This document shows, in pieces, positions 1 through 64,000 of a stretch of 64,000 nucleotides of DNA. This DNA is from Haloarcula regularis. GTDB lineage: Archaea > Halobacteriota > Halobacteria > Halobacteriales > Haloarculaceae. The notes beneath the pieces were generated by a model. That model ran no database searches and had not been told where the DNA came from. It saw only the letters and a program-made list of their open reading frames with translations. Where the stretch lies: NCBI RefSeq assembly GCF_029338315.1, contig NZ_CP119794.1, positions 992,001-1,056,000 of the forward strand, given 5' to 3'. The stretch's first letter is position 1, and every line of letters begins with the position of its first letter. A program made the translations under genes and the position numbers.

Positions 1-4
1 AGTC

Positions 5-307
5 GTGATCCCCGTCGAGTCGTACCTCCTGCTCTCTGCGGCCGTGTTCTGCATCGGCCTCTTTGGCATCCTCACGCGTAAGAACGCGCTCATCTTCCTG
101 ATGTCCGTCGAGCTGATGCTCAACGCCGCGAACATCAACTTCGTCGCGTTCTCCCTCCAGCACGGCAATCTCACGGGCCAGGTCTTCACCCTGTTCACGA
201 TGGCGCTGGCGGCCGCCGAGGTGGCAGTCGGCATCGGCATCGTGCTGGTCCTGTACCGGAACTTCAGCGACGTGGACGTCACGATTCCGACGACGATGAG
301 GTGGTAA
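5..307 (+). CDS. nuoK: NADH-quinone oxidoreductase (complex I-like) subunit NuoK
   Basis: 100-residue integral membrane subunit of the respiratory complex I-like enzyme, part of the antiporter-like proton channel. Three membrane spans are visible. The two family-typical membrane glutamates lie in VELMLNAAN (about residue 36) and AAAEVAVG (about residue 72). The start is GTG, and the length matches full-length NuoK, so the gene is complete although it begins 4 bases into the window. nuoL follows after 3 bases, so it is an internal gene of the nuo operon; nuoJ should lie just outside the window. Confidence 0.95.
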   Translation: MIPVESYLLLSAAVFCIGLFGILTRKNALIFLMSVELMLNAANINFVAFSLQHGNLTGQVFTLFTMALAAAEVAVGIGIVLVLYRNFSDVDVTIPTTMRW

Positions 308-310
308 CAC

Positions 311-2404
311 ATGGCTGCATTCACATACGCACCCGCGATCGTGCTGTTGCCGTTCGTATCGTTCCTGGTCGCGCTGTTCCTCGGCGACCGGATGCCGAAA
401 GGCGGTGCGCTGGCCGGCATCGCCGCGACCGGTGGCTCGCTCGCCCTCTCCATCTGGGTCGCACTCACTGTCGCCGGTGGCGGCGTCTACAACGAGTTCG
501 TCTACACGTGGGTCGCCGGCATCGAGTCGGTGACGCTGCGCTTTGGACTCCTTCTGGACCCGCTCTCTGCGCTGATGTTGCTCATCGTCACGCTCATCTC
601 CTTCCTCGTCCACATCTTCTCGCTCGGGTACATGAACGACGAGGACGAGACGGGCCTCCCGCGCTACTACGCCGGCCTCGGCCTGTTCACGGCGAGCATG
701 CTCGGGTTCGTCGTCGCCAACAACCTCCTGATGGCGTTCATGTTCTTCGAGCTGGTGGGGCTGTGTTCCTACCTGCTCATCGGGTTCTGGTTCCGCGAGG
801 ACGGCCCGCCGAGCGCCGCGAAGAAGGCGTTCCTCGTCACCCGCTTCGGTGACTACTTCTTCCTCATCGGCGTCGTCGGCGTCGTCGCCACCTTCGGCAC
901 GGGGCTGTTTGCCCCCATCACCGAGGGCGGCGAGGTCGTCGCCCAGAGCTTCCCGGTGCTGGCCGAACACGCCGTCGTCGACGGCGAGACGGCCGGCATC
1001 GCGATGCTCGACACCGTCGGCCTCGGTCCGCAGGCCTGGTTCACGGTGCTGGGCCTGCTGGTACTCGGTGGGGTCATCGGCAAGTCCGCACAGTTCCCGC
1101 TGCACACCTGGCTCCCCGACGCGATGGAGGGCCCGACGCCCGTCTCGGCGCTCATCCACGCCGCGACGATGGTCGCGGCCGGGGTCTATCTGGTCGCGCG
1201 GATGTACGGCTTCTACGCCATCTCGCCGACGGCCCTCGCCGTCATCGCGCTGGTCGGCGGCTTCACCGCCTTGTTCGCCGCCACGATGGGGCTGGTGAAA
1301 CAGGAGATCAAGCAGGTGCTCGCGTACTCCACCATCTCCCAGTACGGGTACATGATGCTCGCGCTGGGCTCGGGTGGCTACATCGCCGCCGTCTTCCACC
1401 TGACCACCCACGCCGTGTTCAAGGCGCTGCTGTTCCTCGGCGCGGGGTCGGTCATCATCGCCATGCACCACAACGAGAACATGTGGGACATGGGCGGCCT
1501 GAAAGACAAGATGCCGGTGACATACTACGCGTTCCTCTCCGGGTCGCTGGCGCTCGCTGGCATCCTGCCCTTTGCCGGCTTCTGGTCGAAAGACGAGGTG
1601 CTCTACGAGGCGCTCATCCACGGCCTGGGGAGCGAGGGCGGCCTCGCCACCTCGTACATCGTCGCGTACGCGATGGGGCTGCTGGCCGTCTTCTTCACCG
1701 GCTTCTACACCTTCCGGATGGTCTTCCTGACCTTCCACGGCGAGCCCCGGACAGACACCGCGCGTGACCCGCACGGCGTTCGCTGGAACGTCAAGGGCCC
1801 GCTGGCGGTGCTGGGCGTGCTCGCCGCGACGGTCGGGTTCATCAACATGAAGCCCGTCGCGGAACTGACCGGCGCGCACATCGACTTCCTGCACGCGTGG
1901 CTCGAGGGGCCCGAAGAGGGCGGCTGGCCGGCCGCGCTCGTGACCGACTCGCATCACTACGGCGAACTCCTCCACGACGTGGCAGGCGTCTCGGCCGGCG
2001 AACCGCTCGGTTCGATCGGCACGCTCCTGGCGTCGGCGGCCGTCTCGCTCGCGCTCGCAGTCGCCGGGGCCGGCCTCGCGACCACGCTCTACCGCGGGCC
2101 GGACCCGGTCGAGCACACGGACAAACTCGGCAGTCTGAAGACCCTATTCATGCACAACTACTACCAGGACGAGTACCAGGTGTGGCTCGCGACGGGGCTT
2201 ACCTACCCCCTCGCACGCGTGATGGACAAGTTCGACCAGGGCGTCGTCGACGGCGTCGTCAACGGCGTCTCAAGCGTGAGCCTGTTCAGCGGCCAGCGCA
2301 TCCGGCGCATCCAGTCAGGCGTCGTCAGTAACTACGCGACGCTGCTGACGCTGGGACTGGTCCTCTTGCTCGCTGCGTTCGGCATCATCGGGGGGTGGTT
2401 CTGA
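311..2404 (+). CDS. nuoL: NADH-quinone oxidoreductase subunit NuoL
   Basis: 697-residue antiporter-like subunit (Mrp/Nuo 5 family) forming the distal proton channel of complex I. The protein is almost entirely transmembrane helices. The signatures FFELVGLCSYLLIGFW (conserved Glu) and HTWLPDAMEGPTPVSALIHA are intact, as is the lysine segment VKQEIKQVLAYSTISQYG. A soluble stretch around residues 500-600 precedes the last helices, as in NuoL with its lateral helix. ATG start 3 bases after nuoK; the stop overlaps the nuoM start (TGATG), indicating translational coupling. Confidence 0.96.
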   Translation: MAAFTYAPAIVLLPFVSFLVALFLGDRMPKGGALAGIAATGGSLALSIWVALTVAGGGVYNEFVYTWVAGIESVTLRFGLLLDPLSALMLLIVTLISFLVHIFSLGYMNDEDETGLPRYYAGLGLFTASMLGFVVANNLLMAFMFFELVGLCSYLLIGFWFREDGPPSAAKKAFLVTRFGDYFFLIGVVGVVATFGTGLFAPITEGGEVVAQSFPVLAEHAVVDGETAGIAMLDTVGLGPQAWFTVLGLLVLGGVIGKSAQFPLHTWLPDAMEGPTPVSALIHAATMVAAGVYLVARMYGFYAISPTALAVIALVGGFTALFAATMGLVKQEIKQVLAYSTISQYGYMMLALGSGGYIAAVFHLTTHAVFKALLFLGAGSVIIAMHHNENMWDMGGLKDKMPVTYYAFLSGSLALAGILPFAGFWSKDEVLYEALIHGLGSEGGLATSYIVAYAMGLLAVFFTGFYTFRMVFLTFHGEPRTDTARDPHGVRWNVKGPLAVLGVLAATVGFINMKPVAELTGAHIDFLHAWLEGPEEGGWPAALVTDSHHYGELLHDVAGVSAGEPLGSIGTLLASAAVSLALAVAGAGLATTLYRGPDPVEHTDKLGSLKTLFMHNYYQDEYQVWLATGLTYPLARVMDKFDQGVVDGVVNGVSSVSLFSGQRIRRIQSGVVSNYATLLTLGLVLLLAAFGIIGGWF

Positions 2405-3942
2405 TGGTGATGGTCGCTGCACTCCTCGCGATCACGCTGCTGGGCGCTGGCGTCGTCATGCTCTCGCCCGACCGCTACGCCGGCAAGCTCGCCGCCGCCG
2501 TCAGCGCCGTCCCGGCGCTGCTGAGCGTCTACATGTACTGGGCCTACCTGACCCAGTTCGAGGGCACCGGCAACGCCCTGCTCCAGCCGGGCGACGTCGC
2601 CTTCGGCCAGCAGATCCCGTGGATCGACTTCGGTGGTCTCACGATCTCCTACTACGTCGGCCTGGACGGCGTCAGCATGCCGCTGCTCGCGCTGACGACC
2701 ATCCTGACCACGCTTGCCATCGTCTCGGCCTGGACGCCCATCGACGAGCGCCAGTCTCAGTTCTACGGCCTGATGCTGTTCATGGAGACGAGTCTCATCG
2801 GCGTCTTCAGCGCGCTCGATTTCTTCCTCTGGTTCGTCTTCTGGGAGGGCGTGCTCATCCCGATGTACTTCCTCATCGGCGTCTGGGGCGGCCCACGGCG
2901 CAAGTACGCCGCCATCAAGTTCTTCGTCTACACCAACGTGGCCTCGCTGGTCATGTTCGCGGGCCTGTTCGCGCTGGTCTTCTCGACTGACCTCACCTCG
3001 CTGGCCCTGCCGGCGATGGCCGAGGCGTTCCGGTCGGCCAGCGGCCTGCCAACCGTCTTCGGGATGAACCTGCTGACACTCTCGTTTATCCTGATGTTCT
3101 TCGGGTTCGCGGTGAAGGTGCCCGTCTTCCCGTTCCACACCTGGCTCCCGGACGCCCACGTCGAGGCGCCGACGCCGGTGTCGGTGATGCTGGCCGGCGT
3201 CCTCCTGAAGATGGGGACCTACGCGCTGCTGCGGTTCAACTTCACCATGCTGCCGGAGGTGGCCCAGCAGCTGGCGGTGCCGCTGGCCATCGTCGGCGTC
3301 GTCAGCGTCATCTACGGCGCGATGCTTGCGCTGGCCCAGCGTGACCTGAAACGCATCGTCGCGTACTCCTCTATCTCGTCGATGGGCTATGTCATCCTGG
3401 GCCTGGTCGCCTTTACCCCCCACGGAATGGGCGGGGCGACCTTCCAGATGATCGCCCACGGCCTCATCTCGGGGCTGATGTTCATGTCCGTCGGCGTCAT
3501 CTACAACGTGACCCACACGCGGATGGTCGGCGACATGTCCGGGCTAGCCGATAAAATGCCCTGGACGGTCGGCATCTTCGTCTCGGCCGCCTTCGGCTAC
3601 ATGGGACTGCCCCTGATGGCCGGGTTCGCCGCCGAGTTCCTCATCTTCCAGGGCGCGTTCGACGCCGCGACGCTCGGGAGCGCCGCGCCGGTGCTCACGG
3701 CCGCCGCGATGTTCGGCATCGTCATCGTCGCAGGCTACCTGCTGTGGGCCATGCAGCGCACCCTCTTCGGTGCGTTCAACCTCGAGACGGACTACACGGT
3801 GTCTGAGGCACCGTTCCACGACGTCGCACCGCTGGCGGTGCTCTTGCTGCTCGTCATCGTGCTCGGCGTCAACCCCGACCTCTCCTACGAGATGATACAG
3901 AACTCGATTCTTCCGGTCATAGACCTCGGAGGTGGTGCATAG
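2404..3942 (+). CDS. nuoM: NADH-quinone oxidoreductase subunit NuoM
   Basis: 512-residue antiporter-like proton-translocating subunit of complex I. Signatures seen: FWEGVLIPMYFLIGVWGG with the conserved Glu, HTWLPDAHVEAPTPVSVMLA, and LAQRDLKRIVAYSSISSMGY. About 14 membrane spans. I place the start at the ATG overlapping the nuoL stop, not at the GTG nine bases upstream, because TGATG coupling is the usual arrangement in this operon. nuoN begins on the very next base after the stop. Confidence 0.96.
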   Translation: MVMVAALLAITLLGAGVVMLSPDRYAGKLAAAVSAVPALLSVYMYWAYLTQFEGTGNALLQPGDVAFGQQIPWIDFGGLTISYYVGLDGVSMPLLALTTILTTLAIVSAWTPIDERQSQFYGLMLFMETSLIGVFSALDFFLWFVFWEGVLIPMYFLIGVWGGPRRKYAAIKFFVYTNVASLVMFAGLFALVFSTDLTSLALPAMAEAFRSASGLPTVFGMNLLTLSFILMFFGFAVKVPVFPFHTWLPDAHVEAPTPVSVMLAGVLLKMGTYALLRFNFTMLPEVAQQLAVPLAIVGVVSVIYGAMLALAQRDLKRIVAYSSISSMGYVILGLVAFTPHGMGGATFQMIAHGLISGLMFMSVGVIYNVTHTRMVGDMSGLADKMPWTVGIFVSAAFGYMGLPLMAGFAAEFLIFQGAFDAATLGSAAPVLTAAAMFGIVIVAGYLLWAMQRTLFGAFNLETDYTVSEAPFHDVAPLAVLLLLVIVLGVNPDLSYEMIQNSILPVIDLGGGA

Positions 3943-5532
3943 ATGGTAACACAGGTGGCGCCGCTGCAGATGGCGGCCCTGCCCGGATGGACGGCGCTGG
4001 CACCCGTGCTGGCGCTGGCCGTGACCGCGCTCGTGTTGTTGCTGGTCGACAGCATCGATCCCGACACGACCGACACCAGCTTGCTCGCCGGCATCTCCGT
4101 CGTCGGTTCGCTGGTCTCGCTCGCGCTCGCCGTCTGGTTCGTCGTCGGCGGCACGGGCATCCCCACGGGCCAGGGCGGCCAGGGGACGCCGGTGCTGTTC
4201 AACGGCCAGCTGGTCGTCGACCAGCTGGCGCTGTTCTTCATGGTCATCGTCGGCAGCGTCACCGCGCTCGTGACGCTCGCGAGCTACGACTACGTGCGCG
4301 AGCACAGCTACCAGGCCGAGTACTACTCGCTGGTCCTGCTGGCCGCGACGGGGATGTCGCTGCTGTCGGCGACGAACTCCCTGGCGTCGGCGTTCGTCGC
4401 ACTGGAACTCGTCTCCTTGCCCTCGTACGCGCTCGTCGCGTTCCTCAAGAAGAACAAGGGCAGTGTAGAGGCGGCGCTGAAGTACTTCCTCATCGGCGCC
4501 GTCTCCTCGGCGGTCTTCGCCTACGGCATCTCGCTGGTGTACGCCGCGACCGGCGTGCTCCGCTTCGACGCCGTCGCGACGGCCATCGAGAGCGGCGTCC
4601 TTCAGACCGTCGTCGACGGCTCGGTCCAGGCACAGGCCGGCGAACCGGCTGTCACGATGTCCATCCTCGGGGTCGGCATCCTCATGGTCATCGGCGGCGT
4701 CGCGTTCAAGACGGCCGCCGTCCCGTTCCACTTCTGGGCGCCGGAGGCCTACGAGGGTGCGCCCGCACCCATCTCCGGGTTCCTCTCCTCGGCGTCGAAG
4801 GCGGCCGGCTTCGTGCTCGCCTTTCGCGTGTTCGCCACCGCCTTCCCCATCCAGGCGCTCATCGCCGACGGCGGGGCCCTGAACTGGGTCGTCGCCTTCC
4901 AGATCCTGGCCATCGCGACGATGTTCATCGGGAACTTCGCCGCGGCCACCCAGGAGACGGTCAAGCGGATGCTGGCCTACTCCAGCGTCGGCCACGCGGG
5001 CTACGTCCTCATCGGACTGGCCGCGCTGTCCTCGTCGGGTGAGGGGCTGGCCTTCAGCCTCTCGGCCGGGATGGCCCACCTGCTCGTCTACGGCTTCATG
5101 AACACGGGAGCCTTCCTGTTCATCGCGCTGGCCGAGTACTGGGGCGTCGGCCGCCGCTTCGAGGACTACAACGGCCTCGGTCGCGAGGCCCCGCTGGCCT
5201 GTGCGGCGATGACTATCTTCCTGTTTAGCCTCGCCGGCCTGCCCATCGGCGGTGGATTCTTCTCGAAGTTCTACCTGTTCTCGGCGACGATGAACGTCGG
5301 GGCGTGGTCGCTCGCGGCCGCGCTCGTCATCAACAGCGCCCTCTCACTGTTCTACTACTCGCGGGTCGTGAAGGCGATGTGGATCGAAGAACCCGACGGC
5401 GAGGATCGGGTCGAATCCTACCCGACCGGCCTGTACACCGCCGTCGTCGCGGCCGCCGTCGCGACGGTGCTGCTCGTGCCCGGCTTCGACTACGTCTCCA
5501 GCGTGGCCTTCCGCGCGGCGACGCTCCTGTAG
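3943..5532 (+). CDS. nuoN: NADH-quinone oxidoreductase subunit NuoN
   Basis: 529-residue third antiporter-like subunit of complex I. Family motifs are visible: ALELVSLPSYALVAFLKK (conserved Glu), HFWAPEAYEGAPAPISGFLS and ETVKRMLAYSSVGHAGY. The ATG abuts the nuoM stop with no gap. It is the last gene of the operon here; a convergent metallo-beta-lactamase-fold gene ends 32 bases downstream. No NuoEFG-type input genes are in the window, in line with haloarchaeal complex I lacking an NADH dehydrogenase module. Confidence 0.95.
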   Translation: MVTQVAPLQMAALPGWTALAPVLALAVTALVLLLVDSIDPDTTDTSLLAGISVVGSLVSLALAVWFVVGGTGIPTGQGGQGTPVLFNGQLVVDQLALFFMVIVGSVTALVTLASYDYVREHSYQAEYYSLVLLAATGMSLLSATNSLASAFVALELVSLPSYALVAFLKKNKGSVEAALKYFLIGAVSSAVFAYGISLVYAATGVLRFDAVATAIESGVLQTVVDGSVQAQAGEPAVTMSILGVGILMVIGGVAFKTAAVPFHFWAPEAYEGAPAPISGFLSSASKAAGFVLAFRVFATAFPIQALIADGGALNWVVAFQILAIATMFIGNFAAATQETVKRMLAYSSVGHAGYVLIGLAALSSSGEGLAFSLSAGMAHLLVYGFMNTGAFLFIALAEYWGVGRRFEDYNGLGREAPLACAAMTIFLFSLAGLPIGGGFFSKFYLFSATMNVGAWSLAAALVINSALSLFYYSRVVKAMWIEEPDGEDRVESYPTGLYTAVVAAAVATVLLVPGFDYVSSVAFRAATLL

Positions 5533-5564
5533 GCGGCTCGCGGTAGTTCTCGCTCGTTTCCCAA

Positions 5565-6515
5565 TCAGGCCCGTTCGTAGACCACCACGCCGCCGGTATC
5601 GCGGCGCTCGACCCGTCCCTGCGTCTCCAGAACGTCGAGGTGACCGACGGCCTCGCTCATCCCCGAGAAGTACTCCGTCGCGGGCAGGTCGCCAAAGAGG
5701 CCGGTCATCACCGCCGCGGGCGTGGTCGCGCCCTCCGCGACGATATCGGCGACCTCGTCAGTCCGCCGGTCGTGGGCGGCCAGGATTTCGTCGATGCGGT
5801 CCGTCGGGGACTCGACGGGTTCTCTGTGGCCGGTGAGGAAGCGATCGTGGCCCTGCTCGCGGAGCCACCGCAGCGAGTCGTTGAACGCGGGCAGGACCTT
5901 GGGCCGCTGGCCGCCCCTGTCCGGTGGGGGCTGGAGGAAGGGGTTGGGTGTGATATCGCCCAGGACGTTGTCGCCCACGATGGCCGTGTGCTCGCCGCCG
6001 TCGTCGAAGCTGAAGATTATCTCGCCGGCCGCGTGGCCGGTGACCTCGTCGACGGTCAGTCGCTCGTCGTCGACGGTGACGACGTCGCCCGCGTCGAGTT
6101 CCCGGTCCGTGGCGACGCTCTGTGCGTACGCGAGGAAGGCCTCTGGGAGCTGGGTGACGGCCGCCGCCGTCTCCCGGGAGATGCCACACCGCTCGAAGAA
6201 GTCCGTGAAGTACTCCTGCTCGTACTGCAAGCGCGCGGCGAAGTCGTCCATGATGGCGGCCGCCTCGGGACTCGCGAGGACGCGGGCCCCGCGGGATCGC
6301 AGGCGGGCCGCCAGCCCGAAGTGGTCCGGATGAGGGTGTGTCACCAGCACCTGTTCGACGTCGCCGGGGCCGAGTTCCCTGGCCTCGAGCGTCTCGAGCA
6401 GTCGCGACCACGCTTCGTCGCTGTCCGGCCCCGGGTCGACGACGGTCCGACCGCCGACGTACGCGTTGACCGGGCCCACCTGGAACGGCGTCGGTATCGA
6501 CACCCGTGTGAACAT
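5565..6515 (-). CDS. Metallo-beta-lactamase-fold hydrolase
   Basis: 316-residue soluble protein of the metallo-beta-lactamase superfamily. The di-metal motif HPHPDH sits at about residues 76-81, with later ligands suggested by TGHAAGE, the aspartate of VGDN, and TGHREP. The C-terminal 70 residues look like a winged-helix extension, as in the glyoxalase II/LACTB2-like branch. A thioester or phosphodiester substrate is possible, but I cannot tell which. The start chosen is the internal methionine of MFTRVSIPTPF, because the stretch upstream of it holds the divergent promoter region. Convergent with nuoN. Confidence 0.85.
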   Translation of the reverse strand: MFTRVSIPTPFQVGPVNAYVGGRTVVDPGPDSDEAWSRLLETLEARELGPGDVEQVLVTHPHPDHFGLAARLRSRGARVLASPEAAAIMDDFAARLQYEQEYFTDFFERCGISRETAAAVTQLPEAFLAYAQSVATDRELDAGDVVTVDDERLTVDEVTGHAAGEIIFSFDDGGEHTAIVGDNVLGDITPNPFLQPPPDRGGQRPKVLPAFNDSLRWLREQGHDRFLTGHREPVESPTDRIDEILAAHDRRTDEVADIVAEGATTPAAVMTGLFGDLPATEYFSGMSEAVGHLDVLETQGRVERRDTGGVVVYERA

Positions 6516-6595
6516 ACCGTCGTGTTCCCGCCCATCGGCCAAAACAGTTCGTACCGTCCGGCTGGAGCGTGTCTCTCGACCCGTTGCGGGTGCCA

Positions 6596-6606
6596 CAAAA
6601 GATATA
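6596..6606 (+). promoter_or_regulatory. TATA-type promoter of the small acidic protein gene
   Basis: A/T-rich AAAAGATATATTC lies about 25-35 bases upstream of the ATG at 6631 in otherwise GC-rich DNA. This is the usual archaeal TATA spacing for a leaderless transcript. Confidence 0.6.
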
Positions 6607-6630
6607 TTCGTCCTCTACGTAAGGACAGAT

Positions 6631-6900
6631 ATGAACAAACACTTCGAAGACGCACGCTACTACCTCAAGCGCGCCGGCGAGACAGCCAAGAAGGGCGTCG
6701 AGACCGAACTCGAACCCATCGAGGAGCGGTTCCGCGAACTGACCGGCAAAGAGGAAGAGCCCGAACCGGGCCGACTCGAGAAGGTCAAGGCCGACCTGCA
6801 AGAACTCCAGGAGAAAGCCGAGGGCGAGGCCGAGACGGCCATCGCCGACGCCCGCGCGAGGATCGACGACTACCGTGGCACCACGGAACAAGAGGCGTAA
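6631..6900 (+). CDS. Small acidic helical protein, conserved haloarchaeal type
   Basis: 89-residue soluble protein with no Cys and a high proportion of Glu, Lys and Ala. It is predicted to be almost entirely alpha-helical, with a coiled-coil-like segment (EKVKADLQELQEKAEGEAE). It resembles short haloarchaeal proteins of unknown function found as single copies. The start is the ATG just downstream of the TATA box; longer upstream frames would run through the promoter. Stand-alone gene, divergent from the metallo-beta-lactamase-fold gene. No function can be assigned. Confidence 0.8.
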   Translation: MNKHFEDARYYLKRAGETAKKGVETELEPIEERFRELTGKEEEPEPGRLEKVKADLQELQEKAEGEAETAIADARARIDDYRGTTEQEA

Positions 6901-6948
6901 CCGGAAAGCAATTCTTAAGACTATCCCCCCGATAGCCCTGGGTGTAGC

Positions 6949-7023
6949 GGGTTGGTGATCTAGTCCGGTTATGATACCTCCTTCACACGGAGGAAGTCGG
7001 CGGTTCGAATCCGCCCCAACCCA
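6949..7023 (+). tRNA. tRNA-Val (anticodon CAC)
   Basis: 75-base cloverleaf. Acceptor arms GGGTTGG and CCAACCC plus discriminator A; anticodon stem CCTCC/GGAGG around loop TTCACAC gives anticodon CAC (6984-6986), reading valine GUG. The T arm is GGCGG-TTCGAAT-CCGCC. No intron and no encoded CCA. The 3' end of this tRNA recurs in degraded form at 7116-7138 and 7246-7259, so the gene may have served as an integration target. Confidence 0.95.
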
Positions 7024-7115
7024 CTTCTGCGACGAACGGACGTGAAGGAGCGAAGTGGGTACGAAGGATTCGAAGCAGAGCAGTCGCGCGCAACGAAGTG
7101 AGCACGTCTGTACGT

Positions 7116-7138
7116 GGTTCGAATCCGCCCCACTCCAT
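7116..7138 (+). repeat. Partial copy of the tRNA-Val 3' end (possible att remnant)
   Basis: GGTTCGAATCCGCCCCA at 7116-7132 is identical over 17 bases to the T-loop/T-stem/acceptor of the tRNA at 7002-7018, then continues CTCCAT where the tRNA has ACCCAC. A second, shorter copy (CCGCCCCACTCCAT) lies at 7246-7259 and matches this copy more closely than it matches the tRNA. Neither can form a whole tRNA. Confidence 0.65.
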
Positions 7139-7305
7139 TCTGACGCGACCTGCGACGAGCGAAGCGAGGAGCCAGTGGCGTCTGTGTGGATCCTCGGCTT
7201 CGGACCCCGAAAGCTGAGCGAAGCGAGTCGTTCTCCGGTGAGAAGCCGCCCCACTCCATACCGTACACTGTGAGCGACTGGTCCGAGTCGTCTAAATTGA
7301 ACCCT

Positions 7306-7330
7306 GCGAGACGAACAGAGTGCGTCTCGC
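7306..7330. repeat. Inverted repeat GCGAGACG-N9-CGTCTCGC
   Basis: Perfect 8-base arms with a 9-base loop, located downstream of the minus-strand gene that stops at 7417. It could form a hairpin in transcripts from either side. A terminator role is a guess, as there is no T-run. Confidence 0.4.
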
Positions 7331-7416
7331 TCCGGCGAGCCCCATGCTGGTCCAATGTGGCCATCTCCCAGCGAGAGGGAAGGCGAAAGGCACGTACCGA
7401 CTGGCCACGGGCCGGG

Positions 7417-7626
7417 TCACTCGGGGTCGGCATGCAACGAGAAGGCGACGCCGGTGACGGAGATCGACGCGCCCAGGACAGTCAGGCCGAGGTACGCGAA
7501 CGCGATCGACCCCATGTCCTGGATGGCCGCGTGGTACTCGTTCGTCGTATGCAGGAACAGCAACAGGGTGCCTGCAACGCTGGTGAGGAGTCCTGCCACG
7601 GTGACCCAGAGGCCGAACTTCGCCAT
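7417..7626 (-). CDS. Small two-span membrane protein
   Basis: 69 residues with two hydrophobic helices (about residues 5-26 and 38-62) separated by a short polar loop, ending in an acidic tail. Function unknown. An A/T-rich AAAAATAA at 7651-7659 (TTATTTTT on the coding strand) lies 25-33 bases upstream of the ATG, a typical TATA position, which supports this being a real gene. Divergent from the HicB-like gene at 7752. Confidence 0.65.
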   Translation of the reverse strand: MAKFGLWVTVAGLLTSVAGTLLLFLHTTNEYHAAIQDMGSIAFAYLGLTVLGASISVTGVAFSLHADPE

Positions 7627-7751
7627 ATTGTCAGCTCTGTCGCACCGCGTAAAAATAACACGCCCAGCAGTGCGCAGGCCCCCGCTTCACTTTCACTTTC
7701 ACTCTCCACCCGTGGCTCACCCCTTTCTAGCACGGCGCCGAGGGTGGGGGT

Positions 7752-7952
7752 ATGAGCACGCATCCGAACCAGCCCACGCCCGACTCGTCGACCGTTCGCA
7801 ACCTGACGACCGTCGTCCTCGAGGAACGGCCGGACGGTGGCTGGGTCGCGACACAGACCGACATTCCGGTCGAGGGGCGCGGCGAGACCGCCGCCGAGGC
7901 GGCGACGAACTACTGCCGGCAGATCGACGGCCGTGCCCGGGACGATGCGTGA
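7752..7952 (+). CDS. HicB-like small protein
   Basis: 66 residues. The central part (VVLEERPDGGWVATQTDIP, then G.GET..EA..N) follows the strand-strand-helix pattern of the HicB/UPF0150 fold, in which a G-W-x-A segment precedes D-x-P and a terminal helix. No DNA-binding domain is attached and no HicA toxin neighbour is visible, so a toxin-antitoxin role is not supported. The stop overlaps the next small zinc-ribbon gene by 8 bases, suggesting cotranslation. Confidence 0.65.
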   Translation: MSTHPNQPTPDSSTVRNLTTVVLEERPDGGWVATQTDIPVEGRGETAAEAATNYCRQIDGRARDDA

Positions 7953-8091
7953 GTCGGGGGTTCGAATCGAGTACCACTGTCGGGGCTGTGGCTACGCCTC
8001 CAGCGAGTCGCTCGCCGACGTCGTCGCCTGCCCCCGATGTCACTCCATCAGCGACCACGAGCAGCGCGGCCGTGGCCCAGACGGAGGGTGA
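7945..8091 (+). CDS. 48-residue zinc-ribbon protein
   Basis: Very short protein with two C-x2-C knuckles (Cys12/15 in HCRGCGY and Cys29/32 in ACPRCHS), a classic zinc-ribbon spacing. Its ATG lies inside the end of the HicB-like gene (8-base overlap) and a second zinc protein starts 3 bases after it. The three genes form a tight mini-operon. Such proteins often act as small adaptors or nucleic-acid binders in haloarchaea; no specific role can be given. Confidence 0.65.
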   Translation: MRESGVRIEYHCRGCGYASSESLADVVACPRCHSISDHEQRGRGPDGG

Positions 8092-8094
8092 GCC

Positions 8095-8301
8095 GTGCCC
8101 GACGAGCGAGACATCGGCGCGGGGCCCGTCGACGGGTGGCGAATCCGGTGTCCGAACGGCCACGTCGATCTCCAGGACCAGCGCGGGCCGTCGGCGTACT
8201 GCAAGACCTGTGGGGCCGCCTATCCGTACGACGCCCTCGTCGACGCACGCGAGTCGAGCGCCGTCACGCTGGTGGGACCGGCAGACGACGCGGAGTCGTA
8301 G
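8095..8301 (+). CDS. 68-residue zinc-binding protein
   Basis: GTG start 3 bases after the preceding stop. Putative metal ligands Cys19, His23, Cys36 and Cys39 (RCPNGH and YCKTCG) suggest one zinc site in a ribbon-like fold. The C-terminal 25 residues are acidic. Third gene of the 7752-8301 mini-operon. Function unknown. Confidence 0.6.
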   Translation: MPDERDIGAGPVDGWRIRCPNGHVDLQDQRGPSAYCKTCGAAYPYDALVDARESSAVTLVGPADDAES

Positions 8302-8391
8302 GGTCAGGCACCGCACCCGGAGGCAATGTAGCACCGGGACCGTAGACCACCCACTTTCGCCCCGCAGGCGTGGCCGACGACTATCCCGACG

Positions 8392-8589
8392 CTCGTCCGC
8401 TGTCTCCCCGTCTCGAACCCGATCCCGGTCGCGTTCGATATCGAGACGTCCGGCCTCGGGGACGATACTGTCGTCACCGTCGCCGGCTTCGCCCACGAGC
8501 TCGGTACCGTCCAGGTCCGAAACGCCGACGGACGTGACGCGGACCGCGCTCCCCGCGGACGTCGATCCGTCCGACCAGTATTACTATAG
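8392..8589 (+). pseudogene. Fragment of an RNase H-fold/3'-5' exonuclease-like gene
   Basis: In this frame the sequence reads PVAFDIETSGLGDDTVVTVA followed by GFAHELGTVQV. D-I-E-T is the ExoI motif of DEDD exonucleases of the RNase H fold and is normally very near the N-terminus in the related haloarchaeal proteins. The frame ends at a TAG at 8587 after a few non-homologous residues, so only about the first 40-50 residues of a protein several times longer survive. It occupies most of the 8302-8613 gap. A truncated relic is the simplest reading. Confidence 0.5.
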
Positions 8590-8613
8590 TTCGCTACCCG
8601 CTGTGGAAAATAT

Positions 8614-9189
8614 ATGGGGCAGACACGCGCGAACCAACTGGGGCGCCGGGGGCTCCTCACGCTCGCGGCGATGGCGATCACGGCCGTCTGCGGGACGGCG
8701 TGGGTCGCGGTCCTCGTGACGCAGTCGGGGTGGCACGGCCTGGTCGAGCCGGTACTGAAAGTCTCGCTGGCGGTGACCGGTTTGCTGGTCGGGTTCGTCC
8801 CCTGGACGCTCCGGCGGGCGGAGACGGTTACGTGTACGAACGTCCTCCGGGTCTTTACCGTCGTCGCGGCCAGCGCCGTCGCGGTCGGCGTCTGGGCCAA
8901 CGGGGTCACGGCGCCGGCGAGTCTCGTCTGCTACGGGATGGTCGTGGTCGGCGCGGTGGCCGGCGGCGCCAGCGAGGCCATCGTCGCGAGCAAGGTGGGG
9001 CCGCTGGTGCTGACGTGGAACCTGATCTTGGTCCTGTACCTCACGGCACTGGTGGGCGTGGCGAGTCCGGCACTCGCCGGCGACCTGCCACGGCCCGTCG
9101 TCTCGGCCGTCGTCGCGACGCTGACCGTGGTCGGCTTCCACGGCGCGTTCGTCAGGGAACGGCAGGCGCTGGCAACGGAGGTGCAGTGA
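8614..9189 (+). CDS. Membrane protein of unknown function (about 6 spans)
   Basis: 191 residues, nearly all hydrophobic, with about six membrane helices and short Arg-containing loops. No signature of a known transporter is recognisable. ATTACTATAG at 8580-8589 and AAAATATATG just before the start are A/T-rich and may include its promoter. First of four same-strand membrane-protein genes (8614-11040) that run up to the Hsp70 gene; it may belong to that system, but this rests only on position. Confidence 0.7.
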   Translation: MGQTRANQLGRRGLLTLAAMAITAVCGTAWVAVLVTQSGWHGLVEPVLKVSLAVTGLLVGFVPWTLRRAETVTCTNVLRVFTVVAASAVAVGVWANGVTAPASLVCYGMVVVGAVAGGASEAIVASKVGPLVLTWNLILVLYLTALVGVASPALAGDLPRPVVSAVVATLTVVGFHGAFVRERQALATEVQ

Positions 9190-9192
9190 CCC

Positions 9193-10092
9193 GTGTTGGG
9201 ACTGATAAACGGGGCGATCTCGGAGACCAAGCGCTCGCTCTCGGTCGTCCTCAACGAACTGATCGTCCTGATCGCGCTGGGGATTTTCTTCGCCATCGTG
9301 AAAGTCGCCGTCGTCGTCACCGGCCTCGTCGTCTTGCTCGTCGGCTTCGTCGTTGAACTTGTTGCCGCGTCGCTGGGCGGGGTGCTGTACTCGCTGGGGA
9401 CCCTCCTTATGGTGTCCTCGGCCATGTTCTCGGGCATAGCCGCATTCGAGGCGTTCAGGACCGAACTCGCCCAGAGCGCCTCGGACCGGGAGTTCCTCCC
9501 GCCCAGACAGCGGATTCCCCAGAATCCGATCGTGCTCTTCCTCGTGCCGCTCGCCGTCGCCGGAGCCACGGCTGTCGCGGCGCCGGGACTCCTCTTTGAG
9601 ACCGGTACGCTCGCCTACGTCGTGACGGGCTACGTCTGTCTGAGCGTGCTCTACCGAGCCAACGCCGTCTGTGCCGGCTACGGGGACCGACAGTCGTCGT
9701 TCCTCTCGGATCCGCCGCCGTACCGGGGAGCGCTGCTAGAGTGGGGGGCGCCGCTGACGCAGATTGCCACCGGCATCGGCGTCGCGGTGGTCCTGCTGGG
9801 CGTCGAGGGCGCGCTGTTCGACTTCGTCTGGGCGGCCATCGCGCGACAGCTGGTCGCGTGGGCGCGGACGCTACCGCTGGTCTCCGGGGCGGCTGTAGAC
9901 GCGCTGTGGCTGGCCGGCGGCCTCGCCATCGTGGTGCTACTCTACTGGCTCGCGTACGCGTTTTTCCCCCAGTTGCGGACCGCCCGGCAGACGTTGGTGG
10001 AACTGGGCGCGCTCGGTCTCGCCCTGCTGGCGGCCCTCTACGTGCGAGTCCGAGCGTTCGCGGCCCACGTGTTCCTCCTGCACCCGCGGTGA
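9193..10092 (+). CDS. Multi-span membrane protein of unknown function
   Basis: 299 residues, GTG start 3 bases after the previous stop, so probably cotranscribed. About seven to eight hydrophobic segments; a hydrophilic loop near residues 90-110 (ASDREFLPPRQRIP) separates an N-terminal helical hairpin pair from the rest. No recognisable catalytic or transport motif. Likely acts together with its neighbours at 8614, 10214 and 10615, all membrane proteins. Confidence 0.7.
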   Translation: MLGLINGAISETKRSLSVVLNELIVLIALGIFFAIVKVAVVVTGLVVLLVGFVVELVAASLGGVLYSLGTLLMVSSAMFSGIAAFEAFRTELAQSASDREFLPPRQRIPQNPIVLFLVPLAVAGATAVAAPGLLFETGTLAYVVTGYVCLSVLYRANAVCAGYGDRQSSFLSDPPPYRGALLEWGAPLTQIATGIGVAVVLLGVEGALFDFVWAAIARQLVAWARTLPLVSGAAVDALWLAGGLAIVVLLYWLAYAFFPQLRTARQTLVELGALGLALLAALYVRVRAFAAHVFLLHPR

Positions 10093-10213
10093 CGGGGGTG
10101 GGTCGTCCGGGCGCCCCCGCCGGCACACGCCGACGAATTTTCCCGCTCCTGTCGGCGCTAAACCCGTGGCCTCGGCGTAACAATTAGATAACGGGTCCAC
10201 GAAACAAACGTCA

Positions 10214-10615
10214 ATGGCCGCGCTGGTTCAGGTGTTGGGGACGCTCGCGGTGCTGGTCACGCTCAGTGGCAGCTATCGACTGTTCTCGTTTTTCTTCGAC
10301 GACCCGCTGTTCAGCGGGCTGGTCGCCGCGGCGGTGACCGTCGCGTTCATGATCGCCTTCCCGGTGGTAACGACGGCGCTCGGCCTCGCGGTGCTTGTCG
10401 CCCCGCTCGTGGTCGCCTACCGGTACCGTGACCGCCTCCCGTCGACGCCGGCCCTGCCGGCCCTGCCGGACCTGTCGGGGCTGTTCGACGAGGGACTCGG
10501 TTCGTCGACCGGCGAGACGGGGGGACAGCGGTGTCCGAACTGCGGTGCGACCAACGACCAGCTGAACCGACACTGTGACGACTGCGGGGCGCTCCTCGTC
10601 GGGGGTGACGCCTGA
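10214..10615 (+). CDS. Membrane protein with C-terminal zinc ribbon
   Basis: 133 residues: an N-terminal half with three hydrophobic segments, a Pro/Leu-rich linker (about residues 78-95), then a zinc ribbon with two C-x2-C pairs (CPNCG and CDDCG) near the C-terminus. The layout matches small membrane-anchored zinc-ribbon proteins common in archaea. The stop overlaps the ATG of the next gene (TGATG), so the two are translationally coupled. Role unknown. Confidence 0.7.
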   Translation: MAALVQVLGTLAVLVTLSGSYRLFSFFFDDPLFSGLVAAAVTVAFMIAFPVVTTALGLAVLVAPLVVAYRYRDRLPSTPALPALPDLSGLFDEGLGSSTGETGGQRCPNCGATNDQLNRHCDDCGALLVGGDA

Positions 10616-11040
10616 TGCCCGGGCCGCTCCAGGTTGGCGGGGTGGGACCGACCTTCTTCAACCTGCTGGCGATCGCGATACTGCTGTTTTACGCGTACCA
10701 CCACGTCGAGTACCGGCGCGCCAGCGACTCGAGGGTCGAGCGGACGGCGAGACAGCGCGCGACGGCGTCGCTGATGGGCTTTTGCTTCTACGCCGTGCTG
10801 GTGGCGGCTTACGGCCCGTCGGGCACCTGGGTCGAGCCCATCGGGTGGGCGGTCAACTCCTACTTCCGGCGGGTGGCAGAGGGCCTGGTGACGACGGGCA
10901 CCACCGGGAGCGGCGGGTCCACGCTGCTCGCTGGCATCAAGGTACTCGGTCTGATGGCTTACGTGGTGCTGTTCTCGGCCCTGACCGTCTCGAACGGGGT
11001 GATAAAGCGCATCTGGAACGGTGTTTCCGACAGGATCTGA
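10615..11040 (+). CDS. Small multi-span membrane protein
   Basis: 141 residues with three to four hydrophobic helices and a positively charged loop (YRRASDSRVERTARQRA) after the first. Coupled to the upstream zinc-ribbon membrane protein by a TGATG overlap. Ends 82 bases before the Hsp70 gene, which has its own TATA box. No recognised family. Confidence 0.65.
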   Translation: MPGPLQVGGVGPTFFNLLAIAILLFYAYHHVEYRRASDSRVERTARQRATASLMGFCFYAVLVAAYGPSGTWVEPIGWAVNSYFRRVAEGLVTTGTTGSGGSTLLAGIKVLGLMAYVVLFSALTVSNGVIKRIWNGVSDRI

Positions 11041-11089
11041 CCTAAAAGATAGCCACCCCGTGGTTCAGATAATTTACCTGTTGCCAAAA

Positions 11090-11096
11090 TTTTAAG
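11090..11096 (+). promoter_or_regulatory. TATA-type promoter of the Hsp70 gene
   Basis: TTTTAAG inside the A/T-rich segment 11084-11096 lies 27-33 bases before the ATG at 11123. This suggests the Hsp70 gene can be transcribed independently of the membrane-protein genes upstream. Confidence 0.6.
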
Positions 11097-11122
11097 CGCG
11101 TTCTGTCAGAGTACATGGTGAG

Positions 11123-12660
11123 ATGGTTTTCAACATCGGGATCGACCTGGGCACGACGAACAGCGCGATGGCCGTCTACGACGACGAGTCGGAGTCGGTG
11201 CAGATGGTAGAGAACTTCAGCGGCGACCCGACGACGCCGTCGGTCGTCCAGGTACTCGAGGACGACGTCATCGTCGGCAAGGACGCGCTGGCGAACCAGG
11301 AGCGATACCCCGACCGGACGCTCGCGCGGACGAAACGCGACATGGGGAGCGACACGACCTACGAGATAGACGGGACCGAGTACCCACCCCAGCGCGTCGC
11401 CGGCTACATCCTCCAGAAGCTGAAAGAGGACGCCGAGGAGAGCGAGTTCGGCGACGACGTCGACGGGGCAGTCATCACGGTGCCGTACTACTTCGGCGGG
11501 TCCGCCCGGCAGGCCACGGAGGATGCCGGGACGAAGTTCGCCGACCTCAGCGTCTTCCGCCTGATGAACGAACCCACCGCGGCGTGTTACGCCTACGGCT
11601 ACCAAGAGGAGAGCGATGAGACGCTCTTCGTCTACGACCTGGGTGGTGGCACCTTCGACGCGACGCTCGTCGAGGTGACGGAGGACGAAATCGACGTCAT
11701 CGACTCCAACGGCGATGACGAACTCGGCGGGGAGAACTTCGACGACGAGCTCTACGAGTTCGCCCGCGAGGAGCTGATCGACCGGGGCGCCAGCGACCCC
11801 AACGAGTCGAAACACACCAAGGCGACGCTCCGAGAGAAGGTCAAAGAGACCAAAGAACAGCTCTCGGGCCGCGAGGACGCCGCCATCGCCTACCCTACCA
11901 GGCCGACGATTTCTACGAGGTCGAGCTGTCGCGGTCTGAGTTCCACGACCTGACCCAGGACTTAGTCGACAAGACGATCTCGCTCACCGAGGAGCTGTTC
12001 GATGACGGCGACTACGAGGTCGACGACATCGACAACGTCCTCCTGGTCGGCGGGAGCACCCGGATGCACCACGTCCAGGACGCCGTCGAGGAGTTCTTCG
12101 GGATGGAACCGTCGACGGACACGAATCCTGACCAGGTGGTCGCGAAGGGCGCAGCCCTCGAGGCGGCCCAGTACGACCCCGAGGGTGGGAACCTCCCGAC
12201 CCAGAGCATCACGGACATCCTCTCGCACTCGCTGGGCGTCGAGACCCACAACGACGACGGCCCGAACCAGTTCGACCCGATTCTCGAAAAAGGCGCGGAC
12301 CTCCCGAACCGAGAGACAAAACCCTACGGGAACCCCGACGAGACGGAGCAGAACCTCATCGTCAACGTCATCCAGGGCGAGGCGGACGAGGCCAACCACG
12401 AGGACAACGAGGAACTGGGCCGGTTCGTCCTCGAGGACGTCCCGGGCGATACGAAACTGAACGTCGAGTTCTACGTCAAAGAGGACGCGACCCTCGACGT
12501 GACCGCCGAGGCAGAGAACCGGGACATCGAGGGCGGCATCAACATCTCAGACGGTATCGGACTGACCCAGGAGGAGGCCGGGCGGATCAAAGAGGAGACC
12601 CAGGATTACACCTCGAAGGCCGTCCAGCGTCGCGAGGCGGACGCCGAGACCGACGACTGA
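11123..12660 (+). CDS. Lidless Hsp70 (DnaK-like) chaperone, one frameshift
   Basis: Hsp70-family ATPase. The nucleotide-binding domain (about residues 1-355) keeps IGIDLGTTNSAMAVY (phosphate 1), the NEPTAA segment, VYDLGGGTFDATLVE (phosphate 2) and LLVGGSTRM (adenosine). A beta substrate-binding domain follows (about 370-480). The protein stops at DGIGLTQEEAGRIKEET, where the helical lid begins, giving 512 residues against about 600-640 for DnaK. One base is missing in the C run at 11893-11895 (TACCCTACCAG); correcting it joins both parts. It is not the housekeeping dnaK, because no grpE or dnaJ of standard form adjoins. Alternative start codons nearby are out of frame. Confidence 0.88.
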
Positions 12661-12731
12661 AGCCCGGACGTTTCGACTCCCGAGAGGCGGCTCGTCGGCT
12701 CTCGCCGGCATCATCACGGATTTGACAAGCA

Positions 12732-14629
12732 ATGGATCTCAGTATTCGACTGGATACCGACCGAGCAGTGTTCAGAGAGAGGAGCGGGACGAGCGAAACG
12801 TTCGAAGTCGTCCCCTCGCGAATCGCGCCGACGACGGCGGGCGTCGTCGTGGGAGACCAGGCGGTCGCGCGGGGCGGCCAACCGGTTCTGGACCCGGGAG
12901 CGCTCGCCGTCCCCGACGACGCGGCGGCCGACAGTGCACCGGGCCAGCTCCCGGTCGGCGTCTTCCTGGCGGCATGCGTCGGGGAGTTCTGGGGTGACCT
13001 CGAGTCCGGTGGACCGAGCGTCGACGGTGAGCCGACTGACGGCGGCCAGGCCGACGGGAGTGGGCTGAGCGCCACCGTTTCCGTACCCGGGTGGCTCGAC
13101 GCCGACCAGCGGGCGGCCGTCCGGCGGGCGGCACGGTCCGCCCACCTTCCCGAGTGTCGGGTGGTCTGTCGGCCCACCCAGGTGGCCGCGGCGCTCGCGT
13201 CGGACCGGGACTCAGCGCTCCCTCGACCGGCCCCGGGCGCACTGGCGCTCGTCGTCGACGTCGGCGACAGGAGCGCCGACCTGGGCGTGTACGAGGCGAC
13301 GGAGACGGGCCTGCGCGCACGCCGCCGGACGAACGTCGAGGGCCTCGGGAGCGCCGACTGGAGCCGCGCCGTCGCGACCACGCTCCTGGCACAGGCCGGC
13401 GAGGCCCGCGACGTGACCGTCGAGTACACGGACGGCGCGCTCGCCGAGCTCTCGGCGGCCGTCCGCGAGGCGGTCGGCGGCGACTCGACCCTCCCGGTGT
13501 CGGTCGAGCTGGAACTGGCCGACGGCGTCACGCTCACCGCGGGCGACCACACGCTCTCGGAGTCGCTCGAACTGGACCGGGAGATAACGACCGGACTCCT
13601 GCACGCGGCCCTCGAGGACTACGCCGCGGACCTGGCGGCCGCGGCCACGGACGTCCTCGCGGACGCAGACGTCACCCCGGACGACCTGTCGACGGCGGTG
13701 CTCGCCGGGGACGGCGCGGACCTCGAACCGTTGCGGAACGCGCTCGCCGGCCACGTCGGCGAGGCGACGACGGTCGTCCAGTACCCGCTGGGCGGGGCCG
13801 AGGACCCGGCGCCACCGGCCGACACGGACACGGTGACGGACACGCTCGACGGAGCCGTCCGCGTGGTCGCGATGGACGGCGAGGACCTGGCGGCGACGCC
13901 GACCGGCGGTTCGCTGGCCGGGGTCGACACGGTCAGGCAGGTGTCGGTCGCCACCCGGACCCCCGAGGGACAGCACGGGCGCCTCGACGTCGAGGTCAGC
14001 GACCCGGCGACCGGGGAGCCACGGGTCAGGGCGTCGTTCACCGTGTCCGGGTTCCCGGCGGTCGCCGGCGACGAGCAGGCGGCGACGACGCTCGGGGCCT
14101 CGGTAACCGGCGATCCGCCGGTGAGCGCCGACGACATCGAACTCGAGGTCATCGAATCGACGAGTGAGACAGCCCCGACCGTCGACCGCGAGACTTACGA
14201 CGACGGCACCTGGCTCCAGTTTGCCGACGAGGGCGAGTTCACGCCCCTCCCGGACAGGGCACGGACGCCGATGGCAACCTACGCGCGACAGCGTGACGAC
14301 CGGGGCCCGGACCGCCCCGACCCGAAGGCGGTCATCGAGGCGATTCACAGCGTCAGGACGAACCTCTGGCAGTGGGGTATCGTCAAAGAGAACCCCCTGG
14401 ACCCGGACAACGTCGAGATAATCCTCCGGGAACTCGACCAGAGCTCGAACAGCAGCGCATCGAGTTTTTCGTCCCGGAGGTCGGGGCCGAGGCCGGGCCG
14501 CGGCGTCACTACATCAGGGAACAGCGGGCGGCCGACGAACCCGAGGGGACGATCCTCGAGGTGCTCGAACCCGGCGTGAAGGTCGACGGGGTCATCACCA
14601 AGAAGGCCATTGTCGCCATCGCCGGCTAG
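12732..14629 (+). CDS. Degenerate Hsp70 fused to a GrpE-like domain, one frameshift
   Basis: 632 residues after correcting a one-base loss near 14441 (GACCAGAGCTC, expected GG). Residues 1-330 follow Hsp70 topology: TVSVPGWLDADQRAAVRRAA and CRPTQVAAALAS match the VP.Y..D.QR and NEPTAAALA segments, and VVDVGDRSADLGVYEA sits at phosphate 2. However, the DLGTTNS loop is lost (MDLSIRLDTDRAVF) and GGGTFD is not kept, so ATP hydrolysis is unlikely. A beta-rich middle follows. The last 60 residues (IEFFVPEVG, then EGTILEVLEPG and KKAIVAIAG) match the GrpE C-terminal beta domain. It probably acts as a nucleotide-exchange or co-chaperone partner for the adjacent Hsp70. Confidence 0.75.
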
Positions 14630-14645
14630 CCCCGGCCGCAGGGCC

Positions 14646-16157
14646 TCACTCCTCGCCGGCCCGCTCGTAGGCTTTCGACTGCCGGAGGTCCTCGACCCGG
14701 TCCAGCACCTCCCGTGCCAGCTGTTGCTGACTGTTCTCGCTGAACTTCGCGAGGTCGGCCCTGAGGTCATCAAGGATCTCCTCGTACGTGGCGGCAAACC
14801 CCTGCTGGATCTCTTCGACGAGGACCGTCTCGACGACGTGCTGGGCTTCCGCATCACTCACCTCGTCGAGGTCCATGTTCTCGATGGCCCGGGCGACCTC
14901 GTCGTCGTCGCCGCCGACGACGCTCGTCACCTGCTTGAACCGGTCGAACCGCCCGCCGCTCTCCGAGGCCTCCAGGTCGGCGTCCCCCTCGGCGAGCTCC
15001 AGGAACAGCTCCGCCGACTCCTTGGTGGACTCCCGGAGCGCCGTCTCGAGTTCCGACTGGCGGCGCTCGAGGGTGCTGTCGAGGTTCTCGAACAGCGTGT
15101 CGGCTGACTTGATCCTCTTCGCCCGGGACCGTTTCAGGTCGTCGAGCTCGTCCCGGTAGCGCGGGAGGTTCGAGACGGAGAGGGCCCCTTCCTTGTCGAG
15201 CGACTCGATGTGGGACACGAGGTCGAAGTCCCCGAGTTCGACCCGCCCGACCGGGTCGCCGATGACGACGTCGAACTTGTCCGTCTCCTTTCGCTGGTGG
15301 GAGACACACCGGAGCGCCCGGAGCGTGCCGTCGACGGCGTAGGCGAACCGGTCGACCTGGGTGAGCGACGCGTACATCTGGAAGCCCTGGCGGCGGTACT
15401 GCTCCCAGAACTGCGCGAGGTACTCGCTGTCCGGCGGCGTGACGCCCGAGGCCCGGCCGCCCGCGGTGGCTGCCGTCGGGCGGTCCCCCTGGGGCCCAGA
15501 GTCCGGCGAAGGCGACTCCGCCGAGTCGGTGCCGGGGTCGTCGGGTGAGGTATCGTCGCCAGTCGGGTCACCAGGAGCGCCGTCGTCGGGATTCAGGGTG
15601 TCGATGTCGACGAACTCGTCGTCGGCACCGGACCCGCTGTCGGATTCGTCCGGCGGCTGCTCGGGCCGGTCAGATCGGGACGTGATATCGCCCTCGAACC
15701 GCGTCGTTCGGGCGTCGTCTCGCTGGCGAACGCCGTTGGACCCGGGTCCGATGCGGGAATCGAGCCGCCGGACGTCGACGGTGGCCGACCCGTCGACGTC
15801 GGCGGTGAACGAGCGGGTGCGTGCGTCCCTGAGTTCGTTGACGACGTCTTTGATACTCGCCTCGCTGACTGCCTCCACCGGGGCCCAGAACACGTCGAAG
15901 TACGCCATCGTCGTGTTCCGACTCAGGTCGTCCTCGCGCTTTCCCTCGAAGACGACGACCAGGTGGTCGCCGATCGTCTCGAAGAAGTAGCCCGGCTCTC
16001 TGTTCAGTGCGCTGTCGCCGTCGTTGAGCAGTCTCGTCAGCGGGTCGGTACGGCTCGATTCCTCGGGCGTCGGAACGAACGTCGGTTCCGCGCCACGCTG
16101 GTAGTCGTACGTGTCGAATATCGCGTGGTCGAAGGTGAGGTTCAATCTCTGAGCCAT
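14646..16157 (-). CDS. Coiled-coil protein, partner of the overlapping GTPase-like gene
   Basis: 503 residues, no membrane segment or signal. Three parts are visible: an alpha/beta N-terminal domain (residues 1-135), a Pro/Ser/Asp-rich acidic linker (about 150-245), and a C-terminal helical region (about 245-503) with long coiled-coil heptads. A segment with LRALRCVSHQRKETDKFDVV precedes the coil. I recognise no family. Its ATG lies inside the end of the GTPase-like gene (about 16-base overlap), so the two products are made together. A GTPase-associated adaptor or scaffold is the likely role. Convergent with the Hsp70-GrpE gene, 16 bases apart. Confidence 0.75.
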   Translation of the reverse strand: MAQRLNLTFDHAIFDTYDYQRGAEPTFVPTPEESSRTDPLTRLLNDGDSALNREPGYFFETIGDHLVVVFEGKREDDLSRNTTMAYFDVFWAPVEAVSEASIKDVVNELRDARTRSFTADVDGSATVDVRRLDSRIGPGSNGVRQRDDARTTRFEGDITSRSDRPEQPPDESDSGSGADDEFVDIDTLNPDDGAPGDPTGDDTSPDDPGTDSAESPSPDSGPQGDRPTAATAGGRASGVTPPDSEYLAQFWEQYRRQGFQMYASLTQVDRFAYAVDGTLRALRCVSHQRKETDKFDVVIGDPVGRVELGDFDLVSHIESLDKEGALSVSNLPRYRDELDDLKRSRAKRIKSADTLFENLDSTLERRQSELETALRESTKESAELFLELAEGDADLEASESGGRFDRFKQVTSVVGGDDDEVARAIENMDLDEVSDAEAQHVVETVLVEEIQQGFAATYEEILDDLRADLAKFSENSQQQLAREVLDRVEDLRQSKAYERAGEE

Positions 16158-17025
16158 GTCACCACCTCGTCGAATCCTTTGGTGACGAACCCGCCATCGT
16201 TGTCTCTTGCCAGTTTGTCCGATTTCGGATTCGTCGGGTCCGCCGGCGGGACGGCCGTGCTGAAGAAGGCGATGCGCTCGTTTTGCTCGACGTGGTCGAG
16301 CAGGTTCTGTACCTTGGGGCGTCCCCGAGCCTCAGCTTGTCGTCGAGGTGGGCATCCAGACCCCGATCGTACGTCCGCGGGGAGAACGACGCCTTGCTCT
16401 TCATGTCCGGGTCCGACGGGTCGTAATCGAGCAGGTCGACGGCCGTCGGGACGAGCGCCGTCTTGACCTTCTGTCCCGAGACGGCCTCGAGGACGTCCGA
16501 ATCGAAGGTCGGTTCCTCGTCCCGGATGGTCATCTTGTGGAAATTGACCAGGAACAGTATCATCGAGGCCTGCGAGTAGTAGTGCTTGAAGATCGTCTCC
16601 CAGTCCCCGATGTCGAGCGCCTCGTCCCCGCCGATCTTCGACCTGACCGACCGGAACTCCGACTCCACCCGCGACTCGTCTATCGCGTCGTTTTTCACCT
16701 CGTCCCAGATGTTCGAGAGGACGATGTCGATCTGCTCGCCGGGGATGTCCACGAACTGGAAGTCGATGTCGGGGACGAGACTGCTCCCCTGGCTGAGCGT
16801 CAGTTCGACCACGTATCCCTCGGTGGTCTGGTCGGGATAGACGCCCCGGGTGTTCATCCGCTTGATGACCCCGTCGTAGAAGTCCTCCTCGACGTTACCC
16901 TCCTTCTTGCGGTACGTGACGTTGATATCGTCGGCCCGGTGTGCGTGCCGGTAGAGGCCGCCGATGAACGTCGACTTCGATCCTGCCTGTCCCGCCACGA
17001 CCATCACGTTGTTGTTCTTTGGCAT
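16142..17025 (-). CDS. P-loop GTPase-like protein, one frameshift
   Basis: 294 residues after restoring one base near 16321. The N-terminus reads NNVMVVAGQAGSKSTFIGGL: a Walker A-like loop in which Ser replaces the last Gly (G-S-K-S-T). VDIPGE fits a Walker B/switch II D-x-P-G-E, and TALVPTAVDLLDYD is a plausible base-specificity loop. The pattern resembles the double-GTPase (DO-GTPase) group often placed beside vWA and adaptor proteins; I would rate that family name as tentative. The corrected C-terminus (VQNLLDHVEQ to VTWLRD) ends with a TGA inside the start of the coiled-coil gene. Confidence 0.7.
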
Positions 17026-17046
17026 CGTTTTTCCAGGTTCGGTGAT

Positions 17047-17619
17047 CTACTGTATCCACGGGAGCGCTTCGCTGTACGACGATGCGAGTTCGCGCCGGAG
17101 GATGCGGACGTACCCGACGACGACCACCGTCATCAACAGCGCGGCGATGAGAAACGGCGTGTCCCCGTTTGCGAGAAACGAGATCACGGTATACCCCATG
17201 CCGAACAGGTACGTCTCGATGCCCATGAGGCCAGCGAGCGCGATCGCGTGGAAGTTCGTCGGCTGGTTGAACCGGTAGTGGAGCATGCCGCCGACGAAGA
17301 CCAGCACCGCGAGCAGGCCATAGGAGACGGCGTCGAGCAGTTCGATCCCCGGAACGGGCACCAGCACGCCCAGGAGCATGACCAGCGAGAGTCCCGTCGT
17401 CATGACGACACCGGAGGCCGTCCGGGAGCGCCACCGGAGGAGCAACAGCGAACCCAGCAAGACGAAGCTGAGCGCGTACTGCATCCGGAGCACTTCGCCT
17501 GGCAGCGCCCCGACGGTCTGTGCCCTGAACAGCACCGACCCGACGCCGAGAATCCCGGCCCCACCGTACACCAGGAGCACGTCCTGTTTCTCACCCTTGG
17601 ATAACGCAGACCAGCGCAT
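17047..17619 (-). CDS. Six-span membrane protein
   Basis: 190 residues with about six evenly spaced hydrophobic helices and short loops, N-terminus basic/polar (MRWSALSKGEKQ). No known transporter signature. It is transcribed toward the GTPase-like gene, 21 bases away, and so probably heads a three-gene operon (membrane protein, GTPase-like, coiled-coil). This suggests a membrane platform for the GTPase. Divergent from the vWA gene, with 279 bases between. Confidence 0.75.
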   Translation of the reverse strand: MRWSALSKGEKQDVLLVYGGAGILGVGSVLFRAQTVGALPGEVLRMQYALSFVLLGSLLLLRWRSRTASGVVMTTGLSLVMLLGVLVPVPGIELLDAVSYGLLAVLVFVGGMLHYRFNQPTNFHAIALAGLMGIETYLFGMGYTVISFLANGDTPFLIAALLMTVVVVGYVRILRRELASSYSEALPWIQ

Positions 17620-17857
17620 CTATCGTATCCATGCAGCATTTCATAGAATAATCTTGCGGTGCTACAGCAAATACCAATGCCCGAGAGGGGGGAAACGAGC
17701 AACACCCCCCGTCGCAGCACTCTGTCGTACCTATTGGTCGCCGGCACGATGGCCGAGTCAGGTGGCGTTGGCAACCGGCCACGGAACCGTCGTCCCGGAG
17801 GTTGCCCCGGGGAACACCTTCGTGCGGGGGGCGCTGTCGTTAAATCTACCCCCCAAG

Positions 17858-17883
17858 CCGTGATAAGATATATGATATCACGG
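17858..17883. promoter_or_regulatory. Inverted repeat enclosing the TATA box of the vWA gene
   Basis: CCGTGATA-(AGATATATGA)-TATCACGG: perfect 8-base arms flank a TATA-like core centred about 28 bases upstream of the vWA ATG at 17899. A protein bound to this palindrome would block TBP. It lies in the divergent region shared with the 17047-17619 operon. The rest of 17620-17857 shows nothing clear. Confidence 0.55.
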
Positions 17884-17898
17884 ATCGCAGGCATACGT

Positions 17899-19108
17899 AT
17901 GCCAGTCGAGCTGTCAGCGTATCCGAAGAAGAACCCGATCGAGGTGGGCGGCGACCGGTTCACCGGCGCCATCGACTTCGACGTCGAACCGCCGGACGAC
18001 CCGCTCCCGGTCCACGTCGTCTTCTGCATCGACAAGAGCGGGTCGATGTCGGGCCGTGACATCGAAGTCGCGAAGGAGGGGCTGATTCAGGCGACAGAGG
18101 GCCTCCGGCACCAGGACGTCTTCGGCGTCGTGGCCTTCTCGAGCAGCGCCGAGGTGCTCGTTTCACCCACCCAGGGCGACAACGCGAGCGACAGTCACGA
18201 GGCGATCTCGAACCTGGATGCCGGGCGGGACGAGTATCATGAACGGCCTCGCCCGGTCGAAGGAACTGCTCGGCCGGATGGCCGAGTCGGGGTCGCTCGG
18301 TGGCCTCCTCTCGCTTGGCAGCGGGGCGAAACCCGTCGAGTGGGTCGTGCTCATCACCGACGGCGGGAGCTCCATCGACGAGCGCCGACTCGACACCGAG
18401 TTCGACGAGAGCGGCATCACCGTCCAGAGTGCCGGCATCCGCAACTACCGCCAGGACGTGATCAAGACCGTCGCGGAGCGCACCCAGGGCGAGTGGGCCG
18501 ACGTGGGCAACCCACAGAAGCTGGGCCGCTTTTTCGACCGGAAGCTCTCGGAGGCCCGCGGGGTCGGGGCGGTGAACCCGGACCTCCACCTCTCGCCGGT
18601 CCGGTTCGCCGACATCAAGGCCGTCTACCACACCCACGGCGACCAGCAGAGTACGATGGACCCCGAGTGGGAGGGCCAGGACTGCACCGTCAGCATGGAC
18701 GACATGATAGCGGGCAAGGAGTCGAAGGTCCGCCTCGACCTCTTCGTCGACGGCGAGGCCAGCCTGGAGGAACAGAAGGTACTCGACGCGACCCTCGAGA
18801 CGGCGACCCAGACCGTCAGCGACGAGATGACTGTCGAGATCGCGGCCGGCGTCGTCGTCGAGGAGGCGTCCGACGACGAGGGTGCCCTCGACGACGTCGC
18901 CATCAGCGACGTGATGGAGACGGCCCTGGAGGACGGCCCGGACCAGGCCGAGACGAAGATCGGTCAGTGGGAGCGCGAGGACGAGGTGACCGAGTCCACG
19001 GTGGCCAAGATGGAGGACGTGATCGACGACATGAAACAGACCGGCGACGAGAAGGAGGCGAAAGACGACGTCTCGCGGGTCCTCAGCGAGTGGGACGACG
19101 ACGCCTGA
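17899..19108 (+). CDS. von Willebrand factor A domain protein, one frameshift
   Basis: 402 residues after removing one extra G in the run at 18223-18225. The N-terminal vWA domain (about residues 35-215) has a complete metal-ion-dependent adhesion site: Asp45, Ser47 and Ser49 in DKSGSM, the Thr of GGTSIM, and the Asp of ITDGGSS. A beta-rich domain and an acidic helical tail follow. No signal peptide or membrane span, so it is cytosolic and probably a protein-binding adaptor. The stop abuts the stop of the convergent J-Ig protein gene with no gap. Its TATA box lies inside a palindrome. Confidence 0.85.
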
Positions 19109-20655
19109 CTACTGTAACAGAATCCGTTGTTCGGCCTGTTCTTTCACCGAGAGCGAGGGCTTGTCGGCGGTCAGCGTCTCGATGCCGGTCCGGTCCATCA
19201 GGTCGACGGTGGCGACCCCGTCCTCGCCGGTCTCCCAGGTCTCGGGCCGCCGGGCGGAGTGGATGACGGCGCCCGACACCGGCGTCCCGTTCTCGTCGAC
19301 GACCTTCACGCTGACCTGGTCGCCCGGCGAGGCCACCTGGGGGACGTCCGCCATCGACAGCTCCGGCTGGTGTTCCGAGACGGTGAACGTGGTCTCGACG
19401 GGGCTGAACTCGAACCGGTCCGACGACTTCTCGGCTGTCAACTCCAGGTCGTCCTCGCGCTGTATCGTCAGGGACACCCACCCGTCGGCGTCGGTCGTCG
19501 CCTGGTGCCCGTGGTTGGTCGTGACCGTGGCGTCGGCGACCCCCGTGTCGCTCGTGTCGGTGATCTGTATCTCCACCTCGCCGCCCTCCTCGAAGGTCCC
19601 GCGCGTCTGCCCGACGGCCAGCGACGCGTCCCCCCGGTGGACGTGGAGGTCGGCCGTCTGCTCGACGTAGTTCACGTCCGCCGCGTCGGTCTGTTTCGAC
19701 ACCGTCACCTCGAAGGACCCGGGGTGCTGGAAGGTCAGCGTCGTTTCGCCGTCGCCGTCCGTGCTCCCGGTCGGGCCGCCCGCCGCCTCGACCACGGCGT
19801 CTCGCACCCCAGTGTCCGCGTCGTCGACGACCCTGAACGTGGTCTCCTCGCCCACCCGGATCTGGTTGGTCGCCACCTGCAGACGCAGCGGAATCTGTTC
19901 CTCGACGACGTCGACCTCCGCGGTGGCCGGGGCGTAGGTCACCGAGATCGTGTCGTTCGCGTTCGCCTGGATAATCCGCGTGCCCGTCGAGTCAAACTGG
20001 AGTTCGACGTAGCCGTCGGCGTCGGTGCGTCCGACCTGATCGCCGTCGGCGAGCACCGTGATCGCCTCGACGCCGGTGCCCGAGCTGTCGGTCACCCGGA
20101 GGCGCTCGCGCTGGCGCACCGCCAGCTCCGTGGGCATGCCGACGATGTCGAGGTCGATGTGTCGGGGCTGGACGTCCAGCGTCGCAGAATCATCGTGGTA
20201 GTTCATGCCGCCGCTGGTCCGGACCTCGACGTTCCCCGCGGTGTCGAACGCCATCGACGCCGTCCCGTTGCTGCCGGTCACGGTGCTGTGGCCGCGATCG
20301 GATTCGACGTCGATGCCCGACTCCGGGCCGTCCGAGGACGTGACCTTGAACTCGACCGTGTCGTCGACCGTCGGTTTCGGCGCCCCGACGTCGAGCGAGA
20401 GGGTGGTCGGTTCGGGGTGGCCCTCGGCAGGGTGGTTGCCCTCGATCCAGCTGATGGCGTCCTTGATCTCGAGGACGGCGTCCGTCGCTTCCTTGTAGCC
20501 CTCCTCGTCGCCGGCGCCCTTTCGCTGTTTGATCTCCAGGTCCTTCTTGCTCTTGAGCGTGTTCGCGGCGTCCAGGATCTCCTCGCGGGTCATCGTCCGC
20601 TCGACCCCAGTTTCTCGTACGGGTCGTCCCCCTCAATCGGCCGAGCCTCGGTCAT
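19109..20655 (-). CDS. J-like domain fused to Ig-like repeats, one frameshift
   Basis: The readable frame from 20593 encodes about five Ig-like beta repeats of about 85 residues (each with D..G...V.......G.T..DG...L.F pattern). Upstream, an ATG at 20655 opens a frame that joins it if one G is restored in the run at 20605-20608. The restored N-terminus reads DPYEKLGVERTMTREEILDA, followed by an A-x-x-L-K-S-K-K-D helix and KEATDAVLEIKDA. This matches helices I-III of a DnaJ domain with the HPD loop replaced by KKD. No signal peptide, so cytosolic. It gives 515 residues. A TATA-like TAAATTTTTT sits at about 20683-20692. Confidence 0.7.
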
Positions 20656-20738
20656 TAAGGAATCGTTCGCCGACGGCAGGTAAAAAATTTAGCTCGTCGC
20701 CGGCGAACCCCCGCGGTGAGAGATCGCCGCCGCGCCCG

Positions 20739-20969
20739 TCAGGCCCTCGCGAGCGTCCCCACGTGCCCACACGCCGGACACTTGGCCTTGATCTTGTCAG
20801 ATCTGATGAGATGCCCCTCCTTTTTCAGTAACCCGTTGCGCTTCAGGCAGTCGGTGTGGACGATGCAGTTCTTGCAGTTCGTACAGTGAGCGGCGTTCTC
20901 GCCGCTCACCGCCTTCCCATCACAGAAGTAACACGCCCCCGTGGGGTTCGAGGAACCGAACAGTCCCAT
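20739..20969 (-). CDS. Small RING-like zinc protein
   Basis: 76 residues with four metal-binding pairs: CYFC (about 13-16), HCTNC with KNC, VHTDC, and CPAC near the C-terminus. The Cys/His order resembles a cross-brace or treble-clef fold. It could be a small adaptor; a ubiquitin-ligase-like role is not implied. Separated by 83 bases from the start of the J-Ig gene and transcribed in the same direction, toward it. An ATAAATATTT at 20993-21002 is well placed as its TATA box. Confidence 0.7.
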   Translation of the reverse strand: MGLFGSSNPTGACYFCDGKAVSGENAAHCTNCKNCIVHTDCLKRNGLLKKEGHLIRSDKIKAKCPACGHVGTLARA

Positions 20970-21012
20970 GTACTTACATATCGGCCGTCGATGATAAATA
21001 TTTGGGCGCTCG

Positions 21013-21036
21013 GCGCTGATTTAACCCAATCAGCGC
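21013..21036. promoter_or_regulatory. Perfect inverted repeat between divergent genes
   Basis: GCGCTGATT-TAACCC-AATCAGCGC, 9-base arms with a 6-base loop, lies between the promoter of the zinc protein and that of the pentapeptide channel (AAAATAAAAG at about 21079-21088). A weaker CCGTG/CACGG repeat follows near 21055-21069. A candidate operator for one or both genes. Confidence 0.5.
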
Positions 21037-21121
21037 GGATTCTTCCCGTCGGTGCCGTGGAATTCACGGTCGCCGGCCCAAAATAAAAGACGCTCGCCGC
21101 TGTGTCTCTCACACGACCATC

Positions 21122-24100
21122 ATGACAGAAGCGTGTCGGTATCGGGACGACGAGACGGGCCTGTCCGACGGGTGGTGCTGTCACCGGGAGCCCTACGAGG
21201 GGACAGAGTACTGTCTCTTTCACCTGCCCAGCGAGGAACGGGCGGCACGCGGTGTCGACGACGCTGCGGTGACGGAGGCACTGCGTGACGTCGCGCGCCA
21301 GCGCGGCCGAGAGGCAAAGCAACTGGTCGGGGCCAACCTGGGATCGGTGTCGCTCGACCGCGAGTTGCTCGACCCGGCGGACAAGTACCCCCTCGACCTC
21401 CGGGGCGCGTCCATCGACGGGACGGTGGCGATTCACCGGTCGGAGGTCGACCTGCCCGTCGACCTGCGGGGGGCGACGGTCGGCGCCCTCGAGTGGACCG
21501 AGTCGACCTTCCAGGACCCGGTCGACCTCTCGGGGTGTGTCGTCCGCGACGCCGTCACGCTCACGGGGACAGTGTTCGAGAGCGACGTGGACTTCGTCGA
21601 GGGGACGTTCCGCGGAGACGTCGACTTCAGAGAAGCCCGCTTCCACGGGGACACGTGCCTCCGGGACACGCGGTTCGCGGCGCCCGCCACGTTCGACGGC
21701 GTCGAGTTCAGGGGCGACGCGAACCTGCTTGACGACGACGTCTGTTTCGAGCGCGCCGAGTTCGAGGCCGACGCCTCGTTCGTGTCGGCCGGCTTCCGGT
21801 ACGCCGACTTCGTCGACTGCCGGTTCCACGGCGACGCGACGTTCACCGAGGCGGACTTCTCGGGTGACGCGGAGTTCATCGGGGCCGTCTTCGACGGACC
21901 GACGGCGTTCCGCGGGGCCGAGTTCGTCGGCGGCGCCAACGTACGCATGGACGATGCCGACTTCTCGGACGCGCTGTTTCGCGACGAGGCCGACTTCTCG
22001 GCGGCCGAGTTCTCCCGCGGCAACTTCGAGGGCGCGACCTTCGAGACGGCGGCCAGCTTCGAAGACGTCACGTTCAGCGAGGAAGCGCTGTTCGGCGGGG
22101 TCCGCTTCGGTGACGCCGTCGAGTTCGTCGAGGCGCGTTTCTACGACGACGCGGACTTCGCCGACGTGGCGGTGGCCGGACCCTGTCGGTTCCTCGGTGC
22201 CGAGTTCCACGGCGGGGACAACGTCAAGTCGTCGGACGCGACATTCGAGGATGCCCGGTTCGGGGCCCACGCGAACTTCCGCCGGACCGCGTTCAGGGAC
22301 GCGTTCTTTACGGGCGCCACGTTCGACACCGCGGACTTCCACGCCGCGACGTTCGACCGTGACACCTCCTTCGCCGAGGCGACCTTCGAGGGACGCGCCG
22401 AGTTCGACGAGGGGCGTTTCGAGGGCGACACGACGTTCGAGGCCGCCGGCTTCGAGGCCGACGTGACGCTACGGGGCGCCGAGTTCCGGGGCCGGGACAA
22501 CGTCGACGACGACGACGTGACCTTCGCGGACACCGTCTTCGAGGCGGCCGTCGACTTCTCGCTTTCGGAGTTTGGCTACGCCAACTTCCGGGCGATAACC
22601 GCCGAGGCCGACGCTGTCTTCGACGACGCCGCGTTCCGCGACGAGGTACACTTCGAGGAGGCACAGTTCCAAGCGGCCGCCTTCGACGAGGCCCGCTTCG
22701 CCGACGACTCGAACTTCCGCGGGACGGAGTTCATAGGCGAGGCGGCCTTCCGCGGCGTCGAGTTCCACGGCGGGGACAACGTCGACGACGACGACCTCTC
22801 GTTCGTCGGCGGCGCGTTCCACGGCCCGGTCGAGTTCCTCGAGGCGACGTTCCAGTACAGCGACTTCTCCGGCGTCACCTTCGGCGCGAGGGCGTCCTTC
22901 GAGGGGGCCTCCTTCGACGACGACGTGGCGTTCGTCGAGGCCGCCTTCGAGGGGGCGGCCACTTTCGACGAGACGTCTTTCGACGGCGAGGCCGACTTCT
23001 CTGCGGCCAGTTTCGACGGGCGGGCGCTGTTCGACGAGGGGCGGTTCACCGACGACGCCTCGTTTCAGGACGCCTCCTTCGAGGGGCTGACGGAGTTCCG
23101 CGGCGTGGAGTTCCACGGCGGCGACAACATCCGCGACGACGACGTCACCTACGCCGGGGCGACGTTCACCGGTGACGTGGACTTCGAGCGCGCGGAGTTC
23201 GAGGCCGCGACCTACACCGGGGCGACGTTCGCCCGCGAGGTCAACTTCGAGGCCGCGGCGTTCAACCGCGAGGCCGTCTTCGATGGGGCTGCCTTCGAGG
23301 GCGACACCGCCTTCGTCGAGGCGCGGTTCACCGACGACGCCGACTTCGAGGGGTGTACGTTCGGCGGCGACGTCTCGTTCCTCGGCGTCGAGTTCGAGGG
23401 GGGCTACCACGAGGACGACGACGCCGCGTTCTCCGGGGCCCGCTTCCGTGGCGAGGCCGACTTCAGCGAGGTCGAGTTCCGCCAGGCCGGATTCCGCGAT
23501 ACCCGTTTCGAGGACGCGGTCACGTTCCACCAGGCGGAGTTCGGGCGGACCCACTGCGAGGGCGCCCGGTTCGACGGCCCCGTCGACGTCTCGTTCACCC
23601 GGTTCCTCGAACCGGCCACCTTCGAGGACGCGACGTTCGCCGCGCCCGTCGACGCCGACGAGATCCGCTTCGAGAGCGACGCCAGTTTCGCTGGCGCGGC
23701 CTTCGAGGCGGCGGTGTCGTTCCGGGGCACCGAGTTTACCGGCGGGGCCCACACCGTCGACGACGCGGACTTCGAGGGGGCGACCTTCGGCGGGAGCGCC
23801 GACTTCAAGATGGCCGAATTCCGCTTTGCCAACTTCATGAGCGTCGCGTTCGGCGGGAACGCCCTCTTCGAGCGGACGCTGTTCGAGGACAAGGGCACCT
23901 TCCGTAACGCCACGTTCGACGGGTCGGCCGTCTTCTCGCGGACCCGGTTCGTCGACGAGGCCGACTTCTCGAGCTGTCGGTTCGGCGACGAGGCCCACTT
24001 CGACGAGCTCCGGTTCGAGAAGGACACGACCTTCGCCGACGCGACCTTTTCGGGTGACGCGACGTTCAGGGCGGCGGAGTTCGAGGGGAGCGCGAACATG

Positions 24101-25116
24101 CACAACGACGACGCGAGCTTCGAGGGGGCGACCTTCCACCGGGAGGCGGACTTCGACAAGGCGACGTTCCTGTACGCGAACTTCCGGGCGACGACGTTCG
24201 GCGAGTGTGGCCGGTTCACCGGCGTGGAGTTTCCCACTCCGTCGTCTTCCGCCCGGAACCCGTCGAGGCCGAGACGCTCGTCGATCTCAAGGACGCGACG
24301 GTCGAGGGCGGCCGGCTCGGCCAACCGGAGGACGGCGACGTCTTCTACGACTGCACCCACAGCGAGATCCACGAGGTCGTCCTCGACGACGCAAACTGTC
24401 GCCACGGACTGTTCAACCACTTCCTGTTCTGTAACACCGACTTCGAGGGGTTCGATTTCACCGCCCACAAGGAGTACCTGGCGCGCAACAACTGGGAGAT
24501 ACACACCTTCGCCGTCGGCGACCGCCTGCGGGCGGAGATGGACGACCGGTGGGGTGAACTCTCCCCGGCGACCCTCGAGAACACCTACCTGAAGGCAAAG
24601 AACTGCGCCAGCGACTTCGGCGACCGCAAGGCCGCGGCCGAGTTTTTCATCAAGGAGATGGTCTACCGGCGCCGGAAGAACTGGGACGCCGCCTTCACCC
24701 GAGAGGCCGACGTCTCGCTTCGCAACCGCGCGAAGGCGCTCGGGAAGTGGTTCGGGAACAACGTGTTACACCAGACGTGTGGCTACGGCGAGCGACTCTG
24801 GCGCGTCGTCTACGTCTCCTCTGTCGCCGTCGCGCTCTGGGGACTCATGTACGCGACGGTGAGCAAGGGGACCACCGAGAGCACGGGACTCGCCGCCCAG
24901 GACTCGAGCGGCCTCCTCTGGCTCCTGTCACCGGAGGGGATCATCACGCTCGGCGAGAACATGTACTTCAGCATGGTGACGTTCACCACGCTCGGGTACG
25001 GCGACATCCAGCCCGTGGGCGCGACGGCCCGGACGCTGGCGGGACTGGAGGCGTTCTTCGGCGCGCTCCTGGTCGCGCTCGTCGTGTTCGTGCTGGGTCG
25101 ACGGGTCGCCTGGTGA
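21122..25116 (+). CDS. Giant pentapeptide-repeat protein with C-terminal K+ channel, one frameshift
   Basis: 1331 residues after restoring one C in the run at 24233-24235. Layout: an N-terminal Cys/His cluster (Cys5, Cys19/20, Cys31, His34); about 75-1035, a continuous array of A(D/N)F-x-x pentapeptides arranged in long blocks often punctuated by GGDNV-type insertions; a polar linker; then a two-helix ion-channel module (TM1 about 1225, TM2 about 1306-1326). Its pore reads FTTLGYGD, the K+ selectivity signature of Ion_trans_2 channels. The pentapeptides should form a cytosolic right-handed beta helix over 200 coils-equivalents long, perhaps a sensor or docking arm gating the channel. Confidence 0.85.
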
Positions 25117-25134
25117 CACACGGGACGTCGGGCC

Positions 25135-25664
25135 TTACTCTGGTTCTTCGTACCCTTCCTCGCCCGCGGTGAAGATGTTGAACGAGGTGTCCTGCTGGAT
25201 GCGGTGGATGAGATAGAAGCCGGCGATGACGATGAGCAAGAGCAGGCCATAGGAGAGCGCACTGAGCAACGCGTCCGTCGGCGTCGCGTACTTCGCCGTC
25301 CGGAAACTGATTATCTTCCGGGACATCGCGATGATGCCGACGTTGAGGACGATAGGGAGGATGTTGAGGTCCTCGACGTACGCGATGACCGTCCGGTATA
25401 TCTCGACGATTATCATCAACAGGAGCGCGGTGTCGATGGCTTGATCACCACTTCGGGGTCGGTGAACGTCCCCTCGACGATCATCAGGTACATCTTCAAC
25501 CCCAGATCGTACACACCGATGGCGAACAGCCCCACCATGATGAACGCCGTCAGGAGCTCGAGGACGTCCATCAGGAGCTCGGAACTGGACCCGATGCGCA
25601 TCAGGACGTCCTCGTAAGAGAACCGATCCGCGCCGACCCCGAACTGCGTATTGTCTTCTGACAT
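25135..25664 (-). CDS. PsiE-like four-span membrane protein, one frameshift
   Basis: 176 residues after restoring one base near 25439-25441. Four hydrophobic helices, with VLELLTAFIMVGLFAIGVYD in the first and an IDTALLLMIIVEIYRTVIAY segment in the third; this pattern matches the phosphate-starvation-inducible PsiE-like membrane family, whose biochemical role is unknown. An acidic C-terminal tail faces the cytosol. Convergent with the pentapeptide K+ channel gene, 18 bases apart. It may be the last gene of the chaperone/GTPase/channel cluster. Confidence 0.7.
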
Positions 25665-25977
25665 TTTCGGGTTGGTTTTTCGCAACGACTGTAATAGACT
25701 TTTCCCGGGGGCTAGTGAGTCGAACGCCGGCCGCCCGGGAGTCGGAGGTATCCTGGTAGCCACATGATTGCCGGGTATACGCACGAAAAGCCGAGTTCTG
25801 TATGTCGAGAGGGGGGTTCCGGTACTCATACAGACCGTTTGGCGTCTGTATTTGCGAATTCAGCCACAAATATCCGAGACGAGCGTGTCTGGATTTATTT
25901 TGGATAGGGAACACACAGATATGTCAGTACTCCTGAAGTAGACGAACGAACCGTTCGAACACGCCCGGCCGGCGGTC
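25665..25977. other. Intergenic region, no gene seen
   Basis: About 310 bases between the starts and ends of two minus-strand genes. Contains a run of A/T-rich DNA near 25675-25705 that may carry the promoter of the PsiE-like gene, and a further A/T-rich stretch at about 25850-25930. No credible coding region. It marks a change in gene content from the chaperone cluster to the sugar-acid genes. Confidence 0.5.
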
Positions 25978-27423
25978 TTAGTAGTTGAGGTAGACGGTCT
26001 TGGAGATGGTGTAGAAGTCCAGGCCGGCGTCGCCCTGCTCGCGGTAGGTCTCGCTCGAGGAGTCTTTCATCCCTCCGAAGGGCACGTGCAACTCCAGTCC
26101 CGTCGTCTTCTCGTTGACCTTCACCACGCCCGAGTCGGCATCGGCGACGAAACTGTGGGCCTCCGAGAGGTCCTCCGTGACGATGCTCGCCGACAGCCCG
26201 TACGGCACCCCGTTGGCCACCTCGACAGCCTCCTCGTAACTCGAGACCGGGATGACCGACAGCACCGGCCCGAAGATCTCCTCCTGGGCGATCCGCATCT
26301 CCGGCTCGACGTCCGAGAACACCGCCGGCTCCACGAAGTAGCCGCCCTCGCCCGCCTCGACCTCGCGACCCCCGGTCTCCAGCGTCGCCCCCTCGCTCTC
26401 GCCGACCTCCACGTAGTCCAGCGTCCCCTCGAGCTCCGCCTCCGAGACGTGGGGACCCATGTCCGCCCCGTCCAGTCCCGGACCGACCTCGATATCTTCC
26501 GCTTTGGCGACGATGCCGTCGAGGAACGCCTCGTAGAGGTCCTCGTGGACGATCGCCCGCGAGGTCGCCGTACAGGCCTGGCCCGTCACGCCGAACGCTC
26601 CGGCGGCCGCGATGTCGACGGCCTCGTCGACGTCGGCGCTGTCCATCACCACGACCGGGTTCTTCCCGCCCATCTCCAGCTGGACGCGCTTGCCCGACTC
26701 GTTGGCCTGCGACCCGACCGTCTCCCCGACGGCCGAACTCCCCGTGAACGACACCGCGTCGATCGCCTCGTGCGTCGAGACCGTCTTTCCGACGGTCCGA
26801 CCGGGACCGGTGACCATGTTGAGCGCGCCGTCGGGCAGACCGGCCTCGTCCAGACACTCGACCAGCTGGCGCGCGACGCTGGGCGCGATGGAGGCGGGCT
26901 TGAACACGACGGTGGTGCCGGCGGCCAGCGCCGGCGCGATCTTCCAGGCAGGGATGGCGATGGGGTAGTTCCAGGGAGTGATGAGCCCCGCGACGCCCAC
27001 GGGTTCGTTGACCGTGTACAGCGTCTTCTCGGGGGCGCTGGCGGGCTTGACATCGCCGCCGACCTCGCTGGCTTTCGTCCCGTAGTAGGCGAAGATGTCG
27101 ATGGCGCGCTGGACCTCACCGCTGGCTTCCGGGCGCGCCTTGCCCTCCTCGCGCACCAGCGTCTCGGTGATCTCGTCCTTGCGCGCGGCCAGGTTGTTCG
27201 AGGCCTCGCGCAGGATGGCGCCCCGCTGTGGTCCCGGTGTGGTGCCCCACTCGTCCTGGGCGGCCGCCGCAGCCTCGACGGCACGCTCGGCGTCAGCCGT
27301 CCCGGACTGCTGGTACCGGGCGACGACCTCCGAGGGGGCCGCAGGGTTGTGCGTCTCGTAGGTCTCGCCGCTCTCCGCTTCGATCCACGCTCCGTCGACG
27401 TAATTGTGGTACGTCTCTACCAT
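25978..27423 (-). CDS. NAD(P)-dependent aldehyde dehydrogenase, probably 2-oxoglutarate semialdehyde type
   Basis: 481-residue aldehyde dehydrogenase. Catalytic elements are intact: LEMGGKNPVVV with the general-base Glu, and GQACTATSR with the nucleophilic Cys; the NAD-binding ITPWNYP and FTGSSAVGE are present. Its head-to-head pairing with the keto-deoxy-acid dehydratase gene at 27508 is the arrangement expected for 2-oxoglutarate semialdehyde dehydrogenase, the last Weimberg-pathway step. The start MVETYHNYVDG is chosen because the upstream frame runs into the shared promoter region. Substrate assignment is inference. Confidence 0.85.
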   Translation of the reverse strand: MVETYHNYVDGAWIEAESGETYETHNPAAPSEVVARYQQSGTADAERAVEAAAAAQDEWGTTPGPQRGAILREASNNLAARKDEITETLVREEGKARPEASGEVQRAIDIFAYYGTKASEVGGDVKPASAPEKTLYTVNEPVGVAGLITPWNYPIAIPAWKIAPALAAGTTVVFKPASIAPSVARQLVECLDEAGLPDGALNMVTGPGRTVGKTVSTHEAIDAVSFTGSSAVGETVGSQANESGKRVQLEMGGKNPVVVMDSADVDEAVDIAAAGAFGVTGQACTATSRAIVHEDLYEAFLDGIVAKAEDIEVGPGLDGADMGPHVSEAELEGTLDYVEVGESEGATLETGGREVEAGEGGYFVEPAVFSDVEPEMRIAQEEIFGPVLSVIPVSSYEEAVEVANGVPYGLSASIVTEDLSEAHSFVADADSGVVKVNEKTTGLELHVPFGGMKDSSSETYREQGDAGLDFYTISKTVYLNY

Positions 27424-27507
27424 TGGTGGGAGCGACTCGGGCCGGACAGGAGAAGGTTTTGATACCCACCGGAAATGCCAAGTCCCCGGGCATCGCACAG
27501 GTACGAC

Positions 27508-28374
27508 ATGCGCTACTATCGAACCGCGGTAGGGGAACGTCTACACCTGGTCGCACTCGACGACGGGACGGCCTACGACCTGACCTCGGCCCGGCCCGCC
27601 GTGACAGACTTCGCCGACCTCGCCCACGTCGCAGATGTGGCGGACGAGTCCGTCGACGACATCGCGAGGGGGCTGGTTGACGAGGCCGACGTCGTGGACG
27701 TGCCGGACGAGGATGGGGTCGCCGTCCCCGTCGCCGCGGACGAGGTGTGGGCAGCCGGTGTCACCTACGAGATAAGCGAGCAGGCCCGCGAGGCCGAGAG
27801 TGGGATGCCCGAGATGTACCTCCAGGTCTACGATGCCGACCGGCCGGAGATATTCTTCAAGGCGACACGGAGCCGCGTCGTCGGGCCGGGTGAAGCGGTC
27901 GGCATCCGCCGGGACTCGGAGTGGAACGTCCCGGAACCGGAACTGGGTATCGTGTTACACCGGGGCGACATCGTGGGGTACACCATCGGCAACGACATGA
28001 GCAGCCGATCTATCGAGGGGGAGAACCCGCTCTACCTGCCGCAGGCGAAGGTCTACGACCGCAGCTGCTCGCTGGGCCCGTGTGTGGTGTCCGCAGAGTC
28101 CATCGGCGACCCCCACGATCTCACGATGTCGATGACCATCTCGGACGGGGACGAGATACGCTACGAGGGCGAGACGTCCACCGGCGAGATGGTCCGGACC
28201 TGCGAGGAACTGGTCTCCTATCTCACGCGACACAACGCGGTGCCCGAGTCGACAGTGTTGCTGACCGGTACCTCGCTGGTCCCGGACGAGGGGTTCACCC
28301 TGTCGGAAGACGACGAGATAGACATCACCATCGACGGCATCGGTCGGCTGATGAACCCGGCGACGATGGTCTGA
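27508..28374 (+). CDS. FAH-family 2-keto-3-deoxy-pentonate dehydratase-like protein
   Basis: 288-residue fumarylacetoacetate-hydrolase-fold enzyme. The segment RDSEWNVPEPELGIVL holds metal-binding Glu residues, and GYTIGNDMSSRSIEGENPLY with LPQAKVYDRSCSLGPC is typical of the branch that dehydrates 2-keto-3-deoxy-pentonates to 2-oxoglutarate semialdehyde. It is divergent from the matching aldehyde dehydrogenase, 84 bases apart, so the two likely share regulation. A 2,4-diketo-acid hydrolase of the same fold is the main alternative. The start MRYYRTAV fits homologous N-termini. Confidence 0.82.
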   Translation: MRYYRTAVGERLHLVALDDGTAYDLTSARPAVTDFADLAHVADVADESVDDIARGLVDEADVVDVPDEDGVAVPVAADEVWAAGVTYEISEQAREAESGMPEMYLQVYDADRPEIFFKATRSRVVGPGEAVGIRRDSEWNVPEPELGIVLHRGDIVGYTIGNDMSSRSIEGENPLYLPQAKVYDRSCSLGPCVVSAESIGDPHDLTMSMTISDGDEIRYEGETSTGEMVRTCEELVSYLTRHNAVPESTVLLTGTSLVPDEGFTLSEDDEIDITIDGIGRLMNPATMV

Positions 28375-28654
28375 GACGGCGGGAGACGACGAGCTGGCTG
28401 CTCGTTCGATCTGAGTGAACACAAGGACGCAGGACGCGAGGTCGCTCCGAGCCGACCCCGCTCGTCGACTACCTTTTCCGGTGTCGTTTGGCACTCTGCT
28501 ACGCGACGGCCGGAGCCGAGTTCGAGATTTCCCGAACTCCCGATAAGCAGCACTGTTAGCGATTCTAGTGCCGATGTCTCGCTCCGAGGAGCCGGTCGAT
28601 GACGGCCCAGGGCTGGGCGTGAGCCCACGGTCAAGCGGCTCATATCGCAATCTG

Positions 28655-28670
28655 TCCAACAATAGTGAAC
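28655..28670 (+). promoter_or_regulatory. Operator-like site TCCAACAATAGTGAAC
   Basis: Fifteen of these sixteen bases match the site at 45501-45516 upstream of the UxaA-like genes (TCCAACGATAGTGAAC). It is one half-site (TCCAA) plus a diverged second half. Likely bound by the IclR regulator encoded at 44522. Confidence 0.5.
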
Positions 28671-28768
28671 GTCTGCCACGGCCGAATCCGGCGTCCCCGG
28701 GCTGAGATAACAGTCGTACCTGTGTTAGCACCTTGGTTTATAGTGTTTTTTCATGACGTGCAGATATT

Positions 28769-28783
28769 TCCAACATTGTTGGA
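28769..28783. promoter_or_regulatory. Perfect palindrome TCCAACATTGTTGGA
   Basis: 15-base perfect palindrome of the form TCCAA-N5-TTGGA, the same form as 45366-45380 and (one mismatch) 44449-44463 around the IclR gene. Candidate regulator binding site. Confidence 0.55.
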
Positions 28784-28936
28784 CAAGTCGACAGTCTCGG
28801 CGGGGTTCCCGCGCACCGCGGCTTGCCACTCAGTCTGAACTACTGTTCATCCAGGCCGGAAACAAGGGAGACCGTCCAGCCCTCGTCGAGAATAGTGCTG
28901 CCCGGTTCTGAACCCGGGAACCACCGGGGAACGGGG

Positions 28937-29703
28937 TTACCGGACCATATAGCCGCCGTCGATGAGGAACGACGACCCCGTAACGTAGGCCGCGGCGTCG
29001 GACGCGAGGTACACCGCCAGCGGCGCGATGTCCTCCGGCGTCCCGAACTCGTCGAGCAGCATCTCAGACTTCCAGGTCTCGATGAGCTCCTCGTCATCGG
29101 TGAGGATGTCAGTCTCGATGTAGCCGGGGTTGATGTTGTTGACGCGGATGCCGTGTTCGGCCCACTCGGAGGCCAGCTGGAGTTTCAGGCCCTCCAGTCC
29201 CCTTTCGAGGCCTGATAGTCGACCTGGCACTGCGGGTAGTTGGCGACGAACGCCGACATCGAGGAGATGTTGACGATGGAGCCGCCGTCGCCGTCGATCA
29301 TCTCCCGGCCGGCGTGTTTCGCGCAGATGAACGCACCGGTCGTGTTGATGTCGAGCGTCTTTTTCCAGTTCTCGAGCGGTTTCTCCTCGGCGGGTTCGTG
29401 GATGGCGATGCCGGCGTTGTTGACCAGGACGTCGACACTCCCGAACCGGTCGACGGTCTCCTCGACCATCGCCTGCACCTCCGCCTCGTCGGTGACGTCG
29501 GTGGGTATCGCGGCCGTCTCGGCACCGGTCTCGTCGGCGATTTCCTCGGCGGCCGCCTGGCCGCTCTCCGCGGTCCGGTTGGCGATGACGACGTTCGCGC
29601 CGACCTCGGCCATACCCGTGGCGATGCCCTTGCCGATGCCGCGGTTGCCGCCGGTCACGATGACCGTCTCTCCGTCGAGTCTGAACCTGTCTAGTACTGA
29701 CAT
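28937..29703 (-). CDS. Short-chain dehydrogenase/reductase, one frameshift
   Basis: 255-residue classical SDR after restoring one G in the run at 29199-29202. The cofactor motif TGGNRGIGKGIA, the NNAG motif, and the catalytic Ser (NISSM) and Y-x-x-x-K (YQASK) are all intact, as is the C-terminal GSSFLIDGGYMV. Probably oxidises a sugar or sugar-acid hydroxyl; position next to a lactaldehyde dehydrogenase-like gene and other sugar genes supports this, but the substrate is unknown. ATG at 29703 with A/T-rich ATATATAAATAT 25 bases upstream. Confidence 0.82.
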
Positions 29704-29882
29704 GCGGGCGGAGTATCTGGCGGTCGATATATAAATATCGGGGCTCGTCAGTCGTACGTGTCGAAGGGTGTCACACCGGTACAACCGCTGGGCGTGCATT
29801 GAGAGGGGCTGCCGGGAGGACTGCGAACGGGCCCCCGGTCGTCACCGACGGGAACGAGCCGCGAGCGAGGAGTACCCGACGC

Positions 29883-31343
29883 TCAGTTCGAGCCGGCCGG
29901 GTTCTCGTAGTTGTGGTAGATGGTCTTCAGCTGCGTGTACTTGAGCATGCCGTACTTGCCGTCCTCGCCCCCGAGGCCGGACTCGTCCCAGCCGATGTGG
30001 TGGCCCTGCCAGGACTCGCCGATGGAGCGGTTGACGTAGGTCTCACCGAACTCCAGCTCGTCGATGACGCGGTTGACCAGCTGGTAGTTGTTGGTAAAGA
30101 GGTACGAGGAGAGGCCGTACTTCGACTCGTTGGCGTACTCGATGGCCTGGTCCATGGAGTCGACCTCGACGACGGGGCTGACCGGGCCGAACACCTCCTC
30201 CTGGATGACGTCCATGTCCTGGGTGACGTCGGTCAGCACGGTCGGCCGGTACCAGTAGCCGTGGTCGAACTGCTCGCCCTCGGGCGGGGAGCCGCCGGTC
30301 CGGAGCGTCGCGCCCTGGTCGACGGCCGTTTTGACGGCGTTCTCGGTCGCCTCGAGCTCGGCGGCGCTGACCTGTGGCCCCATGTCCGGGTCGTCGCGCG
30401 GGTCGCCGACGACGACGTCCTCGGCGGCCTCGACGAGGCGGTCGGTGAACTCCTCGGCGACGTCGGAGTGGACGTAGATGCGCTCGGCGCAGGTACAGAC
30501 CTGGCCGGTGTTGGCGATGCGCGCGGTGAGGACGTCCTCGACGGCCGCCTCGAGGTTCGCGTCCTTCCAGACGATGGCCGGGGCCTTCCCGCCCAGTTCG
30601 AGCGAGACGGGCTTGAGCGAACTCGCGACGCTCTCGTTGATGGCCTTCCCGGTCCCCGTGTCGCCGGTCATGGTGACCATGTCGACGCCGTCGGCGGTGA
30701 CGAGCGTGTCGCCGACCGTCGAGCCGTGGCCCGTGACGAGGTTGACCACGCCGTCGGGCAGGTCGACGTGCTCGTCGATGAGTTCGACGGCACGGACCGT
30801 CGCGAGCGGCGTGTTCGAGCTGGGTTTCGCGACCATGGTGTTGCCCGTCACGAGCGCGGGCGCGGTCTTGCGCATGAACAGCGCGATGGGGTAGTTCCAC
30901 GGGATGATGCCCGCGACGACGCCGTGGGGGCGTCGCTCCAGGGTCAGCTTCTCGCTCGGGAAGTCGCCGGGGACGACGTCGCCCTCGATTCGCCGGTCCC
31001 ACTCCGCCATGTAGTTCGACATGTCCGCCGCGCTCGCGACCTCGCCCATCGCCTGCCCGCGGGGCTTGCCCTGCTCGGCCATGATGAGTTCCGCCAGTTC
31101 CTCCTGGTGGTCCATGAGCACGTCGGCGATGTCACGGACGAGCTGGCCACGTTCGGGTGCGGGGCGGAGCCCCCACTCTTTCTGTGCCTCGTTCGCGGCC
31201 TCGACAGCAGACAGCACCTCGGACTCCGTGGCGTTCGCGATGGTCCCGGCGACCTCCTCCGTTGCCGGGTCAAGCACCTCGATGCGCTCGTCGTTTGCCG
31301 CTTCGATCCACTGTCCGTCGACGTACAGTGTCTGCGAAGACAT
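29883..31343 (-). CDS. Aldehyde dehydrogenase, lactaldehyde dehydrogenase (AldA)-like
   Basis: 486-residue aldehyde dehydrogenase with catalytic Glu in LELGGKAPAIV and Cys in GQVCTCAERIYV. The C-terminal segment GESWQGHHIGWDESGLGG, continuing EDGKYGMLKYTQ, closely follows the distinctive end of E. coli AldA (lactaldehyde/glycolaldehyde dehydrogenase), unlike the semialdehyde dehydrogenase at 25978. Expected reaction: lactaldehyde to lactate, which the lactate-oxidation genes at 32642-35342 could then use. Start MSSQTLYVDG chosen by family N-terminus; a TATA-like TATTAATATT lies just upstream. Confidence 0.82.
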   Translation of the reverse strand: MSSQTLYVDGQWIEAANDERIEVLDPATEEVAGTIANATESEVLSAVEAANEAQKEWGLRPAPERGQLVRDIADVLMDHQEELAELIMAEQGKPRGQAMGEVASAADMSNYMAEWDRRIEGDVVPGDFPSEKLTLERRPHGVVAGIIPWNYPIALFMRKTAPALVTGNTMVAKPSSNTPLATVRAVELIDEHVDLPDGVVNLVTGHGSTVGDTLVTADGVDMVTMTGDTGTGKAINESVASSLKPVSLELGGKAPAIVWKDANLEAAVEDVLTARIANTGQVCTCAERIYVHSDVAEEFTDRLVEAAEDVVVGDPRDDPDMGPQVSAAELEATENAVKTAVDQGATLRTGGSPPEGEQFDHGYWYRPTVLTDVTQDMDVIQEEVFGPVSPVVEVDSMDQAIEYANESKYGLSSYLFTNNYQLVNRVIDELEFGETYVNRSIGESWQGHHIGWDESGLGGEDGKYGMLKYTQLKTIYHNYENPAGSN

Positions 31344-31442
31344 TGTCAGTTTGATTTGCTTCCCGTTCCGTATTAATATTTGCGACAATCTATCACGGTA
31401 CGGAACGCGAGCGAGCCTGGAAGGGCGGCGAAAACCGTGGCT

Positions 31443-32465
31443 CTACATCGAGACCATCGTCTTGACCACGCCCGGGTCCTGTGCGGCCTCGAGCGCCGTC
31501 GTGAGGTCGTCGAAGGAGTACTCGTCGTCGATGATACCCGCCACGTCGACGGCATCCCGCCGGAGCAGGTCCACCGCCTCCGGGTAGGTGTTGCTGTAGC
31601 GGAACGAGCCGTGGATCTTGACCTCCTTGTTCGTGGCCCGGGTGAAGTTGAAGGGGATCTCCTCCTCGCCGATACCGACGCAGGTTATCGTGCCGCCGCG
31701 CCGGACGGCGTCGAGGGCGGCGCCGTAGACCGGCGCGGCCCCGGAGGCCTCGATGACCTTGTCGACGCCCCGGCCGTCCGTGAGGTCCGCGACGGCGCTG
31801 GCGAGGTCACGTTCGGTCACGTCGATGGTGCCCGCGGCGCCGCGGGCCTGGGCACGGTCGAGCTTCGCGTCGACGACGTCGGACATGTAGACGTCGCCGG
31901 CGCCGGCGGCGTGGGCCGCCTCCATCGCGACCATCCCGATGGGGCCCGCGCCCGTGACCAGGACGGTGTCGTTGGACTCGATGCCGGCCTGTCTGCTGGC
32001 GTGGATGCCGACGCTGAGCGGTTCACACAGCGCGCCCTCCGCGGTGGAGACGCTCTCGGGCAGCGTGTAGACGAAGTCCGCCGGCCACGCGACGTACTCG
32101 ACGAACGCGCCGTCGTCCGGGGGCGTGGCCATGAAAGTGATGTCGGCACAGAGGTGGTACTCCCCCCGCTTGCAGAACTCACAGCGACGGCAGGGGACGC
32201 CCGGTTCGATAGCGACCCGGTCGCCGACCGCCGAGCTGTCGACGGCGTCGCCCGTCTCGACGACTTCGCCCGCACACTCGTGACCGAGGACGATTGGGTC
32301 CTCGACGACGAAGTCGCCGATCTTCCCCTCGGTGTAGTAGTGGAGGTCCGACCCGCAGATGCCGACGTCGGCGATCCTGACCAGCACCTCGTCGTCGGCC
32401 GGCGTCGGTCGCTCCCGCTCTTCGAACCGTAACGTCTCGATGTCTGTCATGACGGCCGCTTGCAT
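31443..32465 (-). CDS. Zinc-dependent polyol/sugar dehydrogenase (MDR, sorbitol dehydrogenase-like)
   Basis: 340-residue medium-chain dehydrogenase. Catalytic zinc ligands Cys (GICGSDLHYY) and His-Glu (GHECAGEV), four-cysteine structural zinc site (CRRCEFCKRGEYHLC), and NAD-binding VTGAGPIGMVA are all present. The SDLHYY motif and overall order fit the sorbitol/xylitol dehydrogenase branch. A polyol or sugar hydroxyl is the likely substrate. An alternative start is the second methionine (MTDIETL). Stands 99 bases downstream of nothing on its own strand but reads away from the lactate genes, sharing a divergent region with LutC. Confidence 0.82.
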   Translation of the reverse strand: MQAAVMTDIETLRFEERERPTPADDEVLVRIADVGICGSDLHYYTEGKIGDFVVEDPIVLGHECAGEVVETGDAVDSSAVGDRVAIEPGVPCRRCEFCKRGEYHLCADITFMATPPDDGAFVEYVAWPADFVYTLPESVSTAEGALCEPLSVGIHASRQAGIESNDTVLVTGAGPIGMVAMEAAHAAGAGDVYMSDVVDAKLDRAQARGAAGTIDVTERDLASAVADLTDGRGVDKVIEASGAAPVYGAALDAVRRGGTITCVGIGEEEIPFNFTRATNKEVKIHGSFRYSNTYPEAVDLLRRDAVDVAGIIDDEYSFDDLTTALEAAQDPGVVKTMVSM

Positions 32466-32610
32466 GGCAGGTGAACGTGTGTCGGTCCGCGTGTTAAATC
32501 TTGTCTCGCAGTCGCGGGACCGTCGGACGGCGCGTCCAACGATGATAGACGAGCCGAGTCCCGCGGACGGCCCGAAATCGGTCGAAGACGGTCAGTCACG
32601 GGAGTGCAAG

Positions 32611-32618
32611 TTTTAACT
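32611..32618 (+). promoter_or_regulatory. TATA box of the lactate-utilisation genes
   Basis: TTTTAACT is 24-31 bases upstream of the ATG at 32642, consistent with a leaderless transcript for the LutC and LutB-LutA genes. Confidence 0.6.
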
Positions 32619-32641
32619 ACCGCTGTTCCCAGTATGGGCAT

Positions 32642-33154
32642 ATGAACACCGGGAGCGTAGCGACGTTCGAACAGTCACTGGCGAAGGTGGACGCGACGTC
32701 GACCACCGTCGACCCCGAGGGATTCACGGACGCGCTCGAGGCCGCCATCGAGACACCGGCAGTGGGCGCTCCGTTGCCCTTCGACGACGTCTCGCTCGCG
32801 GACACGAGCGTGACGGTGGACCCGTCCCGGTCGGCCCTCCAAGCCGCCGCCTGTGGCGTGACCGGCAGTCCGCTGGGCATCGCCGAACTGGGAACCGTCG
32901 CCATCGAATCGACCGCCGGCGGCGACGAGCTCGTCTCGCTATACCCGGAGCGCCACGTCGCCGTCGTCCACGCGTCGGACATCGAACCCGACCTGACGGC
33001 GGCGTTCGGGTGGCTGAGCGACCAGTTTGCCGCCGGTCGCCAGTCGTTCGTCATGGCGACGGGACCGAGTGCGACCGGCGACATGGGCGCGCTCGTCCAG
33101 GGGGTCCACGGCCCCTCGACGGAACACGTCATCATCATCGAAGACAATGAGTGA
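32642..33154 (+). CDS. LUD-domain protein, LutC-like lactate utilisation subunit
   Basis: 170-residue LUD-fold protein. The typical segments are visible: ACGVTGSPLGIAELGTVAIE, YPERHVAVVHASDI, and ATGPSATGDMGALVQGVHGP near the C-terminus. LutC works with LutA and LutB to oxidise L-lactate to pyruvate. The stop overlaps the next gene by 8 bases; the two are cotranslated. Shorter than some LutC proteins, but the core is complete. Confidence 0.85.
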   Translation: MNTGSVATFEQSLAKVDATSTTVDPEGFTDALEAAIETPAVGAPLPFDDVSLADTSVTVDPSRSALQAAACGVTGSPLGIAELGTVAIESTAGGDELVSLYPERHVAVVHASDIEPDLTAAFGWLSDQFAAGRQSFVMATGPSATGDMGALVQGVHGPSTEHVIIIEDNE

Positions 33155-35342
33155 ACCAGACCACACCCAGTCGACGAGTACAGGGGCCGGCACCGACCAC
33201 AACGAGATACGGAAGAACACCCAGCTGTTCAACGAACAGCGCTACGACGCCGTCGCGGGCGTCGAGAACTACGAGGACTACCGGACGCAGGCCAGGGAGA
33301 TAAAGGAGGACGCCATCGAGCGACTCCCGGACCTCATCGAGCAAACCCGCCGGGCCGTCGAGGCAAACGGCGGGTCCGTCTACGTCGCCGAGGACGCCGC
33401 CGACGCGACCCGGCACATCGAGGGCCTCCTCGCCGAGGAGGACGCCGAGAGCGTGGTCAAGTCCAAGTCGATGACCACCGAGGAGATTCACCTCAACGAC
33501 GCGCTGGAGGCCGCCGACGTCGACGTCTGGGAGACGGACTTAGGCGAGTTCGTCATCCAGGTGGCAAAGGAGGAGCCGTCCCACATCGTCGGGCCGTCGC
33601 TGCACATCTCCCGCGAGGAGATCACCGAGCTCTTCGAGGCCGAGTTCGACCCCGACGAGCGACTCGACTCGGCGGAGAAGCTCACCGAGTTCGCCCGCGA
33701 GTACCTCGGCGAGCGCATCGAGGCAGCGGACGTCGGCATCACGGGCGCGAACTTCGTGCTGGCCGAGAGCGGGTCCATCGCGCTGGTGACCAACGAGGGC
33801 AACGCCCGCAAGTGCGCTTCGATTCCCGACACCCACATCGCCGTCGGCGGCATCGAGAAGATCATCCCCTCAATCGAGGAGCTGCACCCGTTCGGGGAAC
33901 TGCTCTCCCGGGCCTCGACGGGCCAGGACATCACGCAGTACCTCTCGATCCTGACCCCGCCCGTCGAGACGCCCGCCTTCGACTTCGACGGGGCCGACGA
34001 CCCCACGATGAGCGAGGCCGGCGCGGACCGGGACTTTCACCTCGTGTTGATCGACAACGGCCGGACGGCGATGCGCGAGGACGAGGACCTGCGCGAGACG
34101 CTCTATTGCATCCGCTGTGGCGCGTGTGCGAACTCCTGTGCGAACTTCCAGAGCGTCGGCGGCCACGAGTTCGGCGGCGAGACCTACACCGGGGGCATCG
34201 CCACCGGGTGGGAGGCCGGTATCGAGGGGTTGGACGTCGCCGGCGAGTTCAACGACCTCTGTACGGGGTGTTCCAGCTGTGTCAACGCCTGTCCAGTCAA
34301 GATAGACATCCCCTGGATAAACACCGTCGTCCGGGACCGGCGCAACCACGACGCCGAACCCGACTACGGCGACGTCCTGGTCGACGGCCTGGTCCCCGAC
34401 GAGGAACCGTCCGGCACGCCGCTGCAAAAGCGGTTCTTCGGGAACTTCGAGACGGTGGCGAAACTCGGGAGCGCCACCGCGCCGCTCTCGAACGCCATCG
34501 CGGGGACGAGCCTCGCGCGCAAGGCGATGGACCGCTTCGTCGGCGTCGACGCGCGACGGGACCTGCCGACCTTCGAGCGGACGACGCTCGTCGAATGGGC
34601 GCGCGACCGCACTGAGCAGGTCACGAACCCCGAGCGCCGGGTCGTCCTCTATCCCGACGTGTACACGAACTACGTCCAGACCGAACGGGGCAAGGCCGCC
34701 GTCCGCGTGCTGGAGGCGCTGGGCTGTTCGGTCACCGTCCCCTCGGTGGGCGGGTCCGGGCGCGCCCCCCTCTCCCAGGGGATGCTCGCGACGGCGCGGT
34801 CGAAGGCCGAGGCCGCCGCCGACACGCTGGGCGAGTACGTCGAAGACGGCTACGACGTCGTCGTCGTCGAACCCAGCGACTACGCCATGTTCCAGCGCGA
34901 GTACGAGAAACTGCTGGACGAGTCGGCCTACCACCGCCTCGCGGACGGCAGTTACGAGATCTTCGAGTTCGTCTACGGCCTGCTGGAAAACGGGGCCGAC
35001 GCCGGCGCGTTGCCGGGCGCCGACGGCGCGGGCGTCGCCTACCACAGTCACTGCCAGCAGCGCACGCTCGGCGTCGAGACCTACACCGAGGCCGTCCTGG
35101 CGGACCTGGGTTACGACGTCGTCACCTCCGACGCCGAGTGTTGCGGCATGGCCGGCAGCTTCGGGTACAAGAGCCAGTACTACGACGTCAGTATGGACGT
35201 CGGGGCCGACCTGGCGGCCCAGTTCGACCCGGTGGCCGACGAGCGCACCGTCGTCGCCAGCGGCACCTCGTGCATCGAACAGCTCGACTCGCTGCTGCGC
35301 GCCGAGACGCGCCACCCCATCCAGCTGCTCGACCGGAACTGA
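33147..35342 (+). CDS. LutB-LutA-like fusion: LUD domain, two 4Fe-4S clusters, CCG domains
   Basis: 731 residues. The N-terminal LUD domain (about 1-310, with GITGANFVLAESGSIALVTN) is LutB-like; two 4Fe-4S motifs follow at about 325-390 (CIRCGACANSC and CTGCSSCVNACP). The C-terminal 300 residues carry the LutA/GlpC-type part with YHSHCQQR and ECCGMAGSFGYK. In bacteria LutA and LutB are separate, so this is a fused electron-transferring lactate dehydrogenase subunit. Start is the ATG within the end of LutC. The C-terminal half is homologous to the Fe-S half of the protein at 62387. Confidence 0.87.
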   Translation: MSEPDHTQSTSTGAGTDHNEIRKNTQLFNEQRYDAVAGVENYEDYRTQAREIKEDAIERLPDLIEQTRRAVEANGGSVYVAEDAADATRHIEGLLAEEDAESVVKSKSMTTEEIHLNDALEAADVDVWETDLGEFVIQVAKEEPSHIVGPSLHISREEITELFEAEFDPDERLDSAEKLTEFAREYLGERIEAADVGITGANFVLAESGSIALVTNEGNARKCASIPDTHIAVGGIEKIIPSIEELHPFGELLSRASTGQDITQYLSILTPPVETPAFDFDGADDPTMSEAGADRDFHLVLIDNGRTAMREDEDLRETLYCIRCGACANSCANFQSVGGHEFGGETYTGGIATGWEAGIEGLDVAGEFNDLCTGCSSCVNACPVKIDIPWINTVVRDRRNHDAEPDYGDVLVDGLVPDEEPSGTPLQKRFFGNFETVAKLGSATAPLSNAIAGTSLARKAMDRFVGVDARRDLPTFERTTLVEWARDRTEQVTNPERRVVLYPDVYTNYVQTERGKAAVRVLEALGCSVTVPSVGGSGRAPLSQGMLATARSKAEAAADTLGEYVEDGYDVVVVEPSDYAMFQREYEKLLDESAYHRLADGSYEIFEFVYGLLENGADAGALPGADGAGVAYHSHCQQRTLGVETYTEAVLADLGYDVVTSDAECCGMAGSFGYKSQYYDVSMDVGADLAAQFDPVADERTVVASGTSCIEQLDSLLRAETRHPIQLLDRN

Positions 35343-35512
35343 TAGGGATCGTCGTAGTACTCCATCGATTCTCTCGGGAGAACCGAATCCCTCGACCGGT
35401 CGGACGGCTCGTTCGTCCCGACCGGCTACGGTGAGCCCTATGAGTGGCTGGCCCGCGTCCCGCGCGCAGAGGAGAAAGATTAATAATCGCCGTCTTTGAG
35501 ATAGCTACTATC

Positions 35513-36583
35513 ATGCGAGGTGCTGTACTGAAAGATTATGGCGAACCGCTTGAAATCGAAGAACGAGACACGCCGACGATAGCCGACGACGAGGTGCTCG
35601 TCAAGACGGAAGCGTGTGGCATCTGCCGGAGCGACTGGCACGGCTGGCAGGGCGACTACGCGTGGCTCGAAGGCGGCGCTGTCACGAAGGGCAACATCCT
35701 CGGGCACGAGCCCGCGGGAACCATCTTAGAGACCGGCGACGACATCGAGAACTTCGACGAGGGCGACCAGGTCGTCGTCCCGTTCAACATCGTCTGTGGG
35801 AAGTGCAACAAGTGCCGCGACGGCAACGCCCACATGTGTGAGAACATCCTCCACTACGGGTTCGACGACGCGGCCCAGCCCGGGGCCTTCGGGACCCACC
35901 TGCGCATCCCGAACGCGGACTTCAACCTGGCCCGCATCCCGGAGGGCATCAGCGCCCACGAGATGGCGGGGCTCGGCTGCCGGTATGTCACTTCATACCA
36001 CGCCATCGCGGACCGCTCGGGCATCGACCCCGGCGACTGGGTCGCCGTCCACGGCTGTGGCGGCATCGGCCTCTCGGCGGTCAACGTCGCCGACGCGCTC
36101 GGCGGGAACGTCATCGCCGTCGACCTAGACGACGACAAGCTCGACCTCGCCGAGGAGATGGGCGCGGTCGAGACGGTCAACGCCGCCGACATGGACGACG
36201 TCCCCGGCGAGATACAGACCATAACGAACGGCGGCGCCCAGATCTCCGTCGACGGCCTGGGCATCCGGACGACCTGCCTGAACTCCATCAACAGCGTCGA
36301 ACCGACCGGGACCCACGTCCAGATCGGCATCACGACCTCCGAGGAGGAGGGCCGCATCGACATGCCCATCGACTACATGCTCCACTCGGAGATCGACTGC
36401 ATCACGGCCAAGGGCTTCCAGCCCCACCGCTACGACGAGCTCTTCCGCCTGATGGACAAGGGCAAGATCCAGCCGGACAAGCTGGTCACGAAGCACGTCG
36501 CCCTCGACGACATCAACGACCGTCTCGAGGCGATGACGAACTTCGAGACCAAGGGCGTCGAAGTCATCACCGAGTTCGAGTAA
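35513..36583 (+). CDS. Zinc-dependent alcohol dehydrogenase
   Basis: 356-residue medium-chain dehydrogenase. ACGICRSDWHGWQGDY and GHEPAGT supply catalytic zinc ligands; CGKCNKCRDGNAHMC is the structural zinc loop; VHGCGGIGLSAVN binds the nucleotide. The W-H-G-W variant after the first Cys suggests an alcohol other than polyols. Its ATG follows a purine/A-rich region (AGAAAGATTAATAAT at 35472-35486), a plausible TATA box. It follows the lactate fusion gene by 170 bases, likely as an independent unit. Substrate unknown; propanediol or ethanol-like alcohols are possible. Confidence 0.82.
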   Translation: MRGAVLKDYGEPLEIEERDTPTIADDEVLVKTEACGICRSDWHGWQGDYAWLEGGAVTKGNILGHEPAGTILETGDDIENFDEGDQVVVPFNIVCGKCNKCRDGNAHMCENILHYGFDDAAQPGAFGTHLRIPNADFNLARIPEGISAHEMAGLGCRYVTSYHAIADRSGIDPGDWVAVHGCGGIGLSAVNVADALGGNVIAVDLDDDKLDLAEEMGAVETVNAADMDDVPGEIQTITNGGAQISVDGLGIRTTCLNSINSVEPTGTHVQIGITTSEEEGRIDMPIDYMLHSEIDCITAKGFQPHRYDELFRLMDKGKIQPDKLVTKHVALDDINDRLEAMTNFETKGVEVITEFE

Positions 36584-36761
36584 CGCTCCCGCGGTCACCG
36601 CCGCGATTTTTTCGGGCCGTCACGACCGGCGAGCGGGTGCGCTGCCGGTCGCGTGCGCCGACGCGCGAGGCCGTCCGCGAGCGCGCGGGGAGAGGGAACG
36701 GTGGGCACTTGTCGAGAGGGTACGAACGTCACAGAAACAGTCGGGTGCCGACGCCGCGCGG

Positions 36762-37211
36762 TCAGTTCGTCCCGGTGTCCGGGTCGAAGCTGCAGTCGCC
36801 GACCTTGCCCAGCGACTCGATGGACTCGGGCAGGAAGACGGGCTCGGACTCCGGGATGACCCGGTCGACGGCCGACCCCGGCCGCAGGACGCCGGTGAAC
36901 CGGTACTTGTAGTCGGTGTACAGCGTCGAGTTCTCGGGGACGATGACATAGAGCGTCCCGTACGGTTCCTTCTGGAGGCCCTCTCTGGTGTTGGCACAGA
37001 CGGGGTTCGCGTCCCGGATGATGCCACCCTGGTACCAGCCCTCGACCGTAACTCGCTCCCCGACGTAGCGGTCGGGGTGGTCCTCGATGGCCTGGATGGA
37101 GACGGTCTGCGTGCCGTCCTGGAGCGGGAGGCCGCCGTAGCCGATCTGGACGGCGAAGACGGCCCCGACGACCAGAGCGAGTCCGACCAGAACAGTGCGT
37201 TTGTGGTTCAT
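36762..37211 (-). CDS. Membrane-anchored OB-fold-like protein
   Basis: 149 residues: one N-terminal hydrophobic helix (about 6-28) anchoring an exported domain, whose beta-strand pattern with VGERVTVEGWYQGG and YRFTGVLRPG resembles an OB-fold of the tRNA_anti-like/CcmE kind. It lacks the CcmE heme-binding His motif. Start taken at MNHKRTVL, with a GTG six codons upstream as the alternative. Sits 42 bases beyond the stop of the ABC ATPase gene on the same strand. Role unknown. Confidence 0.65.
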   Translation of the reverse strand: MNHKRTVLVGLALVVGAVFAVQIGYGGLPLQDGTQTVSIQAIEDHPDRYVGERVTVEGWYQGGIIRDANPVCANTREGLQKEPYGTLYVIVPENSTLYTDYKYRFTGVLRPGSAVDRVIPESEPVFLPESIESLGKVGDCSFDPDTGTN

Positions 37212-37253
37212 CGTGGTTCGAGACCCCACGTCGCTGCAGTCGTCACCGACACG

Positions 37254-38027
37254 TCACCCGATCATGAGACGCAGGATGTCCTCGCGCTCGATCTCCTCGC
37301 CCGAGAGGTCCGCGACCTTCTCGCCACGGCGCATGACGATGATGCGGTCGGCGATCTCGCGGACCATCTCCAGGTTGTGACTGACGATGAGGATCGAGTG
37401 GTCCTCCTTGAGGTCGTCGATGGTGTCCATCAGCTTGTTGATGATGTCCTCGGAGAGCGCCGTGAACGGTTCGTCGAGGACGAGAATCGGCGGGTCGGGG
37501 TAGATTGCACGGGCGAACGCGAGAATCTGACGCTCACCACCGGAGAGCAGTTTTGCCTGCTTGTTGACCGGGAGGTCGAACCCGAGCTGGTCGAGCATCA
37601 TCTCACACTCGCGGCGCATCGCCTCCTTGTCGGAGAACTTCAGGAGTCCCCCCAGGTAGTCTTTCGTGATCTGCCGGCCGATGAAAACGTTCTCGAACAC
37701 CGGGCGGATGCCGACCAGCGCCATGTCCTGGTGGACGACGCCGACCTCGGACCCGAGGACATCCTCTTGATTGTTCGGCGTGAGGGTGGTCCCCGACCGG
37801 TACGTTATCTTCCCGTCGTTGATGTTGTGCAGGCCCACGAGGGAGTACAACAGCGTCGACTTGCCCGCGCCGTTGTCGCCGACGAGGGCCACCACCTCGT
37901 TGTCCCCGAGCTCGAGCGAGACGTCGTCGAGTGCCTGCACTGTCCCGAAGTTCTTCGAGACGTTCTCGGCTTTCAACACAGGTTCCTGGGTCGATTCCGT
38001 CGATTCTACGGTCTCTTGACTGGACAT
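37254..38027 (-). CDS. Sugar ABC transporter ATP-binding protein (CUT2 type)
   Basis: 257-residue ATPase with Walker A GDNGAGKST, signature LLSGGERQ, and Walker B ILVLDEP, H-loop in IVSHN. A single ATPase domain, as in FrcA, where RbsA has two. The neighbouring divergent permease and the binding protein complete a ribose/fructose-type (CUT2) importer. Divergent from the permease with 225 bases between; that gap holds A/T-rich promoters on both sides and a half-site TCCAACAGTA at 38210-38219. Confidence 0.88.
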   Translation of the reverse strand: MSSQETVESTESTQEPVLKAENVSKNFGTVQALDDVSLELGDNEVVALVGDNGAGKSTLLYSLVGLHNINDGKITYRSGTTLTPNNQEDVLGSEVGVVHQDMALVGIRPVFENVFIGRQITKDYLGGLLKFSDKEAMRRECEMMLDQLGFDLPVNKQAKLLSGGERQILAFARAIYPDPPILVLDEPFTALSEDIINKLMDTIDDLKEDHSILIVSHNLEMVREIADRIIVMRRGEKVADLSGEEIEREDILRLMIG

Positions 38028-38252
38028 TGATTGTGAGGAATATTGTAGTCCCCCTATTTATATCTACCGTGGACGGGCCGACGGCCGACTGGGCGACGAA
38101 ACCGGGAGACAGCGCCTCATTGCCGACCGATGCGACCCACGGTTGCCAGTTCACGGGCGGCCGACCACGAGTGGTGAATCTACCGCCCCAACCGTGTCTG
38201 TCTGTCTCATCCAACAGTAAGAATAAAATAGCATTACCGTTACAGTGGCCAT

Positions 38253-39242
38253 ATGGCGTTCGAATTGAGCGCTGACTCGCTAGGTTTCGATTCGAGTCAG
38301 AACCCACTGACGGAGGCGTTGAAAGAGTACTTCATCTGGCCGCTGCTGGCCATCGTGTATCTCAGCATGTCGGCCCTGTTCCCGCAGGTCTGGGGTGTGC
38401 GGATCGTCAACCAGGTCATCATCAGTTCCGTCGACCTGGTGGTGCTTGCCATCGGCATCACGTTCGTGATGGCCGCCGCGGAGATCGACCTCTCTATCGT
38501 CGGCACGATGGGCGTGGCGCCCTTCGTGGCGACGTGGTTCATCAAGTCACTGGGCGTGCCGTTCATCGTCGCCGTGGGAATCGGGCTGCCGCTCGTCGCG
38601 GCGGCCATCGGCCTGATGAACGCCTATCTCGTCAACAAGCTCGAGATCGACTCGCTCATCGCCACGCTGGGGACGTACTTCCTCCTCATCGGGTTACTGT
38701 TCGTGTTCACCCAGGGGGCGACCATCTCCGGGTTCGGCGAGGCATACACCTTCATCGGGAACGAGACCGTCGGTGGCGTCAGCCTGATTCTGGTCGCCAT
38801 CCTGGTCATCGCCGTCGGTGCCCACGTCGTGCTCACGCGCCTTCCGTTCGGACAGGACCTCCTGCTGACCGGCGGGAACGAGGACTCCGCCAGCCGCGCC
38901 GGCATCAACACGGAGAAGGTCCGCCGGAACGCCTTCATCATCTGTGCCGTGCTCTCGGCGCTGGCCGGCTTCCTGCTGTCCTCCCGCCTCGCCATCATCA
39001 GTTCCACCTTCGGACAGGGGCGGCTCCTGCCGGCCATCGCGGCCCCGATTCTGGGCGGCATCCGACTCACCGGCGGGCAGGCCAGCATCCACCAGGCCGT
39101 CGGTGGCGCACTCCTCCTGCAGATGATCGACACCTGCCTGACCATCGCCGGCGTCAGCGGGTACAACGTTCGGCTCTTTACCGGGGTGCTGGTCCTCTTT
39201 GCGATCATCCTCGGCGGGCTGCGGACCTACAAGACGGACTGA
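38253..39242 (+). CDS. Sugar ABC transporter permease (RbsC-like)
   Basis: 329-residue integral membrane permease of the ribose/xylose/galactoside type (BPD_transp_2). About ten helices. The motif AAAEIDLSIVGTMG near residue 75 and the cytosolic loop GGNEDSASRAGINTEKVRRN, which contacts the ATPase, are typical; APILGGIRLTGG follows. The binding protein gene follows 144 bases downstream with its own TATA box (GATTTAAG at about 39337). Confidence 0.88.
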   Translation: MAFELSADSLGFDSSQNPLTEALKEYFIWPLLAIVYLSMSALFPQVWGVRIVNQVIISSVDLVVLAIGITFVMAAAEIDLSIVGTMGVAPFVATWFIKSLGVPFIVAVGIGLPLVAAAIGLMNAYLVNKLEIDSLIATLGTYFLLIGLLFVFTQGATISGFGEAYTFIGNETVGGVSLILVAILVIAVGAHVVLTRLPFGQDLLLTGGNEDSASRAGINTEKVRRNAFIICAVLSALAGFLLSSRLAIISSTFGQGRLLPAIAAPILGGIRLTGGQASIHQAVGGALLLQMIDTCLTIAGVSGYNVRLFTGVLVLFAIILGGLRTYKTD

Positions 39243-39386
39243 CGCGCTACGGACCCCGTTTTCTGCGGCAGTCGCCATCCTCCTTCGACCGGGCGGTGCG
39301 GATGAAATATTAATTCCGTTTCTTTTGGTGCAAAAGATTTAAGTACCAGACTGTAGCATGTGCATGTAGGTTTACGCCTGTTAATC

Positions 39387-40703
39387 ATGACCGACTGGAG
39401 CGACTCCACGGACGAAACGCGGCGTAGTTATCTGAAAGCACTCGGTGCAGCCGGGCTTCTCGGTGCCGGCGGCCTCGCCGGCTGTTCGAGCGACGGTGGC
39501 TCGGGCGGCGACGGCGGTTCCGGAGACGGCGGTTCCGGAGACGGCGGTTCCGGCGGCGACGGTGGCTCCGGCGGTGACGGCGGGTCCAGCGACGGCGGAT
39601 CCAGCGACGGCGGCAGCGGCGCCGGGAACCTCATCGGCATCCCGATGAAGTCCCTGTCGGCGTTCTTCTTCCGGACGGCGGCCCGGGGCGCGCAGTACGA
39701 GGCCGAACAGCTCGGCTACGAGTCCCAGCTCATCGGCGCCGAGATGGACAGCGAGCAGCTGAACCGCCAGATTTCGAGTCTCGCGACGCGAGAAGAGACG
39801 GCGGCAATCATCACGGACCCCGTCGACAGCGAGGCCCAGCAGTCACCCATCAGCAACGCGATGGACGACGGCATCCCGGTGGGCGTCGTCGACACGCCCG
39901 CGTCCCGCGAGGCGACCGTCACGGTCGCGTTCGACAACTACCTCGCCGGCGAGAACCTCGCCGACCGGTGTGCCCAGGAGCTCAAAGACAAGTACGGCTC
40001 CCTCGAGGGGACGAAGGTCGTCTACTTCCACGGCTTCCTCGGCTCCTTCGCCTGGAACCAGCGCATGAAGGGGACCCGGGACCGCATGGAGGAGATCGCG
40101 TCGAACTCCGGGCTGGAGTTCCACAACGTCGAAGGCGGCGGCTCCCCCGAGGAGTTCTCGACCTCCGCGACGGAGTGGCTCTCGCAGAACCAGGACGTCG
40201 ACGCCGTCCTCAACGCCTCCTCGGGTGGCTTCCTGGCCGGTGTCGTCCAGACGCTCGACCGCCAGGACCAGCTGTACTACCGCGGCAACGAGGAACACAT
40301 CTTCGTCGGGGCCGTCGACGGCTACCTCAGCGACGTGAAGTGGATGAACGAGGGGTACATCGACTTCATCTCGATGCAGAACCCGGTCGCGTACGGCCAG
40401 ATCTGTGTCGACCTGCTCGACGAGTACGCCATCGGCCAGGGTGCCCGCGACGTGATTCCGGTCGGCGAGACGGCGACCGACGTCATCAAGCCCGAACGGT
40501 TCTACTACGGCGCGGAACTGGGCAAGGAACCGGAGATCGAACAGACGGATTACGGTCCGCGCTACACGGTGCCGACCTACATCATGGGGCCGGAGAACGT
40601 CGACAACGACATGCACTGGCCCAAGCTCGCCGAGAGTCGCCTCGGTATGGAGTCCGAGACGGCCGACCTCGACCTCTCGCCGCAGGGCGACCCGCCGTCG
40701 TAA
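39387..40703 (+). CDS. Sugar ABC transporter substrate-binding lipoprotein
   Basis: 438 residues. A twin-arginine signal with lipobox (TRRSYLKALGAAGLL, then GLAGC) is followed by a Gly/Ser/Asp linker and a periplasmic-binding-protein fold of the ribose type (PBP1, GIPMKSLSAFFFRTAARGAQ to about residue 400). Exported folded and lipid-anchored on the outside. It lies downstream of the permease, so all three importer parts are present. The bound sugar is not known; the surrounding genes suggest a pentose or deoxyhexose. The start is the methionine just before TDWSDSTDETRR. Confidence 0.88.
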   Translation: MTDWSDSTDETRRSYLKALGAAGLLGAGGLAGCSSDGGSGGDGGSGDGGSGDGGSGGDGGSGGDGGSSDGGSSDGGSGAGNLIGIPMKSLSAFFFRTAARGAQYEAEQLGYESQLIGAEMDSEQLNRQISSLATREETAAIITDPVDSEAQQSPISNAMDDGIPVGVVDTPASREATVTVAFDNYLAGENLADRCAQELKDKYGSLEGTKVVYFHGFLGSFAWNQRMKGTRDRMEEIASNSGLEFHNVEGGGSPEEFSTSATEWLSQNQDVDAVLNASSGGFLAGVVQTLDRQDQLYYRGNEEHIFVGAVDGYLSDVKWMNEGYIDFISMQNPVAYGQICVDLLDEYAIGQGARDVIPVGETATDVIKPERFYYGAELGKEPEIEQTDYGPRYTVPTYIMGPENVDNDMHWPKLAESRLGMESETADLDLSPQGDPPS

Positions 40704-40780
40704 TCGAACCCTCGTCTCTCCGACACGCTCTCCCCAGCTACGTTCGGTCCGCCTCGCTTTCTCTTCTCTCGATTTCGTCC

Positions 40781-41575
40781 TCAGTACTTGCAGATGCCGG
40801 CCGTGACGTTGACGTCCTGTCCGGTGATGTGACTCGCCTGCTCGGAACACAGAAACAGGACGACGTTTGCCACGTCCTCGGGTTGGGTGAACGCGTCGAG
40901 CGGCGAGACCGCTCGGAACTCCGCTTCCACCTCGTCGTAGGGGCGGTCCTGGTTGGTCGCCTGCCCTTCGATGACCTCGCGCAGGCGCGGGCCCTCGACG
41001 CTGCCGGGACAGACGGCGTTGACCGTGACGTCGTCGTCGGCCAGCTCCTCGGCCAGCGTCCGGACGAACCCGATGATGCCCATCTTCGCCGTGGTGTAGG
41101 GCGTCCGGTAGGTGAGGGGGCGCTTTCCGCTCATCGACGAGATGTTGACGACGCGCCCCGCGTCGGCTTCCCGGAGGTGGGGAACCGCCGCCCGTGTGGC
41201 GTTGAAGTGCCCGCCCAGGTTCACCTCCAGGGTGGACATGAACTCCTCGTGGGTGATGTCCTCGACGGGTTTGGACGGACCGGCGATGCCGACGTTGTTG
41301 ACCAGGATGTCCAGGCCACCGAACTCGTCGACGGCCTCGTCAACGACCCCGGCCATGTCGTCCGGGTCGCTCGCGTCGCCGGCGACGGGCGTGACAGTGC
41401 CCTCCAGTGACTCGAACTCGCTCGCCGTCGCGGCCAGCGCGTCCGCGTCGATATCGTTGACGACCACGTCGACGCCCGCCGCCGCGAGGTGCTCGGCGAT
41501 GTGTTTCCCGATGCCGCTGCCGCTCGCCGTGACTATCGCGCTATCGCCAGGAATCGTCAGTTCTGCACTCGCCAT
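40781..41575 (-). CDS. Short-chain dehydrogenase/reductase, sugar type
   Basis: 264-residue SDR. TASGSGIGKHIAEHL is the NAD(P)-binding turn (the usual TGG replaced by TAS), NNVGIAG, catalytic Ser in NISSMSGKRP and Y-x-x-x-K in TPYTTAKMG are intact. Likely a sugar or 3-keto-acid dehydrogenase: it is convergent with the sugar-binding protein and divergent from a BKACE gene, with 86 bases of shared promoter. The TAS turn is a small departure from the family. Confidence 0.82.
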   Translation of the reverse strand: MASAELTIPGDSAIVTASGSGIGKHIAEHLAAAGVDVVVNDIDADALAATASEFESLEGTVTPVAGDASDPDDMAGVVDEAVDEFGGLDILVNNVGIAGPSKPVEDITHEEFMSTLEVNLGGHFNATRAAVPHLREADAGRVVNISSMSGKRPLTYRTPYTTAKMGIIGFVRTLAEELADDDVTVNAVCPGSVEGPRLREVIEGQATNQDRPYDEVEAEFRAVSPLDAFTQPEDVANVVLFLCSEQASHITGQDVNVTAGICKY

Positions 41576-41661
41576 GTGTCGATGGAGCGTTCGGACGAAA
41601 GATAGTCGTTTGGGTGTGTCACATCCGTAGATTGATTTGGGCCGGGCGACCACAACGGAGT

Positions 41662-42597
41662 ATGCGACAGCTCGACCCAGTCATCGTCTCGTGTGCGGTG
41701 ACCGGCGCGATTCACGTCCCGACGATGTCCCCGCACCTGCCGGTGACGCCCGAGGAGATCGCGTCGGAAGCCATCGCCGCCGCCGAGGCCGGCGCCAGCA
41801 TCGTCCACATCCACGTCAGGGACCCGGAGACGGGGGAGCCACAGACCGACCTCGACCTGTTCAGACAGGTCGCGTCGGAGATACAGGCCGAGACGGACGT
41901 CGTCGTCCAGCCGACGACCGGGGGCGCGCCGACGATGCCCGTCGAGGAGCGCGTCAGTGTCGTCCCGGAACTGGAACCCGAGATGGCCTCCTGTAACATG
42001 GGGTCGATAAACTTCGGTCTCTATCCCCTCCTCCAGAAGTACGACGCGTTCGAGTACGAGTGGGAACGGGAGTACCTCGAGGGGACCCGCGACCTGATAT
42101 TCCCGAACTCCTTCGAAGACTTAGAGACGGTGCTCGATACCTTCGCCGAACACGACACGAAGCCCGAACTGGAGTGTTACGACGTCGGTCACCTCTACAA
42201 CGCGAAACACATGCTCGACCGGGGGTACCTGGAGCCGCCGCTGCACGTCCAGTTCGTGCTGGGCATCCACGGCGGCATCGGTACCGACGCGGAGAACCTG
42301 ACCCACATGGTCCACATCGCGGAGAAACTGTTCGGCGACCAGTTCTCGTACTCCGTCATCGGGGCCGGGCGGTCGGAGTTCGCCCGGGCGCTCCAGTCCG
42401 TCGACGCCGGCGGCCACGCCCGCGTCGGCCTTGAGGACAACCTCTATCTCGCCCGCGGCCAGCTGGCCGAGAGCAACGCCCAGCTCGTCGAGAAGCTGGT
42501 CGACCTCACCCACAGCGTGACCGGGCGAGAGATAGCGACGCCGGCCGAGACCCGCGAGTTCCTGGGCCTGAAGGGACAGGCGGCGACGGACTTCTGA
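41662..42597 (+). CDS. BKACE (DUF849) beta-keto acid cleavage enzyme
   Basis: 311-residue zinc-dependent TIM-barrel enzyme of the beta-keto acid cleavage family. HIHVRDP (about residue 48) gives the two zinc-binding histidines and an Arg; PTTGGAP, CNMGSINFG and GIHGGIGT are typical. It transfers an acetyl-like unit between a 3-keto acid and acetyl-CoA. In this island the substrate could be a 3-keto product of the neighbouring SDR. The substrate remains unknown, as the family is broad. Start MRQLDPVIVSCAVTG fits the family N-terminus. Confidence 0.85.
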   Translation: MRQLDPVIVSCAVTGAIHVPTMSPHLPVTPEEIASEAIAAAEAGASIVHIHVRDPETGEPQTDLDLFRQVASEIQAETDVVVQPTTGGAPTMPVEERVSVVPELEPEMASCNMGSINFGLYPLLQKYDAFEYEWEREYLEGTRDLIFPNSFEDLETVLDTFAEHDTKPELECYDVGHLYNAKHMLDRGYLEPPLHVQFVLGIHGGIGTDAENLTHMVHIAEKLFGDQFSYSVIGAGRSEFARALQSVDAGGHARVGLEDNLYLARGQLAESNAQLVEKLVDLTHSVTGREIATPAETREFLGLKGQAATDF

Positions 42598-42756
42598 GCG
42601 CCGGCCGGAAACGGCGTCACCTGCATCCCGATCCCGTCTGCGAACCGTATCAGCTCACAGGGCCGACGGCGCGTCCGGTCACAGTCGGGCCGTCGTCGCC
42701 CCCAGGCATGGAGCGCGTCAGAAATAAGTGGTCGCTGCGTGTGGGAAGAAGTGACG

Positions 42757-43155
42757 ATGTCAGAAGCAATCGCCAGGGAGTACTTCGAACGGTCGGACGA
42801 CCCGGAGGCGTCGGTCGAGGACGTGGTGGAACTGTTCGCCGAGGACGCGGTGTTGAAATCGCCACGCGAAGGAATCTTCCGGGGCCGGGAGGCCGTCCGC
42901 GAGTTCTTCGAACTGAACGCGGAGTTCTTCGCCAGCGGGAGCCACCACATGGACCGGTTCTACACCGACGGGTCGACCGTCGTCTGCGAGGGGACCATCG
43001 CCGGCGAGACGACGGCCGGGCGGTCCTACGAGGGCGTCGGCCTGGTCGACGTGATGGAGTTCGCGGACGACGAGATTACCGCGCTACGGGTCTACCTCGA
43101 CTACAGCGCGATTCTGACCGAGATTCCGGACGAGGTCCCGGACTTCAGGGACTGA
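42757..43155 (+). CDS. NTF2-like/SnoaL-type protein
   Basis: 132-residue protein with the cone-shaped NTF2-like pattern: an N-terminal helical pair with SVEDVVELFAEDAVLKSP, F.GREAVREFFE, then long beta strands. Such domains act as small ketosteroid-isomerase-like enzymes or binding proteins. The BKACE gene precedes it and the iron alcohol dehydrogenase gene follows 59 bases downstream, which has its own TATA box. Function not assignable. Confidence 0.75.
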   Translation: MSEAIAREYFERSDDPEASVEDVVELFAEDAVLKSPREGIFRGREAVREFFELNAEFFASGSHHMDRFYTDGSTVVCEGTIAGETTAGRSYEGVGLVDVMEFADDEITALRVYLDYSAILTEIPDEVPDFRD

Positions 43156-43214
43156 ACCCCGACGGTCGGGGAAAACTATTTTATCGCACCCGGGGAAGTC
43201 GAAGACGGTTTATC

Positions 43215-44387
43215 ATGTACGAGTACGACCAGCCGTTCCGATTCGTGCACCGCACAGACGTCGTCTTCGGAAAGGGGAGAGCCGCCGACATCGGGGAGGA
43301 ACTGTCCCGACTCGGCGTCGAGCGCCCGTTGCTCGTCACCGACCCGACGCTCGTCGAGGTGGGCGTCGTCGAACCGATCGTCGCCGCGCTCGAGGCCGAC
43401 GGCATCGATTACGACCTCTACGACGAGGTGGAACCGAATCCGCGGGTCGCCACGGTCGAATCGGGCGTCGACCGCCTGGAGTCGGGCGACAGGGACGGCG
43501 TCGTCGGTATCGGCGGCGGGAGCTCGATGGACACGGCGAAGGCCATCGCGGGCCGCGCGACCAACGGCGGCACCATCGCCGACTACGAGGGACTGCAGAA
43601 CTTCGAGGTCGACCCGCTTCCGACGGTCACCGTTCCGACGACCATCGGGACCGGCAGCGAGGTCACGTCGGCGGCCGTCATCACCCACCCGGACCGGGAC
43701 GAGAAGCTGGGCATCCTCGACGACGCGCTCATCCCGAACGTCGCCCTGCTGGACCCGACGCTGCTCGAGTCGCTCCCGTCGGACGTCGCGGCGTCGACGG
43801 GGATGGACTGTCTGACCCAGTCGGTCATGGCCTATCTCTCGACGAACGCAAATCCCATCACCGACGCGCTGACCAGGGCCGCCGTCGAGATGATCTCCGA
43901 GAACCTCCCGGCCGCCGTCGCGAAGAAGGACCTCGACGCGCTGATGAACATGCAAATCGCGACGACCATCGAGGGCACCGGATTCATGAACGCCGGTCTC
44001 GGCTTGGTCCACGCGATGTCGCACCCGGTGAGCGCCCACTACGACACGCCCCACGGCGTGACCAACGGGGTCATCCTCCCGGCCGTCCTGAAGTACAACC
44101 GGGTCGCGCGCGAGGAGAAGTACGCGGACCTGGCGAACGCGATGGGCGTCGCGACGCACACGATGACGACGCGCGAGGCGTCGAAGCGCTTCGTCGAGGA
44201 GGTCGAGGACCTCTCGGCCGCCGTGGGCATTCCCGACGGACTCGCCGATCTCGGCGTCGAGGAGTCGTACCTCCCGGACCTCGCCGAGGCCGCCGTTACG
44301 CGCAAGGACACGCGTCGCAACAAGGGCACGAACCCCCGTGTCTCGACCGAGGAGGACGTCCTGGAGATTTACCGCGACGCGTTCTGA
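43215..44387 (+). CDS. Iron-containing (group III) alcohol dehydrogenase, FucO-like
   Basis: 390-residue dehydrogenase. GIGGGSSMDTAKA binds the nucleotide; TTIGTGSEVTS, FMNAGLGLVHAMSHPVSAHY and the metal histidines in HAMSHP and TPHGV give the Fe site. The FMNAGLGLVHAMSHP stretch and TPHGVTNGVILP closely match L-1,2-propanediol oxidoreductase (FucO), so lactaldehyde/propanediol interconversion is a good guess. CTATTTTATC at 43176-43185 is a TATA box 30-39 bases upstream. Confidence 0.84.
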   Translation: MYEYDQPFRFVHRTDVVFGKGRAADIGEELSRLGVERPLLVTDPTLVEVGVVEPIVAALEADGIDYDLYDEVEPNPRVATVESGVDRLESGDRDGVVGIGGGSSMDTAKAIAGRATNGGTIADYEGLQNFEVDPLPTVTVPTTIGTGSEVTSAAVITHPDRDEKLGILDDALIPNVALLDPTLLESLPSDVAASTGMDCLTQSVMAYLSTNANPITDALTRAAVEMISENLPAAVAKKDLDALMNMQIATTIEGTGFMNAGLGLVHAMSHPVSAHYDTPHGVTNGVILPAVLKYNRVAREEKYADLANAMGVATHTMTTREASKRFVEEVEDLSAAVGIPDGLADLGVEESYLPDLAEAAVTRKDTRRNKGTNPRVSTEEDVLEIYRDAF

Positions 44388-44448
44388 GCAGGCCGGACGC
44401 GCTCATCGCCGTGTCGCGGGATGCCACGGGGAGCCGACCCACGGCTCG

Positions 44449-44463
44449 TCCATCAATATTGGA
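44449..44463. promoter_or_regulatory. Operator-like palindrome TCCATCAATATTGGA upstream of IclR
   Basis: One mismatch from TCCAA-N5-TTGGA. It lies about 30 bases upstream of the TATA-like TTCTTTTAC at about 44491-44499, which precedes the ATG at 44522 by 23-31 bases. The position suggests autoregulation by IclR, by activation or repression. Confidence 0.5.
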
Positions 44464-44521
44464 CCGAACGTGACAGAAACCAACGATTAGATTCTTTTAC
44501 CGACGTCCAGCAGCTGTAAAT

Positions 44522-45304
44522 ATGGCACAAGACGGCGCGTCCGGTTCGTCGGAACACAACATCCAGGCCGTCCACACGATGTTCACCGTCGTCGACGGCC
44601 TCCGGGAGTTCGACAGCGTCGGCGTCTCGGAACTGGCGTCGACGCTCGAGTTACCCAAGAGCACGACCTTCGTCTACCTGAAGACGCTCGAGGAGGCAGG
44701 CTACGTGGTAAACGACGGCGGCGAGTACCGCCTGGGACTCCGATTTCTCGAACTCGGTGGGTCGATTCGTCAGCGCCTCCGGCTCTTCCAGGCTGCCAAA
44801 CAGGAGATAGACGAGCTCTCCTCGCAGGTGGGCGAGGTGGCGAACCTCGGCGTGATGGAGGACGGCCAGCGCGTCCTGCTGTACACCTCCCAGCCCTCCG
44901 ACGGGATGTTCGACAACGCCCCGACGGGCGAGTTCACGAACATGCACTGGACGGCACTCGGGAAGGCCCTGCTCTCGCAGTTGTCCGACGAACGAGTCGA
45001 CGCGGTCGTCGACCAGCACGGCCTCCCCAGCGCCACCGACGCCACGATAACCGAGCGCGACGCGCTGTTCGATGAACTGGAGGCCATCCGGGAGCGCGGC
45101 TACGCGATCGAGGACCAGGAGCGCCGCGAGGGCGTCAAAGCCGTCGCGATCCCGGTCCGGTACAGCGACGACCCGGACCCCGTCGCCGCCGCGGCCATCT
45201 CCGGTCCGAAACGCCGGCTGGGTGACGACAGCCTCGACGACGGCATCCTCGAGGGACTCAGAGAGGCCGTCAACATCATCGAGCTCTCTTACAAACACTA
45301 CTGA
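44522..45304 (+). CDS. IclR-family transcriptional regulator
   Basis: 260-residue regulator. An N-terminal winged helix-turn-helix (about 10-75; VGVSELASTLELPKSTTFVY is the recognition region) is followed by the IclR effector-binding domain (about 85-255). Haloarchaeal IclR proteins regulate sugar catabolic genes. It lies inside the sugar-acid island, just before the UxaA-like genes, and a shared palindrome occurs upstream of itself, before the UxaA genes and at 28655-28783. It is therefore the likely local regulator, with a sugar-acid intermediate as ligand. Confidence 0.85.
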   Translation: MAQDGASGSSEHNIQAVHTMFTVVDGLREFDSVGVSELASTLELPKSTTFVYLKTLEEAGYVVNDGGEYRLGLRFLELGGSIRQRLRLFQAAKQEIDELSSQVGEVANLGVMEDGQRVLLYTSQPSDGMFDNAPTGEFTNMHWTALGKALLSQLSDERVDAVVDQHGLPSATDATITERDALFDELEAIRERGYAIEDQERREGVKAVAIPVRYSDDPDPVAAAAISGPKRRLGDDSLDDGILEGLREAVNIIELSYKHY

Positions 45305-45365
45305 GCCATCGCCGTTCTAGCGTCACGATCCCACTACGGGGACGCTCCGTGTGGCTCCCGAATCG

Positions 45366-45380
45366 TCCAATATCGTTGGA
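45366..45380. promoter_or_regulatory. Operator-like palindrome TCCAATATCGTTGGA
   Basis: Exact TCCAA-N5-TTGGA form, the same as 28769-28783. Candidate IclR binding site downstream of the IclR stop and upstream of the UxaA-like genes. Confidence 0.55.
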
Positions 45381-45500
45381 TAGTGGTACCCGGTGACGCG
45401 CGCCAGGACACAGACGTGCTTATCTTGGGAAGGGCCCCTCGAGGTTAAATAACGGAAGTACATATGTTACGATCAGGAGGACGGGACGCGAGAAAAATCG

Positions 45501-45516
45501 TCCAACGATAGTGAAC
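45501..45516 (+). promoter_or_regulatory. Operator-like site TCCAACGATAGTGAAC
   Basis: Matches 28655-28670 at 15 of 16 positions. Lies about 190 bases before the UxaA ATG and about 50 bases after the A/T-rich element at 45443. Confidence 0.5.
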
Positions 45517-45708
45517 AGCAGAACTGAGTCCGTCGGGCAGCAATATTCGTCGGTTTCAGTGCCCGAAAATACGGGGAAGGGTGGAGAATATCGTCCGGTC
45601 GTGTCCCGAGCAGTACACCGCCGGTCGCAGTCCCGCGGTCGGAGACCCAGTGGCGCCGATGTGTCGCCGAGGACAACGTTTTTACTGGTCGCTGAAGTTC
45701 CACAGGGT

Positions 45709-46896
45709 ATGGAAACGTTTGCTGGGTTCGACAGACCGAGCGGCCCTGCAGGGGTCCGCAACTACGTCGCCGTGATACCGGTCTCGGTCGCGGCGTCGGC
45801 CGTCGCCGACGCTATCGCGGACCGCGCGGGCGAACAGGTCCACTCGACGCCCCACCAGATGGGGACCGACCCGCCCGAACAGGCACGCGAACAGATAGAG
45901 CGGACGCTATCCGGCATCGGGACGAACCCGAACGTCGGTGCCGCTGTCGTCGTCGAACTGGGGACCGAGTCGACGGACGCCGACGCCGTCGCCGACGCGA
46001 TCGCCGACGCCGAGCGCGACGTCGAGGTACTCAGAATTCGCGATCGCGGCGGCACGTCCGCCGCCGTCGAGGCCGGCGTCGAAGCAGCCGACCGGCTCTG
46101 GGCCGACATCGCCGGCCTGGAGCGGACCGAACAGGACGCCAGCCAGCTCATCTTCGGCGTGGAGTGTGGCGGGTCTGACGCCACGAGCGGCATCGCGTCC
46201 AACCCTGCCGTCGGCAGGGCCTGTGACCGCCTCGTCGAGGACGGGGGGACGGCCTCGTTCTCTGAGACACCCGAATTCATCGGCGCCGAGCACATCCTCG
46301 CGGACCGCTGTGAGTCCGAGTCCCTCCGAGAGCGCCTGCTCGAGCGGGTGGACTTCCGCGAGTCGGCCGCCCAGCTGATGGGCGTCGACCTCCGGGGGGC
46401 CCAGCCCAGCCCGGGCAACCAGGAGGGCGGCCTGACGACCATCGAGGAGAAGAGCCTCGGGGCCATCGTGAAAGGCGGAACCACGGCCGTCCGCGGTCTG
46501 GTCGACTACGCCGAGTCGCTGCCGGTCGGCGGCGGCCTCGTGCTGATGGACACGCCGGGCTACGACATCGAGAGCGTCGTGGGCAAGGTCGCCGGCGGCG
46601 CGCAGATCGTCGCGTTCACGACCGGACGCGGGTCGACCACGGGCAACCCCATCGCCCCGGTGATCAAGGTGACGGGCAACCCCAAGACCGCCGAGCGCCT
46701 CGCCTCGAACATGGACATCGACGTGAGCACCATCCTCGAGGGCGAGTCCATCGAGTCGGCCGGCGACAGGGTCTACGACCTCCTGCTGGAGGTGGCCAGC
46801 GGCGAGCGGACCGCCGCCGAACTCCGACGCCTGGAGGAGTTCGCGATCAACGAACTGCAGCCAAACGAGCTGGCCCAACTGAGGGAGAACGCATGA
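45709..46896 (+). CDS. UxaA-family sugar-acid dehydratase large subunit, paralog 1
   Basis: 395-residue protein of the altronate/galactarate dehydratase C-terminal domain family. GVRNYVAVIPVS near the N-terminus is the family opening; FGVECGGSDATSGIASNPA, EEKSLGAIVKGG, LMDTPGYDIESVVGKVAGGA, and TGRGSTTGNPIAPVIKVTGN are characteristic. Dehydrates sugar acids to 2-keto-3-deoxy acids using iron. First of three overlapping genes: its stop overlaps the SAF-subunit start (ATGA). The usual enzyme has one such subunit; a second paralog follows. Likely acts on the acid made from the imported sugar. Confidence 0.85.
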   Translation: METFAGFDRPSGPAGVRNYVAVIPVSVAASAVADAIADRAGEQVHSTPHQMGTDPPEQAREQIERTLSGIGTNPNVGAAVVVELGTESTDADAVADAIADAERDVEVLRIRDRGGTSAAVEAGVEAADRLWADIAGLERTEQDASQLIFGVECGGSDATSGIASNPAVGRACDRLVEDGGTASFSETPEFIGAEHILADRCESESLRERLLERVDFRESAAQLMGVDLRGAQPSPGNQEGGLTTIEEKSLGAIVKGGTTAVRGLVDYAESLPVGGGLVLMDTPGYDIESVVGKVAGGAQIVAFTTGRGSTTGNPIAPVIKVTGNPKTAERLASNMDIDVSTILEGESIESAGDRVYDLLLEVASGERTAAELRRLEEFAINELQPNELAQLRENA

Positions 46897-47207
46897 AGGG
46901 AGAAGTACTCGGCGGCGTCGGCCTCCAGATGAGCCGGGACGACAACGTGGTCACCGCCATCGACGACGTCGAGGCGGGTGCGGTGATCCCGTACGACAGC
47001 GGGGAGGTCGGCGTCGAGGAGGCGGTCCCCTTCGGCCACAAGATAGCGCTAGTCGAACTGGCTCCGGGTGACGAGGTACACAAGTACGGCGAGGTGATCG
47101 GCCGGGCGACCGAACGCATCGAACCCGGCCAGTGGGTCCACACGCACAACTGCAGGAGTACGCGCGGCCGCGGCGACATCACCGACGGCAAAGAGGAGGT
47201 GGCCTGA
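46893..47207 (+). CDS. SAF-domain subunit of UxaA-type dehydratase
   Basis: 104-residue small subunit. KVQ-type N-terminus is absent, but the beta-clip SAF pattern is clear: DDNVVTAIDDVEAGAVIPYD, PFGHKIALVELAPGDEVHKY, GEVIG.A, and the end CRSTRGRGD. In bacterial UxaA this is the N-terminal domain of one protein; here it is separate and sits between two large paralogs, overlapping both by 4 bases or less (ATGA and TGATG). Translational coupling implies a stoichiometric complex. Confidence 0.84.
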   Translation: MKGEVLGGVGLQMSRDDNVVTAIDDVEAGAVIPYDSGEVGVEEAVPFGHKIALVELAPGDEVHKYGEVIGRATERIEPGQWVHTHNCRSTRGRGDITDGKEEVA

Positions 47208-48343
47208 TGGCGCCCGTCTCCGACCAGCGGCCAGTCGACCCGACCGCGCTGACCTTCGAGGGATACCGCCGGGGCGACGGGAGCCTCGGGGTCCGCAACA
47301 ACGTCCTGGTGATGCCCTCGGTCATCTGCTCGCACATCGTCGCCGACCGCATCGCCGACGCGACGGACCGGGCGGTCAGCGTCCCGCACGACCACGGGTG
47401 CGCACAGATCGGCGCCGACCACGAACAGACCGAACGCACGATGGTCAACCTCTCGCAGAACCCCAACATCGCGGGGACCACCGTCGTCGGCCTGGGCTGT
47501 GAGCACCTCCAGAGCGACGACCTCGCCGCCGCTATCGCCGAGCGGGACCGACCGGTCCGCGAGACGGCGATCCAGGCTGCCGGCGGGTCCGACGCCTGTA
47601 TCGAGGAGGGCACCGAGGCGACGCGAGAACTCGCCAGGACCGCCGAGTCCTCGGCACGCACGGAGGCGACGCTGTCGGACCTGACCGTCGGCGTCGTCAG
47701 TTCCGACGTCGAGGCCTCGACCCGCGAGGTCGCGGACCCCCTCGTCGGCGAGGTTGTCGCGTCGCTGCTCGAAGCGGGCGGGCGGGTCGTCGTCGCGGGC
47801 ACGGAACGGCTGGCGGCCCACGTCGACACCGTCGCCGAACGTGCCGCGAACGATGCGGCCGCCGAATCGCTACGGGCGGTCGCCGAGCGCAGCGCCAGCC
47901 AGCCCGGCAACGTGCGGAACATCGTCCACCGGTCCGGGGAGCACTCCCTCGAGTCGCTCACCGGTGCCTGGGGCGGGGCCCCCGTCGAGGACGTCCTCGA
48001 GTACGGCGAGCAGGCGACGGCCGACGGCGGCCTGTCCCTCGTCGACGCACCCTCGCGGTTCGAGGAAGCCACGACGGCCCTGGCGGCCGCCGGGGCGTCA
48101 ATCGTCGTCCACGTCACCGCCGACGGGATTCCGACGGGCCACCCAGTCGTGCCCGTCCTCAAAGTGACCGGCGACGAGGCGACGGCCACGGCGCTGGCGA
48201 CCGACATGGACGTCGACGCGCGGACCGCCGACGCCGACGAGGTCCTCCGGCAACTCGCCGCGGTCGCCGGCGGGGAACGGACCGCGACCGAACGCCACGG
48301 GCTCACGAAGTTCGCCATCAGCCGCATCGGCCCCTCGCTGTAG
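47207..48343 (+). CDS. UxaA-family sugar-acid dehydratase large subunit, paralog 2
   Basis: 378-residue paralog of the protein at 45709. It has GVRNNVLVMPSVICSH, PHDHGCAQIGADHEQTERTM, GLGCEHLQSD and TADGIPTGHPVVPVLKVTGD. It keeps the Cys of GLGCE and HGCAQ, which the first paralog lacks (it has HQMG and VELG at these places), whereas paralog 1 keeps FGVECGGSDATSG. The two may therefore supply complementary parts of one metal site. Starts within the stop of the SAF gene. A division of labour is inference. Confidence 0.84.
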   Translation: MAPVSDQRPVDPTALTFEGYRRGDGSLGVRNNVLVMPSVICSHIVADRIADATDRAVSVPHDHGCAQIGADHEQTERTMVNLSQNPNIAGTTVVGLGCEHLQSDDLAAAIAERDRPVRETAIQAAGGSDACIEEGTEATRELARTAESSARTEATLSDLTVGVVSSDVEASTREVADPLVGEVVASLLEAGGRVVVAGTERLAAHVDTVAERAANDAAAESLRAVAERSASQPGNVRNIVHRSGEHSLESLTGAWGGAPVEDVLEYGEQATADGGLSLVDAPSRFEEATTALAAAGASIVVHVTADGIPTGHPVVPVLKVTGDEATATALATDMDVDARTADADEVLRQLAAVAGGERTATERHGLTKFAISRIGPSL

Positions 48344-48648
48344 GGCCGGTCCGCGCCCGTCGCCGGTGACCGTACCGTCGCGATAATCGACGTGTTTTTT
48401 CGGAACTACCATCGAATTCTGGTTCCCAAATATTCGAGAAACGGCGAATTACACCGACAGTTCAGCAGACTAGCATCTATTGGGCGCGTATCCGGTACCG
48501 TATTCTATGATTCAGGCGCAGACGTGTCGGTTATAGTGGTATCTTCGGCGGAGTGTGGTCTTCCGTGGCCACGGAGGGGCGGACCGTCGGGCCGAGCTAG
48601 CGTTCGACCCCCCAAAACGATTTATTCCGGCGGTGAGGAGGTGAGCGT
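48344..48648. other. Intergenic region with UspA promoter
   Basis: 305 bases, no gene. Includes an A/T-rich stretch at 48391-48450 and, near its end, a TATA-like ACGATTTATTCC at 48617-48628 with a Shine-Dalgarno sequence further down. Nothing else recognisable. Confidence 0.5.
48637..48644 (+). promoter_or_regulatory. Shine-Dalgarno sequence GGAGGTGA
   Basis: Eight-base match to the complement of the archaeal 16S rRNA 3' end, ending 4 bases before the UspA ATG. Most genes here look leaderless, so a strong ribosome-binding site is an exception and fixes this start. Confidence 0.7.
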
Positions 48649-49101
48649 ATGTCCCTCGAGAAAGTCGTCGTGTCGGTAGAGAAGGCAGATAGAGCGCACC
48701 TGGAGACGCTCGTCGCGGAGGCCATCGACGTCGTCGAGTCCAGCGGGGCGACGGTGTACCTGCAGTACCTGTTCGGGGAAGAGGAGTACGAGGAGATGGT
48801 CGACCAGATCGACCCGGACGCAGGCAGCGCCATCGCGGCCGACGACGTCGCCGCGCGCCACGAGAGCGTGAAGGGGCCAGCCGACATGCTCGACGAACAC
48901 GGCATCGACTACCGGATCAGCGGGGTGGCCGGCGGCCGTCCGTCCGAGCAGATCATCCGCCGCGTGGAGGAGCTGGACGCGGACCTGCTCGTGGTCGGTG
49001 GGAGCAAGCGCTCGCCCGCCGGGAAGGCGATGTTCGGGGACTACGCACAGCAGGTGCTCCTGAACGCATCGTGCCCGGTCCTGTACATCAAACGCGAGTG
49101 A
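48649..49101 (+). CDS. Universal stress protein (UspA family)
   Basis: 150 residues of the UspA Rossmann-like fold. Alpha/beta order, RRVEELDADLLVVGGSKRSP followed by GKAMFGDYAQQVLLNASCPV (the G-2x-G-9x-G(S/T)-like nucleotide loop, partly changed), and the final VLYIKRE strand. May bind ATP. Own promoter and ribosome-binding site. Convergent with the copper ATPase gene, 16 bases apart. Role not specific. Confidence 0.85.
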   Translation: MSLEKVVVSVEKADRAHLETLVAEAIDVVESSGATVYLQYLFGEEEYEEMVDQIDPDAGSAIAADDVAARHESVKGPADMLDEHGIDYRISGVAGGRPSEQIIRRVEELDADLLVVGGSKRSPAGKAMFGDYAQQVLLNASCPVLYIKRE

Positions 49102-49117
49102 GCGACCGACGGGGCCG

Positions 49118-51712
49118 TCAGCGGAGGCGCCCGAGCAGTTCGTAGTCGTGGTCCGGTTCGTAGCGCCGGAACAGGAGGCTGTTCGTGAGCACCGAGACCG
49201 ACGAGAACGCCATCGCACCGGCGGCCAGCACCGGCTGGAGCAAGCCGAGCGAGGCCAGCGGAATCATCGCCGTGTTGTACCCCAGCGCCCAGAAGAGGTT
49301 CTGCTTGATCTTCGCGAGCGTCCCCTCGCTGATGCGGATGGCCTTGACCACGTCGAGCGGGTCGTCGCGCATCAGCGTCACGTCCGCGGCCTCGATGGCG
49401 ACGTCGGTGCCGGAGCCGATGGCAGTCCCGACGTACGCGACGGCGAGGGCGGGCGCGTCGTTGACGCCGTCGCCGACCATCATGGCCTTGCGACCCTCGT
49501 CCTGGATGGCCTCGACGGCGTCGGACTTGTCCTCGGGCAGGACCTCCGCGCGGACCATTTCGGGGTCGATGCCGACCTGTTCGGCGACGGCACGGGCGGT
49601 GCGCTCGTTGTCGCCGGTTATCATCATCACGTCGGTGCCGCGTTCCCGGAGGGCAGCGACGGCGTCGACGGCGCTGTCCTTGACCGTGTCGGCGTTAGCG
49701 ACGACGCCGACCAGCGCGCCCTCGTAGGCGACCAGCATCGCCGTCTTGCCCTCGCTCTCTAAGCGTTCCATCGTCTCGGCGGCCGGGTCCGGGTCGACGC
49801 CGTTGTCCCGCAACAGCTTGCGGTTTCCCACGAGTACCTCGCCGCCATCGACGGTGGCACGGACCCCGTGACCGGGGACGTTCTCGAAGTCTTCGGCGTC
49901 CGCGAGCGACAGGGCACGCTCGTGTGCGCCGTCGACGATGGCCCGGGCCAGCGGGTGTTCGCTCCCGCGCTCGGCGCTTCCGGCCAGGCGGAGGACCGCG
50001 TCCTCGTCGAGCTCGTCGCTGACGGTCACCTGGCCCCCGTCGGCGACCGAGTCGCCGCCGTCCGGGACCGCGGCGTCGGCCTCGAACGCGACGACGTCGG
50101 TGAGGCGCATCTCGCCTTCGGTCAGCGTCCCGGTCTTGTCGAAGACGACGGTGTCGACGTCTCTGGCCCGCTCTAAGACGTCACCGCCCTTGAACAGGAC
50201 GCCGTTCTGTGCGCCGATGGTCGTCCCGACCATCGTCGCCGCGGGCGTCGCCAGGCCCAGCGCGCAGGGACAGGCGATGAGCACCGCGGACGCGAAGACG
50301 ATGACCGCGAACTCGAACGCCGAGAGCGCGGCCGGGCCGCCCCCGACCAGCCCCCACAGCGGGAGCGCCCCGACGAAGCCCGCGAGCGCCGCCGGGAAGA
50401 AGTACCAGACGGTGGCCCAGAACAGGGCGTTGACGATGACCGCGGGCACGAAGTACGCCGAGATGCGGTCGGCGAGATTCTGGATGTCGGGCTGGCGGGA
50501 CTGGGCCTCCTTGACCGTCTTGACGATCTGCTGGAGCGCGGTGTCGGCCCCGACCTTCGTCGCCTCGACGACGAGCACCCCGTTCTCGTTGATCGTCGAC
50601 CCGACCACCTCGTCGCCCTCGCCCTTCTCGACGGGCACGGACTCGCCGGTGACCATCGACTCGTCGACGGCGCTCTGGCCGTCGACCACGACGCCGTCCG
50701 TGGGTATCTGCTCGCCGGGGCGGACCTTCATCCGGTCGCCCACCTCGACGTCCTCGACGGGCACCTCGCGCTCGCTGCCGTCCTCGTCGACCAGCGTGGC
50801 GGTGTCGGCCTCCATCTCCAGGAGTTTCCGGAGCGCCTCGCTGGCCTGGCCCTTCGAGCGGGCCTCCAGATAGTTGCCCAGCGTGATGAACACCAGGATG
50901 AGGGCGGCCGTATCGAAGTACAGGCCCTCACTGGCGAGCAGGCCCAGCAGGACGACGACGGAGTACAGGTACGCCGTCGACGACCCGAGCGCGATGAGGA
51001 CGTCCATGTTCGCGGTGCGGTTCCTGACCACCGCCTTGTAGGAGTTCCTGTAGAACGGGGAGCCCAGCACGAGCTGAACGGGCGTCGCCAGCAGGAACTC
51101 GACCCAGCCAAAGTCGACGCCGAACACCGTCGCCGGGAGGAGGTCGCCGCCCAGCACCAGGCGCTCGACGAGGAAACCGAGGAGCGGGGCCGCGAGCGCC
51201 GCACCGAACAGCGTGAGACGACGCTGGCGTCGAATCTCCTCGGTCCGGGCGGCCTCACGCCGCTCGTCTTCGGCGCCGTCCGTCTCGCCGTCCGGGCGGA
51301 CCGGCGTGTACCCCGCGTCCTCGATGGCCTCGTAGAGGTCGGCCAGTCTCGCCTCGGCGGGGTTGTAGGTCACCTGCGCCTCGTCGGTGGCGAAGTTGGC
51401 CGTCGCCTCGACGACGCCCGGAGTCTCCGCGAGCGCACGCTCGACCGTCTTCGAGCAGTTCGCACACGTCATGTCGCTGATGCCGACGGTGACCGACTCC
51501 GTCCGCGGTTCGTAGCCCGCGTCCTCGATGGCGTCGAACACCGCTCGCAGCGAGACGCGCTCGGGGTCGTACTCGACTGTCCCCTCGTCCGTGGCGAAGT
51601 TGACCGACGCCGACGAGACGCCGTCGAGCGACTCCAGGGCCTCCTGGACGGTCCCCGAGCAGTTCGCACAGCTCATCCCCCCGATCTCGATCTGACTGCG
51701 GCGCTGACTCAT
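49118..51712 (-). CDS. copA: Copper-transporting P1B-type ATPase
   Basis: 864 residues. Two N-terminal HMA metal-binding domains ([12 protein letters not shown] and [12 protein letters not shown]), eight membrane helices including the [12 protein letters not shown] copper site, actuator TGES, phosphorylation site [19 protein letters not shown] and [11 protein letters not shown]. Exports Cu(I) from the cytosol. Its start lies about 105 bases downstream of the TRASH-domain regulator on the same strand, so the two form a copper-homeostasis unit. The start is certain from the HMA N-terminus. No CopZ-type chaperone gene is adjacent. Confidence 0.94.
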
Positions 51713-51817
51713 TACGTAGGGATACGTCCTCCGTATTCAACGGGGTTTCCCTTTCGAGAACCAAGTGAAAGTGGCCCTCGAATTTCGAATCCAAAGAGAG
51801 TCCGGTCGTCTACCGTC

Positions 51818-52417
51818 TCACTCGACGCCCTGCTTGAGGCGTTCGTACTGGTCCTCGAAGCGGGCCTCACAGGACGGACAGCAGAACTGGTACAGGTCGC
51901 CGTCGAACCGACGGGCCGACCCCTCGCTGTCGACGGTGTTGCCACACTGGGCGCAGGTGAGCGCGAACTCCGTCCCGCCCAGGTCGGGCGACCAGTGAGC
52001 CCCGGCCAGCAGCGTCACCTCGATGTCCGCCACCGCGTCCTCGGCGACGGTGTCCGAGAGCCAGCCGGCGATGTCGTTGTCCGGTACCCGCGCGAACACC
52101 ACCAGGTCGCCCTCGGCGGTGGTGAAGACGTGGTCGACGGCCCCGGAGTTCAGCAAGGTCTCCCGCACCGACGCCACCGACTGGGTCTCCGGTGCCACCT
52201 CGACCGTGACGAGGACGGGAATCCCGCTCCGCAGCTGTGACCGGTCGACGTCGAGGGTGAACCGCTGGATGACGCCGACGTCCTCGAGCCGGTCGACCCG
52301 GTCCGAGACGGCGGGCGCCGAGAGGCCCACCACCTCGGCGATGTCGCTGAAGGGGCGACGGGCGTTCGAGAGCAACAGCTGCAGGATCTCCAGGTCGGTC
52401 TCGTCCAGTTCGCGCAT
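51818..52417 (-). CDS. Lrp/AsnC-family regulator with C-terminal TRASH domain
   Basis: 199 residues. An AsnC-type helix-turn-helix (LDETDLEILQLLLSNARRPF, SAPAVSDRVDRLEDVGVI) and ligand-binding region are followed by a metal-binding TRASH domain: C-x2-C in LTCAQCGNTV and C-C-x2-C in QFCCPSCEARF. TRASH domains bind copper-type metals. Adjacent copA makes it the probable copper-responsive controller, as known for archaeal CopR/CopT-like regulators. Same strand as copA; its own promoter lies near 52440. Confidence 0.88.
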   Translation of the reverse strand: MRELDETDLEILQLLLSNARRPFSDIAEVVGLSAPAVSDRVDRLEDVGVIQRFTLDVDRSQLRSGIPVLVTVEVAPETQSVASVRETLLNSGAVDHVFTTAEGDLVVFARVPDNDIAGWLSDTVAEDAVADIEVTLLAGAHWSPDLGGTEFALTCAQCGNTVDSEGSARRFDGDLYQFCCPSCEARFEDQYERLKQGVE

Positions 52418-52509
52418 GCCGCCAGTTCGATGCCGTAGCGCAAAAGCGTCACGCCGAGTTTCCGTTCGGTTCGAAGGTTTGCCTGCCCGGTGAGTTTGGA
52501 TTCGAAGGT

Positions 52510-53877
52510 CTACTCGTCGGTGACGGCGGCCATCGTCGCCTCCAGGTCCCGTATCGACGCGTCGATGTCCTCGACGAGGTCGGACTGGCGACGGTTGGCC
52601 TCCGCGATGGCCTCGATCTCGGTGACGAGTTCGTCGGCCTGTGCAGTCACCTCGTCGACCATGCTCGCGACCGCCTCGGTGCTCGCGGCCTGGTCATCGG
52701 CGGCCGTCGCGACGTCCCGGATGCCCTCGGCAGTGTGACTCACCGCCGTCGCTATCTCCTCGAGGGTCGTCATGACGTGTTCGGCCTGGTCGACCCCCCG
52801 GGAGAGTTCCTCGTTCGTCTCGCGGATGCTCTCGACGGTCTCTCCGGCGGTTCCCTGGACCTCCTCGATGGTGCGCTCTATCGCCTGGGCCTGGGACTGG
52901 GACTCGCTGGCGAGCGTCTTTATCTCGTCGGCGACGACCCCGAAGCCGTCGCCCTCCTCGCCGGCCCGGGCCGCCTCGATGGAGGCGTTCAGCGCGAGCA
53001 TGTTCGTCTGTTCGGCGATGCCGTCGATGACCTCGACGATCTCGTCGATGTCGTCGATGCGCTCGCGCAGGTCGTTGACGTCGGTCGCCATCTCCTCGGC
53101 GGCGTCGCTCACCGACTCCATGACTTCGATGGCCTCGGTGGCTGACTCGCGGCCGTCCTCGGCTAAGCGTTCGGCCTCGTCGCTCGTCGACTGGACCTCC
53201 TGTGCGGTCGAGGCGACCTCCTCGATGCTGGCGCTGAGGTCCGACACCTCGGTCGCGGTCTGTTCCATGTTGTCGTACTGCTCGGTCGCGATGTCGACGC
53301 TCTCGTCGGAGCTCTCCGCGACGTCCTGGGCGGACTCTCGGAGGTCGACGACGGCATCGCTGACCTCCTCGGAGACCGTCTCCTGGGCCGCGGCCATCTG
53401 CTCTCGCTCCTCGACCAGGTCGGTGACGATGGGCGTCATCTCGACGGCGCCGATGACCTCGCCGTCGGTCGTCTCCATCGGGACGGCCATCGACCGGTTC
53501 CAGATGGGCCCCTCGTCGGTCGGCACCTTCCGGAACTGTTCCTCCCAGACAGTCTCCTCGGTCCGGGCGACCGTCTCGGCGAGTATCTCGGACTCGCCCT
53601 CGGTGCCGAAGAACTCGTAGCCCATCGTCCCGATGGCCTCCTCGCGCGAACGGGCGTACGCTTCCTCGGCCGCCCCGTTGAAGTGTCTGAGCACCCGGTC
53701 CCGGTCGACGGCGAACATCGGTTCCGGGAACTCCGCGATGAGCTGGGTAAACAGGTGGCGCCACTCGTCGCGCTCGGCGCGGAGCTGCTCGCGGGTTTTT
53801 GCTTCGTCGGGCTCGTCGGCCTCGACGAACGATGCGAACGTGTCGTCGTGTGGTGTCTCGGTCTCGAAGGTGCTCAT
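52510..53877 (-). CDS. Soluble halobacterial transducer (PAS + methyl-accepting domain)
   Basis: 455 residues with no membrane span. A PAS domain at about 38-165 ([20 protein letters not shown]) is followed by a long methyl-accepting chemotaxis helical hairpin with the conserved tip [19 protein letters not shown] and E/Q-rich methylation helices. A cytosolic sensor of the archaellum motor system, perhaps of redox, small ligand or energy state. Located 62 bases beyond the stop of livF on the same strand, so it may be the last gene of the liv operon. Confidence 0.88.
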
Positions 53878-53939
53878 CTCGATAGTCTCCAGAAGTCGGT
53901 TGTCGTGCGCTCGTGTGCCCGTCGAATCGTCGACTCGTG

Positions 53940-54650
53940 TCAGGTTCCGAGGTAGAGCTCGGCGACCTCCTCGGAGTCGAGCAGTTCGGCACCGGTCCCC
54001 TCCATGCGGGATTCGCCCATGTCGAGGACGATGCCGCGGTCGGACTCAGAGAGCGCCCGGCGGGCGTTCTGTTCGACCATCAGGACGGAGGTGCCGTCGT
54101 CGTTGATCTCACTGATCTTCTCGAACATGTCGTCGACGAGGTCCGGTGCGAGTCCGGCCGAGGGTTCGTCGAGAATGAGCAGGTCGGGGTCGAGCATCAA
54201 CCCGGCGCCCATCGCGACCATCTGTTGCTGGCCCCCACTGAGGTTGCCCGCGAGCGTCGTCGTCCGGTTCTCCAGTTCGGGGAACCGCTCGTAGACGCCC
54301 TCCAGCCGCGACTCGAAGACGTCGTCGTCCTCGAGCGACCACGCGCCCATCTTCAGGTTCTCCATGACCGTCAGGTTGGGGAAGACGTTGTCGACCTGCG
54401 GGACGAAACACATCCCGTAGTCGATGGCCTCGTCGGCCGGGACGTCGGTGACGTCCTCGCCCTGGAACGTGACGGTTCCCTCGCGGACCCGCAAGAGGCC
54501 CACGATGGTCTTCAGGAACGTCGACTTCCCGGCGCCGTTGGGACCGATGATGGTCACCATCTCGCCGTCCTCCATCTCCAGGCTCGCGCCGTTGACGATG
54601 ATGGCGTCCCCGTAGCCGCTTTTCAGGTTCTTCGCTTCGAGGAACGTCAT
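53940..54650 (-). CDS. livF: Branched-chain amino acid-type ABC ATPase LivF
   Basis: 236 residues. Walker [10 protein letters not shown], signature NLSGGQQQM, Walker [16 protein letters not shown], and the LivF-type EQNARRAL. It forms an ATPase pair with LivG; the ATG overlaps the LivG stop (4 bases). Operon order is SBP, livM, livH, livG, livF, as transcribed on the minus strand. Confidence 0.9.
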
Positions 54651-55411
54651 ACTTCACCTCCGAAGTACGCCTCGAGCAGCTCGTCGTCGTTCTGGACGAC
54701 CGCCGGTGGCCCGCTGGTCAGCACCTGTCCCTGGTGCATCCCGATGACCTTGTCGCTGATGTTCATGATCATGTCGACGTCGTGCTCGACGATGAGGAAG
54801 GTGATCCCCTGCGCGCTCAACTCGTGGATCATCTCGATGATGTCGTCGGTGAGACTCGGGTTGACGCCGGCCATCGGCTCGTCGAGCAGGAGGATGTCCG
54901 GCTCGGCCATCAGCGCGCGGCCGAGTTCGAGCAGCTTTCGCTGGCCACCCGATAGGTTGCCGGCGTACTCGTCGCGCAGGTCCCACAGTTCGAGCTCCCG
55001 CAGGAGTTCCTCGGCGCGCTCGCCGATCTCCGCCTCGCGGTCCTTTGCGGTGCCGGCCACGGCGTGGATCACCTTCTCGCCGTCGTGGTCCTGGCCGCCC
55101 AGGCGCATGTTCTGTGACACCTTCATCCCGGTGAGTTCCCGGGTGATCTGGAAGGTCCGCACCATGCCCTCCTTCGAACGTTCCTCCGGCGAGAGGTCGA
55201 TGATCTCCTCGCCGCGGAACCGGACTGAGCCCTCGTCGGCCTCGTAGAAGCCCGTGATCAGGTTGAACGTCGTGGACTTCCCGGCCCCGTTGGGGCCGAT
55301 GAGACCGACGATGGTCCCCTTCTCGACGTCGAAACTCGCGCCGTCGACGGCCGTGAGCCCACCGAAGGACTTCCGGAGGTTCTCGACCGCCAGGATCGGG
55401 TCGGTACTCAT
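54647..55411 (-). CDS. livG: Branched-chain amino acid-type ABC ATPase LivG
   Basis: 254 residues. Walker [10 protein letters not shown], signature NLSGGQRKLLELGR, Walker B LLLDEPMAGVNPSL, and VEHDVDMIMNI. Both ends overlap neighbours by 4 bases (livH upstream, livF downstream), so the module is translated as one unit. Confidence 0.9.
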   Translation of the reverse strand: MSTDPILAVENLRKSFGGLTAVDGASFDVEKGTIVGLIGPNGAGKSTTFNLITGFYEADEGSVRFRGEEIIDLSPEERSKEGMVRTFQITRELTGMKVSQNMRLGGQDHDGEKVIHAVAGTAKDREAEIGERAEELLRELELWDLRDEYAGNLSGGQRKLLELGRALMAEPDILLLDEPMAGVNPSLTDDIIEMIHELSAQGITFLIVEHDVDMIMNISDKVIGMHQGQVLTSGPPAVVQNDDELLEAYFGGEV

Positions 55412-56274
55412 CGCGTGGCCTCCCCGAACAGCCCGTCCGGCCGTGTCAGCAGACCGACGACGAGGACGAGCAGTCCGATAAGCGGCTTGTACTCCGACGG
55501 GATGACGACGACGCTCAGCTCCTGCAGCAGGCCGATCGCGTAGCCGCCGACGACCGCGCCGACCGGGTCACCGATACCGCCGAGGATGACGGCGGCGAAG
55601 ATGGGGATGAGCGTCAGGAAGCCCATCGTCGGGCGCAGGACGCTGTCGATGCCGAGCATCACGCCCGCGATGCCGGCGATGAGGCCACCGACCAGCCAGA
55701 CGTACAGGACCAGCCGTTCGGTGTTGACACCGCGGATCTGTGCGAGGTCGGTGTCGTCCGAGGCCGCCCGCATCGCGATGCCGATGTCCGTCTTCCGGAG
55801 CAGGACGAAGGTGAGCGCCAGCACGCCGAAACTCAGGATGATGATGGCCACCTGGTCCGGGAGGATGCTGATGCCGAAGTAGGTCGGCGCCTGCTCGATC
55901 GGGATGTCGAACCGTTTGGTCCCGCTCCCCCAGATGATCCGGATGGAGTTCCGGAGGATAAAGGAGAGTCCGATGGAGACGACGAGCAACACGATCGCCG
56001 ACCGGTTGCGGAACTTCTCGAAGACCACCTTGTCCAGTGCGATCGCGAGGACGCCGGCCCCCAGTACGCCACCGATACCCGCCACGACCATCGGCATGTT
56101 CGCCTGCGTGTTCAGCCCGAAGGCGACGAACGCGCCGAAGGCCATGTACTCGCCGTAGGCGATGTTGATGAAATCGAGGATGCCGAAGATGAGCGTCAGG
56201 CCCAGCGCGCCAAGCGCGATGAGACTCCCCGAGACCAGCCCGAACCAGATGAACTGCGGGTCGAAGGTCGCCAT
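55408..56274 (-). CDS. livH: Branched-chain amino acid-type ABC permease LivH
   Basis: 288 residues with eight to nine helices. GALGLTLIFGILDFINIAYG and the cytosolic GVNTERLVLYVWLVGG loop are the LivH pattern. I start at the ATG overlapping the livM stop (TGATG), not the GTG one codon earlier. The permease pairs with LivM. Confidence 0.9.
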   Translation of the reverse strand: MATFDPQFIWFGLVSGSLIALGALGLTLIFGILDFINIAYGEYMAFGAFVAFGLNTQANMPMVVAGIGGVLGAGVLAIALDKVVFEKFRNRSAIVLLVVSIGLSFILRNSIRIIWGSGTKRFDIPIEQAPTYFGISILPDQVAIIILSFGVLALTFVLLRKTDIGIAMRAASDDTDLAQIRGVNTERLVLYVWLVGGLIAGIAGVMLGIDSVLRPTMGFLTLIPIFAAVILGGIGDPVGAVVGGYAIGLLQELSVVVIPSEYKPLIGLLVLVVGLLTRPDGLFGEATR

Positions 56275-57248
56275 CACTCGCCCTCCATGGCCTGTCCGGC
56301 CTGGATGCGTTCCTTGTCACCCAACAGTCCCTGCGGACGGTAGTACAGGACGACGATGAGCGCCGCCCCGATGAGGATGAGTCGGAGGAACGGGAGTTCG
56401 CTCCCGAGCGGGATGTCGTTGGGGAGGAACCGGGTCAGCTGGCGGATCCCGACGATGAAGCTGGTGCCGACGATGGCACCGACGTAGCTCCCCGCCCCGC
56501 CGATGATGACGGCTGCCCAGACGCTGAATGTCAGGGACGGCAGGAACATCGTGGGGTTGATCGCGAAGAAGAAGTGCGCCCACAGCGCACCCGCGAGCCC
56601 GGCGATGCCGGCACCCAGCCCGAAGGACTTGAGCTTGAACACCGGCGTCCGCTTGCCAAGCGCTCGCGGGACGTCCTCGTCCTCGCGGATGGCGTGGAGC
56701 ACGCGGCCGAAGGGACTCTCCGAGAGTCGCTTGAACAGGGCGTAACTCGCGATCAGGATCGCGATGGTCAAGCCCAAATAGAACAGGTTGTAGCCCATCT
56801 GGAAGCCACCCAGCGAGAGCGGGAAGGCGCCCGCGAGGGGGCGTGGGATGTCCTTAATTCCCTGCGTCCCCGCGGTCAACCACGCCTCGTTGGTGATGAT
56901 GAGGCGGATCATCTCCGCCGCGCTCAGCGTGACCATCGCGAGATAGTCGCCCTCGAGACGAAGGCTGGGTAGCGCGATCAGGATGCCGAACAGCGCGGCG
57001 ACGATCGTTGCCGCCACCAGACCGATCACGATCGGGAGTTCCAGCCCGACGATGCGGTCGCCGAGCAGCCCGGTCGCGGCCGGGGTCGTGAGTACTGTCG
57101 ACGTGTACGCACCGACGGCGAAGAAGCCCGCGTGCGCGAAGTTGAGCAGGCCGGTGTCCCCCCAGTGCATGTTCATCCCGATGGCCAGCAGGGAGTAGAT
57201 GATGGCGATGATGAGAACCGTTACCAGCAGTTGTGAGTACGCCATCAT
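56274..57248 (-). CDS. livM: Branched-chain amino acid-type ABC permease LivM
   Basis: 324 residues with eight to ten helices. SLLAIGMNMHWGDTGLLNFA near the N-terminus, LEGDYLAMVTLSAAEMIRLI, the ATPase-contact loop AIREDEDVPRALGKR, and AVIIGGAGSYVGAIVG are typical. The gap to the upstream binding-protein gene is 137 bases, so a second promoter may lie there (AGTGAAATATGTGAAAG near 57327-57343). Confidence 0.9.
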   Translation of the reverse strand: MMAYSQLLVTVLIIAIIYSLLAIGMNMHWGDTGLLNFAHAGFFAVGAYTSTVLTTPAATGLLGDRIVGLELPIVIGLVAATIVAALFGILIALPSLRLEGDYLAMVTLSAAEMIRLIITNEAWLTAGTQGIKDIPRPLAGAFPLSLGGFQMGYNLFYLGLTIAILIASYALFKRLSESPFGRVLHAIREDEDVPRALGKRTPVFKLKSFGLGAGIAGLAGALWAHFFFAINPTMFLPSLTFSVWAAVIIGGAGSYVGAIVGTSFIVGIRQLTRFLPNDIPLGSELPFLRLILIGAALIVVLYYRPQGLLGDKERIQAGQAMEGE

Positions 57249-57385
57249 CGACCACCCGTGTGTGAGCGTGTTGTTCGTCGTCTCGTCCGTCTCAATCGAT
57301 TGGTATCTATGGTCATTTTCTTCGTCAGTGAAATATGTGAAAGATGGATCGTCGGAACCGCGTCAGCTCGTCGGTGCGGGCGTCC

Positions 57386-58756
57386 TCACTCCGTGGCCAG
57401 ATCCTGGGCGGAGTAGGTCTTGACCTCGACCCACTCGCCGTCCTGGGCCTGGAGCGCGGAGAACGGCCCCAGCGGATCGCCCTTGTCGTTGAAGTTCTGC
57501 GGGTTCGCCGCGCCGTGGTAGTTTATCTCCTCGCCGTTCTCGAGCGCCTTCTTGCCCTGGGCGAACGTGGAGACCTTCTTCCCCGGCGGGTTCCCGAGTT
57601 CGCTGAGGTGCTTCGGGACCGCCTGCCGGTTGGCCTCGCCCTCCTTGACGAACGCGAGGCCGATGAGGTTCATCGCGTCGTAGGCGGCCGCTGCGAACGC
57701 ACCCGGCTCCTTGTCGTGCTGGGCCTGGTGGCGCTCGACAAAGACGTCGTTGGCGGGGCCGGGAGCCGGGGCCTGCCCGACCATCCCCTCCATGACGTCG
57801 GCGCCCATCTCCTCGATGAAGTCGGGAGTCAGCACGTCGTTGCCGAGCAGCAGCTCGAAGTCCTCGTCGGCGCCGGCCTCGACGTAGTTCTGGATGAACA
57901 GGCCACTGACCTCGGTCGCGGCCGTCATCGAGACGACGTCCACGTCGGCGTCCTGGAGCGCCTGCACCTCGCTGCGGTAGTCGCTCGCGGCCGGGTCGAG
58001 GGGGACTTCTTCCTTGACGCTCCCACCGAGGGTGCTGAAGTAGTCACCCGACGCCGCCGAGAAGCTCTGGGACCCGCGGTCGTTCTTGTAGGCCAGCGCC
58101 ATCGACTCCGCACCGAGTTCGTTGTAGGCGTACTGGGCCTGTGCGCGGGCACCGATACCGTCCGAGGGGACCGTCCGCCAGATGTACTTGCCGCCGACGT
58201 TGTCGAGTTGGATGGTCCCCGTCATCGGCGAGACGAACGAGAGTTTCGCGCTCCGGGCCGGCTCGATGAGCGACGGCGTCACCGAACTGGACGGACCGAC
58301 CATCGTCATGACGCCCTCGCTGTCGAGGGTGTTGAACCCGGAGATGGCCGGCTGGGGCTTCGTCTCGGAGTCCTGTTCGCTGATCTCGACGGTCGTCCCG
58401 AGGACGCCTGTCGCGTTGACGCCGCCCTCGGCTTCGAGCGCTGTCTGGACGCCGCGGCGGGAGTTCGGCCCGATCCAGCCGAGGCCACCACTGAACGGCG
58501 AGAGGTTCCCGACGGGGATCGGGCCGGAGTCACCGCTCTCACCGGCGGATCCGCCGTCACTGCTGCTCTCGCCGTCGCTGCTACCGTCACTGCCACCGTC
58601 GCTGCTGCCGTCACCGGAGCTACCGTCGCTCGAGCTGCCGTCACCGGAACCACCGTCGCCACCACCACTACACCCGGCGAGTCCGGCCAGCGCCGCGAGT
58701 CCGGCGCCTTTCAGGTACGTTCGTCGGCCGATTCGCTTCTGTCCCTCCGAGTCCAT
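57386..58756 (-). CDS. Branched-chain amino acid-type ABC substrate-binding lipoprotein
   Basis: 456 residues. Twin-arginine signal (GRRTYLKGAGLAALAG) with lipobox LAGC, then a Gly/Ser/Asp-rich linker and a LivK-like periplasmic binding fold (PIPVGNLSPFSGGLGWIGPN and further). It binds branched-chain amino acids or related compounds such as amides; the ligand is uncertain because LivK-type proteins are broad. The ATG at 58756 is preferred over the one four codons upstream because it starts nearer the signal. TATA-like ACTTATAATTT lies at about 58790-58800. Confidence 0.87.
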   Translation of the reverse strand: MDSEGQKRIGRRTYLKGAGLAALAGLAGCSGGGDGGSGDGSSSDGSSGDGSSDGGSDGSSDGESSSDGGSAGESGDSGPIPVGNLSPFSGGLGWIGPNSRRGVQTALEAEGGVNATGVLGTTVEISEQDSETKPQPAISGFNTLDSEGVMTMVGPSSSVTPSLIEPARSAKLSFVSPMTGTIQLDNVGGKYIWRTVPSDGIGARAQAQYAYNELGAESMALAYKNDRGSQSFSAASGDYFSTLGGSVKEEVPLDPAASDYRSEVQALQDADVDVVSMTAATEVSGLFIQNYVEAGADEDFELLLGNDVLTPDFIEEMGADVMEGMVGQAPAPGPANDVFVERHQAQHDKEPGAFAAAAYDAMNLIGLAFVKEGEANRQAVPKHLSELGNPPGKKVSTFAQGKKALENGEEINYHGAANPQNFNDKGDPLGPFSALQAQDGEWVEVKTYSAQDLATE

Positions 58757-58927
58757 GCCTCGTGGCATGAGTCTAGCACTATACTGGCATCACTTATAAT
58801 TTGGGGGAAGATAATTTACAACATCTTTCATGCGTCATCCACGACTCGACGCTAATCGGGGCGGAGGCGGCATTCATGGGCTTTATTACAATCGTTCGTG
58901 TACGTGCGTGATATCAGGCCCGTATTC

Positions 58928-58939
58928 ACACGACTGAAC
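58928..58939 (+). repeat. First copy of ACACGACTGAAC
   Basis: Identical over 12 bases to 59094-59105. It lies closer to the binding-protein gene, so either gene could be the target. Confidence 0.5.
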
Positions 58940-59093
58940 GACGCGCTCCCGCATCCATGACCGCCGAAACACTCCTGACACCGGAACCGACGCGAACGTT
59001 CGCCTCTCCGGTCGTTTGTCGACCGGCCGAGCACGGGCCAGTGTCGACCACGTGGTACCCGCGTTTCATGCTACGTCTGGCACGAGTCCGTGT

Positions 59094-59126
59094 ACACGAC
59101 TGAACCCGATATGTACACGAGTGAAC
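59094..59126 (+). repeat. Tandem ACACGA(C/G)TGAAC repeats, 21-base spacing
   Basis: Copies at 59094-59105 and 59115-59126, within longer units TGTACACGACTGAACC and TGTACACGAGTGAACC. The 21-base period equals two helical turns, so bound dimers would sit on the same face. A third, weaker TGTGCACGGGTG lies at 59141-59152. They lie 40-100 bases upstream of the winged-helix ATG. Confidence 0.55.
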
Positions 59127-59196
59127 CGGGCGTGCATTCGTGTGCACGGGTGTCGCCACAACAACTCTTATTTTTGTCCCCCCTCATACGTGAGTC

Positions 59197-59748
59197 ATGG
59201 TCAACTGGCGCGAGGACAGCGGCCGCGCAGCGTCGGACCGCGTCCCGCTGGATGCGATCGTCGACGTGTTCCGGGACCGCGACGACCTCGCGCGCCCGTT
59301 GACCGCGAGCGACATCATGGACGAGGTCGGGTGCTCCCGTCGCACGGCCCACAACAAGCTCAACGAACTCGTCGAGGAGGGGGTCCTCGAGACGCGCAAG
59401 GTCGGCTCCCGGAGCCGCGTCTGGTGGGAGCCGATACACGAACGGCCCGACGACCGCCCGTCCGAGGCGTCGACGGCCCCCGAACACCTCGTCGAGGAGG
59501 TCGACCTGCCCGGGACGGGCAAGACTCTCAAGGCTCGCCAGGAGGCCCTGCTGGCGTCCTACGAGTACCTCCAGGAACACCCCGAGGCCAAGAAGTCGGA
59601 CTTCCTCCAGGACGTGTTCCCGCAGAACCCCGCGGAGTACGAGACCGCGGAGGGGTGGTGGAACGCCATCCAGCCCGCGCTCGCGGAGCTGCCGGGCGTC
59701 AACCCTCCCGAGGAACGGGGTCACATCTGGCACTTCCTCGGGGGGTAA
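59197..59748 (+). CDS. Winged helix-turn-helix protein
   Basis: 183 residues. An N-terminal winged helix (about 15-75; LTASDIMDEVGCSRRTAHNK and LVEEGVLETRKVGSRSRVW as the wing) precedes a helical C-terminal half with a W-W-x-A motif (YETAEGWWNAIQPALAEL). The N-terminal part resembles haloarchaeal transcription regulators; the C-terminal part is unfamiliar. A TATA box 21-30 bases upstream and direct repeats suggest self-regulation. Confidence 0.75.
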   Translation: MVNWREDSGRAASDRVPLDAIVDVFRDRDDLARPLTASDIMDEVGCSRRTAHNKLNELVEEGVLETRKVGSRSRVWWEPIHERPDDRPSEASTAPEHLVEEVDLPGTGKTLKARQEALLASYEYLQEHPEAKKSDFLQDVFPQNPAEYETAEGWWNAIQPALAELPGVNPPEERGHIWHFLGG

Positions 59749-59824
59749 ACACTTTTGACAGGGTAGTCCATCGTTCCCCACACGAACGGGCGACCGGTCG
59801 CATCAGGATAGTGAGTCTGCCGCT

Positions 59825-61559
59825 ATGACCCAAGGGAACACAGAGGAGCGGGAGGGGACGGTGTACATGTCCGAGGAGGAGGGGCGGGAGTACCGCAGCT
59901 CCTCCTACATGCCGACCGCCTACGACAACCTCGATATCGCTCCCGAGACCCCGGAGTTCCCCGACCGCGGCAGGGACGACGGCTACCGCGTCCTCGACCT
60001 GCCACGGGTGCCAAAGCTCTCCCACGTCGTCGGCCCCAGCGCCATCATGCTCGGGGCCTCGCTGGGCAGCGGCGAGACGCTGTTCTGGCCGGTCCTCATC
60101 GCCCAGCACGGCTGGGCGCTGTACTGGGCCTTCTTCTTCGGCGTCCTGACGCAGTTTTTCATCAACACGGAGATACAGCGCTGGACGCTCGCGACCGGCG
60201 AGTCGGTGTTTCGCGCGTTCGAACGGGTACACCCGTTCTGGCCGTTCCTGTTTCTCGTCCTCGGGTTCGTCAGCCTCGGCTGGCCCGGGTGGGCGGCGAG
60301 CGCCGCCAAGGTCGGTGCCATCGGCGCCGGCATGGAGGAGCTCGAACTGGCACTGGGCCCCGTCGACCTGGTGGCCTGGCGCCTCTTTGGCATCGTGTTG
60401 ATGGTGCTCATCTGGACGACCTACCAGCTGACGCCGCTGATGTACAACGTCGTCGAGCGAACCCAGATCATCCTGGTCACCATCGCCTCGGTGTTCGCCG
60501 TCGCGCTGTTCGTCGCGCTGGGGTCGGTCAACGAACTGGCGAACGTGCCCGGCGGCATCGCCAGCGTTGGGACCATCCCCCCCGGGCAGCGACATCGCCA
60601 TCTTCCTCGGCGGCCTCGCCTACGCCGGCGCCGGCGGGTACCTCAACCTCTCACAGAGCCTCTGGGTGCGCGAGAAGGGCTACGCGATGGGGCGCTACCA
60701 GGGCCGCATCAAGAACCCCATCGTCGGCGACGACCCCGAACCGGTCCAGCGCGACGGCTTTTCGTTCCCCCCGACGGTGACAAACATGCGCCGCTGGCGC
60801 GGCTGGTGGCGCCTCGCCCAGCTGGAGCACTGCCTTACGTTCGTCGTCGGCCTGCTGGTCGTCGCCACCATGATGATGGCGCTGGCCGCCGAGTACGCCC
60901 TGGGGACCGCCGACGACGGGGTCGCGATGTGGGCCAACAACATCGTCCCCCAGGTCGGGGCCATCGGCGGGGCGCTCATCTTCACGACCCTCTTTTTGGC
61001 CCTGTTGACCACGGAGTACGCCATCGTCGAGTCGTTCGTCCGCAACAGCGCCGACATCGTCTACGAACTGTACGGGCGCGACGCGGGGTGGAGCCTCCCG
61101 CGCATCTTCTGGACGCTGCTGACCGTCTTCATCCTCTGGGGCGTCGCCATCCTGGCCTCGCCCATCCCCATCGAACAGCCCTTCGGCCTGCTTGTCGTCG
61201 CCGCGGCAATGTCGGGCGTGATGATGTGGCCCTACACCGCCCTGGTGCTGGTCGTCAACGCCACGCGCCTGCCCGAACACACGCAACCCGGCTGGCTCAG
61301 GGTCGTCACGATGTGGTGGGGGACGGGCTTTTTCGGGTACTTCAGCGTCCTGCTCATTGGTCGCGTGCTGACCGACTCCGCGGGCATCGCCGCCTTCGAG
61401 ACGGACGCGGCCGTGGTCGGGAGCGGCGTCGGCGGGTACGCCCTGTTCGCCGTCTTCGCGGCCGTCCAGGTCCTCGTCGTCGCGGCGTCCATCCGGGGGA
61501 AACGCGCCACGAGCGGAACCGTCAGCGACGCCGGCGAGGCGGCCGGCTACCTCGACTGA
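59825..61559 (+). CDS. Nramp-family divalent metal transporter-like protein, one frameshift
   Basis: 577 residues after removing one extra base in the run at about 60576-60586 (C7 then G3). About 12 helices. GPSAIMLGASLGSGETLFWP is the Nramp-type TM1 region, with Gly-Ser-Gly-Glu where typical Nramps have DPGN, so metal selectivity may differ. An N-terminal 50-residue hydrophilic tail is present. Nramp-like proteins without DPGN exist widely and their substrates are unclear. The stop precedes the next ATG by 1 base. Confidence 0.78.
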
Positions 61560-61560
61560 G

Positions 61561-61899
61561 ATGGCCGGACCGAGCCTCGCCGCGCTCGTCGACCGCCGTC
61601 TCTGGGTGTACGGCGGCGGACTGGCGGCGGTCCTTCTCGTCCGGACGCTCCTCTCACCCTCGGCGGGACGGGCCCTCGCCGTGAGTCTCGTCCTCGGCGT
61701 GATGGTGCTGACATACGCGGCCGAACTGTGGCACGCCGCCGAGCAGCCGTCCGTCCGCCCCGGCCTCCTGGGGGCGGGCGTGGCCGGCGTCGTCGTCGGG
61801 TGCTGGCTGGTGCTCACGGACACGCTCGCCGGCCTGGTGTTCGTCGCCGGGGGCCTCCTCTTTCTCAACCGCGGCCTGACCGGTGGGGGGTCGGCGTGA
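61561..61899 (+). CDS. Small membrane protein linked to the Nramp-like gene
   Basis: 112 residues with about four hydrophobic helices and a Gly-rich end. ATG 2 bases after the Nramp-like stop, and its own stop overlaps the next start (GTGA). No recognised family. Probably an accessory subunit of the neighbouring transporter. Confidence 0.7.
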   Translation: MAGPSLAALVDRRLWVYGGGLAAVLLVRTLLSPSAGRALAVSLVLGVMVLTYAAELWHAAEQPSVRPGLLGAGVAGVVVGCWLVLTDTLAGLVFVAGGLLFLNRGLTGGGSA

Positions 61900-62390
61900 C
61901 CGGGGCGGCGCCGTCGGCCGACGTCCACGTCCACGTCCACCTCGTGATGGCCGGGACCTTCCCCCTGCGGATGGCCGACCTGCTGTTTACCGACGACGCG
62001 CTGGTGATTCCGGAGTACCACTACCTGACGCCACTGCTGGGTATCGCCCGGGGCAAGACCCACGCTGTGGCCGAGGAGGCCGTCGAGCGGTACCGGACCG
62101 GCGGCGTCGCCGCCCTCGTCGACTTCGCCGAGCGGACCCACCGCCTCGGCTACGAGGACGTAGCGCGCGTCAGAATCTACGAGGGACGGCGCCTCGGCCG
62201 GCCGAAGGTCGCCGTCGACGTCGTCGCCGGTCCGCCCTACGCCTACCGCGTCCACGCCCCGGTCGACGTGGCTGCGCTCACGGACGCGCTGGCGGCGCTG
62301 GGCCGCCGGCGCGGGTTCGAGGTCGTCCGGGAGCGCGGGGTCGGTCTGCGACCGGTCGCCAGCCTCCGGCGGTTCCTCGCCGACCGCTAG
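61896..62390 (+). CDS. Uncharacterised soluble protein with His-rich N-terminus
   Basis: 164 residues, GTG start overlapping the previous stop. The N-terminus reads SADVHVHVHLVMAG, a possible metal site; helices and strands follow without recognisable signature. Third gene of the Nramp-like operon. The stop overlaps the convergent stop of the D-lactate/glycolate dehydrogenase gene within CTAG. Function unknown. Confidence 0.6.
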   Translation: MTGAAPSADVHVHVHLVMAGTFPLRMADLLFTDDALVIPEYHYLTPLLGIARGKTHAVAEEAVERYRTGGVAALVDFAERTHRLGYEDVARVRIYEGRRLGRPKVAVDVVAGPPYAYRVHAPVDVAALTDALAALGRRRGFEVVRERGVGLRPVASLRRFLADR

Positions 62391-64000
62391 GCCAGCGCCG
62401 CCGCGAGCTTCTCGACTGGGTGGGGCGGTTCGGCGTCGGCCGCGTCCCGGTCGCCGAGCTGGGTCCGACAGGACGCGCCCGGGGCGACCACCGTCTCGCC
62501 GTCGCTGTCGTCGACCTGATCGAACAGGATCGAACCGATGGCCTTGCTCATCGAGAAGTGCTCGCGCTCGTACCCGAAACTCCCGGCCATCCCACAACAG
62601 CCCGAGTCCAGCGGGTCGACGTCGTAGCCCGCCCGTCGCAGGACGCCGACGGCGTGGTGGTCCTTCTTCGTCGCCTTCTGGTGGCAGTGGCCGTGATAGG
62701 TCAGCGCCTCGCCCGGGGCGGCCCACTCGACGTTGCGGTCCAGGTCGAAGCGGTCGAGGTACTCACAGAGGCCGTAGGTGTTTTCCGCGAGCGTCTCGAC
62801 GGCCGCGCCCGACAGCAGGTCGAGGTAGTCCAGCTGGAACATCACGGCGTCCGAGGGCTCGACGAGGACGACGTCCCAGCCCTCGGCGACGGCCGGCGCG
62901 AGCGCCTCGACGTTCTGCTCGGCGGCCGCACGGGACTTCTCGAGGAAACCCTTCGAGTGGGCGGGCCGGCCGCTGTCGGTCCGGTCGGCCAGCTGCACGT
63001 GGACGCCGGCGGCCTCGAGCACCTCGACGGCCGCCCGGCCGATCTCGGGGTGGCTGTAGTTCGTGTACGTGTCGGGGAAGAGGACGGCCTTGCGGTCGGC
63101 CGCGGCCTCGTCGACCTGCGGGCCCCGGTCGGCGAACCAGTCCTGCAGGCTCTCGCGCTCGAAGGTCGGCAGCGTCCGGTCGCTGGCGATGCCGACCGTC
63201 TTCTCGATGACCGTCCGGGCCCCGGGAACCGCCGAGGCGGCGTTCGAGAGCGGGGCGAGCGCGCTGCCGAGCCTGGCGAGGGTGTCGACGTTGGCAAAGA
63301 GCTTGTCCCGGAGGCTCGACCCGTGTTCCTGGTGGTAGGCGTGTGTCACCTCGGCCTTGAGTTTCGCCATGTCGACCTCGCTCGGGCAGTCCTTGGCACA
63401 CCCCTTGCAGCCGATACAGAGGTCGAGCACCTCGGACATGAACTCCTCGTCGGTCGGATCGTCGGGCAGGTCGCCGCTCATCGCCTGCCGGAGCATGTTC
63501 GCCCGGCCCCGCGTGGCAGTGATCTCCTCGTCGGCCGCCCGGTAGGTCGGACACATGACGCCCCGGTGGTCTCCTGGGGGCCCCGACAGCCCCCACAGCC
63601 GTGACAGAGCTCGACCATGCCCTGCATCCCGTTGTCGTTGTCCCACTCCAGGGTCTCCTCGAACCCGGCGTCGAACTCGTACTCGGGGTCGAACCGGAGG
63701 TGCTCGGTCATGTCCACGTCACCACAGACCTGTCCAGGGTTGAGAATCCAGTCCGGGTCGAAGGCCGTCTTCAGGTCGCGGAACGTGTTCCAGAGGTCCT
63801 CGCCGTAGAGTTTCCGGTTCCACTGGGTCCGGGCGCGGCCGTCGCCGTGCTCGCCCGAGACGCTCCCGCCGTACTTCACGACCAGGTCGGTCACCTCGTC
63901 GGCGATGGCCGCCATCTGCTCGACGCCTGCGACGGTCTTGGTGTTGACCAGCGGGCGGATGTGGAGCACGCCCGGCCCGGCGTGGGCGTAGAAGGAGGCG
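62387..64000 (-). CDS. FAD/Fe-S fusion oxidoreductase (D-lactate or glycolate dehydrogenase), 3' part, one frameshift
   Basis: Runs off the window; only the C-terminal two-thirds is visible. The visible start, GPGVLHIRPLVNTKT and SGEHGDGRARTQW, is the FAD-linked oxidase C-terminal domain (GlcD/D-lactate dehydrogenase type). One base is missing in the G run (C run on the + strand) at 63561-63564; downstream lie the first Fe-S segment CHGCGGC, then MCPTYR, CIGCKGCAKDCPSE, and the GlcF/LutA-type CCG part with YHGHCHQK and CCGMAGSFGYE. Oxidises D-2-hydroxy acids such as D-lactate. Related to, but distinct from, the LutB-LutA fusion at 33147. Confidence 0.85.

What the first reader, a model, noticed from the sequence alone, without database searches (positions are those of the whole stretch)
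11123..25664. Candidate new chaperone-GTPase-vWA-channel system
Within 14.5 kb lie a lidless Hsp70, a degenerate Hsp70 fused to a GrpE-like domain, an Ig-repeat protein carrying a J-like domain without HPD, a P-loop GTPase-like protein with an overlapping coiled-coil partner, a six-span protein, a vWA adaptor with complete MIDAS, a RING-like zinc protein, a huge pentapeptide K+ channel and a PsiE-like membrane protein. Hsp70, nucleotide-exchange and J-type modules each appear in altered form. That suggests a dedicated chaperone cycle controlling assembly of GTPase/vWA complexes and perhaps membrane permeability, as in conflict or stress systems. I know of related GTPase-vWA systems, but not this exact set.
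Basis: partly seen in the sequence, partly recalled or inferred. Interest (0 to 1): 0.93.

Follow-up and report, generated by a model that had tools for sequence, protein, structure and literature searches.

The report
Haloarchaeal Hsp70-GTPase switch gene cluster
Seven neighbouring genes, found together in five sequenced salt-loving archaea, encode an Hsp70 chaperone, altered versions of its usual helpers, and a predicted GTPase with its partners; together they likely form a chaperone-controlled molecular switch, perhaps a remote relative of proposed bacterial conflict systems.

Summary
The conserved unit is seven genes, 11123-20655: lidless Hsp70, motif-less Hsp70 fused to a GrpE beta-domain, J-like (no HPD) beta-sandwich repeat protein, YcjX-like GTPase, its coiled-coil partner, a membrane protein and a vWA protein. 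All seven lie together in five loci (two Haloarcula-type, three Halorubrum genomes), with two sub-blocks in conserved order; GTPase and partner hit the same 4 of 391 haloarchaeal genomes. The pentapeptide K+ channel and RING-like gene are not kept even in the sister genome. Five of the seven window genes carry frameshifts; the sister genome has open copies.

The kind is not wholly new. Kaur et al. 2020 described DO-GTPase/GAP1-N2 systems with HSP70, GrpE, a second truncated HSP70 and DnaJ-FNIII proteins, and I found a recognisable one in another archaeon of the phylum. The haloarchaeal version differs: no recognisable GAP1, one GTPase, a pseudo-Hsp70-GrpE fusion, different repeats, vWA, and in Halorubrum a TerY-C zinc protein. 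Best reading: a divergent GTPase switch set by a dedicated Hsp70 machine at the membrane, in defence or envelope stress. New variant of a known kind; function untested.

The parts
11123..12660 (+). Hsp70 without lid: nucleotide-binding domain plus beta substrate domain; ATPase motifs kept; frame broken near 11.89 kb
   Evidence: PF00012 hits on both pieces; open 510-aa copy in G332; alignment with the genome's own DnaK; frame break
12732..14629 (+). Pseudo-Hsp70 (phosphate-binding motifs lost) fused to a C-terminal GrpE beta-domain; frame broken near 14.44 kb, before the GrpE part
   Evidence: PF00012 4.9e-9; PF01025 6.5e-7, 1.7e-8 and 1.4e-7 in relatives; motif loss by reading the alignment; end read
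14646..16157 (-). GTPase partner: N-terminal alpha/beta domain (weakly longin/roadblock/TagF-like in a low-confidence model), low-complexity linker, long C-terminal helices; open
   Evidence: found in the same 4 of 391 genomes as the GTPase
16142..17025 (-). YcjX-like / DO-GTPase-like GTPase (P-loop AGQxGSKST, DIPGE, TAVD); frame broken near 16.32 kb; low end placed by alignment with G332
   Evidence: 94% identical open protein P0001
17047..17619 (-). Membrane protein with several hydrophobic stretches, just upstream of the GTPase gene; the two genes overlap by 13 bp in G110
17872..19108 (+). vWA protein with complete MIDAS motif (DxSxS, T, D); frame broken near 18.22 kb; start placed by alignment with G332
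   Evidence: PF13519 6.8e-14 on the open G332 copy; sequences; frame break
19109..20655 (-). J-like domain without HPD followed by beta-sandwich repeats (CarboxypepD_reg / Big_1 type); frame broken near 20.61 kb, inside the J part; start placed by alignment with G332
20739..20969 (-). 76-aa Cys-rich (RING-like) ORF upstream of the J-repeat gene; not found in G332 or the Halorubrum loci; not part of the core
21122..25116 (+). Pentapeptide-repeat protein with C-terminal ion channel in an overlapping frame; reduced to a remnant in G332; not part of the core
25135..25914 (-). PsiE-like membrane protein spread over two frames; not part of the core
   Evidence: PF06146 1.3e-7
8614..11040 (+). Four small hydrophobic proteins, one with a C-terminal zinc-ribbon-like end (below cut-off); kept next to the core in G332; no significant match in L010 or L020; membership undecided

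Best explanation
The seven genes at 11123-20655 form a conserved cluster that likely works as a GTPase switch at the membrane whose assembly is set by a dedicated Hsp70 machine, probably a remote haloarchaeal counterpart of the bacterial DO-GTPase/GAP1-N2 systems of the HSP70 theme. Shown here: gene content, conserved linkage, loss of the phosphate-binding motifs in the second Hsp70, absence of HPD in the J-like domain, and a predicted structure of the GTPase that fits YcjX best. Inferred: the GTPase is held at the membrane by the membrane protein encoded beside it and is controlled by the coiled-coil partner, whose N-terminal domain may be longin/roadblock-like. The lidless Hsp70, which keeps its ATPase motifs, would act as a fast, loosely holding chaperone; the pseudo-Hsp70-GrpE protein would be its built-in exchange factor and the J-like repeat protein its targeting arm, without the usual ATPase trigger. 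The vWA protein would be the peptide-binding adaptor that links the assembly to its target. The system is probably off until a stress or invader signal and then assembles at the membrane, in defence against viruses or in envelope stress.
Against: No firm sequence link to the reference system: hhalign with three DO-GTPases gave 2% probability, none of 8 partner proteins hits a GAP1 model, and the profiles match the G585 GAP1 and GTPases only at chance level or not at all; DO-GTPase1 scores stay below Pfam's cut-off. The partner model is poor (pLDDT 56.7) and its best Foldseek E is 0.075. None of 10 proteins hits PADLOC. No effector domain recognised. No viral or plasmid copy found, though the viral scans rest on short exact patterns. 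Five of seven genes are frameshifted in the window itself. The partner's variation lies largely in its linker and C-terminal part, so it is not clear evidence of an arms race. No functional data.
Confidence: 0.55

Rival explanations
1. The cluster is a membrane-stress or cell-polarity module of the YcjX or MglA/MglB kind, with a chaperone set for its own complex, and has nothing to do with viruses.
For: Best solved GTPase match is the stress protein YcjX; PMC11237479 places a DO-GTPase beside psp operons as a predicted membrane-stress protein (passages); the partner's weak matches include MglB, Ragulator, GATOR1 and FLCN complexes and longin domains; a membrane protein is encoded beside the GTPase.
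Against: Found in only 4 of 391 haloarchaeal genomes, unlike a general stress module; the reference systems were argued to be anti-invader systems (PMC7159879, section 35 part 1 read).
Confidence: 0.3
2. Two unrelated modules sit side by side: an Hsp70/pseudo-Hsp70-GrpE chaperone pair, and a GTPase/partner/membrane-protein switch; the vWA and J-repeat genes belong to one of them.
For: The chaperone pair stands without GTPase or partner in G010, between metabolic genes; a lone GTPase copy lies beside adenylosuccinate synthetase in G110; gene order differs between Haloarcula and Halorubrum.
Against: All five loci that have both GTPase and partner also have the chaperone set, J-repeat and vWA genes, in two genera whose copies are only 22-49% identical in protein.
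Confidence: 0.15
3. One reading: the chaperone-GTPase-vWA set controls the pentapeptide K+ channel and the PsiE-like protein.
For: The genes are adjacent in the window, and a PsiE-like piece is still there in G332.
Against: In G332 the channel is a remnant and the RING-like ORF is not found while all seven core genes stay open; no channel homologue in L010 or L020.
Confidence: 0.05
4. In this strain the cluster is decaying and does nothing.
For: Five of seven genes have frame breaks.
Against: Gaps of frame-breaking size are also common in a control stretch, 29754-42610: 21, nine of them bunched at 36.65-36.75 kb, against nine in 8530-20740 (I did not check which control gaps lie in genes). The completeness estimate is 90.12 while most genomes of the genus stand at 99-100, which fits sequencing or assembly errors. 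Codon-position bias is kept.
Confidence: 0.2

Closest known systems
DO-GTPase/GAP1-N2 systems, HSP70 theme (Kaur et al. 2020, eLife, PMC7159879)
   Same: GTPase with Glu after Walker B, partner gene directly downstream, HSP70, GrpE, a second HSP70 without working substrate domain, J-type domain fused to beta-sandwich repeats, membrane component
   Different: No recognisable GAP1-N2/M; one GTPase, without zinc ribbons; pseudo-Hsp70 and GrpE in one protein; J-like domain without HPD; CarboxypepD_reg/Big_1-type repeats instead of FNIII; stand-alone vWA; every named relative found is haloarchaeal
   Same: Hsp70 ending after the beta domain, GrpE-like gene (weak), repeat protein, GTPase and partner in one run
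   Different: Two DO-GTPase2 proteins, GAP1 with both domains (1.4e-12, 2e-14), fn3 repeats; no pseudo-Hsp70 or vWA among the seven ORFs scanned
YcjX (stress GTPase)
   Different: 11% identity in the aligned part; longer protein (458 residues in the entry); its genetic setting was not compared here
TerY vWA / TerY-C of tellurium-resistance systems
   Same: vWA protein plus, in Halorubrum, a protein with part of a TerY_C metal-binding domain in the same cluster
   Different: Zinc domain is a separate gene at the other end of the cluster; no kinase or phosphatase among the core genes

Membership tests
DO-GTPase family | TRAFAC-type GTPase fold | tested here: met
DO-GTPase family | Conserved Glu in the Walker B region (feature from PMC7159879 section 27) | tested here: met
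   DxPGE in 16 of 16 members
DO-GTPase family | Score above the Pfam cut-off for DO-GTPase1 or DO-GTPase2 | tested here: not met
   DO-GTPase1 in 5 of 16 members, best 8.1e-4; DO-GTPase2 in 1 of 16 (0.033) (which prints no bits for them); the L009 copy scores 13 of 27 bits for DO-GTPase1; hhalign 2%
GAP1-N2 systems, HSP70 theme | GAP1 protein with GAP1-N2 and GAP1-M domains | tested here: not met
   0 of 8 partner proteins hit a GAP1 model; no match to the G585 GAP1
GAP1-N2 systems, HSP70 theme | Partner gene directly downstream of the GTPase | tested here: met
   Adjacent or overlapping in all five loci
GAP1-N2 systems, HSP70 theme | HSP70 and GrpE genes, a subset with a second HSP70 lacking the substrate domain | tested here: met
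   Hsp70 plus pseudo-Hsp70-GrpE in all five loci; altered form, as a fusion
GAP1-N2 systems, HSP70 theme | FNIII-repeat protein fused to a DnaJ domain | tested here: inconclusive
   J-like domain below cut-off, without HPD, on repeats of other families
Hsp70 | PF00012 match and intact phosphate-binding motifs | tested here: met
   1.8e-106 for the G332 copy; DLGTTNS, DLGGGTFD, GGSTR kept
DnaJ / J-domain proteins | HPD motif | tested here: not met
   Absent in 5 of 5 N-terminal J-like sequences from three loci
GrpE | PF01025 match | tested here: met
   Above cut-off in the two Halorubrum proteins and the G010 protein scanned (29.6, 34.8, 31.7 of 25.8 bits), covering only model positions 89-165 of 165; below it in G332 (16.7 bits); L121 was not scanned
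Longin/roadblock GTPase regulators | Fold of the partner's N-terminal domain | tested here: inconclusive
Known anti-phage systems in PADLOC-DB | Match to a model | tested here: not met
   0 of 10 proteins at E up to 1
TerY phosphorylation triad (composition recalled) | vWA with TerY-C plus kinase and PP2C phosphatase | tested here: inconclusive
   vWA and a separate TerY_C protein in Halorubrum loci; kinase and phosphatase not looked for beyond the core genes

The most novel reading that the evidence does not exclude
A separate, haloarchaeal class of chaperone-driven GTPase immunity: a dead Hsp70 welded to GrpE works as a dedicated exchange factor (in the manner of Hsp110) for a lidless Hsp70 whose J-type targeting arm has lost its ATPase trigger, and together they load a vWA/TerY-C adaptor onto a YcjX-like GTPase governed by a longin-type regulator, so that the cell's response is gated by two nucleotide clocks.
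Probability: 0.25. Interest if true: 0.8.

Novelty: new variant of a known kind. Interest (0 to 1): 0.6.

Why it matters
Hsp70 cycles are thought to need a J-protein HPD trigger and usually a lid (general knowledge). A conserved gene set in which trigger and lid are gone and the exchange factor is fused to a motif-less Hsp70 is a natural test of what is indispensable in that cycle. If the kinship holds, it also extends the proposed HSP70/DO-GTPase conflict systems to haloarchaea, where Halorubrum and Haloarcula strains make genetics and virus tests practical.

Tried and rejected
Nine-gene reading with the K+ channel: rejected, since the channel is a remnant and the RING-like ORF not found in G332. 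Counterpart of the RING-like ORF in Halorubrum: only chance-level tblastn hits in L009, L010, L011 and L020; the TerY_C protein there is a different zinc protein. Spread on plasmids or viruses: no hit; the G585 GAP1 also had no plasmid match. A genome-contig scan with the first GTPase alignment found nothing; a second with the Halorubrum-type alignment gave two loci, so the pattern scans miss relatives. Direct sequence link to DO-GTPase2 and GAP1: none. My reading that the G585 repeat protein starts with a J-like segment is by eye only; a profile of the haloarchaeal J parts did not find it, so I do not use it. Solved structures by sequence for GTPase and partner: only chance-level hits. The membrane protein touches Ceramidase weakly (0.0012, below cut-off); not used. 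The first alignment of the membrane protein used a wrong frame in L020 and was replaced. Empty-site test: the left flank with tRNA-Val is in 32 of 32 genus genomes and the right flank matches in 31 of 32, but in the nine other genomes whose best rows I compared by eye the two lie far apart or on different contigs, so no clean empty site was found. A profile search with the pseudo-Hsp70-GrpE alignment at E 1e-15 rang 354 of 391 genomes, the listed rows being mostly ordinary DnaK- or GrpE-like stretches; two candidates per genome were scored; the only further fusion among the rows printed is in G010, and not all rows were printed. G378 has one weak partial GTPase hit (9.7e-4), not followed up; G095 one of 3.2e-4, not among the hits of the profile. 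G487, with a DO-GTPase2 over the cut-off, was fetched but its neighbours were not annotated.

Not in print: searches of the held library for haloarchaea with Hsp70/GrpE/von Willebrand/GTPase, for DO-GTPase and GAP1 terms (3 papers) and for Hsp70-GrpE fusion terms (2 papers, unrelated by their listing) showed no description of this haloarchaeal version; subscription papers are mostly not held.
Full report
What is there. The window lies at 992001-1056000 of a 3.5-Mb contig of a genome that also has an ordinary full-length DnaK elsewhere. Between 11123 and 20655 are a lidless Hsp70, a degenerate Hsp70 with a GrpE end, a coiled-coil partner, a P-loop GTPase, a membrane protein, a vWA protein and a J-like/beta-sandwich repeat protein. 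Five of the seven are frameshifted in the window (near 11.89, 14.44, 16.32, 18.22 and 20.61 kb); the partner and membrane genes are open. A sister genome, G332, is about 94% identical in DNA over 8530-20740 and has all seven open. Mismatches between the two genomes favour third codon positions (fraction 0.41 to 0.75 in the seven core genes), so the genes were under protein-level selection until recently. Gaps of frame-breaking size outside the cluster (not checked gene by gene) and the low completeness estimate make sequencing error the likelier cause, but that is not proven.

Conservation. Profile search for the GTPase returns 16 protein clusters from 5.8 billion proteins; the three with organism names are haloarchaeal. 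With an 11-row profile 4 of 391 class genomes have it: the window's genome, G332, G110 and G260; in the genus 2 of 32, the window's own included, in the genus of G110 3 of 52, one of them marginal. The partner, searched independently, hits the same 4 of 391. G110 carries a full cluster (L010, L011) and a second, lone GTPase (L009); G260 a full cluster except that the vWA gene is cut by the contig end (L020 = L120); a fifth full cluster is in Halorubrum sp. Atlit-26R (L121). Two metagenome contigs, by their lengths (4616 and 4441), seem to encode both GTPase and partner. In Halorubrum the order is vWA (opposite strand), two J-repeat genes, Hsp70, pseudo-Hsp70-GrpE, membrane protein, GTPase, partner, TerY_C protein; in G110 a TnpB-like gene sits between pseudo-Hsp70-GrpE and the membrane gene. 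In Haloarcula the blocks Hsp70/pseudo-Hsp70-GrpE and membrane/GTPase/partner are kept, but oriented differently. The membrane protein is the weakest equation: 22% in the alignment and no significant tblastn hit between the genera.

Rates. Between Halorubrum loci L010 and L121 the partner is 70% identical, the 337-aa J-repeat protein 80%, pseudo-Hsp70-GrpE 81%, membrane protein 90%, the 623-aa J-repeat protein 91%, GTPase 94%, vWA 96% and Hsp70 99.6%. The partner's variation is highest around its linker (44-62% in blocks 101-250) but extends through its C-terminal part (58-80% in blocks from 301 on), while its first 100 residues are 84-94%. A sensing role of the variable parts is possible, not shown.

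What is known. Kaur et al. 2020 (PMC7159879; passages, sections 27 and 29 and the first part of 35 read) described DO-GTPase systems with GAP1; about 14% of the GAP1-N2 neighbourhoods have HSP70 and GrpE, a subset a second HSP70 lacking the peptide-binding domain, and FNIII proteins typically fused to DnaJ or TPR. They mention a few archaea, without names in the parts that I read. In the phylum I found one genome, G585, of 246 with a GAP1-N2 domain over the cut-off; its run of genes has two DO-GTPase2 proteins (one below the cut-off, 5.6e-4), a GrpE-like gene (weak, NCBIfam 0.022), Hsp70, an fn3 repeat protein and GAP1. The haloarchaeal set thus resembles that theme in its parts list. By sequence it is not a member: GAP1 is not found and the GTPase shows only weak Pfam DO-GTPase matches. 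A structure search ties the GTPase to YcjX, which PMC11237479 cites for a DO-GTPase protein (passages).

Verdict. A real, conserved and rare haloarchaeal cluster of seven genes (with the TerY_C gene, eight families in Halorubrum), a new variant of the chaperone/GTPase switch kind. The fusion of a motif-less Hsp70 with GrpE was not found in print in my search. Mechanism and purpose are inference: I put 0.55 on a chaperone-set GTPase switch related to the DO-GTPase/HSP70 systems, and see defence and envelope stress as open alternatives.

Noticed in passing
L010:6915-7523, L020:11111-11707, L121:12679-13257: A Cys-rich protein with part of a TerY_C metal-binding domain follows the partner gene in all three Halorubrum loci.
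   Followed up: partly
L118:12835-16269 (G010): Lidless Hsp70 plus pseudo-Hsp70-GrpE pair alone in another haloarchaeal family, between a 2-hydroxyacid dehydrogenase gene and a dihydroxy-acid dehydratase gene.
   Followed up: partly
L036:429-11478 (G585): A recognisable archaeal GAP1-N2/DO-GTPase2/Hsp70/fn3 gene run.
   Followed up: partly
window 21122-25116: Very large pentapeptide-repeat protein (25 Pentapeptide_3 stretches) overlapping, in another frame, an ORF with an ion channel domain; nearly gone in the sister genome.
   Followed up: no
window 6949-7024: tRNA-Val(CAC) next to the variable stretch; copies of 31-33 bp of its 3' end lie nearby in G276 and G411, as after integration at this tRNA; none is listed around the cluster in the window's genome.
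   Followed up: no
window 8614-11040: Four consecutive small hydrophobic proteins, one with a zinc-ribbon-like end, just upstream of the Hsp70 gene and kept in G332.
   Followed up: no
P0031: A relative of the partner protein with a long hydrophobic insert between its N-terminal and C-terminal parts.
   Followed up: no
window 28937-29799: A short-chain dehydrogenase-like gene also appears split between two frames, by reading, in keeping with frequent frame breaks in this assembly.
   Followed up: no
L010 against L121 and L120: Hsp70 is 99.6% identical between G110 and Atlit-26R but 88% between G110 and G260, while the GTPase is 94-95% in both, as if pieces of the cluster had been exchanged.
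   Followed up: no
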